Source of the DNA: a virus | IMG/VR virus record: IMGVR_UViG_3300020416_001751 | Location: 1-25,850 of that record | DNA: 25,850 nt | Reading direction: 5' to 3' (one strand) | Shown: in pieces, positions 1 to 25,850 of the stretch | Layout of the letters: each line of letters opens with the position of its first letter | Position numbering within the stretch: position 1 is the stretch's first letter | Position numbers and translations under genes: made by a program | Notes under the pieces: model-generated | Told to the model about the DNA's origin: nothing | Database searches by the model: none | Seen by the model: the letters and a program-made list of their open reading frames with translations, nothing else

Positions 1-199
1 AATGTCGCCGCCAAAATCAACGACGACGGCACACAGAAACTCGATATCAGAGACTTTCTTGAGTGCTTCATATTCGTCAGTGGTAAGAATTTTGAACTTC
101 GCCTGGCACTTTACATCCTGAAGTTCGCCACCATCTGTTGGCATTTTGATAGTGACCGGCCACCAGACCGTGTTTTCTTTTTTGAGCACAAAAGCCATG
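1..199 (-). CDS. Phage tail assembly chaperone-like protein (partial)
   Basis: This is the first 66 codons of a gene that runs off the left end of the window. It starts with ATG at 199-197, preceded by a GAGGT ribosome binding site six bases upstream. The visible protein opens MAFVLKKENTVWWPVTIKMP and continues with DGG, KCQAKFKILT and DEYEALKK. A short N-terminal beta region with a wPV..k.P.dGG pattern is typical of the small tail assembly chaperones encoded after the tail tube gene in siphovirus-tailed Mu-like phages. Such proteins coat the tape measure protein during tail assembly. Its position directly after the tail tube gene agrees. The assignment rests on position and pattern, and the C-terminus and any programmed frameshift lie outside. 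Confidence 0.6.
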
Positions 200-291
200 G
201 TTTACCTCATTTAATGAAGCCGTCCCTGGCTTACTTGAAAGACTGTTTAGCATCCATCAGCCGTTGCTATCGCCCAGCGGGGCACGTTGTA
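200..291 (-). other. Intergenic gap between tail tube and chaperone genes
   Basis: This 92-base gap holds the chaperone ribosome binding site and a small inverted repeat, AAGCC/GGCTT around 217-232. No T-run follows it. I see no promoter or gene here. Confidence 0.4.
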
Positions 292-1236
292 TCAGGCAGT
301 GGTTAAAACGCTGTCGTTACCGCGAATTACCCGAAAACCAATATCCCAGCACTGCTTGCCTTTTTGCGGGGAGGACTGAATAGTCAGCAGCTGAACACCT
401 GCGCTTGCTTCTTTCACAATCTCACCAGCAGCAATGCCGTGGGTAATTTCAAAGGGCACCACTGATGCTGCTTTAATCAGTGCAAATGGGTCGAAGGTAG
501 AAAGCGCCGGGGCTTCGATAATAAACTTGCCTTCCTCGCTCCAGTCATCAATGTAGATTTGATTAATTTCGGTGCCTTCGTCATGCTCAATACTGTTATT
601 GTCGGCCAGCTCGTACTCATAGAGGTTGAGCGCCTGGCCATCGAGCGTGAACGTGGTGTTGGCCTGACTAAATGGCAGCGGCTTTTGAAACGCGGTAAAG
701 CTTGGTGTAGGTGGCGCACCTTCTACGGTGTCGCCATAGATACCCTGTATTTCAGCGGTGATTTTAGGGATTTCGCCCATTTTGCCCGCTTTCGACAAAC
801 TCGCTTTTCCGGCTAACAGGATGTGCCACATGCCTTCCCAGTAGAAATACACGGTGCCGTCCAACTCGTTGGAGGCATTCAGGATCCGGTTATGGGTAAC
901 ATCACTAACATTAACCGTTTCATCCCGTGCTGCAAGTTGCACTAACGGGCTCCACGCTGCCGGGGTAACGTCGGTTCCAGAGCCTGCCCATTCAACCGGA
1001 GCGGTGATCGTAATTTTTTCACCGGTTTGAATAACCGGCTGGCCGCCTGACTGGCCATCATCCAGATCTCGCGTGATTTGTTCGCTCTGATACGGGTTAA
1101 CTGCAAGGCCGGTAGTCAGAATGGCCACCGGCGCAGCACCGTTGGCAATATAATCGGTGCCTTTGTCATCTACCTGGCGCTTAAGCGCCATCATGATGAA
1201 CTTGCGCTTATCTTTGTAACCTGGGGTAATGCTCAT
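292..1236 (-). CDS. Tail tube protein (siphovirus type)
   Basis: A 314-aa protein in the place where Mu has its sheath (L) and tube (M) genes. The protein is rich in beta-strand patterns with short acidic turns, for example VYFYWEGMWHILLAGKASL near residue 128 and a C-terminal Ig-like stretch (QLLTIQSSPQKGKQCWDIGF). It is far too short for a contractile sheath (about 490 aa in Mu), and its order (after gp37/gp38-like genes, before a chaperone) matches the major tail protein of B3/D3112-like Mu-related siphoviruses. It would form the non-contractile tube. The ATG at 1236-1234 overlaps the TGA of the upstream gene (ATGA), so translation is probably coupled. An internal start at residue 16 or 17 is possible but has weaker context. 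Confidence 0.7.
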   Translation of the reverse strand: MSITPGYKDKRKFIMMALKRQVDDKGTDYIANGAAPVAILTTGLAVNPYQSEQITRDLDDGQSGGQPVIQTGEKITITAPVEWAGSGTDVTPAAWSPLVQLAARDETVNVSDVTHNRILNASNELDGTVYFYWEGMWHILLAGKASLSKAGKMGEIPKITAEIQGIYGDTVEGAPPTPSFTAFQKPLPFSQANTTFTLDGQALNLYEYELADNNSIEHDEGTEINQIYIDDWSEEGKFIIEAPALSTFDPFALIKAASVVPFEITHGIAAGEIVKEASAGVQLLTIQSSPQKGKQCWDIGFRVIRGNDSVLTTA

Positions 1237-1442
1237 GCTTTAGTCTCCAGCGCTTTGGCTTGTTTGGCCGTGGTTTCGGTAGGGCGGTCTTCTACGTGCA
1301 CCACCTTAAGCTGGTAATGGGCGCTAATTTGCGCTTGCTTACCGGCACTGAGTTCGCCGTCTTTAAACTTGTTTTCGCCTGGCGCAAAGTCGATAGCTGC
1401 GCGGCGCACGGGGTGCTCACTACTGTTAGTCACAATAATCAT
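1233..1442 (-). CDS. Small tail-region protein in the gp38 (DUF2635-like) position
   Basis: A 69-aa protein, basic and lysine-rich at its C-terminus, between the gp37-type tail terminator and the tail tube. It occupies the slot of Mu gp38 (DUF2635), a short protein of unknown function; the pattern V.P..G...F..GEL is loosely compatible but I do not firmly recognise the family. Its ATG overlaps the TGA of the gene before it (TGATG), and its own TGA overlaps the ATG of the tail tube gene, so it is embedded in a coupled operon. A late structural or assembly role is inferred only from position. Confidence 0.6.
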   Translation of the reverse strand: MIIVTNSSEHPVRRAAIDFAPGENKFKDGELSAGKQAQISAHYQLKVVHVEDRPTETTAKQAKALETKA

Positions 1443-1864
1443 CAGTTAACTCCTTGGTACCAGGTGTTGGTTGTAAATCGGTCTATCCACCACAAGCCCT
1501 GGGGGGCGAATCCAACTAAATCGCCAGCACCTAATAACACTGGCTCAAAATCGGCGCTGGGTTTCCAGCCATATAAGCTATTGCGCAAGGCCGTGCGGTA
1601 CTGCTCCAGTTGCACCAGGGCTTTATCGCCGGTGCTGTCGTTAATGCTTTTAATGCCAATCACCACACCAAAGGTGATCACCATTTCCTGTAATGGCTGG
1701 CCTATATCCACATCGCGCGAATTGCCCGCAGGGCGTTCATTTACCGGCACCACATAGGCCACACTGCTGCGGTGGATGGGTTCGCCTATAGCTTCGCGCA
1801 CATTGGCCGCACCACCCACCTGATCGAAAATCGATTTAATGCGTGTTTGAACCAGGGTTAACAT
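1442..1864 (-). CDS. Mu gp37-like / tail terminator-like protein
   Basis: A 140-aa protein starting with ATG at 1864, directly after the TAG of the DUF1320 gene. The N-terminus (MLTLVQTRIKSIFDQVG) is an amphipathic helix, followed by a beta-sheet domain containing VAYVVPVNERPAGNSRDV and a conserved-looking QLEQYRTALRNSLYGWKP segment. This arrangement and length fit Mu gp37 and the tail terminator/head-tail joining proteins of Mu-like phages, which cap the end of the tail tube and join it to the head. The gene order (gpT, gp35, gp36, gp37) is the canonical Mu order, which supports the call. Confidence 0.75.
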   Translation of the reverse strand: MLTLVQTRIKSIFDQVGGAANVREAIGEPIHRSSVAYVVPVNERPAGNSRDVDIGQPLQEMVITFGVVIGIKSINDSTGDKALVQLEQYRTALRNSLYGWKPSADFEPVLLGAGDLVGFAPQGLWWIDRFTTNTWYQGVN

Positions 1865-2287
1865 CTAAATAAACCCTTTTGATTCTTCGCGGCTCCACAC
1901 ACTTACACCGCTTTGCATTTCGATGGCTTCGTCAGACGTTGCAACTTCCTCACTATCGCTAAGGCCTAAACGTACTTCGCCTTTGCCCACCGACTTTAAA
2001 AAGGCCAGTGCAGCGTCATAGCGTTTTTGCACTGCCTCTGGCACGCTGTTGTCGTATAAATTGAATCGGGCGATATCACCACAAAGCTTGGGCAATACGC
2101 TCGGTACCGCAGAAAGCGGCAGGGCATAACGCCCTCCCAAATAGCCATCAATCAATGCGCTGGCATCTGATATGGCGGCACCCGCGACCTGTGCATCTAC
2201 CGCACCGGTATTGCCCCGGTCAGTAAGCATGATTAACTCTTGCTCGCCAAACCGGTCTATCAGGTCGTTGGTGGTGCAGTAATTCAC
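1865..2287 (-). CDS. Mu gp36-like DUF1320 protein (head-tail connector)
   Basis: A 140-aa DUF1320 protein. It opens MNYCTTNDLIDRFGEQELIM with an N-terminal helix, then the family's SDASALIDGYLGGRYALPL segment and PKLCGDIARFNLYD, which I recognise from gp36 proteins of Mu-like phages. These are thought to form the head completion or connector ring. The start is GTG at 2287-2285, with a GGGAG ribosome binding site in the preceding gene's end; a three-base gap separates it from the gp35 stop. The C-terminus (SVWSREESKGFI) resembles tail ends in the family. Confidence in the family is high, and in the exact connector role moderate. Confidence 0.85.
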   Translation of the reverse strand: MNYCTTNDLIDRFGEQELIMLTDRGNTGAVDAQVAGAAISDASALIDGYLGGRYALPLSAVPSVLPKLCGDIARFNLYDNSVPEAVQKRYDAALAFLKSVGKGEVRLGLSDSEEVATSDEAIEMQSGVSVWSREESKGFI

Positions 2288-2290
2288 GGG

Positions 2291-2641
2291 TTATGCTCCC
2301 GCGTTTGCTGCGCCGGTTTCCTTACTCGCTTTGGTGCCTGCCTTGGCCGTGGTAGATTCGGTTTTCTTAGCAGGCGTTGCTTTTTCCTGCGCCGCTTTGG
2401 TGGCGGGGTGGGCCAACCAACGTTCGAGCGGTGAAGTATCAACGCCTTCCGGGATGGCATCGGCTGGCATTTCGCGAACAGACAGTTTCTTTTCGGCGTG
2501 AATGGCGTTGAGCTGGTCTTCACTGAGCTCATCTTTTGCGAAGGCGGTACCGGTGTCGGTAAATCCGAGACCGGCGCGGCGAAAGGAAGGCACGCTGGCC
2601 GTAATAACGAGAGCAATAATGGTTGCTTTGGTTACAGACAT
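2291..2641 (-). CDS. Mu gp35 / HI1506-like small head protein
   Basis: A 116-aa protein between the major capsid gene and gp36. The N-terminal part carries the pattern ASVPSFRRAGLGFTDTGTAF followed by DELSEDQLNAIHAEKKLSV, as seen in FluMu HI1506-like and Mu gp35-like proteins. A 35-residue Ala/Lys/Thr-rich low-complexity tail (KATPAKKTESTTAKAGTKAS) follows, which is likely disordered. The start is ATG at 2641 with a strong AAGGAG site. The role is unknown. A decoration or capsid-associated function is plausible because it follows the major head gene. An overlapping ORF in another frame is a shadow. Confidence 0.75.
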   Translation of the reverse strand: MSVTKATIIALVITASVPSFRRAGLGFTDTGTAFAKDELSEDQLNAIHAEKKLSVREMPADAIPEGVDTSPLERWLAHPATKAAQEKATPAKKTESTTAKAGTKASKETGAANAGA

Positions 2642-2654
2642 GATTTTCTCCTTG

Positions 2655-2682
2655 CAACCGGCTTACGCATGCAAGCCGGTTG
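2655..2682 (-). promoter_or_regulatory. Strong intercistronic hairpin after the major capsid gene
   Basis: A perfect 10-bp inverted repeat, CAACCGGCTT and AAGCCGGTTG, with an 8-base loop containing GCATGC. It sits between the gpT stop and the gp35 ribosome binding site. No T-run follows on either strand, so it is more likely an mRNA-stability or partial attenuation element than a classic terminator. Confidence 0.6.
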
Positions 2683-2706
2683 TTATAGTTGTAATGGTTG
2701 TAGGGC

Positions 2707-3636
2707 TTACAAGTAGTCAGGCGAAATTACGTTGAACATGCCGCGCAGTTCGTTACTTACCGCGCCTACGCCGCCATCGTCGATTAACTCACGTTCGTTA
2801 ATCTGTTTGGCTAACTGGTGCAGGCTCGCAGGCACTACCAGGGTTAAACGGTTTTTACCTAAGCCCAGTGGGCGGCCACCGTCTGCTTTAAAGCTGCGCA
2901 TCAGGTTAATGGCATCCCAAACAGTTTGGTAAGACAGGGTTTTCTTAACGCCCACCGCCATTTGCCAGAAGCCGTAGCCCACGTTGCAGCGGCAATCCAC
3001 GCCGTAGCGGAACGTTTTATTGGTAAACACCGCTTCATCATTCGGGTTATCCATGGCCACAAACTGCATGCCTTTGCGTTCCTGGAAGATGATGGGTTTT
3101 AAGCTGCGGCTGGTGTCCATGAGGTACCAGGCTTCGCCGTTGTACGTACCGTCTACAATTACGTTGGCAAACGAGGTATCAGAGCCAGAACCGTCAACTT
3201 CATCGTTTACCGGGTGGTCGGTATCAAAGAAGTACTGGCCGTCGTAGCAGGTTGTGGTAAAGCCTGCTTTTAATAGCGGGAATACCAGTTCATCAGGGAA
3301 GACCGACGCGGCATAACCCATTTCGTTCATCATAGGGGCGTAGACGCCCAGTACGTCGTCTTCAATGTCGTTACGGTCTACCGATACAGTAGATTCATAA
3401 TCTTTGTTGGTAATGGCGTATGAGTGCTCTTTAATGGATTGAAGCACACGATCACCCACCCATTCACGGAAGCCCGGCCATTGGCCTAACCAGCCATAGG
3501 TGTTTGATTTAGTGGCAGACGGAACAGTAGTGGCCACAGCGCTAAACATAGGCTCGCCTTTTACCTTGCCGTCTTCAAAGTTTTTACGGAATCCGGTGCG
3601 GATTGCGTTGAGTGTTGCGGAATTAACAATTGCCAT
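2707..3636 (-). CDS. Major capsid protein, Mu gpT type
   Basis: A 309-aa protein of the Mu major head subunit (gpT) family. Typical segments are visible: MAIVNSATLNAIRTGFRKNF at the N-terminus, then GWLGQWPGFREWVGDRVLQS, DRNDIEDDVLGVYAPM and DGQYFFDTDHPV. Many copies assemble the icosahedral head. The length matches Mu T (about 305 aa). It lies directly downstream of the protease/scaffold gene, as in all Mu-like phages. The start ATG at 3636 has a GGAGA site. No truncation is seen. Confidence 0.95.
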   Translation of the reverse strand: MAIVNSATLNAIRTGFRKNFEDGKVKGEPMFSAVATTVPSATKSNTYGWLGQWPGFREWVGDRVLQSIKEHSYAITNKDYESTVSVDRNDIEDDVLGVYAPMMNEMGYAASVFPDELVFPLLKAGFTTTCYDGQYFFDTDHPVNDEVDGSGSDTSFANVIVDGTYNGEAWYLMDTSRSLKPIIFQERKGMQFVAMDNPNDEAVFTNKTFRYGVDCRCNVGYGFWQMAVGVKKTLSYQTVWDAINLMRSFKADGGRPLGLGKNRLTLVVPASLHQLAKQINERELIDDGGVGAVSNELRGMFNVISPDYL

Positions 3637-3665
3637 GTGGGCGTTCTCCTATTTAATGAAGCGGC

Positions 3666-4250
3666 TTAAGCTTTTTCTTGCTTAAGGGTTTCGGCGTAGT
3701 CTTCGTGGCTGATGCCCAGTTGGTCGGCAATCGATTTCTGATCAGCCGTGAGCGCTGCCACACCAGTTTTGTCTTCCGCGTCGGGTTTAACCGCTGTGGT
3801 TTGCTTTCCATTCAACGCGGCAATGGTAGGGCGGCTGTCAATCAGTGTCTTCAGCGCGGCCATATTCGAATTGCCCAGGTCTTTCAGATAGGAAAGCTCT
3901 GCCTGGCTAATGAACTTGCCGTCCTTTTGTGCCTGGTCGATAACCTGGTCAACCGTGATGGATTCATGATCCGCTTTCAGCGCGGCCAGCTCGGTAACCA
4001 CCGCGTTATAGGTTGCTACTGGCACATGTTTGGAAATATCCACGGTACCACCGGCTTCTACCTGAGCGGTGAGGGCGGCAATTTTGGTTTCGCTTTCGGC
4101 GGCACCCTCAATTTGCGCTTTCAGGGCTGCCACTTTGGTTTTAACGTCTGGCTTGGTTAACTGGGCATGCAGGGCTGCTGCGTCGATGTCCTGGCTGGTA
4201 TCTACATCAATACCAAGCAGGCCAAATAAAAGGGCGAGTGCTTCATTCAT
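3666..4250 (-). CDS. Nested scaffolding protein (Mu Z-like), internal in-frame start
   Basis: An in-frame ATG at 4250 begins MNEALALLFGLLGIDVD inside the protease gene and is preceded by GGAG nine bases upstream. In Mu, gene Z is an independently translated C-terminal part of gene I and provides the scaffold for prohead assembly. The predicted 194-aa product is mostly helical and ends LGISHEDYAETLKQEKA. That the internal start is used is inferred from the site and from Mu biology. Confidence 0.6.
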   Translation of the reverse strand: MNEALALLFGLLGIDVDTSQDIDAAALHAQLTKPDVKTKVAALKAQIEGAAESETKIAALTAQVEAGGTVDISKHVPVATYNAVVTELAALKADHESITVDQVIDQAQKDGKFISQAELSYLKDLGNSNMAALKTLIDSRPTIAALNGKQTTAVKPDAEDKTGVAALTADQKSIADQLGISHEDYAETLKQEKA

Positions 4251-4925
4251 GGGCTTAGGCTCCGTGGGTTTAGTTTGCTTACTCTGAGGTTGGTTAGTGA
4301 GGGCAGCGGCTTCTGCCATGCCTTTTACTGCTGGGTCGTTGGTTAGGGCTGCGCTGTGCAGGTCGACGACCTGGCCGGTGGCTTTGTTGTACATCACCAC
4401 GGGGCTGTAAAACTTGTACTCGTCGTTTTTAATGTGTTCGCGGGCAGCGGGGGTAAACTTAAGCTGGGCGAACAATCCCTGTCCGGGCCTCCATTCAAAC
4501 TTTTCTCCCCAGGCGCTGGCCGGGGCTTTCTGGCCGTTCTCTTTGGCCAGCAAGGTTTGGTGGTCGTAATCGAATAACAGGCGTTGGCCGGATGCGGCAC
4601 GGGCGTTTAGCTGGGTAGATAACGCTGCGCCCGTTTCGTCATTAATCAGCCATTTATTACCTGGGACTTCGAAAGGGCGGCCATCGTAGGCGGCAAAATC
4701 ACTGCCCGGCAGTATTTGCTGCCAGGGCTGGTCTAAATTGATTTCGAATGAGCAGGCGGCAATGCCGAGTGGTTGCTCGCTCTGGTTGGACAGGGCGGCA
4801 AACTCTGGTTTTAAAATCGTATGATTTGAGATCATCGATTTCAACGAGCTGGCAGCCGCGAGCGCTGGCACTACATGACAGCCTCCTGATTCCGAATTGT
4901 GTATTTCGTTTGAGTGATTTTTCAT
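3666..4925 (-). CDS. Prohead protease with C-terminal scaffold (Mu I/Z)
   Basis: A 419-aa Mu I-family protein. The protease domain is about residues 50-200: a beta-rich start (PLGIAACSFEINL), GSDFAAYDGRPFEVP, LLFDYDHQTLLA with the family's DYDHQ motif, then APASAWGEKFEWRPGQGLFA and DEYKFYSPVVMYN. The part after about residue 225 is a long alanine/lysine-rich helical scaffold region. The protease processes the scaffold and capsid precursors in the prohead. The first ATG (4925) lacks a good ribosome binding site and follows a hairpin; a later ATG (MISNHTILKP, near 4833) is an alternative start. It sits directly after the accessory cassette at 4955-5900. Confidence 0.92.
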   Translation of the reverse strand: MKNHSNEIHNSESGGCHVVPALAAASSLKSMISNHTILKPEFAALSNQSEQPLGIAACSFEINLDQPWQQILPGSDFAAYDGRPFEVPGNKWLINDETGAALSTQLNARAASGQRLLFDYDHQTLLAKENGQKAPASAWGEKFEWRPGQGLFAQLKFTPAAREHIKNDEYKFYSPVVMYNKATGQVVDLHSAALTNDPAVKGMAEAAALTNQPQSKQTKPTEPKPMNEALALLFGLLGIDVDTSQDIDAAALHAQLTKPDVKTKVAALKAQIEGAAESETKIAALTAQVEAGGTVDISKHVPVATYNAVVTELAALKADHESITVDQVIDQAQKDGKFISQAELSYLKDLGNSNMAALKTLIDSRPTIAALNGKQTTAVKPDAEDKTGVAALTADQKSIADQLGISHEDYAETLKQEKA

Positions 4926-4947
4926 AGCCCGGACAGTATGCCGGGCT
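4926..4947 (-). promoter_or_regulatory. Hairpin between the HTH gene and the protease gene
   Basis: A 7-bp inverted repeat, AGCCCGG and CCGGGCT, with an 8-base loop lies immediately upstream of the first protease ATG. It has no T-run. It could lower read-through or translation at the junction between the cassette and the late operon. Confidence 0.4.
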
Positions 4948-4954
4948 GAAGGGG

Positions 4955-5179
4955 TTAGTCTGGTTTAGTCTGGGTTTGGGGATATTGGTATTTAATATTG
5001 ATAAGTTCCCAAAAAGCGGGATGCATTTTTCGCTCGCCACGCTCCCATTGCTGCCAAGCTCGACGGCTGGTGTGTAGCAATTCTGCGCAGGCATCTTGAG
5101 CGGACGTTATACCTGTATTGCTAGCTTGCTGCAATTGCTCCCTTAGATTAACAATGTCTTCAGGTGTCGGATTATTCAT
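4955..5179 (-). CDS. Small HTH regulator, Aca-like by position
   Basis: A 74-aa protein starting MNNPTPEDIVNLREQLQQAS. It is an XRE-like helix-turn-helix: helices around residues 6-17 and 22-34, then the recognition part with HTSRRAWQQWERGERKMHP and a helix AFWELINIKYQ. I chose ATG 5179, which overlaps the TAA of the gene before it; a TTG at 5203 would add eight residues. It is the last gene of a three-gene cassette with its own promoter and dyad operator. In anti-CRISPR loci a small HTH gene of this kind (aca) closes the operon and represses its promoter. The HTH is clear; the Aca role is inferred from context, and I cannot assign it to a numbered Aca family. Confidence 0.75.
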   Translation of the reverse strand: MNNPTPEDIVNLREQLQQASNTGITSAQDACAELLHTSRRAWQQWERGERKMHPAFWELINIKYQYPQTQTKPD

Positions 5180-5429
5180 TGCCAATTCCAGACACCTTAT
5201 CAATTACATTTGCTAAAGCATTAAACCGCTTTTCTGTGACCGCTTTTAACTGTCCGGTTACGATACACAGTTGGTCATAATCGTCAGTTTTTACCGCTTG
5301 CTCCAGCTGGGTGATTAGTGTTTTTTGCTCTCGCTCCCAGTCAGCCGCCCAATCACGGGCGACCTCCTGTTTAACTTCTAGCGATTTTGCTCGGTTTAAC
5401 CGCTCGCCTATACTTCTTCTTTTAGTCAT
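5172..5429 (-). CDS. Unknown 85-aa helical protein, candidate anti-CRISPR
   Basis: An 85-aa protein with no family I recognise. It begins with a basic stretch (MTKRRSIGERLNRAKSLEVK) and appears fully alpha-helical, with heptad-like segments VARDWAADWEREQKTLITQL and LKAVTEKRFNALANVIDKV. The ATG at 5429 follows the preceding gene by nine bases with an AAGGGG site; its TAA overlaps the start of the HTH gene, so the three genes form one operon. Size, operon with an HTH gene, and location between gpG and the protease gene are the usual setting of acr genes in Mu-like phages. The anti-CRISPR role is inference only. Confidence 0.7.
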   Translation of the reverse strand: MTKRRSIGERLNRAKSLEVKQEVARDWAADWEREQKTLITQLEQAVKTDDYDQLCIVTGQLKAVTEKRFNALANVIDKVSGIGNE

Positions 5430-5438
5430 TCCAACCCC

Positions 5439-5720
5439 TTAAAAATAAATATCAAATTTATCCCAATCACAAGCGTCGCTTTCGTCTTCGCAATCAAAAT
5501 TAATGATATCCCACTCAATTCTTCCTACAGTATCCTCTGGGTATTCACTGTTTGGATTTACCAGCGGCGCAGAATAGGTTGAATAGTTGTTGTTTGGGCT
5601 GTTGTCGAAAGTAGCTTGACCTACAGAGCGATACAGAATGCCCTCGTGGCGAAACTCAATCTCACCTTCGGCGTTAAAAGTAAAATCAATGTTTGCTGTG
5701 TTATCGAATTGGTAGTTCAT
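5439..5720 (-). CDS. Unknown 93-aa highly acidic protein, candidate anti-CRISPR
   Basis: A 93-aa protein starting MNYQFDNTANIDFTFNAEGE, with an AGAGGA ribosome binding site. It has about 20 Asp/Glu and only 4 Lys/Arg, with the acidic residues concentrated in the last 30 positions (EWDIINFDCEDESDACDWDK). It looks beta-rich and aromatic. Strong negative charge is typical of DNA-mimic inhibitors, including some anti-CRISPR proteins. It is the first gene after the cassette promoter and the CRISPR-repeat-like element. I recognise no homologue. A cysteine pair (FDC, DAC) near the C-terminus might form a disulfide or metal site. Confidence 0.7.
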   Translation of the reverse strand: MNYQFDNTANIDFTFNAEGEIEFRHEGILYRSVGQATFDNSPNNNYSTYSAPLVNPNSEYPEDTVGRIEWDIINFDCEDESDACDWDKFDIYF

Positions 5721-5788
5721 TTTTTTGTCCTCTAACCCGCAAGGGGTTTGTTAGTTTGAATTTAGTGGGGCATCGCCCCGTTTGTCGC

Positions 5789-5819
5789 TTTTCAATCCAC
5801 GCCCCTTGAGTGGGGCGAC
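5789..5819 (-). ncRNA. Solitary type I-C CRISPR-repeat-like unit (candidate RNA anti-CRISPR)
   Basis: Read on the minus strand, the 31-base element is GTCGCCCC, loop ACTCAA, GGGGCG, then TGGATTGAAAA. Type I-C repeats are about 32 nt, begin GTCGC, form a short GC hairpin and end GCGTGGATTGAAAC. The 5' GTCGC and the 3' run GCGTGGATTGAAA match exactly; only the last base differs. There is one copy, no second repeat at a spacer distance and no cas gene. Flanking GTCGC/GCGAC could also pair. It would be transcribed from the cassette promoter as part of the leader of the acidic protein gene. Published RNA anti-CRISPRs (Racrs) are such solitary repeat units in phages; they bind Cas subunits into non-functional complexes. 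The resemblance is seen directly, the activity is inferred. Confidence 0.78.
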
Positions 5820-5820
5820 T

Positions 5821-5838
5821 AAGTTAATTGCTTAACTT
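5821..5838. promoter_or_regulatory. Perfect inverted repeat near the cassette transcription start
   Basis: AAGTTAA and TTAACTT are separated by four bases (GCAA in the minus-strand RNA). It lies at or just after the expected transcription start. It could be a second operator for the HTH protein or a stable GNRA-type hairpin at the 5' end of the RNA. Confidence 0.5.
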
Positions 5839-5845
5839 GGTATTA

Positions 5846-5874
5846 AGATTATGCGCAATGCGCGTAATTGTCAA
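5846..5874 (-). promoter_or_regulatory. Cassette promoter with dyad operator between -35 and -10
   Basis: A perfect -35 (TTGACA, 5874-5869) is followed by -10-like CATAATCT (TAATCT at 17 bp, or CATAAT at 15 bp). The whole spacer is a 21-bp imperfect palindrome at 5848-5868 with arms ATTAtGCGC and GCGCgTAAT. A repressor bound here would block RNA polymerase, as Aca proteins do in acr loci. The HTH gene at the end of the cassette is the natural candidate. Confidence 0.65.
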
Positions 5875-6040
5875 CAAGTATTTTTATTTATTTTTCGAAG
5901 AGTGGAAATGTGGCGTGAATTCCATTTTCTAAACTCGTTATTCCCTGTTTAAATTTCACCAGAAACGTTTAAATACTTTTAAGGTGAGCTGGTCTACTAC
6001 TTTTAGCTTTAATGGCCTTAGAATGGCTTACAGCGCGTTT

Positions 6041-6493
6041 TTAATCAATAGCGTCTTTTAGGTGGTCTTGCAGTATTTCGACGATTTCGTCGGCATCATT
6101 CCAGGGGCCGGTTGTGAGTCCTATGAACGGGCGGGCGGGTATGCCGTCGTCTTCTCTGCCGAACTGGTGGGTGGCTGCGTATTCCTGGTTACTACCGAAG
6201 GTGAGTGTTTTGCCCGCTATCTGATAGTTGAGCGTATCGCGCATAGTACCGGATTGTTGCAGTATTCTGTCTTCGCCGCCTTTACGGGCTAGCGTTCGTG
6301 GCGCTAGCGGCTCCCAAAGCTCGCCATTGGGGGCAACTTCCAGCTTAAAGCGCTCTTGTGTGGATTCGATCAGGTACTCGCCAATCTCGGCAAACGCGGG
6401 TTCCAGATTCTGGCCAGCCTTAATGAGCCTGCCCAGCATGCGGTTTACTTCACCGCTGCCGTAGGCTCTTACCGTAATAAAGCTACCCGCCAT
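6041..6493 (-). CDS. Virion morphogenesis protein, Mu gpG type
   Basis: A 150-aa protein of the phage virion morphogenesis (gpG / tail completion) family. Diagnostic parts are IGEYLIESTQERFKLEVAPN followed by GELWEPLAPRTLARKGG, then ILQQSGTMRDTLNYQIAG, GSNQEYAATHQFG and IPARPFIGL, the usual end of these proteins. In Mu-like phages it acts in head-tail assembly. It follows the 70-aa ORF with a short overlap. It marks the left edge of the standard head operon before the accessory cassette, which separates it from its usual neighbour, the protease gene. Confidence 0.93.
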   Translation of the reverse strand: MAGSFITVRAYGSGEVNRMLGRLIKAGQNLEPAFAEIGEYLIESTQERFKLEVAPNGELWEPLAPRTLARKGGEDRILQQSGTMRDTLNYQIAGKTLTFGSNQEYAATHQFGREDDGIPARPFIGLTTGPWNDADEIVEILQDHLKDAID

Positions 6494-6695
6494 TGGAATC
6501 GCTCCGTAATACCAGGTTGCTTAGCAGATCGCCAAACTGCTCGCGTTCATAACTGGGTGCTTGCTTGGCTAATGTCTCAATTTGCTGGTACTTGTCTTCA
6601 TCGGGAATGCTCTGGCGCAAAATCTCCTGTGCCTGGCTCAATTGTTCACTGGGTTCTCGGTGGTTCTGTTTAATTCGGTTTAAAATATCGTTCAT
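6483..6695 (-). CDS. Unknown 70-aa protein between MuF and gpG
   Basis: A 70-aa, mostly helical and polar protein (MNDILNRIKQNHREPSEQLS; later DEDKYQQIETLAKQAPSYER). Its start overlaps the end of the MuF gene and its end overlaps the start of gpG, so it is translated within the head operon. A short ORF in this place is common in Mu-like siphoviruses. I recognise no domain. Confidence 0.7.
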   Translation of the reverse strand: MNDILNRIKQNHREPSEQLSQAQEILRQSIPDEDKYQQIETLAKQAPSYEREQFGDLLSNLVLRSDSNGG

Positions 6696-8113
6696 GGCAG
6701 CAGCTGCTCCATTAAGTTATCGAAGTACTCGGCAATTTCCGGATAGTGCGCGGCCAGTATTTCGCGGTTAAGTGCCCAGGCGGCAAAGTGCTCGGCGTGC
6801 CATTCCATAGTGTCTTGCATACTGTACTGGGTAATAGCAGTATCGAGACCGGGTGAGTCAATCCCCATTCGCATGGCCTGAAATTGCACCTGATGGCCCA
6901 TTTCGTGTAGCCAGGTAACAATGGTACCACCATGATCGCCGCTCTCGGTATAATTACGCACAATATGAGACAGTGACCATTGCCGTATACCCTGCTGCTG
7001 GGCCAGTATGGCGGCTTCTACCGCGCCGGTTAAATCGGCCATGTTGCGCACTTTATCCAGGTTAACACCGGTTTTGGCTTTTACTACTACGTGCGTCCAG
7101 CTGCGCGACGTATACCCGTTTGAGCGTTTGGCCATGTTGCCCGGTACCGGCCAGTAGCGAAAGGCCATTTGCTCGGGCACGTCCAGATAGTTGGCAATTG
7201 GGGCCATTAACGGATACAGCTTTTTGGAGCCGCGCACCATATCTGTAGGCTTTAGGAATAGCGTTTTCATGTTATAGCGGCTGATAAAGTCGGCCACTTG
7301 GTTAAGCTGAGGCTGGGTTTCAGTCAGCTTGCCTATTACGCGGTTTAACCCGTGAATGTCTACGTTCTTATTAGTGGAATAGGCATCGGGTATTTTGCGT
7401 TCTACCAGGCGTTGCTTAAGCGGTGGTTTGCTGGCCTGTGTTTGCCGGATGGTTTCAGCCTGGCTTTTAACGCCGGGTGAATAGTCGAAGCCCGGATCAA
7501 TCCCCACCGGCACATGGTGCACTTCGCCGGTTTTCTTATCTACCCATTCGCGGGTCTCTATCACCGGCTCCTTACTCATCTTATTGCCGCGCCTGCGCAT
7601 GCTGCGCTCGGTCTCACCAAACACCTTGCACTTGCAGCCCCAGCCGTTCTGGGGAAACCATACCTTCCAGAATGGGCTTTCCTTGGGGAGTGTGGTGCCG
7701 TCATTTTTTAGGTGGTGTGGGCGAGGGTATCTGCTGTCACCATGGGCATAGCGCCAAAAGGGAAAGTTTTGCAGCTGCTGGTACCGGCCTGCGTTATAGC
7801 TCTGGCGCATGTTGGTATCGTAGATGATATTGGCACGCCATGCGGCGGTACCGGTATGATCCCAACCGTGCTTTTTAACCAGGTGTTTAAACTCCTTTTG
7901 AAACCAGCTTAAACTTTTACCTTCGGCAATGGCCCGATCCACTATCGAGCGCATATCGGCCAGTAAGTCAGTTTTTACTGCACCGGCAATCATGAAAGCG
8001 TTGTTGTGTTGTTCACGCCAGATATCTGCCCAGCGTTCGCTGGGCACATCTACCTTACTGCGGAAGAAATCAATGGCTTCACTAAACTTCTGAGGGCCAT
8101 ACTCGGCAGGCAT
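6692..8113 (-). CDS. MuF head morphogenesis protein fused to a zincin-like domain
   Basis: A 473-aa protein. Residues about 1-230 are a Mu F / gp30 minor head protein: MPAEYGPQKFSEAIDFFRSK, RANIIYDTNMRQSYNAGRY and the Cys-containing FPQNGWGCKCKV end. It is predicted to sit at the portal vertex. Residues about 260-473 are a separate domain with an HEMGH zinc-binding motif near residue 403 and a downstream EWHAEHFAAW segment about 35 residues later that could supply the third ligand, a gluzincin-like layout. MuF proteins carrying C-terminal effector or enzyme domains are known and are thought to be injected with the DNA. I chose ATG 8113; a TTG one codon earlier is also in frame. Confidence 0.9.
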   Translation of the reverse strand: MPAEYGPQKFSEAIDFFRSKVDVPSERWADIWREQHNNAFMIAGAVKTDLLADMRSIVDRAIAEGKSLSWFQKEFKHLVKKHGWDHTGTAAWRANIIYDTNMRQSYNAGRYQQLQNFPFWRYAHGDSRYPRPHHLKNDGTTLPKESPFWKVWFPQNGWGCKCKVFGETERSMRRRGNKMSKEPVIETREWVDKKTGEVHHVPVGIDPGFDYSPGVKSQAETIRQTQASKPPLKQRLVERKIPDAYSTNKNVDIHGLNRVIGKLTETQPQLNQVADFISRYNMKTLFLKPTDMVRGSKKLYPLMAPIANYLDVPEQMAFRYWPVPGNMAKRSNGYTSRSWTHVVVKAKTGVNLDKVRNMADLTGAVEAAILAQQQGIRQWSLSHIVRNYTESGDHGGTIVTWLHEMGHQVQFQAMRMGIDSPGLDTAITQYSMQDTMEWHAEHFAAWALNREILAAHYPEIAEYFDNLMEQLLP

Positions 8114-8154
8114 CAATCATTCCCTTTTCGCGAAAGTTCTTTATAACTCATCAC

Positions 8155-8280
8155 TTATCCAAAACTTATGGAGATGTGGCTAAACAACCAAATCAAAGCT
8201 TCTATAACCAACCAGCCTATAAATGCTGAAATTAGAAAGAACACGATAATTACAGGGGCCCAACTATCATTTCCAAACAT
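8155..8280 (-). CDS. Tiny membrane protein (41 aa)
   Basis: A 41-aa ORF beginning MFGNDSWAPVIIVFFLISAF and continuing IGWLVIEALIWLF: one long hydrophobic span with short polar ends. Its ATG overlaps the TAA of the 50-aa ORF before it by one base (TAATG), and GGTGAG precedes it. A coupled start and clear membrane segment support a real gene. The function is unknown. Being in the packaging operon, it might act in superinfection exclusion or lysis. Confidence 0.6.
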   Translation of the reverse strand: MFGNDSWAPVIIVFFLISAFIGWLVIEALIWLFSHISISFG

Positions 8281-8432
8281 TACTCACCTTTGTCGTTTAA
8301 GAATTCAAACTTTCCGGCTCTGCTTTCTAACAGATTTCTAATCAATAAATACATGACTATGGCCAATAGCAGGGGGCTTAGCACAAAGGATACAAACAAC
8401 TTATAGGCGATGGTTGATACTTTGTGCTTCAT
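8280..8432 (-). CDS. Tiny membrane protein (50 aa)
   Basis: A 50-aa ORF directly after the portal gene. It starts MKHKVSTIAYKLFVSFVLSP, continues LLLAIVMYLLIRNLL, and ends in a charged tail (ESRAGKFEFLNDKGE). One or two transmembrane segments with a basic N-terminus are expected. Its ATG lies three bases after the portal stop. Its stop is shared with the start of the 41-aa ORF, so the two are probably made together. I recognise no family. Confidence 0.6.
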   Translation of the reverse strand: MKHKVSTIAYKLFVSFVLSPLLLAIVMYLLIRNLLESRAGKFEFLNDKGE

Positions 8433-8434
8433 GG

Positions 8435-10069
8435 CTATCGACCCTCGTTAACATCGTACCGGCCACTGAGTTCGGCAGCGGCCAGCGCTTGGGCTATCAG
8501 TGTTTGGTAGTCATCGGTAGGCAGCGTGTCTTCCAGTTCCAGCAGTTGCTCTAAGAGCTGCTCCAGTGAATCGGCATTGGCTACCAGTTCTTCGATGGGC
8601 TGCATGAGTTTGGCGAACTCGGTACCGGCTTGTTTTTGCAAGCGTTCGGTGAGCACGTCTGCACCGTCTGGCGCTGGCTGTGCGCCTTTAAGCGCTGCCA
8701 GCGCCAGCTTAAGTGCTGCGGCTGGGCTTTGCGGTTGTGCTGGTTGTTGCGGTGGTAAAGGGCCAGGCTGCTCACCGGCAGGGAGTCCGGTGGGTGGCTT
8801 TGCAGCGCTGGCTAAAACTGGTTCTTCGCCTTCTGGCTCTGGAATGCGTAATTTGTCATGCGCCCAGCTTACCGGGATACGCATGCCAATACCGGCCAGT
8901 TTGGGCAGGCTCTCGCTGTACAGCTTGATATCTTCCGGCTCCTGGGTATCGAACACGATGCGCGGCTTGCGGCGCGGGTCGCCGGTGTAGCTTTTGCTGT
9001 TAAGCATGTGCATAGGCAAAATCAAATCGCGGTTAAGCGAGTTCGTGAATTGGCGTAAGTCATGATCACGAATATCCTGGCGCACCTCGTTATGCACGTT
9101 ACCAAGGGCCTGGCTGCCAGTGCTGTCTACCTGTGAGGTGAGGGTTTGCCCCAGTATCACCTTCGACTGGATGCGCTCACACCAACTCATCATGGTCATA
9201 AACGGATCGCTGCCACCACCTTTTGCCGCTTCGTGGAATTCGATTTCCATGCCCTTGGGAATGATGCCCCCGGCGTTGTGGCCAATGCCTAGCACAGCTT
9301 GCAGTAAGCGCTGCTTTTCGTCTGGCGTGGCACCCGAGGGGTATTTACCCAGTTTGATGGGGATACCGTAGATTTCTAAAAACTCGGCTAAGTCGCGCAC
9401 CGAGTAGTTTTTGAATATGAATGGCCAGGCTAACTGGCGAATGAGGCCAGCGCGGGCCGGGTAGCCACTTTTAGCGGGGTGACGGTGCTGGATCCAGTTT
9501 AGCGGGCGCAGCTTTTCGCCCCAGCCGCTTTGGTCGCGCAGGGCAATACAGTTCTGGTCTTCCTGGTGTAATTGAAACCAGGTGGCCGGGCGGTGCTCAA
9601 AATGTTGCGGGATCCGAAAGTTATTGTATAAGCCCCATTCCAGCTCGATATTCGCAAAGCCTTTTAGAATGGCATCTCCCATACCAAATATCATGTCGTG
9701 CCAGTCTTCTACATCGCGCAGTATCTGCTCAATATTGGCGGCGTCTTTTTGTTCCTGGGCGCTGGCATTAGTTGGCGGCTCTATGTTCCAGTCGATATCG
9801 GTAAGGGCCATCTTGCGTTTAAACAGCTCGGCTTGTATGTGGCCGTCTTTTTCTTCGATATCTTCGGCCAGATAGCATTGTTCCAGCAGGTTGCCCTGTT
9901 CGGCATTCTTTAAAATTACCGCCAGTGTGGCCGGGGTGAGGCCGCTGGAAGGGTGCTCTGCAAATTCCCGGCGCAGCTGGGCTACACGGGCCGAGTCGTC
10001 GGTTTGTTTTTGCTGTAGTTCTTTTTCGCGTACCCGGTACCGGATACCGTTATATTCGTAGGTTTCCAT
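8435..10069 (-). CDS. Portal protein, Mu gp29 / DUF935 family
   Basis: A 544-aa DUF935 protein. Family segments include LAVILKNAEQGNLLEQCYLA, EDIEEKDGHIQAELFKRKMA, LTDIDWNIEPP, DAILKGFANIELEWGLYNN and FIFKNYSVRDLAEFLEIYGI. The C-terminal 120 residues contain a Pro/Gln/Ala-rich linker followed by a Leu-rich acidic helix. The dodecameric portal is the DNA channel and the docking point of the terminase. The length matches the family (about 510 aa in Mu, slightly longer here). The start ATG overlaps the terminase stop (10069). Confidence 0.95.
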   Translation of the reverse strand: METYEYNGIRYRVREKELQQKQTDDSARVAQLRREFAEHPSSGLTPATLAVILKNAEQGNLLEQCYLAEDIEEKDGHIQAELFKRKMALTDIDWNIEPPTNASAQEQKDAANIEQILRDVEDWHDMIFGMGDAILKGFANIELEWGLYNNFRIPQHFEHRPATWFQLHQEDQNCIALRDQSGWGEKLRPLNWIQHRHPAKSGYPARAGLIRQLAWPFIFKNYSVRDLAEFLEIYGIPIKLGKYPSGATPDEKQRLLQAVLGIGHNAGGIIPKGMEIEFHEAAKGGGSDPFMTMMSWCERIQSKVILGQTLTSQVDSTGSQALGNVHNEVRQDIRDHDLRQFTNSLNRDLILPMHMLNSKSYTGDPRRKPRIVFDTQEPEDIKLYSESLPKLAGIGMRIPVSWAHDKLRIPEPEGEEPVLASAAKPPTGLPAGEQPGPLPPQQPAQPQSPAAALKLALAALKGAQPAPDGADVLTERLQKQAGTEFAKLMQPIEELVANADSLEQLLEQLLELEDTLPTDDYQTLIAQALAAAELSGRYDVNEGR

Positions 10070-11727
10070 TAATAGCAGCCACTCTGGTTATACATTAAAT
10101 CGTCGGCATCGCGGGCGTTCTCGTTCCAGCGATCGTTTTTATCCGGCAGGGGGGTGTAGTCAATCTCGCCGCCTTCCATCTTGCTGGCCGCCACCATCAT
10201 GCAGCAGGCAATGGCGCTATCGCCGTGGCGCTCTTTCTTGTCGTCGGTTTTAGCGTCGGGGATGCGCGGCACGCCCCGGTTGTTAATCTGGATAGAGCGC
10301 AGGTCGTCCAGGATGTCGGCATCTTTGGGTATGATGATGTCGAAGTCTTCATAATAAGACTTCATGATTGGCATGGTTTCCCGGTACCAGGTCTCGCTGA
10401 TTTTTACCGCCTCCACCAGGCCAGCACCGTATTTATCTACCGCTTGCTCGGCTAAGTACTCACCGTTACCCGTGGCGTCCAGCTGTGCGCCCACAAAGCG
10501 GGGCAGGCGGTCCAGCAGGTAGAACAGGATTTGTTCTTGCTGCTTGTATGGGATGTTACGCAGCTCCAGTACCAGCGGTACCTGGATACTTAAATCTTGC
10601 TGGATAGCACCCACCCACAAACAGGTTAAATCGCCTTTACGGGCGAAATCCTCGCCCAGGCAGTGGCGCAGGTTAGGATCCAGTTTAAGCAGCTCAGGCA
10701 GCAATACCTCTTTGCACCAGTCTTTGATATCAGCTGCCCGCAGGTCTGGCCGCATCTGGTTCCATTCAGGTGTTTGCTTATAGCGAATAACAATGGGCTG
10801 GCCATTGTCGCCCGGTTTTACCATGGCCTTATCGATAAGTGCCCGGCTAATGTAGGCACCGCCGCCAGACTTAGGTACACAATAGTATTCTTCGAGCGCG
10901 TCTTCCTGGCTGGCCGTATCGTTAAGTAAATCTTGCTTCCACTTCTCTTCGGCTTCCTGGCTCCACGGTTGGCCCAGACGCTGGCAAATACGCTGGTACA
11001 GGCCCTCGTTGCAGGCATCGTCCAGGGTAATGCGGTGCACGCTGTAGCGCTTCTTACCGGCCCGGCTATCGTCTATCAGCTGATTAAACTGGTTCTCTGT
11101 GCCGTTATGGGTACTGATTAAGCGAACCTTCGCGCCCCACATGGTGAGTGCCAGGGCCGCTTTGAGTACTTCGGCTAAGCGTTCGTGAAAGGCCGCTTCG
11201 TCTATAGTGACGTTACCCTGCATCCCCCGCAAGTTAGAGGGTTTGGAGCTGAGCGCCTGAATTTTAAAGCCACTGGCAAAATGAATAACGAACGTCAGGA
11301 TCTCTTTACCTTCCTGACCGTCATCGATAAACATTTCTTCTTCGATGTCGCCAGCCGCTTTATTAAAGGCTTTTGACCACATGGCCGCAGCATCAATAAA
11401 CTCGCGGGCCATCTCCTTATTGGAGCCAACGTAGAAGTGGTTGGTACCTAATGCGGCTTTGCTCTTACTGGCAATCAATACGGCATCTGCCGCCTCTGCC
11501 CAGGTAATGCCGGTTCGGCGTGACTTCTCGGCTATTTTTAGTGGGGAGTCGTCGGCTATCCAGCGTTTCTGGTACCCCAGCAGCAGCTCGTTTTCATCGA
11601 AGGGGATAAACGTAGGCAGCCCGAAGCGGGTTTCAAACCTGTCGCATTGCTCTATGGCCTTTTGATACTGCGACTTACTGGGCTGTATTTCCGGTGGTGT
11701 GGTAGGCTGCTTGGGTGGTAACTTCAT
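10069..11727 (-). CDS. Terminase large subunit, Mu gp28 type
   Basis: A 552-aa packaging ATPase/nuclease. It shows the modified Walker A region of this family (EKSRRTGITWAEA, about residues 68-80), Walker B VTIDEAA (about 173-179) and a nuclease-like domain beginning GEDFARKGDLTCLW, where the Asp residues are likely metal ligands. A later segment, KERHGDSAIACCMM, is also characteristic. It pumps DNA into the prohead and in Mu-like phages cuts host DNA flanking the prophage (headful packaging). Its start overlaps the stop of the DUF3486 small terminase gene. Confidence 0.95.
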   Translation of the reverse strand: MKLPPKQPTTPPEIQPSKSQYQKAIEQCDRFETRFGLPTFIPFDENELLLGYQKRWIADDSPLKIAEKSRRTGITWAEAADAVLIASKSKAALGTNHFYVGSNKEMAREFIDAAAMWSKAFNKAAGDIEEEMFIDDGQEGKEILTFVIHFASGFKIQALSSKPSNLRGMQGNVTIDEAAFHERLAEVLKAALALTMWGAKVRLISTHNGTENQFNQLIDDSRAGKKRYSVHRITLDDACNEGLYQRICQRLGQPWSQEAEEKWKQDLLNDTASQEDALEEYYCVPKSGGGAYISRALIDKAMVKPGDNGQPIVIRYKQTPEWNQMRPDLRAADIKDWCKEVLLPELLKLDPNLRHCLGEDFARKGDLTCLWVGAIQQDLSIQVPLVLELRNIPYKQQEQILFYLLDRLPRFVGAQLDATGNGEYLAEQAVDKYGAGLVEAVKISETWYRETMPIMKSYYEDFDIIIPKDADILDDLRSIQINNRGVPRIPDAKTDDKKERHGDSAIACCMMVAASKMEGGEIDYTPLPDKNDRWNENARDADDLMYNQSGCY

Positions 11728-12299
11728 TAGGCAATACCCAGAATTTCACGTTTAATTTGTGCTGCGCCCTCAGTGGTAAGCCCGGCAGCCTTGGCAGCGC
11801 TCTCGGCCCGTTCGGCGGCTTCTTCGGCCATGGCCTTGCGGATTTCACGTTCACGCTTGGTGGACTCACTGGCGGCTTTCTCCAGCTTCTCTACGCCTAC
11901 GGCCAACTCCTTAATAAACTTAGGCGGTACTACTTCGCCGGATTCCGAGAGTTTCAGCACTTGATCAAAGGCAAGGGTGCGCACCATTTCAATCAGCACT
12001 TTTGAGACTTCACCAGTAGGCTTATCGCCCAGCTGGTCGACCCATTGCTTAGAGACTTCGCGGGCTTCCTGAATACGGCTGCCCACTGTGGCCATGCGTG
12101 TGGCGTAGCGGTTTAAACCACTACGGGAGAGCTGCTCATCGTCGGGCAGGCCTGCATCGCGAATAAGCCCGTTTACCCGCTCCAGTACTTCGGTTTGGGT
12201 GACCGACTTATCGCGCAGCAGCTCTATCAACTCCGATTTAATGTCTTCCGGGAGCTGGTCGATTTTGCTGGGTTTGCCTCGGGTGCGTTTGTCTGTCAT
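11727..12299 (-). CDS. Small terminase subunit, Mu gp27 / DUF3486
   Basis: A 190-aa DUF3486 protein. The N-terminus (MTDKRTRGKPSKIDQLPEDI, then KSELIELLRDKSVTQTEV and LSRSGLNRYATRMA) is the DNA-binding part of this family; the C-terminal half is a charged helical region (ESTKREREIRKAMAEEAAER) likely used for oligomerisation. It recognises the phage end and recruits the large subunit. Position directly upstream of gp28 is canonical. Confidence 0.93.
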   Translation of the reverse strand: MTDKRTRGKPSKIDQLPEDIKSELIELLRDKSVTQTEVLERVNGLIRDAGLPDDEQLSRSGLNRYATRMATVGSRIQEAREVSKQWVDQLGDKPTGEVSKVLIEMVRTLAFDQVLKLSESGEVVPPKFIKELAVGVEKLEKAASESTKREREIRKAMAEEAAERAESAAKAAGLTTEGAAQIKREILGIA

Positions 12300-12339
12300 C
12301 GGTCAGTCCAGCCGTCAATATTACGTTGAGCCATAATCG

Positions 12340-12633
12340 CTACCTCGGCCCTGGGCGTTTAACGCCTGGTTGGGTGGCTAAGCCTTTTTCAACGTCCAGG
12401 CCGCGCTGGGTGATTTTGGCAATGGTGTAGCTTTCATGGTTGTCGAGCGCTACTAAGCCTTGCTCCTTCAACCAGAAGAGGTGGGTACCAATTTTATCCA
12501 TGGTCATGGTGTTGCCGTACTGGGCACACACCGACTGGATAATGCTGTTGTTGGCGGCGTAGTCATCCATTGCTGCGAGGCAATGCAAAATACTTAGCCG
12601 TTCGTGTTCGTTCATAATTTGGGTAATGGCCAT
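12340..12633 (-). CDS. Winged-helix phage protein (VpaChn25_0724-like)
   Basis: A 97-aa protein starting MAITQIMNEHERLSILHCLA and containing a wHTH-like segment (MDKIGTHLFWLKEQGLVALD) and TQRGLDVEKGL. It matches the small VpaChn25_0724-type family found next to DUF2730 and DUF3486 genes in Mu-like phages (Mu gp26 position). I chose ATG 12633, which overlaps the end of the preceding gene; a longer in-frame start would intrude further. Its exact role is unknown; DNA binding near packaging is plausible. Confidence 0.8.
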   Translation of the reverse strand: MAITQIMNEHERLSILHCLAAMDDYAANNSIIQSVCAQYGNTMTMDKIGTHLFWLKEQGLVALDNHESYTIAKITQRGLDVEKGLATQPGVKRPGPR

Positions 12634-12634
12634 G

Positions 12635-13024
12635 CTACTTTTTCTCCCCGCGTAGTTCGTTTTCAACGAGCATGTTGTATTGGTTTAAAATCTGTTTAAA
12701 CATGGGTTCAACGCTTTCTAAACGGCCCTCCAATCGGGCCATGGATTCGCGCAGTGCCTGGCTGTCTTGTGCGGTGGGCAGGTATTTAATGTGGCCGTCC
12801 AGCTCGTTCACGATGTCTCTGAGTTTGTAATGTTCCAACTGTTGCTTGGTGAGTTTGGCTTCGTTCATTTCGAACCGCTCACGAACGCTAATGGTGTGGG
12901 CTTCCAGATCTTTTTTAGTAGCAAAGTATTTACTTAGCCAAAACAATCCCGCTGCGCCCAGTATCGCTATTACGATGGTGTAGAACTTCCAGTTGGTATT
13001 AATGTGATTAATGATGTCATCCAT
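12635..13024 (-). CDS. DUF2730 membrane/coiled-coil protein (Mu gp25-like)
   Basis: A 129-aa protein. It starts MDDIINHINTNWKFYTIVIA with one N-terminal membrane anchor (residues about 13-33), followed by a long coiled coil (DLEAHTISVRERFEMNEAKL onward). This is the DUF2730 architecture of Mu-like phages, where it lies between the TraR-like finger and the gp26 gene. The start at 13024 overlaps the stop of the TraR-like gene by eight bases. It may be a spanin-like or holin-accessory protein; this is not established. Confidence 0.8.
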   Translation of the reverse strand: MDDIINHINTNWKFYTIVIAILGAAGLFWLSKYFATKKDLEAHTISVRERFEMNEAKLTKQQLEHYKLRDIVNELDGHIKYLPTAQDSQALRESMARLEGRLESVEPMFKQILNQYNMLVENELRGEKK

Positions 13025-13250
13025 GATTGCGCGTCCTTTTTTCATGATCCTGTTGGCAGTCCGGGCAGCGCTGAGCACTGGCGATAATTCGGCGGCGCTC
13101 TGTAATATCTACATCGCAATCCACACAAAGTGGCGAGCCGTCTGGGGCTGTGTTAAGCGCTGGCGCAGGGGGTAAGTCAAAGCTCCGGTTTTGCATAGCC
13201 AGCTCATGAAAATGCGCACTTCTGCGTTGCGCTTCGTCGGCGATATCCAT
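13017..13250 (-). CDS. TraR/DksA-type zinc finger protein
   Basis: A 77-aa protein with a C4 zinc finger: LCVDCDVDI (CxxC) and, 16 residues later, RCPDCQ (CxxC). The N-terminus MDIADEAQRRSAHFHELAMQ is a helix, as in short TraR proteins that bind the RNA polymerase secondary channel and mimic DksA/ppGpp. It is a standard member of Mu-like late or lysis clusters. It is in the same operon as the holin-like gene, its ATG following that gene's stop with overlap at 13250. Confidence 0.9.
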   Translation of the reverse strand: MDIADEAQRRSAHFHELAMQNRSFDLPPAPALNTAPDGSPLCVDCDVDITERRRIIASAQRCPDCQQDHEKRTRNHG

Positions 13251-13756
13251 TAGTTGCTGGCTCCCTGCTTGCTAAATTTATCGAAGGTTCTAAAACCGAA
13301 ATAGGCGAGAGTGGGTGAAGCAATGAGCATAGCCAGCTCCATAGAAGCACCGCTGCCATACCCAAGCGCTTCTGCAATTTCAAAGGCGCACACGTATAGC
13401 ATGGAGAAGTAGCTGTGGCGGTTGGCCGTTTTAGGGCGCACGTACTTAGGATCGGTACTTCGAATAGTTTTTTGTTGCTCGGTGTGCATTGCCAGGTCGT
13501 ATTCGAGACGGTTCTTTTCGCGTTCGGCGGCGACTTTTTCCAGAGAAACCTTTAGCTCTGAAACCTCATCTTGTGGAAGGCTATCTACTACTGCCTGCAA
13601 GCGATTAACTTGCTCTGGTGACGGTTTACCTTGAATCGTATCTAATACTGCTGAGATCGTTTCTGTGGTGCGCTCGATATTCCCGCCTTTGCTATTGCCG
13701 AATAATCTAATCAGGGCGGGGCCTGCGGTGAGTAGTGTTGAGATAAGAGGTGCCAT
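13250..13756 (-). CDS. Holin-like protein (3TM / gene-transfer-agent holin type)
   Basis: A 168-aa protein. It has an N-terminal hydrophobic helix (MAPLISTLLTAGPALIRLFG), a central charged coiled region (residues about 45-105), then two membrane segments (YFSMLYVCAFEIAEALGYG and SMELAMLIASPTLAYFGFRT). This resembles the 3TM holin family. A holin would permeabilise the inner membrane for the adjacent lysozyme-like protein. Position two genes after the lysozyme-like gene supports it. Confidence 0.7.
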   Translation of the reverse strand: MAPLISTLLTAGPALIRLFGNSKGGNIERTTETISAVLDTIQGKPSPEQVNRLQAVVDSLPQDEVSELKVSLEKVAAEREKNRLEYDLAMHTEQQKTIRSTDPKYVRPKTANRHSYFSMLYVCAFEIAEALGYGSGASMELAMLIASPTLAYFGFRTFDKFSKQGASN

Positions 13757-14025
13757 TAAGATTGCGCTCCTAATTGATTACGTAAACGGGCTATATGTTG
13801 CTCCGCGTCGATACGGCGAGGTTTGGCTTTGCCGTTAATCCAGTCTTCAACTTCCTGACGGGTAACGCTGTTCCAACCCTGCCGCCAGTAACTGTGCGCG
13901 GTAGCGTTGTAACTACTTTCAGGCAAAATCGTAAGCTCGCCACTTTTCTGGCTGGCGGCTTCGGCTTTAAATCTGGCTTTGCGGCCAGAGTCGAACCATT
14001 CACGGTTAAAACGGCTTAAACTCAT
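13756..14025 (-). CDS. Unknown 89-aa protein in the lysis cluster
   Basis: An 89-aa protein starting MSLSRFNREWFDSGRKARFK and containing SYWRQGWNSVTRQEVEDWI. It is basic and probably soluble, with no signal peptide or membrane span. It overlaps the lysozyme-like gene's stop (ATGA at 14022-14025) and the holin-like gene's start (13756). A Y..GW pattern followed by basic residues is loosely like small ribosome-associated proteins, but I cannot assign a family. Confidence 0.65.
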   Translation of the reverse strand: MSLSRFNREWFDSGRKARFKAEAASQKSGELTILPESSYNATAHSYWRQGWNSVTRQEVEDWINGKAKPRRIDAEQHIARLRNQLGAQS

Positions 14026-14546
14026 TGGGCACCTGCCAGTTCTTCAGGGGTTAAGCGATATAAAAACGCTCCGGCATTTTGCAGATAATGTTGAACGGTG
14101 CCTTTGCCAGCCATGGAGTTATAAAACTGCTTCCAGTACTCGGCGCGGCCTCTGAGCGATAAAGGGATTTCTTCGGGGCGAAGGAGGTAGTGCAAGCGGC
14201 AAAAAATAAAACAGAGCTTAGGATCCGCAATTAAATCCACATGCATTACATTCTGTATGTTGTAGCCCAGTTCTTGTTTGATGCGCTTTACCAGGTGTGG
14301 ACGTGTGCGCCGTTGGATATCTACAAAAGCAATGTAGTCAATCTGGCACAGGCCCATACCAGCGCTGCCTGGCGTTGGATCTTCATAGGTGCCTAAGCAC
14401 GTTTCAGCCGCTGCGGTTTCCAGCAGAAGATTAACGGCGCGATGGTTAGCACCGTGGCCCAGCGCATCGCAGACCTCAGTGGCTAAAACAATGGCCTGAG
14501 CTTTTGAACTCAGGCCGTAATAGTAAGTGGGATTTTCTTGGTTCAT
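14022..14546 (-). CDS. Endolysin candidate (lysozyme/transglycosylase-like)
   Basis: A 174-aa protein. The segment LLLETAAAETCLGTYEDPTP followed by GSAGMGLCQID resembles the SLT/lysozyme pattern of a catalytic Glu followed by G.GL.QI, with E48 or E53 as the candidate acid. The rest is helical (DIQRRTRPHLVKRIKQELGY; AEYWKQFYNSMAGKGTVQHY). No signal peptide is seen, so export would depend on the holin. It is the first gene of the lysis cluster. Its ATG (14546) directly follows a strong hairpin and lacks a clear ribosome binding site. Confidence 0.65.
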   Translation of the reverse strand: MNQENPTYYYGLSSKAQAIVLATEVCDALGHGANHRAVNLLLETAAAETCLGTYEDPTPGSAGMGLCQIDYIAFVDIQRRTRPHLVKRIKQELGYNIQNVMHVDLIADPKLCFIFCRLHYLLRPEEIPLSLRGRAEYWKQFYNSMAGKGTVQHYLQNAGAFLYRLTPEELAGAQ

Positions 14547-14547
14547 A

Positions 14548-14568
14548 CCGCCATCGTAGTGATGGCGG
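14548..14568 (-). promoter_or_regulatory. Hairpin directly upstream of the endolysin start
   Basis: A perfect 8-bp stem (CCGCCATC / GATGGCGG) with a five-base loop ends two bases before the endolysin ATG. No T-run follows. It occupies the place of the ribosome binding site, so it may restrain lysozyme translation. Confidence 0.55.
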
Positions 14569-14598
14569 CGGGGAGATTGGGATTAGTCTGGGTTTGGG

Positions 14599-15147
14599 TT
14601 AGTCAGGTAGTTTTATATTTCTTCTCTTTGCTGCTCTTGCTGTCAAACCACTCATATTACAATAGCATCTTGGTGAGTTGTCACAATCAACCCAGTTCTC
14701 TCGGTACTCTGCTGTATTGAGCATTGCTACATAGTCAAGCTTTTTACATTTTTCTGGACTCTTATCGTCTGCTCTTAAGTATACGTACTCGAAATTCTCT
14801 AGTTGCTTTGCTCGCTGCCTTCTGAATTCTCTGGAGTGCTCCTTTATAGCCTCTGCTGTTTTTTCGCGAACTTCCAAGGCTTCTTGTGACATACCATTTC
14901 GTTCCAAGAATTTTGGATATCTATCTAGTTCGTTAGTGCCATGCTTAGATATATTTTGTAGCAAGTACAAATGTAACTTCCATGTAGCTGCCTTTTCAGC
15001 CTCGAAATCATTCCTATTTTTACATTCCCGAATGGAAGCTCTTAAACTTTTAGGGGTGTCAATCCTCTCTTCTTTTACAGGATATACATGATCGAGAATT
15101 ACTTCTTGCTCTGCTTTCTTGTTTTTCTTCCGAGTAAACGGCCACAT
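14599..15147 (-). CDS. Unknown 182-aa moron-like protein
   Basis: A 182-aa charged protein with no recognised family. It starts MWPFTRKKNKKAEQEVILDH with a good AAGGA site, is helical in the middle (FEAEKAATWKLHLYLLQNIS; VREKTAEAIKEHSREFRRQR), and ends with a Cys-rich, basic segment (VDCDNSPRCYCNMSGLTARA AKRR) that may bind metal. It is AT-richer than its neighbours and stands alone between a strong terminator and the lysis genes, with a possible promoter of its own. This is the profile of a moron that benefits the lysogen, perhaps in defence or exclusion; that is inference. Confidence 0.7.
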   Translation of the reverse strand: MWPFTRKKNKKAEQEVILDHVYPVKEERIDTPKSLRASIRECKNRNDFEAEKAATWKLHLYLLQNISKHGTNELDRYPKFLERNGMSQEALEVREKTAEAIKEHSREFRRQRAKQLENFEYVYLRADDKSPEKCKKLDYVAMLNTAEYRENWVDCDNSPRCYCNMSGLTARAAKRRNIKLPD

Positions 15148-15177
15148 TGGACATCCTTGAAGTTGACAGAGTGGACT

Positions 15178-15207
15178 AATTTAATTCAAAAGACATGAAA
15201 GTATCAA
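15178..15207 (-). promoter_or_regulatory. Possible promoter for the solitary moron and/or late operon
   Basis: TTGATA (15207-15202) and TAAATT (15183-15178) are separated by 18 bases in an AT-rich stretch upstream of the 182-aa gene. Matches to the sigma70 consensus are 5/6 and 4/6. A Mor-activated late promoter could also lie here, but I cannot identify a Mor site with confidence. Confidence 0.35.
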
Positions 15208-15263
15208 ATTTAAAAACTAACTTTTGATCCCCGTCGAACTGGGTTTGTGTCGTTATATAAAGA

Positions 15264-15289
15264 GTTTAGCCCGCAATGGCGGGCTAAAC
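15264..15289 (-). terminator. Strong terminator closing the early/middle region
   Basis: A perfect 11-bp stem (GTTTAGCCCGC / GCGGGCTAAAC) with a four-base loop lies directly after the stop of the 57-aa gene. On the minus strand it is followed by TCTTTATATAA, a reasonable T-rich tail. It separates the early/middle operon from the moron and late genes. Confidence 0.8.
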
Positions 15290-15290
15290 A

Positions 15291-15464
15291 TTAGCGGGAT
15301 AATTGCTCTATGGCTTTTTGTTGCTGCTCTTGCAGGTAGCGCATGAGGATAGCAAGCTTTTGTGTAGAGCACATGCCTTCAGGCACGGCCCCGAGAATAT
15401 CGGCAACTACTTCCTGGCATGTGGTGATTACATCCAGCTCATCTAATATTGATCCATTTTTCAT
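15291..15464 (-). CDS. Unknown 57-aa protein downstream of rha
   Basis: A short ORF that starts MKNGSILDELDVITTCQEVV and ends KLAILMRYLQEQQQKAIEQL SR. It is helical with a Gln-rich C-terminus. The AAGGAG of its ribosome binding site overlaps the rha stop region (15471), so it is probably coupled to rha. It ends three bases before the terminator hairpin arm. No family is recognised. Confidence 0.6.
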   Translation of the reverse strand: MKNGSILDELDVITTCQEVVADILGAVPEGMCSTQKLAILMRYLQEQQQKAIEQLSR

Positions 15465-15470
15465 TTTGCT

Positions 15471-16175
15471 TTACTCCTTGCAAAAATAGGCATGTGAGGT
15501 GCCTACTACGGCACAGTCCCAGTGAATACCTTCAAATTCCGCCAGCCAATTTCTGGCGGTCTTATCATCCTTTTTATGCCCGGCTGCTAATAGGACATTT
15601 GTTTTAATAGCGCCCGGATTTGCGGCGAGGTAGCGGATAACCTTTTGGATAAACTGGTGCTTTTTATGCTCGTAATATTGGTTTACAGGCTTTGCTCTGG
15701 TGGTTTTGGCTGGTGCTTGCTGCAATTGCTTTTCGAGTAATGCGGCTTTATCGCGGTAGAGCTGGAGTAATTCGTTTTGCAGTGATTGGTTTGTCTCCTG
15801 CAAATGTTGCAATGCCTGAGTCTGTTGGGGTGAGTGTTGAGCGCTCAATGCTTCGGCCATGCTGTTAAAGGCATTTATGTACGCCTCTTTGATAACCGCA
15901 GCCTGTTTGCCGGTAAAGCCCATGACCAAAAACATAAAGCCGTCTTTGGTGACGTTATACATAGGCATCATTCGCCCATTGGAGTTTTTGAATTCGCACT
16001 GCTCAAAATTGAGCTTTGTGAAATAATCAGAGCAATCCAGTTCTCGAATAGCGCGCAAAACATTTCTGTGTTCTTTTCCAAACACTTCCGCTATGTGGGT
16101 TGAGGGAGTATAAAGCTGGTTATCTTGTACGGATATATAGTGGCGCAAGTCCACATCGGGGAGTTGACTGACCAT
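15471..16175 (-). CDS. Rha-type antirepressor / regulatory protein
   Basis: A 234-aa protein, taking ATG 16175 (MVSQLPDVDLRHYISVQDNQ) because AAGGAG lies six bases upstream; the longer TTG-type frame runs into the leader RNA. Residues about 15-105 are the phage Rha domain (HIAEVFGKEHRNVLRAIREL; YNVTKDGFMFLVMGFTGKQA). A coiled coil follows (115-155). The C-terminus (172-234) is an extra winged-helix-like module (KKDDKTARNWLAEFEGIHW) that it shares with the ATPase upstream. Rha proteins interfere with lysis/lysogeny control. Its ribosome binding site is complementary to an upstream antisense-like RNA segment, so translation is probably RNA-controlled. Confidence 0.88.
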   Translation of the reverse strand: MVSQLPDVDLRHYISVQDNQLYTPSTHIAEVFGKEHRNVLRAIRELDCSDYFTKLNFEQCEFKNSNGRMMPMYNVTKDGFMFLVMGFTGKQAAVIKEAYINAFNSMAEALSAQHSPQQTQALQHLQETNQSLQNELLQLYRDKAALLEKQLQQAPAKTTRAKPVNQYYEHKKHQFIQKVIRYLAANPGAIKTNVLLAAGHKKDDKTARNWLAEFEGIHWDCAVVGTSHAYFCKE

Positions 16176-16181
16176 ATTGGT

Positions 16182-16237
16182 CTCCTTGAGATTTTTTAAG
16201 TAAATTCGACTGCCAGTTAGTAGCTGGTAGCCGGGTG
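16182..16237 (-). promoter_or_regulatory. Target segments a and b in the rha leader
   Basis: Segment a (CACCCGGCTA, 16237-16228) and segment b (ATCTCAAGGAG, 16192-16182) are complementary to a' and b' in the upstream RNA. Segment b includes the complete rha Shine-Dalgarno AAGGAG. A small hairpin (CCAG/CTGG, near 16211-16226) lies between them. Confidence 0.6.
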
Positions 16238-16240
16238 TCA

Positions 16241-16316
16241 ACTAGAGCATCTCAAGAAGCTCCGGGCCTATTTCCCCAAAGGGTGTTGTATTAACGCCTC
16301 TCCACCCGGCCATTGT
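16241..16316 (-). ncRNA. C4-type antisense RNA candidate
   Basis: On the minus strand, a' (TGGCCGGGTG, ending at 16303) can pair over 10 bp (one G-U) with segment a, and b' (CTTCTTGAGAT, 16259-16249) over 11 bp (one G-U) with segment b over the rha ribosome binding site. b' is presented in a hairpin loop: stem GAGC/GCTC (16262-16259 with 16248-16245) around a 10-base loop. The order a'-b'-a-b upstream of an antirepressor gene is that of the C4 RNA of phages P1 and P7, which silences ant. The complementarity is read directly; the family name is inferred from architecture and needs a covariance-model search. Confidence 0.6.
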
Positions 16317-16433
16317 ATGGACGGATTTATCCCTGTATCGCAGGCATAAAAAAGCCGCAAGGCTATCGGGTGCGGAAGGCCGCTTGAGAAATTCTAGTGC
16401 GGCCACCTTAATCCCGAATGTGCGGCGTGTCAA
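16242..16433 (-). CDS. Doubtful 63-aa Icd/Ash-like ORF overlapping the antisense RNA
   Basis: A TTG-started ORF with AAGGAG four bases upstream. The peptide (MTRRTFGIKVAALEFLKRPS; APDSLAAFL; HTMAGWRGV) resembles short ORFs annotated as Icd-like or Ash-like at C4/P4-type immunity loci. Much of it coincides with the terminator-like hairpin and the a'/b' segments, so it may be an artefact of a conserved RNA. The TTG start is also part of a perfect -35 box. Confidence 0.3.
   Translation of the reverse strand: MTRRTFGIKVAALEFLKRPSAPDSLAAFLCLRYRDKSVHTMAGWRGVNTTPFGEIGPELLEML
16348..16375 (-). terminator. Terminator-like hairpin in the antirepressor leader
   Basis: CCGCA and TGCGG form a five-bp stem with an 11-base loop, followed on the minus strand by CTTTTTT. 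It lies between the leader promoter and the antisense segments. It could cause early termination, as in P4-type immunity, or end transcription from the ATPase gene. Confidence 0.5.
16405..16433 (-). promoter_or_regulatory. Promoter for the C4-like RNA / rha unit
   Basis: A perfect -35 TTGACA (16433-16428) and a weak -10 TAAGGT (16410-16405) at 17 bp. Three GTTGT repeats spaced exactly nine bases apart lie just upstream (16457-16479) and could bind a regulator. Confidence 0.5.
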
Positions 16434-16480
16434 TTTTCTCCTTATCTTTTGGGGCTACAACCGTTACAACTGCGACAACT

Positions 16481-17386
16481 CTAAGCGTTTTGAATAAGGT
16501 GGTAGATAATGCGGGTATGGCGTTTGGTGCTCTGCCAATAAATACCGTCATACTTATCTAGCCGTGCTCTGGCTGATTTGTCGTCTTTGGCGAAACCGGC
16601 TTTGTTGAGCAAGTCTGTTTTGTTTAACTGGTTGTCCTGGAGTAGGGTGTTTTTAATTAGCGAAACGAACTCTATGTCCTGCTCAGTGGCTTGTGCTTCG
16701 ATTAAGTCGACTTCAGTTAGTGCCAGGCTATTAGGGTTAATGTCGAACGCCTTATCAACAATGGCTGCACGCTCTTTTTTGACTTCCAAAATTACACCGA
16801 CTGATTCATTGCTGCCCAGTTCTCGCTTTTTCAGGCGGTACATGTTGTCTACTGAATTGCGAATGGCATTGCTGCCCTGGTAGTTGCGACCATCTTTATT
16901 GCTGTGCCCGAGGATCAGGATGGTGCCGCCAGCCTCCCGGATATCCTTGAGCATGTTCATTACAGCCGCAATTTTTGCTTCATTACTTACATCGGCAAAG
17001 TCCCGTAAGCTATCGATTACAAAAAACATGTTTTCGAACTGATTGGCGGTGGCGTTTTCAGATAGTGTTTTTAGTAAGTCGAACGAGGGCAGCGGGCTTT
17101 TACTGCGCTGCACATAATGTAGGTTAGGGTGGCTGGCTATCAGCAGGTCGTTAACGTTACGTTCTTTCAGCACACTTAATGGATTATCAAAATCCAGATA
17201 GAACACCTGCGTCATTCTAACCGCGCAGTATTTGGCCAGAGCAAAGGCCAGCCAACTTTTACCGTTACCGCCATCGGCATAAACCATGGTGATCATCCGC
17301 TTGGTGATAAAGCCCTCGATCACAAAGTCGATCTTTTCGTTAAAGTCTGCCTCTGACAGGCTCGCCTGGGTGAGTATGTGTAGCAT
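16481..17386 (-). CDS. RecA-fold (RepA-like) ATPase with C-terminal winged-helix module
   Basis: A 301-aa AAA_25/RepA-like ATPase. Walker A is ADGGNGKSW (38-46), Walker B MFFVIDSL (120-127), and GGTILILGHSNKDG (153-166) carries the sensor-like GHSNK motif of hexameric RepA/KaiC-type enzymes. After residue about 237 comes an extra module (LLNKAGFAKDDKSARARLDK) that is similar to the C-terminus of the Rha protein next door. Such ATPases unwind or remodel DNA in replication of plasmids and phages. A replication or recombination role is likely. It is not part of the canonical Mu gene set. Confidence 0.82.
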   Translation of the reverse strand: MLHILTQASLSEADFNEKIDFVIEGFITKRMITMVYADGGNGKSWLAFALAKYCAVRMTQVFYLDFDNPLSVLKERNVNDLLIASHPNLHYVQRSKSPLPSFDLLKTLSENATANQFENMFFVIDSLRDFADVSNEAKIAAVMNMLKDIREAGGTILILGHSNKDGRNYQGSNAIRNSVDNMYRLKKRELGSNESVGVILEVKKERAAIVDKAFDINPNSLALTEVDLIEAQATEQDIEFVSLIKNTLLQDNQLNKTDLLNKAGFAKDDKSARARLDKYDGIYWQSTKRHTRIIYHLIQNA

Positions 17387-17414
17387 CGTTGATTATTACC
17401 TTTTCGTGAGAGTT

Positions 17415-17675
17415 TTAAATCGAATTAATCAGCTTTATTTGTTCGTTTCGAATTTTTAGCTTCTTTATGCTTTGAAAGGCCTGCGCTCTTTCTTCCGTGA
17501 GTCTCTCTATTTCAATTGAATTCATTTCATATTCTGTAATTGGCTTTTGTTCGTCTTTCAGCTTGTCGTATTCGCAATTGTACAAATCCCAGGCCATCCC
17601 TTCGTTTTTGTGACCCCGCCCATTAAGCTCTAATTTACAATGAGGGCAAAACAACTTTTCATTTAATGACTGCAT
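17415..17675 (-). CDS. Unknown 86-aa protein with a CxxC motif
   Basis: An 86-aa protein starting MQSLNEKLFCPHCKLELNGR, with a CPHC half zinc-ribbon and a possible second ligand pair (H22, C34). It then forms a coiled coil (ERLTEERAQAFQSIKKLKIR). It may bind metal and dimerise. It is AT-rich and sits between a membrane protein and the ATPase. I recognise no family. Confidence 0.6.
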   Translation of the reverse strand: MQSLNEKLFCPHCKLELNGRGHKNEGMAWDLYNCEYDKLKDEQKPITEYEMNSIEIERLTEERAQAFQSIKKLKIRNEQIKLINSI

Positions 17676-17694
17676 TATTCACCTCTTCGATTAA

Positions 17695-17973
17695 TTAATG
17701 CATGCGACCGGTGTCGTTCTTAGTTCGTGGACGATTCCAAATTTCAGTTTTCCATATTGGGCGAATGCCTTTTATTGGCACCCAAACGGCGTTGAAAACC
17801 ATAAATAGCCCAGCTAATACTGCGCAAAGCAAATTGAAAATTATGGTTACCACGATTGTTATGGGATAGAACAAAGAGCAAAGGAGTCGACGCCAAAAAT
17901 TGTTTTTTATAAAGCCAATGTAAGCTGGTCGAACTGAGTATTTGCCTTCTTCATTTCTGAAAACTACAAACAT
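17695..17973 (-). CDS. Unknown 92-aa membrane protein
   Basis: A 92-aa protein (MFVVFRNEEGKYSVRPAYIG) with a long hydrophobic stretch at about residues 32-66 (LLCSLFYPITIVVTIIFNLL; CAVLAGLFMVFNAVWVPI), enough for a membrane hairpin, and a basic tail. The function is unknown; early phage membrane proteins often act in exclusion of other phages. Confidence 0.6.
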   Translation of the reverse strand: MFVVFRNEEGKYSVRPAYIGFIKNNFWRRLLCSLFYPITIVVTIIFNLLCAVLAGLFMVFNAVWVPIKGIRPIWKTEIWNRPRTKNDTGRMH

Positions 17974-17979
17974 ATTTAT

Positions 17980-18204
17980 TTACCCCTCATCAATCATATC
18001 GTGTGATGTAACCACCAGTTGCACCTGGCAGGTTTTACCGTTTACCTGAAGCGTGCCCAGCCATACTTTGGAGGTTTCGGTAAAAGGGCAGGTCATATCC
18101 TCAGCCAGCGAATTAACCATTGTTTTAAAAGCTGGCGACTCGTTTGCAAAGTCAGTTGCCAGCAGGTCTTCGGGATCATAATCCGGGTGTATGTAATCAA
18201 GCAT
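17980..18204 (-). CDS. Unknown 74-aa acidic protein
   Basis: A 74-aa acidic protein starting MLDYIHPDYDPEDLLATDFA and ending in a beta-rich part (KVWLGTLQVNGKTCQVQLVV). I chose ATG 18204, which has GAGG six bases upstream; a TTG at 18216 would overlap the previous gene's TGA. Net negative charge and small size could suit an inhibitor, but there is no recognised homologue. Confidence 0.6.
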   Translation of the reverse strand: MLDYIHPDYDPEDLLATDFANESPAFKTMVNSLAEDMTCPFTETSKVWLGTLQVNGKTCQVQLVVTSHDMIDEG

Positions 18205-18212
18205 GGTCGGCC

Positions 18213-18494
18213 TCAATTTAGAGAATGAAATTTATTGAAGAAGCTTTGACGTTCCTCTTCATTCATGGTCTGCAAATCCATATCTCCGGTATGCTCTGGA
18301 TCGAATTTGCTTTCATGAAATTTGGAGTCTTGAATTTTACTTTTGAGCCAATCAGACATAGCTTGCAATGCATGTGGTATCTGGTGAGTCATGATCCCAG
18401 AGACTCTGGTTATATATTCAATATCTTCATAAACATCCCCAATACGGGTATGAAGTATTCCAGTAGTTAAGTTTCTGATTCTCTGATATTCCAT
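18213..18494 (-). CDS. Unknown 93-aa protein
   Basis: A 93-aa protein (MEYQRIRNLTTGILHTRIGD) of mixed alpha/beta pattern with two Asp/Glu-rich parts (YEDIEYITR; FDPEHTGDMDLQTMNEEE). It has a GGAAACAGAG ribosome binding region directly before ATG. It is the first gene after the Mor-like activator. No domain is recognised. Confidence 0.6.
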   Translation of the reverse strand: MEYQRIRNLTTGILHTRIGDVYEDIEYITRVSGIMTHQIPHALQAMSDWLKSKIQDSKFHESKFDPEHTGDMDLQTMNEEERQSFFNKFHSLN

Positions 18495-18511
18495 CTCTGT
18501 TTCCTCGCTCG

Positions 18512-18943
18512 CTAGATTAACTTTGGTTGAATTTTGTTGCGGTATTCTTCGCGCTTGGTGCGCAAGATTTTATAAACCTGTATTTGGTTAAGCTCCGGGC
18601 AATACTCTTTGTGTATTTTGTCTACTGGCCAACTGTGGTTATGCCACAGGCGGAACATGTGTATATCGCGCAGCTCCTGCTTTAATTTGTCGCCCCGTGG
18701 CAGGTACCGGCATTCGCCACCCTGGTAATGGGCAATTTCGGCAATCAGGGCACAGCTGGCCTGATAGGCTTTGGTGCCGGTGAGACCCAGCCGGTTTAAG
18801 CGGCGCTCACATATCAGCACTAGCGCCCACAGGTGCTCTTTGTAGCGAGCCATGGCTTGTTGTTGGTCGCTGGCCAGCTGGGGCAAATGCTCCAGCAGCT
18901 GATCAAAGTCGTCATCGAAGTTGAATTGGTTTTGGTCAGTCAC
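18512..18943 (-). CDS. Mor/C family transcription activator
   Basis: A 143-aa protein. Its C-terminal half matches the Mor domain: GGECRYLPRGDKLKQELRDI, then MFRLWHNHSWPVDKIHKEYC and a helix-turn-helix LNQIQVYKILRTKREEYR. The N-terminal half is an acidic dimerisation part. Mor activates the middle promoter in Mu and C the late ones; here it would switch on lysis and head genes. The start is GTG at 18943 with GAGG nine bases upstream. It overlaps the lambda-P-like gene by eight bases. I see no separate C gene in the window. Confidence 0.9.
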   Translation of the reverse strand: MTDQNQFNFDDDFDQLLEHLPQLASDQQQAMARYKEHLWALVLICERRLNRLGLTGTKAYQASCALIAEIAHYQGGECRYLPRGDKLKQELRDIHMFRLWHNHSWPVDKIHKEYCPELNQIQVYKILRTKREEYRNKIQPKLI

Positions 18944-19625
18944 GGCGATAACCTCTCAGTTCGGCTAGCTTTTTTTGTATCGGGCATTCAGGATCAATGT
19001 TGGCGGCCTGTACCAATGGCGGTAGGTTTGGTACAGGTAGTGCCAGCTTTGGCTCTGGCATTACGCCTTGCCTGAATTGGCGGTAGCGCTTGTCCCACGC
19101 CTTGTTGAAACGGGTTTTAAACTGCCGCTCAGACTCGGTAGTGGCGTATCGGCCTATGTCCTGGTCGATCAGATTTACAATGTTGTGCAGCCAGTTAAAT
19201 GTCTCATTTGTGCGGTAGCGGCCATGCCTGTCGACGATCTGCTTAAACGCCGCGTCTTTATCCGGCAATTCGGTTAAATTGGTTTGATAGCAAAGCTTTA
19301 GAAAGTCCGGCAGCTCTGGCGGCCACTCAGTGGCAGCGTCTACCGCCATCTCCATAGCGGCTTTAATTTCCTGCGTAGTAAGGCCCAGACGTAAAAATGA
19401 GCCAGCCCACTGGCGCTTAGTACTGTTTATCTCCGTAACACTGCTAAAGCGGCTTGCGAATTTACGCCCCCAGGTGAGTTTGAATACCCCGAATATGTAA
19501 TTCACGGCTTCAACCAGTTCGGCAGGCAATCTTGGCTCATTCTGCCCAGTCGCGGTTGTTGACGTCGAGGAGCGCGTCTCCAACGTTACGGGGCTTTTGT
19601 TGAGCAGGTCTTGTGCTGATTTCAT
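18936..19625 (-). CDS. Lambda P-like replication protein (helicase loader candidate)
   Basis: A 229-aa protein similar in pattern to lambda P: IFGVF near residue 48, then STKRQWAGSFLRLGLTTQEI aligns with the RRQWVLAFRENGITTMEQV region, PPELPDFLKLC with PSPGQFVAWC, and RQGVMPEPKLALP with RGEAIPEPVKQLP. Lambda P recruits host DnaB helicase. The start ATG 19625 has a perfect AGGAG site although it overlaps the upstream gene by 89 bases. A helicase loader is unusual beside MuA/MuB, which normally rely on host PriA/DnaT. The alignment is from memory and is moderate. Confidence 0.7.
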   Translation of the reverse strand: MKSAQDLLNKSPVTLETRSSTSTTATGQNEPRLPAELVEAVNYIFGVFKLTWGRKFASRFSSVTEINSTKRQWAGSFLRLGLTTQEIKAAMEMAVDAATEWPPELPDFLKLCYQTNLTELPDKDAAFKQIVDRHGRYRTNETFNWLHNIVNLIDQDIGRYATTESERQFKTRFNKAWDKRYRQFRQGVMPEPKLALPVPNLPPLVQAANIDPECPIQKKLAELRGYRRD

Positions 19626-19998
19626 TGGTTACTCCTGGCGTATCCCATGCGGGTAAGGAATGCAGTACTTTTTTCAAATAGTTATGGTTACTCAGCGGCT
19701 TGGTATCGCTACTGTCGCGGCGATTGGCGCTGATGTTTGAATAGGTTTGTTCTAATGCCTGGCATAAGGCTGTTTCGTTAGGGGTAAGGCCCAGTACTTC
19801 GCCCAGTAATTTCAGCGCCCGGCCATTGGATAAGTCGGACTTAGCAGGGCGAAACAACCCCAGATAGCTGAGCACGGCACTGGCTGTGGTGACATTCAGC
19901 TTTGATACGGTAGCAATGAGTTCGCGGCCAGCCTGGTCTTGTACCAGAGCATCAAGGTGCAAACTGCTATGACAAACGGGACAACGGCTCAATTTCAC
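19537..19998 (-). CDS. Unknown 153-aa protein with N-terminal CxxC (replication cluster)
   Basis: A 153-aa protein starting MKLSRCPVCHSSLHLDALVQ, with one CPVCH metal-like motif, then RELIATVSKLNVTTASAVLS and YLGLFRPAKSDLSNGRALKL, a pattern I have seen in phage proteins next to replication genes. It ends with HNYLKKVLHSLP and a flexible tail. The start is GTG at 19998, overlapping the GemA stop (GTGA). A DNA-binding accessory role in replication is plausible. Confidence 0.7.
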   Translation of the reverse strand: MKLSRCPVCHSSLHLDALVQDQAGRELIATVSKLNVTTASAVLSYLGLFRPAKSDLSNGRALKLLGEVLGLTPNETALCQALEQTYSNISANRRDSSDTKPLSNHNYLKKVLHSLPAWDTPGVTNEISTRPAQQKPRNVGDALLDVNNRDWAE

Positions 19999-20540
19999 AG
20001 TTGTTGTCCCTCATAGGCAGCGGCAACATACGCGTAGGGTGCTTGTGAGGTATGCCAGCTTTTACGGTGGCCTTGAAGCTCGGTTAAACCCTGTTTAATC
20101 AGTTCTTCGGCCATTAAACGGCGATGCCAGCGTTTAAGTGATTCGAGCACTTTAAACGCCATGTCATCTTTGAGCCAGGCTACGCTGTCTACGCCGATAC
20201 CGTTAATCTTGCTGGTCATGCGTTTTACGTAGGCATCCAGCGCGGCTTCTGAGCCATCGCGCACAAAACCCTGTTTGTGCATGGTGATCCAAATGGCGCG
20301 AACTTTATCCAGCTCGGTACCCACAGAGGGTGGGGACATGCGACGCTTGCTGGATTTTTTAACCTTAAACCCTTTAGCTTTCATTTCTGCCAGCACCGAC
20401 TCCAACTCCTTAACGTTCATTTTTGAGCAGCTTTGCTTTTCGGTAATGCGTTGGAGTAGGGCGCGATAGCTATCCTCCGGCATGGCCAGCTGGCTTTTTG
20501 CTACATGGATTTTGGTAATTAAACTGTTTCTTGCTGACAT
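19995..20540 (-). CDS. gemA: GemA / Mu gp16 family regulatory protein
   Basis: A 181-aa protein of the gp16/DUF1018 (GemA) family, starting MSARNSLITKIHVAKSQLAM. Family landmarks are MPEDSYRALLQRITEKQSCS, a lysine-rich linker (KAKGFKVKKSSKRR), LDKVRAIWITMHKQGFVRDG and VDSVAWLKDDMAFKVLESLK. GemA of Mu modulates host gene expression and DNA gyrase-related functions. I start at ATG 20540 because homologues begin there; the longer frame overlaps the upstream gene entirely. Confidence 0.88.
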   Translation of the reverse strand: MSARNSLITKIHVAKSQLAMPEDSYRALLQRITEKQSCSKMNVKELESVLAEMKAKGFKVKKSSKRRMSPPSVGTELDKVRAIWITMHKQGFVRDGSEAALDAYVKRMTSKINGIGVDSVAWLKDDMAFKVLESLKRWHRRLMAEELIKQGLTELQGHRKSWHTSQAPYAYVAAAYEGQQL

Positions 20541-20758
20541 GTGTTTTGCTCCACAACAGAAAATTGAGACATGGCCTGTGCAAATGAGTCCGCTATGCCG
20601 TTTTGCAGGCAATTGTCGCAATGCACACAAAAGCGGCCCGAAATGGCGTTGTAATGGCAGTTAGGCTTTGCAGTACCACAATTAGGACAAACGGCCTGTT
20701 CCATTACCTGGTGGTCGATGCCCAGGTCTTTTAAACGCTGAAGTAAAATGTCTTTCAC
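20519..20758 (-). CDS. Small zinc-ribbon protein (79 aa)
   Basis: A 79-aa protein with a zinc ribbon: CPNCGTAKPNC and, later, CVHCDNC. It begins MKDILLQRLKDLGIDHQVME with a GTG start (20758). Its stop lies inside the start of gemA. It resembles small DNA- or RNA-binding ribbons common in Mu-like early regions; the function is unknown. Confidence 0.75.
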   Translation of the reverse strand: MKDILLQRLKDLGIDHQVMEQAVCPNCGTAKPNCHYNAISGRFCVHCDNCLQNGIADSFAQAMSQFSVVEQNTCQQETV

Positions 20759-20767
20759 CTTGTTCCC

Positions 20768-20911
20768 CTAACTGTTTGCGCCTTGCAGGAACGCCTGAAT
20801 TAAAATGGTTGCAACAACCCACGCGAAGGCCATTGCCGTTATTGGAGAGCCTGAAAACAGCGCAACCACACAGGCGCACAGGCATAGTAAAAGCAAAATT
20901 AGTCGTTTCAT
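20768..20911 (-). CDS. Tiny membrane protein (47 aa)
   Basis: A 47-aa ORF with two hydrophobic segments (MKRLILLLLCLCACVVALFS and AMAFAWVVATILIQAFL) and a strong AAGGAG site eight bases before ATG. The first segment could be a signal peptide with a lipobox-like LCAC. It sits among early genes. No family is recognised; superinfection exclusion is one possibility. Confidence 0.6.
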   Translation of the reverse strand: MKRLILLLLCLCACVVALFSGSPITAMAFAWVVATILIQAFLQGANS

Positions 20912-20984
20912 TTCCAGTCTCCTTGGTTTCCTTAAGCCAAGCCCTGTGGTAACAAGGCTTGGGTTAAGGCCCTTTGCAGGGCGC
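20912..20984 (-). promoter_or_regulatory. Tandem hairpins between two tiny early genes
   Basis: CCAAGCC/GGCTTGG (7 bp, 12-base loop) and GCCCT/AGGGC (5 bp, 4-base loop) lie in tandem between the stop of the 57-aa gene and the start of the 47-aa gene. No T-run follows, so they may slow decay or reduce read-through. Confidence 0.4.
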
Positions 20985-21158
20985 TTAATTGGCTGGCTCT
21001 ATCTCCAGCCATTTCTCGTTGGCCTGTTCGTCGTGATACACGTTCAGTACGTAGTCTTCCTCTACGCCATCGATGTCGGACGGCAGCTGCGCAATGGCAG
21101 CAAGCAAGTCTTCTTTGCTGCCAATCACAGTGCGACTAAGCAATTTCGGTTGCTTCAT
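20985..21158 (-). CDS. Unknown 57-aa acidic protein
   Basis: A 57-aa ORF that begins MKQPKLLSRTVIGSKEDLLA and ends VYHDEQANEKWLEIEPAN. It has AGGAG eight bases before ATG and overlaps the end of the DUF3164 gene by 23 bases. It is acidic with an alpha/beta look. The function is unknown. Confidence 0.65.
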   Translation of the reverse strand: MKQPKLLSRTVIGSKEDLLAAIAQLPSDIDGVEEDYVLNVYHDEQANEKWLEIEPAN

Positions 21159-21825
21159 GGGTTTTCTCCTGTGGGATTTCAGTAGTGATATGGGCCAAGT
21201 CCAGTGCCAATGGGCGGTAGGTGTTGTTGTCGTCTCGCCAGTACACCCGGAAGTATTCGGCGCTGCTGTCTACTTCAATGGCATCTGCCAGGGCCTTCAT
21301 GGCTTGCTGCCATTGGGGGTCGTCGATGTTGTGTTTACGCAGGCTCAGCACCCGAGCGGCACTAAAGCGGCCTTGCTTATCGGTTTTGAACGCGCCTTGC
21401 ACAATGGCTTGCAGGTTTTTGTTACTGCCTTTGCTCCAACGCTTAATGCAGTCATCAATGATCGCTTTGGCGGCGACCAGGTTCTGGTTAAAGCAAATGC
21501 GGTCCTGGCGGCTGCGCTCAATTTTGATTTTGCGGTCAAAGCTGTACAGGGTGACGTTGCCTTTGGTACCACCCAGCTTTTTGTCGTACTCTGACAGGGC
21601 ACGGTTTACAAAGGCTGCCACTTTGCTACGCATTGAATTGGCCAGTGCCTGCATTTCGTCGTGCACTAGCACAGCATTGGTAAACAGCTCACGGGCCAGT
21701 TTGTCTCGCTCTAATTCGATAGGCTTAATGCGGTCCTTGCGAATGTGGTTGCCATCACCATCTTCCATAAAGCCTTTAGGGGCGTTGTTGTTGGTCAGGC
21801 CGTATAGTTGATTAACGTTGCTCAT
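21136..21825 (-). CDS. DUF3164 family protein
   Basis: A 229-aa DUF3164 protein. Family hallmarks are GFMEDGDGNHIRKDRIKPIE, LVHDEMQALANSMRSKVAAF, VTLYSFDRKIKIERSRQDRI, FNQNLVAAKAIIDDCIKRWS, and FKTDKQGRFSAARVLSLRKH. It is a standard early protein of Mu-like phages with unknown function. I chose ATG 21825, since it overlaps the upstream TGA (ATGA) and has GGAG eight bases before; the longer frame starts inside the upstream gene. Confidence 0.92.
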   Translation of the reverse strand: MSNVNQLYGLTNNNAPKGFMEDGDGNHIRKDRIKPIELERDKLARELFTNAVLVHDEMQALANSMRSKVAAFVNRALSEYDKKLGGTKGNVTLYSFDRKIKIERSRQDRICFNQNLVAAKAIIDDCIKRWSKGSNKNLQAIVQGAFKTDKQGRFSAARVLSLRKHNIDDPQWQQAMKALADAIEVDSSAEYFRVYWRDDNNTYRPLALDLAHITTEIPQEKTHEATEIA

Positions 21826-22106
21826 GCGCTTAGCTCCATTTTGGTTAGTTGTTCTGAGTTGAGATGCCATGTAACAGTGCAGCCGTGGAGGCGGGTAGCC
21901 ATTAGGTGATAGCGCCCCTGGTGCGTGTTATTAATTGAAATGAGCGTGCCTTTTACCTTTGAACTTAAAGGCGGCAGGATCTCGATTTCGGTAGACCGTT
22001 CTTTAATGGCCAGGCTGACAATGGCGCAGCCGTGTTTAATCAGGTGCTCCATTGCTTTGCTGGCTTTGTCGATGCGTGCTTTAAACGCAATGTTGTGCTT
22101 GTTCAT
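21822..22106 (-). CDS. Unknown 94-aa early protein
   Basis: A 94-aa basic protein starting MNKHNIAFKARIDKASKAME. It has a helical N-terminus and a beta-rich C-terminus (GTLISINNTHQGRYHLMATR; CTVTWHLNSEQL). It is coupled at both ends by ATGA overlaps with the regulator upstream and DUF3164 downstream. No family is recognised. Confidence 0.7.
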   Translation of the reverse strand: MNKHNIAFKARIDKASKAMEHLIKHGCAIVSLAIKERSTEIEILPPLSSKVKGTLISINNTHQGRYHLMATRLHGCTVTWHLNSEQLTKMELSA

Positions 22107-22411
22107 TGCTTGCTCCGGTGTGGGCAGCTCTGGCAGGCGCGAAAGAGCCTGACTCGCTGCGGGTTACTGTGACTAAATGGCTTGCCTTGCTCGTTTAAAC
22201 ACCGTTTAACCGGTATTTCACCGAGTACCGGGCAGGTAACCGATAAGTTGGCGTAAGCGGCCAGCACCTTTTGTTCGATGTTGGCCAGGCTGCCGGGGTA
22301 CTTGTTATTAAGCACCTGCGACAGTGTTGTTTTACTCATGCCAGTGTCGACTTCTACCTGACGACGGCCCAGCTCCGTTACTTTGCTTGTTAGCAATTCA
22401 TACCAATCCAT
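22103..22411 (-). CDS. Small HTH regulator with C-terminal zinc motif
   Basis: A 102-aa protein. Residues 10-50 are a lambda-repressor-like HTH (RRQVEVDTGMSKTTLSQVLN; NKYPGSLANIEQKVL). The C-terminal half has four Cys (TCPVLGEIPVKRC and FRACQSCPHRS) that could form a zinc finger. Similar HTH plus 4-Cys proteins occur after MuB in many Mu-like phages. The target is unknown. Confidence 0.8.
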   Translation of the reverse strand: MDWYELLTSKVTELGRRQVEVDTGMSKTTLSQVLNNKYPGSLANIEQKVLAAYANLSVTCPVLGEIPVKRCLNEQGKPFSHSNPQRVRLFRACQSCPHRSKQ

Positions 22412-22417
22412 AAATCC

Positions 22418-22966
22418 TCACTCAGCGGTTACAGGTCGTTCTATCAACCGCTTTAGGTTTTGGTCGTAAAGGCCTTCCTTGCGGGCAACGGGATACTTGT
22501 GCCCGGTGTTGTTAAACAAACGGTAGCGGTTATGCCATCCTCTGCGTTTTGCCATTGGCGCACGCTTGTTGAATGAACCAATTTTCACTACATATTCGTA
22601 ACGACACAGGTCAGTGAGGTAGCGCTCCACACTGGCTTTGCTGCATTCTGCTAGCCCCATCACTTCGGGAATGGTGAACACTTCCAAAAACCTCATGGCC
22701 TGCCATATCCGTTGGCGAATAGAATTAGGCTGAGGGCTTGTCGGGTTTTTCCCTGGCAAGTGCGGTTTAGCGCGTGCAACTTTGGCGTAAACAACCGGTT
22801 TTGCCTTACTGTTAATTGTTTCCACAGCACCAAGGTTTTTCAGGTGATCAATAACCATCTGGGCTTGGTGCAACGAGATATCCATTTCTTTTGCCAGCTC
22901 ATGACTGTGAAAGTCTGGCTGGCTTCTAATCCACTCCCAGCTACGCTGGCTGAGGGTTTTCTGCAT
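22418..22966 (-). CDS. Winged-helix DNA-binding protein after MuB
   Basis: A 182-aa protein with two HTH-like parts: SHELAKEMDISLHQAQMVID followed by HLKNLGAVETI (about residues 20-50), and FTIPEVMGLAECSKASVERY with LTDLCRYEYVVKIG (about 95-130), the look of tandem winged helices. I start at ATG 22966 (MQKTLSQRSWEWIRSQPDFH), three bases after the MuB stop; the longer frame overlaps MuB. It may assist transposition or regulate early genes. Confidence 0.75.
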   Translation of the reverse strand: MQKTLSQRSWEWIRSQPDFHSHELAKEMDISLHQAQMVIDHLKNLGAVETINSKAKPVVYAKVARAKPHLPGKNPTSPQPNSIRQRIWQAMRFLEVFTIPEVMGLAECSKASVERYLTDLCRYEYVVKIGSFNKRAPMAKRRGWHNRYRLFNNTGHKYPVARKEGLYDQNLKRLIERPVTAE

Positions 22967-22968
22967 CC

Positions 22969-23679
22969 TTAAAGCTCCGCGACAGGGAAGAATTCGCGCC
23001 CGGCCCATTGGCTGGCATCAATCGTTTTTAAGCCGTTTGATTTGGCAAACTTCTCAATGCTCGCAAGGCCGGTGGTAATGCGCCGGAAGTTACCCTTAGA
23101 GGTATCCAGTAGGTCTTTAAGCAGGTCCTGCTCAATGGTGGTGTGCTCTACTAATTCATTGGCCATAATCGCAATGTCTTCTTCGTCAGCTTTTTGAAAT
23201 TGCACATGCTGGCTAATGCGGCCAAAGAGTTGTGGCAGGCGCTTTATCTTCTTTGGCAGGTGCTCGTAGCCGATTAAAACAATTGGCACACAAGCGAGGT
23301 CATATATATCCCGTATGGTTTCGAGCACTTCGGTTTTGTCTGCCAGGTAATCGGCTTCATCTATAAAGAGGGGCTTTCCGGTAATCGCCAGCTCCTTAAC
23401 AATGAAGTTAATCATGTCGGCTTTACGCTGGCGTTTGTCTAGGCCTAAATCCTGGGCTAAGCGCTCAAGCAGTGTGCCCATGGTGTCGCTTTTTAAGCAG
23501 CGAACCAGGATGCCGTCAGCACTCACAAATAAGTATGCGCCTGCGGTGGTTTTACCCAACCCAGCTTGCCCTGAGAACAGGGCCATGGCTGGCGAGCCTT
23601 CCTGAGCAGCTTGCTCAACGGTTTGGTATGCATCAAATGCTGCCATCACGTTTTTGGTTTTAGCGGTAGTTGCTTTCAT
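22969..23679 (-). CDS. MuB-type transposition target/ATPase protein
   Basis: A 236-aa AAA+ ATPase of the Mu B family. Walker A GQAGLGKTT (residues about 37-45), Walker B PLFIDEADYL (about 103-112), then IVLIGYEHL (sensor 1) and a C-terminal helical domain. MuB binds DNA, selects target sites and activates MuA. It is shorter than Mu B (312 aa) because the N-terminal HTH appendage is missing, as in B3-like relatives. ATG 23679 has AAGGA eight bases upstream; a GTG two codons earlier overlaps the MuA stop. Confidence 0.92.
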   Translation of the reverse strand: MKATTAKTKNVMAAFDAYQTVEQAAQEGSPAMALFSGQAGLGKTTAGAYLFVSADGILVRCLKSDTMGTLLERLAQDLGLDKRQRKADMINFIVKELAITGKPLFIDEADYLADKTEVLETIRDIYDLACVPIVLIGYEHLPKKIKRLPQLFGRISQHVQFQKADEEDIAIMANELVEHTTIEQDLLKDLLDTSKGNFRRITTGLASIEKFAKSNGLKTIDASQWAGREFFPVAEL

Positions 23680-23681
23680 GA

Positions 23682-25850
23682 TCACTTTCCTTTGTTTTCG
23701 GTTTGGTTAAACAGCTTGTCTAACATCATTGCGGCGCGGCGGTTGTCGCGGCGGTACTGATGCAGCCAGGCTTTTTCGGTGGGGCCTAACAGGCCATCTA
23801 ATTTCAACTGGGTATAGTGGCGAGCCTTTTCATGCTCGTTTTTGTAGGTTGGGCCGCTGCCGTTGCGGATCGCCTCAATGGCATTGAGTTCTTCACGGCG
23901 GCGGGCCAGTTCGTCTTTCTGCTCCGGCGTATAGCCCTCAGGTTTCGAGGTATTAGCCGAAATAGAATCTGTTGTAGATGAGGTGAATTGCTCGCTAGCT
24001 TTAGGAAAAGACGTTAAGCCTTGGTTTTGAGATTCCCGGTATTTCAGGAACTTCATAGCCACATCGCTTACGTCGTGTTCTTTGCTGGCGCGTTTAATGG
24101 CATCGCGTTCTTCACGTAGCTTGGCACGTTGGATCCGTTTGGCTTCCTGTGCGTGTTGCATGGTAATTTCATTGCCAGCCAGCTCAGGGTTGAATGCCTC
24201 GCAAATAAACTCACGTTTAACCGGGTTAAATACGAAGATTTTGCCGATATCATCCGGGTTATAGCGGCAATGCACGCGGTCACCTACACATGCCCCAAGC
24301 TCTGCATGGATGTAATCCACACCACCTACGCTTATGCCTTCTTTGCCAACCGTTCTGTAGCCATTTTGACTGGGTACCGGAGCAAGTAGCATGTCGAGAA
24401 TGCGTTCATTATCGAGGCGCTTTATGGTTTGGCGGTGCTGGCTGAACTTTTCAAACGGTGTGCAACCTAGCTCGCTATGCCGTGTGTGGTCGTAGTGATT
24501 GTCCAGCCAGTTATTAATGAATGCTTCTAAATCTTCAGAAGACAGCGACACATCCAGGGCAACCTTATCTGCACCTTTTTCACGGCGTTCAACAAGGCGC
24601 TTAGCAAAGCTTAAGCGGGCGCTTAACTTTTCCCGATCACTTACGTTGTGGCCTATGTAGCCGGATAGCATCTCGGCAATGCCATGGCTGAATGTTCTAA
24701 AAAAGCGCTCAATAAAGGGCTTTTCCCAACCGCTGTAAGGGTTAGTGATGTGGTTGTGTATCTCCAGCGCATCCCAGATTGCCAGGATATGAGCAGACAA
24801 GTAATCTGCACCGTTATCCGTTCTGGCGACTTCAGGTATACCCCAGTCGAGAATTGCATTACGGACTAAAAGAGCAATACCTTCAGCGTTTGAAGTAGGC
24901 TTTAAAACCACTTTTACACGGCGTGTAAACACATCGATAACGCCAATAATGGAGTAGCGGCCATTGGTACACATGACGTCTGCCGGGGTGCTATCGAATT
25001 CCCAGAGTTGGTTAATGCGTTCGACCACGGCACTTCTACTGCCGAATGCGACCATCATTTTGTTTTGCCAGCCGCTGGCATCGACAAGAGACATAAAGGT
25101 GGCGTGATTTTCTTGCTTCCACGTTTTCAACCACTTGCGGCATGTTGGCGGTGAAGGCAGCTCATATTGGCCTTTAAATTCCATTTCAAGGAATTCAGCC
25201 AGTCGTTCGCCTTTTACATGCGGAAATTCGTGAATAAGTGCTACACAAAAGCGCTGCATTTCCGGGCATCTGTCTATAATTCCTTTACCCTTGGAGGTTC
25301 CATATTTAGGCGTTAGTCCGGCAATTCCGCTTTCTGAGTAAGCCTTTTCCCAACGAATTAACGTTCTAATGCTTAAATGCGGCTTTACCGAGTAGTGCGA
25401 TTCATCTATATCTAGCTCTTTCGAATTGTAAGACTCGACAAAGCTGCTCCAGCTAGCTGTTTTCCCAATGTTCTCGTCAATGCTGGCTTGTGCCAGTTTC
25501 AAGATACAAAGCGCAGTTGTGGCTCGCTTATTACCTTCAAGGTTCAATGGTTCTTTCAGCAGTGCGTCGCGTTTAAGTTGGAGTTCTTGCTCACTTTTGC
25601 GCTTAGCTACTTCCCGGTGAAATTCGGCAGCATGGTTAGCGCGTTTTTCCACATCATCTATCTCGCCATACATCGCACGTAAAGATGATTTGATGTCAGC
25701 TGGCAACTTTTCTGTGACGTAATGAGGGATCAAGCCTCCGCGTCCTTCAATTTTAATGAAGTCCCAGTTTTCTTTGTTAGCTCGCAACGTGACAGCACGT
25801 TTCGATAAGCCAACAGCTTCTGAGATTTCCCTGGCGGTGAAATATTCCAT
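23682..25850 (-). CDS. MuA-type DDE transposase
   Basis: A 722-aa transposase that integrates and replicates the phage by transposition. It has an N-terminal HTH of the Mu type (YFTAREISEAVGLSKRAVTL), a middle DNA-binding region (residues about 100-250) and an RNase-H-fold catalytic core with DDE residues at about D286 (WEFDSTPAD), D345 (ARTDNGADY) and E381 (WEKPFIERFFRTF). A Mu C-terminal beta-barrel domain follows (about 500-560), then a charged helical tail (AKRIQRAKLREERDAIKRAS) that probably contacts MuB. The ATG is the last codon of the window, so its promoter and operators are not visible. Confidence 0.96.
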   Translation of the reverse strand: MEYFTAREISEAVGLSKRAVTLRANKENWDFIKIEGRGGLIPHYVTEKLPADIKSSLRAMYGEIDDVEKRANHAAEFHREVAKRKSEQELQLKRDALLKEPLNLEGNKRATTALCILKLAQASIDENIGKTASWSSFVESYNSKELDIDESHYSVKPHLSIRTLIRWEKAYSESGIAGLTPKYGTSKGKGIIDRCPEMQRFCVALIHEFPHVKGERLAEFLEMEFKGQYELPSPPTCRKWLKTWKQENHATFMSLVDASGWQNKMMVAFGSRSAVVERINQLWEFDSTPADVMCTNGRYSIIGVIDVFTRRVKVVLKPTSNAEGIALLVRNAILDWGIPEVARTDNGADYLSAHILAIWDALEIHNHITNPYSGWEKPFIERFFRTFSHGIAEMLSGYIGHNVSDREKLSARLSFAKRLVERREKGADKVALDVSLSSEDLEAFINNWLDNHYDHTRHSELGCTPFEKFSQHRQTIKRLDNERILDMLLAPVPSQNGYRTVGKEGISVGGVDYIHAELGACVGDRVHCRYNPDDIGKIFVFNPVKREFICEAFNPELAGNEITMQHAQEAKRIQRAKLREERDAIKRASKEHDVSDVAMKFLKYRESQNQGLTSFPKASEQFTSSTTDSISANTSKPEGYTPEQKDELARRREELNAIEAIRNGSGPTYKNEHEKARHYTQLKLDGLLGPTEKAWLHQYRRDNRRAAMMLDKLFNQTENKGK

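Follow-up and report, generated by a model that had tools for sequence, protein, structure and literature searches.

Does the small cassette that lies between gpG and the protease gene of a Mu-like phage act against CRISPR through both RNA and protein? The stretch of DNA analysed here (the window; 25,850 nucleotides, IMG/VR record IMGVR_UViG_3300020416_001751) carries on its minus strand a promoter with a palindromic operator, a type I-C repeat-like hairpin, two small reading frames (ORF93 and ORF85) and a gene for a 74-amino acid helix-turn-helix protein (HTH74), whose frame overlaps that of ORF85 by 8 nt (Table 1). A preliminary description had read these parts as an anti-CRISPR locus, and each of them was found at the place it had assigned. 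Its comparison with JBD30-type phages also holds: JBD30 has acrF1 and a winged-HTH gene at the corresponding site, flanked by the Neck1 (gpG-like) gene and the gene for the head maturation protease, and in the same acr-then-HTH order. JBD30 differs from the cassette in having another acr, an aca of another family and, in a 10-kb stretch searched with covariance model R1 (described below), no type I-C repeat.

Table 1. Features of the cassette, in window coordinates, from the promoter to the regulator gene
Feature	Position	Strand	Basis or comparison
-35 box TTGACA (perfect) of the cassette promoter	5869..5874	-	Sequence; TTGACC in L002
Palindromic operator TTACGCGCATTGCGCATAA, Aca10-like, between -35 and -10	5849..5867	-	5/19 mismatches to the published Aca10 site
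Probable -10 box TAATCT, weak, 17-bp spacer	5846..5851	-	Sequence; TATATT at this place in L002
5'-end hairpin AAGUUAA-GCAA-UUAACUU at the predicted transcript start	5821..5838	-	Predicted fold; unchanged in L002
Type I-C CRISPR-repeat-like unit, candidate Racr; stem CGCCCC/GGGGCG and handle UGGAUUGAAAA	5789..5819	-	Covariance model
GCGAC directly 3' of the handle, complementary to GUCGC at the repeat start	5784..5788	-	Sequence
Second leader hairpin GGGGC-GAU-GCCCC, ca. 9 nt after the handle	5767..5779	-	Predicted fold; unchanged in L002
Third leader hairpin AACCC/GGGUU, immediately ahead of the Shine-Dalgarno	5734..5748	-	Predicted fold; L002 changes in loop
Shine-Dalgarno AGAGGA of ORF93	5728..5733	-	Sequence
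ORF93, acidic 93-amino acid protein, candidate acr	5439..5720	-	
ORF85, 85-amino acid three-helix protein, candidate acr	5172..5429	-	Three helices in model
HTH74, Aca10-like putative repressor gene	4955..5179	-	phmmer match to 7XI5

The cassette recurs in a second, 47-kb contig (L002). The DNA that the window shares with L002 is confined to positions 4990-5876, and of 28 proteins compared, only one besides those of the cassette is common to the two (48% identity). By this measure the previously proposed extent, 4926-5900, was correctly located, with an end at 5900 that is slightly generous. Between the two copies, ORF93 has 97% amino acid identity (dN/dS 0.12; 4 changes are nonsynonymous and 7 synonymous) and ORF85 has 89% (dN/dS 0.10); both genes look to be under purifying selection. 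The first 82 nt of the leader contain a single change, against 7 at the 52.5 synonymous sites of ORF93 (Fisher p 0.006), a significance that applies to that stretch only, its length having been chosen after looking at the data; across the whole 122-nt leader there are 6 changes (p 0.07).

The dyad operator previously noticed in the promoter is a palindrome set between its -35 and -10 boxes. A generic promoter scan of the window did not report this promoter, whose copy in L002 reads TTGACC-17-TATATT. The operator differs from the minimal Aca10 site at 3 of 19 positions in L002 and at 5 of 19 in the window, and matches with 5 mismatches are not rare: another occurs in the window, and three occur in five shuffles. 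The weight of the operator call comes instead from its position and from its recurrence: in 17 of 29 relatives' loci, the DNA upstream of the HTH gene contains a site that departs from the L002 form at no more than 3 positions, each of these sites being equalled in at most 1 of 100 shuffles; in the other 12 loci no such site was found. For L001, the twin of the window, shuffling the 900 bases upstream of the HTH gene 100 times never produced a site that matched the L002 form as closely. In many of the HTH relatives, a TTGAC-like -35 box precedes the operator.

HTH74 matches PDB entry 7XI5, the deposited structure of Aca10, over residues 23-68 (phmmer E 3.9e-13), and the critical DNA-contacting R44 of Aca10 aligns with R50 of HTH74. 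We call the protein Aca10-like, rather than Aca10, because the assignment rests on homology to 7XI5 and not on the published Aca10 HMM. Its weak match to the non-Aca family VC1465 (E 1.1e-6) reaches 28.7 bits against a cut-off of 70. The HTH74 frame was taken from the ATG at 5179; a TTG further up is a possible alternative start. The preliminary description had proposed looking for aca homologues next to known acr genes, and one such case was found: in L004, an operator is followed by an AcrIF11-family gene and then by a relative 71% identical to HTH74 over residues 1-63. The AcrIF11-family gene scores 107 bits against a cut-off of 50 (NF052490) and matches PDB entries 8dwq (E 1.3e-10) and AcrF11 6kyf (E 3.2e-4). 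It was the only known-Acr match among ten neighbour proteins scanned in eight relatives' loci. HTH74 combines homology to Aca10 that keeps the contact arginine, an Aca10-type palindrome in its promoter and, in this single case, a relative beside an acr gene. Aca10 is not tied to type I-C: a passage of an Aca survey places AcrIF17 with Aca10 in Rahnella (PMC9410906), AcrIC7 inhibits type I-E as well, and the Acr beside the HTH relative in L004 is of I-F type.

The two proteins ahead of HTH74 are as they had been described. ORF93 is very acidic (pI 4.05; 20 D+E versus 4 K+R), with a model of only moderate confidence (mean pLDDT 74.4; five models, 50-74), and the AlphaFold2 model of ORF85 consists of three helices (mean pLDDT 88.7). 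The statement that neither is a recognisable Acr also stands, as neither had a match in Pfam, PHROGs, NCBIfam or PADLOC or a significant one among PDB sequences. Fold searches gave no significant match for ORF93 in PDB or BFVD and none for ORF85, which had AcrIF23 among its matches at E 3.4; a PDB match of ORF85 to Cse2 (E 1.2) was set aside. Two sets of possible ORF93 relatives were rejected, one in Prevotella (L035, E 2e-5) where the match lies inside a 412-amino acid reading frame, and others on Bacillus plasmids (E 0.2 and 0.6). A wider search for ORF85 relatives returned known copies only, with one of 398 genomes positive, the bin that carries the cassette; with P0001, the search of plasmids recovered only P0001 and a single relative, and that of phages gave no match.

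The alternative that survives best is that only the RNA part and the regulator serve CRISPR inhibition, and that ORF93 and ORF85 are other moron proteins, directed for instance against another defence or serving superinfection exclusion, expressed from the shared promoter. This would fit their lack of similarity to known Acr proteins in the libraries searched and the unrelated genes found at this site in Mu-like relatives, where HS6 has an SGNH hydrolase and MuM16-1 an RNA-directed DNA polymerase. It would also fit the distant homologues of ORF85 on three plasmids, of Haemophilus, Enterocloster and Neisseria, which have no visible CRISPR or acr context. Both frames nevertheless accompany the repeat and the Aca10-like gene in a contig that is unrelated, and they stand in a row headed by an Aca10-like operator, the one identified partner gene in a relative being of the AcrIF11 family. 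We regard this alternative as unlikely, with a real minority chance of being right.

We give much less credence to a toxin-antitoxin pair or an ordinary autoregulated moron, in which HTH74 would be a HigA2-like antitoxin, ORF85 or ORF93 its toxin and the repeat a passenger. The toxin-first order is typical of HigBA, HTH74 matches the antitoxin HigA-2 (E 0.0011), and the resemblance of Aca10 to HigA2 is noted in a passage of the Aca survey (PMC9410906). Aca10 is, however, by far the better match, the repeat stands at the promoter in both copies, and neither ORF had, in the four family libraries, a significant toxin-family match that would place a toxin homologue beside the HTH gene as in HigBA (a PDB toxin chain matched ORF93 at E 5.4).

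The unit at 5789-5819, in the leader, had been described as type I-C repeat-like, and it is a genuine mimic of such repeats. Covariance model R1, built from 12 type I-C array repeats, none of them from the cassette, scores it at 34.0 bits (E 1.1e-8, a rough calibration), and the next best of the 11 R1 sites listed for the window reaches 10.3 bits. The same form, GTCGC...GGATNGAAAC, is present in 11 of 13 arrays beside Cas5d genes, drawn from 20 loci (for example, GTCGCCCCTTCACGGGGGCGTGGATTGAAAC). The copy in L002 scores 27.5 bits with R1 and has one change, G to A in the handle. The 36-nt repeat unit is the reverse complement of 5784-5819, and its GCGAC end falls outside the I-C repeat; CGAC occurs within 12 nt after the repeat in 9 of 90 solitary I-C repeats versus 10 of 468 array repeats. 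The repeat begins ca. 20 nt after the predicted transcript start. R1 found no second repeat flanking a spacer in the window, so that the two or more repeats of a CRISPR mini-array are not present. The unit is solitary, matches known CRISPR repeats in sequence and hairpin, and lies on a phage contig directly after a predicted promoter, and a search of the record for Cas5d, the only Cas protein sought there, found none. It shares these features with Racrs and is a candidate for one. The search for I-C repeats in 19 other HTH loci was negative.

Two further explanations concern the repeat itself. A CreA-like RNA is a Cascade guide that regulates a gene. The repeat might likewise be a guide for regulation of a phage or host gene, or a site for integration into CRISPR arrays, rather than an inhibitor, and repeat-like sequences with guide or integration-site roles exist (PMC10651486). 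We consider this very improbable: there is no second repeat-like element nearby, and the 34 nt after the handle contain a hairpin, and their match to either phage is no better than to shuffled sequence (20 shuffles of the window gave totals of 15-21; the best non-self totals were 18/34 for the window and 19 for the related contig). No CreTA-like guide was found in this comparison. The chance that the repeat is a decayed CRISPR remnant or a coincidental match, without function, is just as slim. In its favour, solitary I-C-like repeats are common in viral contigs (at least 89 in the loci of one scan), and the repeat taken by itself, with 1 change in 31, is not significantly conserved (p 0.25). 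Against it, this repeat scores far above background, both copies retain it at the promoter together with the same hairpin, and no other repeat lies nearby.

Several known systems resemble parts of the cassette. RacrIC1, from a Bifidobacterium pseudocatenulatum prophage, is an active Racr that consists of a solitary type I-C repeat and shares an operon with acrIC5 (PMC10651486), and the cassette likewise unites a solitary I-C repeat with protein anti-CRISPRs, here candidates. RacrIC1 follows acrIC5, at a distance of 11 nt, in a message of two parts, whereas the repeat of the cassette is in the 5' leader, before two ORFs and an Aca10-like gene; no known acrIC homologue was recognised there, and the putative operator should control the whole unit. 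Like the cassette, the acrIC7-acrIC6-aca10 locus of Pseudomonas citronellolis (PMC9410881, PMC7913775) has small genes ahead of a short HTH gene and a palindrome laid out in the same way between the two promoter boxes; the HTH proteins are homologous, and the DNA-contact arginine is kept. The cassette differs from that locus in the repeat mimic in front and in the operator mismatches given above; ORF93 and ORF85 are set apart from AcrIC6 and AcrIC7 by the family-library searches, not by direct sequence comparison. RacrIF1, from a Thiocystis violascens prophage (PMC10651486), is also a solitary repeat with its own promoter that acts as a decoy for the repeat-processing nuclease. RacrIF1 is, however, a small non-coding RNA for type I-F that acts with Cas6f and a Cas7f filament, whereas the mimic in the cassette is part of an mRNA leader and would meet Cas5d; the 5' piece left by a Cas5d cut is predicted to be almost fully paired, with little single-stranded RNA, unlike RacrIF1.

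Among prophage SRUs whose host has cas genes, 83% have a matching CRISPR-Cas subtype in the host (PMC10651486). For the window, the closest named phage relative is Pseudoalteromonas phage HS6 (54% identity in the capsid, 42% in the transposase), and because of this relationship our guess is that the host may be a marine gammaproteobacterium. The cassette is also present, 100% identical, in a Ponticaulis bin, within an identical block of ca. 4.5 kb; the remainder of the part compared (window positions 190-13,415) is 72-97% identical in most 250-nt bins, so the identity there says nothing special about the cassette. This bin is the only genome bin with the cassette, and its phage contig may be mis-binned; no Cas5d, Cas1 or other I-C repeat of the pattern tried was found in it. 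None of 634 spacers from I-C arrays matched either phage, the best sharing 18 identical nt, and an ISL3 transposase at the end of L002 indicated no host. No host with a type I-C system was tied to either phage by these searches.

Taking this evidence together, we read the cassette as an anti-CRISPR operon under Aca10-like control, with a type I-C Racr as its leader and two candidate acr genes. The basis for this reading is the repeat match, the layout, the conservation, the selection on the coding sequences, the operator pattern, the kinship with Aca10, the acr neighbour in L004 and the recurrence of the cassette in an unrelated phage contig. From these we infer that the cassette is transcribed as a single message, that Cas5d binds and cleaves it, that HTH74 acts as a repressor, and that the repeat, ORF93 and ORF85 each have anti-CRISPR activity. 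We put the probability of the reading at about 0.75, lowered from 0.77 because the 82-nt stretch was chosen post hoc and because Aca10 is not linked to one CRISPR type. The preliminary description is supported in seeing an anti-CRISPR locus here, with inhibition as the inferred activity.

Type I-C Cas5d cuts pre-crRNA and is also a subunit of Cascade. Upon infection, before repressor has accumulated, the promoter would fire and give a single message, and the repeat mimic in its leader would be bound and cut by the Cas5d of the host. The cut would leave a 42-nt upstream piece, almost wholly two hairpins, and a message that starts with a crRNA-like handle followed after ca. 9 nt by a hairpin. 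Neither piece would guide a normal Cascade, and Cas5d and its partners would be tied up. The predicted fold gives no support to a Cas5d cut that unmasks the Shine-Dalgarno, which has a predicted accessibility of 0.62 before and after cleavage. Of the proteins encoded by the message, ORF93 and ORF85 would most likely represent new Acr families, and the Aca10-like one would in the end bind the palindrome between -35 and -10 and shut the operon down. More speculatively, and rather improbably, the message may be its own trap: Cas5d would process the leader of an acr mRNA in the way it does a pre-crRNA and stay on the 5' handle, making this a leader that senses and consumes Cas proteins. The hairpin 9 nt past the handle would stop Cas7 assembly, a mode that differs from the Cas7-filament decoy of RacrIF1. 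Cas proteins would then be parked on, and perhaps stabilise or pace, the mRNA for their own inhibitors and for the Aca10-like brake.

Each part of the anti-CRISPR operon proposed here belongs to a known kind. To the extent that limited literature searches can tell, the placing of a CRISPR repeat in the leader of a message under aca control is new: no paper in these searches described the cassette by title and abstract. This repeat may already be among the SRUs of the earlier survey (PMC10651486). If the reading is correct, a single phage transcript would supply a decoy RNA and two new protein inhibitors together with the repressor that keeps them in check, and Aca10-type control would extend to an RNA anti-CRISPR. 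Two candidate Acr families would be added, with type I-C as the first guess for their target because of the repeat. The cassette would also provide a compact, mobile test case for cooperation between RNA and protein inhibitors, and related operons, through the operator pattern seen in the 17 loci, offer additional candidate acr genes.

Pfam and PHROGs matches of its protease, gpG and gpF mark the phage in this IMG/VR virus record (25,850 bases) as Mu-like; judged by capsid and transposase, the named phage closest to it is Pseudoalteromonas phage HS6. Between the gpG and protease genes lies a cassette (see the table) in which ORF85 and the HTH gene overlap by 8 nt. The preliminary description had likened this site to the acr position of JBD30-type phages, and the JBD30 annotation agrees: its order is Neck1 protein, AcrF1, winged HTH, protease, so that acrF1 and the winged HTH gene occupy the cassette's slot. 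Other accessory genes fill this site in HS6 and MuM16-1, so the stretch before the protease is a general moron slot with variable accessory genes. In the phage's non-structural half, positions 16221-16311 (- strand) match Rfam sRNA-Xcc1 (53.4 bits against a gathering score of 53).

Coordinates of the cassette and of related features in other loci
Feature	Locus	Position	Strand	Remark
Mu protease gene	window	3666-4925		
HTH74	window	4955-5179	-	74-aa HTH gene
ORF85	window	5172-5429	-	
ORF93	window	5439-5720	-	
CGAC after the repeat mimic	window	5784-5788		
Phage_tail_S/gpG gene	window	6041-6493		
Cassette	window	between gpG and protease genes	-	order: TTGACA box, 19-bp palindrome, weak -10, 5' hairpin, type I-C repeat mimic, two more hairpins, Shine-Dalgarno, ORF93, ORF85, HTH74
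SGNH hydrolase gene	HS6 (L229)	2279-3415		slot before protease gene
RNA-directed DNA polymerase gene	Shewanella phage MuM16-1 (L230)	2361-3317		slot before protease gene
Operator, AcrIF11-family gene, Aca10-like gene	L004	3526-4207		short row in another phage
Small protein upstream of HTH	L003	3217-3585		by eye
Small protein upstream of HTH	L005	3540-3992		by eye
Small protein upstream of HTH	L007	3361-3564		by eye
Small protein upstream of HTH	L008	2808-2984		by eye
Other CGAC-followed solitary repeats	L039, L041, L069, L086, L088, L119, L126, L134			

Reference loci for type I-C repeats came from Cas5d (TIGR01876) matches in genomes of the class (9/190 positive) and phylum (27/299 positive) of G001, the one genome bin that carries the cassette; surroundings were examined for 20 of the 39 matched places. 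A script detected arrays in 13 of these 20 loci, 11 with repeats containing GTCGC...GGATNGAAAC and two, the Cas5d-bearing L210 and L214, with a divergent 37-nt form ending GCGGATTGAAAC. A covariance model (R1) was built from 12 repeats of 32 nt, eight from Cas5d loci and four from arrays that a related pattern had picked out of viral contigs. With this model the window's unit scored 34.0 bits (rough E 1.1e-8), against 10.3 bits for the next-best site among the 11 matches listed, which bears out its earlier reading as a type I-C CRISPR-repeat-like unit. It departs from a real repeat solely in the loop and the last base. The model found no second repeat near it, and none in the examined stretches of JBD30, HS6 and MuM16-1 or in 19 other HTH loci. 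CGAC, which could pair with the repeat's first bases, follows within 12 nt more often after solitary I-C repeats (9/90) than after array repeats (10/468; Fisher p 0.001), although two of the nine are the copies of the present cassette and array repeats within one locus are not independent. A search of the cassette-bearing bin, labelled Ponticaulis, detected neither Cas5d nor Cas1, nor a further I-C repeat by the pattern tried, and 634 spacers from 39 loci gave no match to either cassette-bearing phage (best, 18 identical nt).

HTH74 matches PDB 7XI5, the deposited Aca10 structure (E 3.9e-13), with the critical R44 of Aca10 aligned to R50; further matches are HigA-2 antitoxins (E 0.0011) and, below cut-off, the VC1465 family. 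Aca10 is described in PMC9410881 and PMC7913775 as the regulator of acrIC7-acrIC6-aca10 in Pseudomonas citronellolis, and its published minimal site is ATACGCTCATTGAGCGTAT. The cassette copy in L002, a 47-kb contig, has TTACGCGCATTGCGCGTAT (three mismatches) and the window has TTACGCGCATTGCGCATAA (five), both placed between -35 and -10. As a bare match the window's operator is unremarkable, since another five-mismatch site lies at 6219 and five window shuffles gave three. Among 29 loci with HTH74 relatives from an IMG/VR scan, 17 (a count that takes in two near-identical pairs and L001, the window's twin) have a palindrome within three mismatches of the L002 form in the 900 bases upstream of the HTH, each matched or bettered by at most one of 100 shuffles. 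None was found upstream in the other 12, which include L010 with fewer than 200 upstream bases. Recurrence across the family tells more than the window's single match.

The preliminary description had proposed looking for aca homologues beside known acr genes, and one such pair was found. An NCBIfam scan of ten proteins encoded upstream of HTH relatives, from eight loci, returned one known anti-CRISPR, an AcrIF11-family ADP-ribosyltransferase in L004 (107 bits, cut-off 50), with the operator before it and an HTH 71% identical to HTH74 after it. PDB matches of this transferase are 8dwq, "H3 Protein" (E 1.3e-10), and AcrF11, 6kyf (E 3.2e-4). This gene row ties a named acr family to HTH74's clade. 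Aca10 is not tied to a single CRISPR type: AcrIF17 is reported to accompany it in Rahnella, and Acr and Aca types are held to be uncoupled (PMC9410906). By eye, a small protein with a motif resembling IHFETRR.NKTRWVKQA recurs directly 5' of Aca10-like HTH genes and is a candidate acr or accessory gene; its L003 and L005 copies gave no meaningful family match.

The entire cassette recurs in L002 (IMGVR_UViG_3300005733_000036), and 4990-5876 (87%) is the only DNA common to the window and that whole contig. Among 28 window proteins, L002 matches the cassette's three and one other (14022-14546, 48%). Protein identity is 97% for ORF93 (dN/dS 0.12), 89% for ORF85 (0.10) and 75% over 63 residues for the HTH. 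Over its first 82 nt the leader holds one change, in the handle, against seven synonymous changes at 52.5 sites of ORF93 (p 0.006); the whole 122-nt leader holds six (p 0.07) and the repeat alone one in 31 (p 0.25). Synonymous change climbs from ORF93 (0.15) through ORF85 (0.59) to the HTH (saturated). This gradient suggests a more recent exchange of the 5' part, which weakens the leader comparison. Viral-contig scans with ORF93 and ORF85 gave no copies beyond L001 and L002, and a genome scan added one, L034 in G001. A block of ~4.5 kb with the cassette inside (window 4750-9250) is 100% identical in L034 and the remaining phage is more diverged, suggestive of recent recombination.

ORF93 is acidic (pI 4.05), a property shared by most AcrIC proteins (PMC7913775). 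Its predicted structure is all-beta (pLDDT 74; the five models disagree) and that of ORF85 three helices (pLDDT 88.7). Sequence and fold searches gave no significant match for either, leaving both as unrecognised as they first appeared. ORF85 relatives (36-39% identity) occur on plasmids of Haemophilus parainfluenzae, Enterocloster bolteae and Neisseria lactamica; in the last an HTH gene that matches general HTH families only, below cut-offs, adjoins the relative.

By analogy with RacrIF1 and RacrIC1, Cas5d would bind the leader and cut it after GGGGCG, where type I-C repeats are cut. Folding predicts an upstream piece of 42 nt (-16.4 kcal/mol) with two hairpins and almost no free RNA. Cas6f cuts RacrIF1, whose upstream product nucleates an aberrant Cas6f-Cas7f complex (PMC10651486); the cassette's piece is predicted to be nearly all paired, so a Cas7 filament of that kind looks unlikely. 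We favour a model in which Cas5d, perhaps with partners, would be trapped on the repeat and on the message's handle. Release of the Shine-Dalgarno by the cut is unsupported (0.62 unpaired before and after, by folding), and neither phage offers a plausible target for the 34 nt that follow the handle. Anti-CRISPR activity is inferred for every cassette part.

The 2023 Nature study of RacrIF1 reports 2,103 SRUs in viral contigs, with IMG/VR3 searched, and places RacrIC1, a type I-C inhibitor, 3' of acrIC5 in one message (PMC10651486); the cassette's SRU may already be in its list. Racr-acr operons and Aca10 operons are already known. As far as the literature searched shows, the cassette's novelty lies in a repeat placed in the leader of a message under Aca10-like control and in the ORF93 and ORF85 protein families.

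Follow-up and report, generated by a model that had tools for sequence, protein, structure and literature searches.

The stretch of DNA analysed here, referred to as the window, comprises 25,850 nt of the virus record IMGVR_UViG_3300020416_001751. A Mu-type gene pair is present in it, in which a MuA-type transposase (PF09299 Mu-transpos_C and rve) is followed by a MuB-type ATPase (AAA_22/TniB), and the assignment of this DNA to a Mu-like phage in an earlier note was thus confirmed. No Mu-type repressor gene was identified in the window. As shown in Table 1, rha is separated from an AAA ATPase gene (16481-17386) by a leader of approximately 230 nt on the minus strand. The Rha protein matched phrog_518 (Rha-like) as well as phrog_373 and phrog_63 (anti-repressor). 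Given the family it belongs to and the antirepressors that occupy this slot at other loci, the Rha of the window is probably an antirepressor or a lytic regulator. In addition, Rha and the adjoining AAA ATPase were observed to have a common C-terminal domain (BLASTP E 1e-8; phrog_6357).

Table 1. Features of rha and its leader in the window
Feature	Position	Strand	Remarks
rha (Phage_pRha)	15471..16175	-	ATG start (16175); Pfam PF09669; putative controlled gene
b2, AUCUCAAGGAG (b of the earlier note)	16182..16192	-	Covers the whole rha SD AAGGAG (16187-16182)
Candidate a2, AACUGG	16213..16218	-	Predicted 6 bp with a', one G.U included; weak in the window
Structured antisense RNA, three-way junction P1/P2/P3	16228..16312	-	Rfam RF02221 match 16311-16221
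P1 3' strand, CACCCGGCUA (a of the earlier note)	16228..16237	-	Continues as ACCA (16228-16225), RCCA motif of RNase P-like type
True a', P3-P1 junction strand CUAGUUGA	16238..16245	-	Covariation and P1 C4 analogy
b', P3 apical loop CUUCUUGAGAU	16249..16259	-	Antisense to rha SD; P3 hairpin GGAGC..GCUCU
P2 conserved core, UUAAUACAACACCCUUUGGGGAAAUA	16269..16294	-	RF02221 signature; Rfam model alignment
P1 5' strand, UGGCCGGGUG (a' of the earlier note)	16303..16312	-	Pairs over 10 nt with CACCCGGCUA, one G.U
Terminator-like element, CCGCA-N11-TGCGG-CTTTTTT	16348..16375	-	Between b1 and the RNA; found by eye
b1, UCUCAAG	16383..16389	-	In leader; 7 bp with b'
a1, ACUAGA	16393..16398	-	In leader; 6 bp with a'
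Candidate promoter, TTGACA-N17-TAAGGT	16405..16433	-	Hexamers and spacing identical in relatives L002 and L080

The 3' end of the antisense RNA is located 52 nt upstream of rha. In the window, the promoter scanner made no call on the candidate promoter, and the terminator scanner (loop limit 8) made none on the terminator-like element. A GGCCGC..GCGGCC hairpin is possible around a1/b1, and the transcript start may fall within it. A 63-aa ORF running through the leader (16242-16433) was rejected, since it was not conserved and its frame was broken in L002 and L080.

When the whole window was scanned against Rfam, a single RNA was found, namely sRNA-Xcc1 (RF02221), with a score of 53.4 bits that is only just over the gathering threshold of 53 (E 1.1e-8 in a permissive cmscan of 701 nt). 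The earlier note had called the RNA C4-type and had proposed a search with the Rfam C4 covariance model; this search was run, and C4 (RF01695) gave no match at E<=10 (cmscan, 701 nt). Rfam has no clan common to RF02221 and C4, and neither model detects the other family at E<=10. The RNA of the window is therefore a member of sRNA-Xcc1 by covariance model and the claim fell as far as membership of Rfam C4 is concerned, but the antisense aim at the rha ribosome-binding site, the anatomy of P1 c4 and the covariation described below uphold the C4-type reading itself. Unlike sRNA-Xcc1 as first described, the RNA of the window is not in an integron cassette but in a virus record that also encodes MuA and MuB. 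Since many further RF02221 loci above threshold were found in virus contigs, an integron location is not defining for the model.

The RF02221 model consists of a closing stem P1, a P2 with an internal-loop core (UAAUACAA..GGGGAA), a hairpin P3 and a short strand joining P3 to P1. The minimum free energy fold of the antisense RNA (-35.7, z -2.5) contained P1 and P3, while P2 was not in its RF02221 form. The 10-nt and 11-nt complementary segments in the order a'-b'-a-b, on which the earlier note was built, agree with the minus-strand coordinates, and so does the display of b' in a hairpin loop. By the RF02221 model, however, a'/a is no antisense-target match but stem P1, with which the RNA closes on itself. 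Only b'/b is left as such a match, and the argument from two independent chance matches is lost. P1 stems covaried across the family (z 16.3, among the matches listed) in a test by swapping, which was chosen over pair counts because the MAFFT alignment misaligned the P1 strands. Moreover, RCC or RCCA followed P1 in 65 of 84 family members among the matches listed, which, together with ACCA after P1 in the window, is as would be expected of an RNase P substrate.

The P3 loop pairs with b2 over 11 nt with one G.U, and the statement that the second match covers the entire rha Shine-Dalgarno sequence (SD) was correct. Dinucleotide shuffling of the 32 nt upstream of the start codon gave a score as high as that of b'/b once in 5000 trials. 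Shuffling of the entire 52-nt 3' leader did so in 3 of 2000 trials, and when any pairing between the two halves was counted, 5 of 1000 shuffles did. Taken alone, the b'/b match is thus moderately unlikely by chance. By the last of these counts, a match of 11 nt arising by chance somewhere in the 135-nt leader is no extreme rarity.

Compensatory changes in relatives, which the earlier note had named as its own test, were found in two syntenic Mu-like contigs, L002 and L080, and in 84 loops among the matches listed. Both contigs keep the order AAA - RNA - rha; their AAA is 82% identical, and their Rha is 75% (L002) and 70% (L080) identical to that of the window. The loop of L002 differs from the window's and matches its own SD and leader (CUUCUUUUUUG / CAAAAAAGGAG / CAAAAAAGCGGC), and the same holds for the loop of L080 (CUCUAUGUGG / UCACAUAGG / CCACAUAG). 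Such retuning in the two relatives and in the 84 loops among the matches listed refutes chance complementarity, to which we give next to no probability. The predicted duplex energies of loop plus junction strand were also compared in five loci, namely the window, L002, L080 and the Shiga-phage loci L074 and L076, the latter two of which carry the window's leader type upstream of AntA/AntB antirepressor genes. Each of the five loci had its own leader as the strongest predicted partner, and for four of them the own SD region likewise came first. In L002, a further RF02221 copy, degenerate and scoring 43 bits, was noticed between the intact RNA and rha (~1850-1950); despite this copy, the loop of the intact RNA still matches the rha SD.

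Family loci were collected over viral contigs and genomes by a pattern of the P2 core only, blind to loop and target, which gave at least 192 usable loci. Among the matches listed, 84 loops each differing by more than 2 edits were kept, and their pairings were compared with 10,000 swap permutations. The mean score of b' with b2 was 16.97 for own targets and 11.66 for swapped ones (z 19.6), and that of b' with the leader was 18.74 and 14.79 (z 15.0), while a' gave z 16.0 with a1 and z 11.2 with a2, all for these 84 loops among the matches listed. In all four pairings, none of the 10,000 swaps reached the observed mean, for loci that are not independent in descent and with window sizes and scoring set after a first look. 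The sense-strand control, in which the reverse complement of the loop was used, was null for the same 84 loops among the matches listed (z -0.1 and -0.4). When swaps were limited to the window's leader type (n=25 among the matches listed), the result for b' was the same (b2, 19.24 vs 11.68). In the first wide test, with windows of 140 nt, the mean was significant, yet the own target ranked first in only 5 of 93 among the matches listed, because short matches are common; within 32 nt upstream of the start codon the result was clear. A loop set picked by the covariance model added only 3 loops not already in the sample, too few to be of use.

Since loop and target change together in dozens of viruses and bacteria, the RNA upstream of rha is, on sequence evidence, almost certainly a dedicated off-switch, that is, a C4-type antisense RNA on a scaffold other than that of C4. 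One word stands at b1 and b2 and is inverted at b', so that the matching words could also be read as DNA operators for a DNA-binding protein, two of them in direct and one in inverted orientation. G.U vs A.C counts at the flanks do not clearly speak for RNA (30 vs 17 at b2, 21 vs 31 at b1), and as proof of RNA pairing these counts were discarded as not discriminating. The operator reading is nevertheless very unlikely, because the RNA scaffold covaries and always has the inverted copy in its loop, because b2 is at the SD, because the junction a' and its site a covary too, and because a transcript of the RF02221 family has been mapped in Xanthomonas.

The interval 16182-16316 proposed earlier holds the RNA and its SD target, but leaves out the second target copy a1/b1 in the leader (16398-16383) and the terminator-like element behind it, an arrangement like that of P1 c4. 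The bipartite a1+b1 duplex was predicted at -20.6 kcal/mol, equal to the prediction for the SD-side duplex. Among the matches listed, b1 and b2 share one pairing site in the loop in 57 of the 60 SD-matched loci. The CI RNA of phage P4 is a leader-derived antisense RNA that has complementary sites on both its upstream and its downstream side and causes early termination. Likened by description, its leader antisense logic resembles that of the window, whereas its structure is different. Leader pairing rather than SD pairing might be the main function, either in an attenuator like that of P4 CI or with the leader RNA as a decoy, as proposed for IsrK. Among the matches listed, b1 was matched in 83 of 84 loci vs 60 of 84 for b2, b1 was separated from the RNA by a T-run of 4 or more in 75 of 83 relatives, and the leader-only set (n=24) still gave z 7.5 for the leader match with an SD match at chance level. 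The short IsrK RNA, furthermore, acts in trans on its own read-through transcript (PMC4825925). On the other hand, the SD covariation is stronger in phage loci (z 19.6 overall, among the matches listed), and in the window the b2 pairing (11 nt) is longer than that of b1 (7 nt). We therefore hold a main function in the leader to be possible but somewhat doubtful.

For the C4-type off-switch as a whole, in which a leader with a1/b1 precedes a freed RNA that blocks the rha SD in trans, the leader is paired as well and Rha stays silent in the lysogen, we consider the following course very probable. The leader transcript would start approximately 230 nt upstream of rha and run through a1/b1, the terminator-like element, the three-way-junction RNA, b2 on the rha SD, and rha. 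By analogy with C4, the RNA would be freed by a cut at the base of P1. The freed RNA would pair in trans through b' with b2, so that ribosome binding to the rha mRNA is blocked. Pairing of b' and the junction a' with a1/b1 may make the leader terminate early; alternatively, the short leader transcript may serve to titrate the antisense RNA, as has been reported for IsrK (PMC4825925). Since an IsrK-type RNA is reported to activate rather than repress its downstream antirepressor via leader RNA (PMC4825925), the leader interaction could have either sign. In the lysogen, Rha would be kept silent, and a superinfecting phage of the same specificity would be silenced too. The RNA and its target are on one transcript, with b2 starting 35 nt past P1, and an action in cis only could be imagined, in which the leader would sequester itself by pairing of the loop with the SD on the same RNA molecule. 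We regard this as improbable, because the leader copy b1 would compete, P1 C4 of the same anatomy is processed and trans-acting (PMC5320573, PMC8546580), and sRNA-Xcc1 was found as a free 88-nt RNA (PMC2996969).

The genes downstream of the 60 SD-matched loci among the matches listed appear from their families to be mostly of antirepressor type. Their Pfam domains were Bro-N (13), Rha (11), KilA-N (9), ORF6N (7), P22_AR_C (7) and AntA (5), in a tally where one protein may count twice, and PHROGs labels most of the leading families anti-repressors. Of 24 loci without SD match among the matches listed, 21 were scanned, giving Bro-N in 9, the XAC0095 family in 5 and SymE toxin in 4. A Xanthomonas integron copy upstream of symE has already been described, without a C4-type reading (PMC12444791). 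In the SymE-type integron loci L232, L238, L270 and L285, a1/b1 adjoins the RNA at a distance of 30-34 nt from the core on its upstream side; no terminator lies between them, and there is no SD match.

Among known systems, C4 of phages P1 and P7 (RF01695; targets c4-a1b1, RF03163) is an antisense RNA processed to 77 nt that acts in trans and blocks the ribosome-binding site of the antirepressor (PMC5320573, PMC8546580). In the annotation of phage P1 c4, the order is a1, b1, c4 RNA, a2, b2 and icd/ant; the P3 loop UUUCACUAAC pairs with b2 GUUAGUGA, and the junction CUGUCAA with UUGACAG (a1, a2). The window is alike in its a1-b1 leader, terminator-like element, three-way-junction RNA, candidate a2, and b2 at the ribosome-binding site, in having b' as the P3 loop and a' as the P3-P1 junction strand, and in the approximately 50 nt from RNA to start codon. 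The two differ in P2, which is a plain hairpin in C4 and carries the UAAUACAA...GGGGAA internal-loop core in the window, and in P1, which has 17 bp in C4 and about 9-10 bp in the window. C4 targets an antirepressor operon, and the window RNA precedes rha, whose product is likened to Rha and anti-repressors by its PHROGs matches.

IsrK/STnc1160 of Gifsy-1 (RF01394) resembles the window in its short terminated leader RNA, a read-through transcript with an internal RNA, and an antirepressor downstream, but its scaffold is of C4 type rather than RF02221, and its short RNA was reported to be a net activator of the antirepressor (PMC4825925). The P1 c4 leader with a1/b1 (L317, 81-162) scored 35 bits as isrK, so that IsrK probably corresponds to a leader RNA from a C4 module.

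In Xanthomonas, sRNA-Xcc1 is a mapped 88-nt RNA (PMC2996969). It has been described as an integron-encoded, trans-acting, virulence-linked sRNA (Chen et al. 2011, as cited in PMC12444791), and host or plant targets have been predicted for it (PMC12189769). The copy in the window, in contrast to a trans-acting virulence sRNA, belongs to a phage, and its matched targets are local. Copies of RF02221 are being interpreted as virulence or cross-kingdom sRNAs (PMC12189769, PMC8780938). The searchable literature that names sRNA-Xcc1 contained neither the term 'antirepressor' nor a link to C4; subscription journals were mostly beyond this search, and an earlier link is possible there.

The mechanism class is already known from C4, and the scaffold is a known Rfam family that is read here as C4-type. 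RF02221 may be a second, widespread and re-targetable C4-type scaffold, with phage copies on antirepressors and leader-only chromosomal or integron copies on SymE and XAC0095-family genes. In that case, multiple loops in one genome would be separate circuits, and mobile elements would be using the 'virulence sRNAs' for immunity or addiction. We consider the chances for and against this wider proposal to be evenly balanced. Copies of RF02221 scoring over the threshold were present in 40 of the 398 genomes that were sampled from one phylum and in 16 of 60 sampled from the family of Xanthomonas hortorum, and RF02221-related DNA was found in 517 of 5,426 E. coli genomes. The reading gives a concrete, testable mechanism for RF02221, a family present in sampled genomes and phage records. 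The local target of each copy would be predictable from sequence alone by the loop/target code, which also predicts prophages with common immunity, and C4-type control would be extended to a transposable phage. Thirteen RF02221 modules (L393-L405) were observed in the X. hortorum genome G001, and five of the six that were parsed pair best with their own leader, which suggests separate circuits. Stacked antisense modules were also seen in one phage, with isrK+C4 twice and sRNA-Xcc1 three times (L083 2422-3753; record G006).
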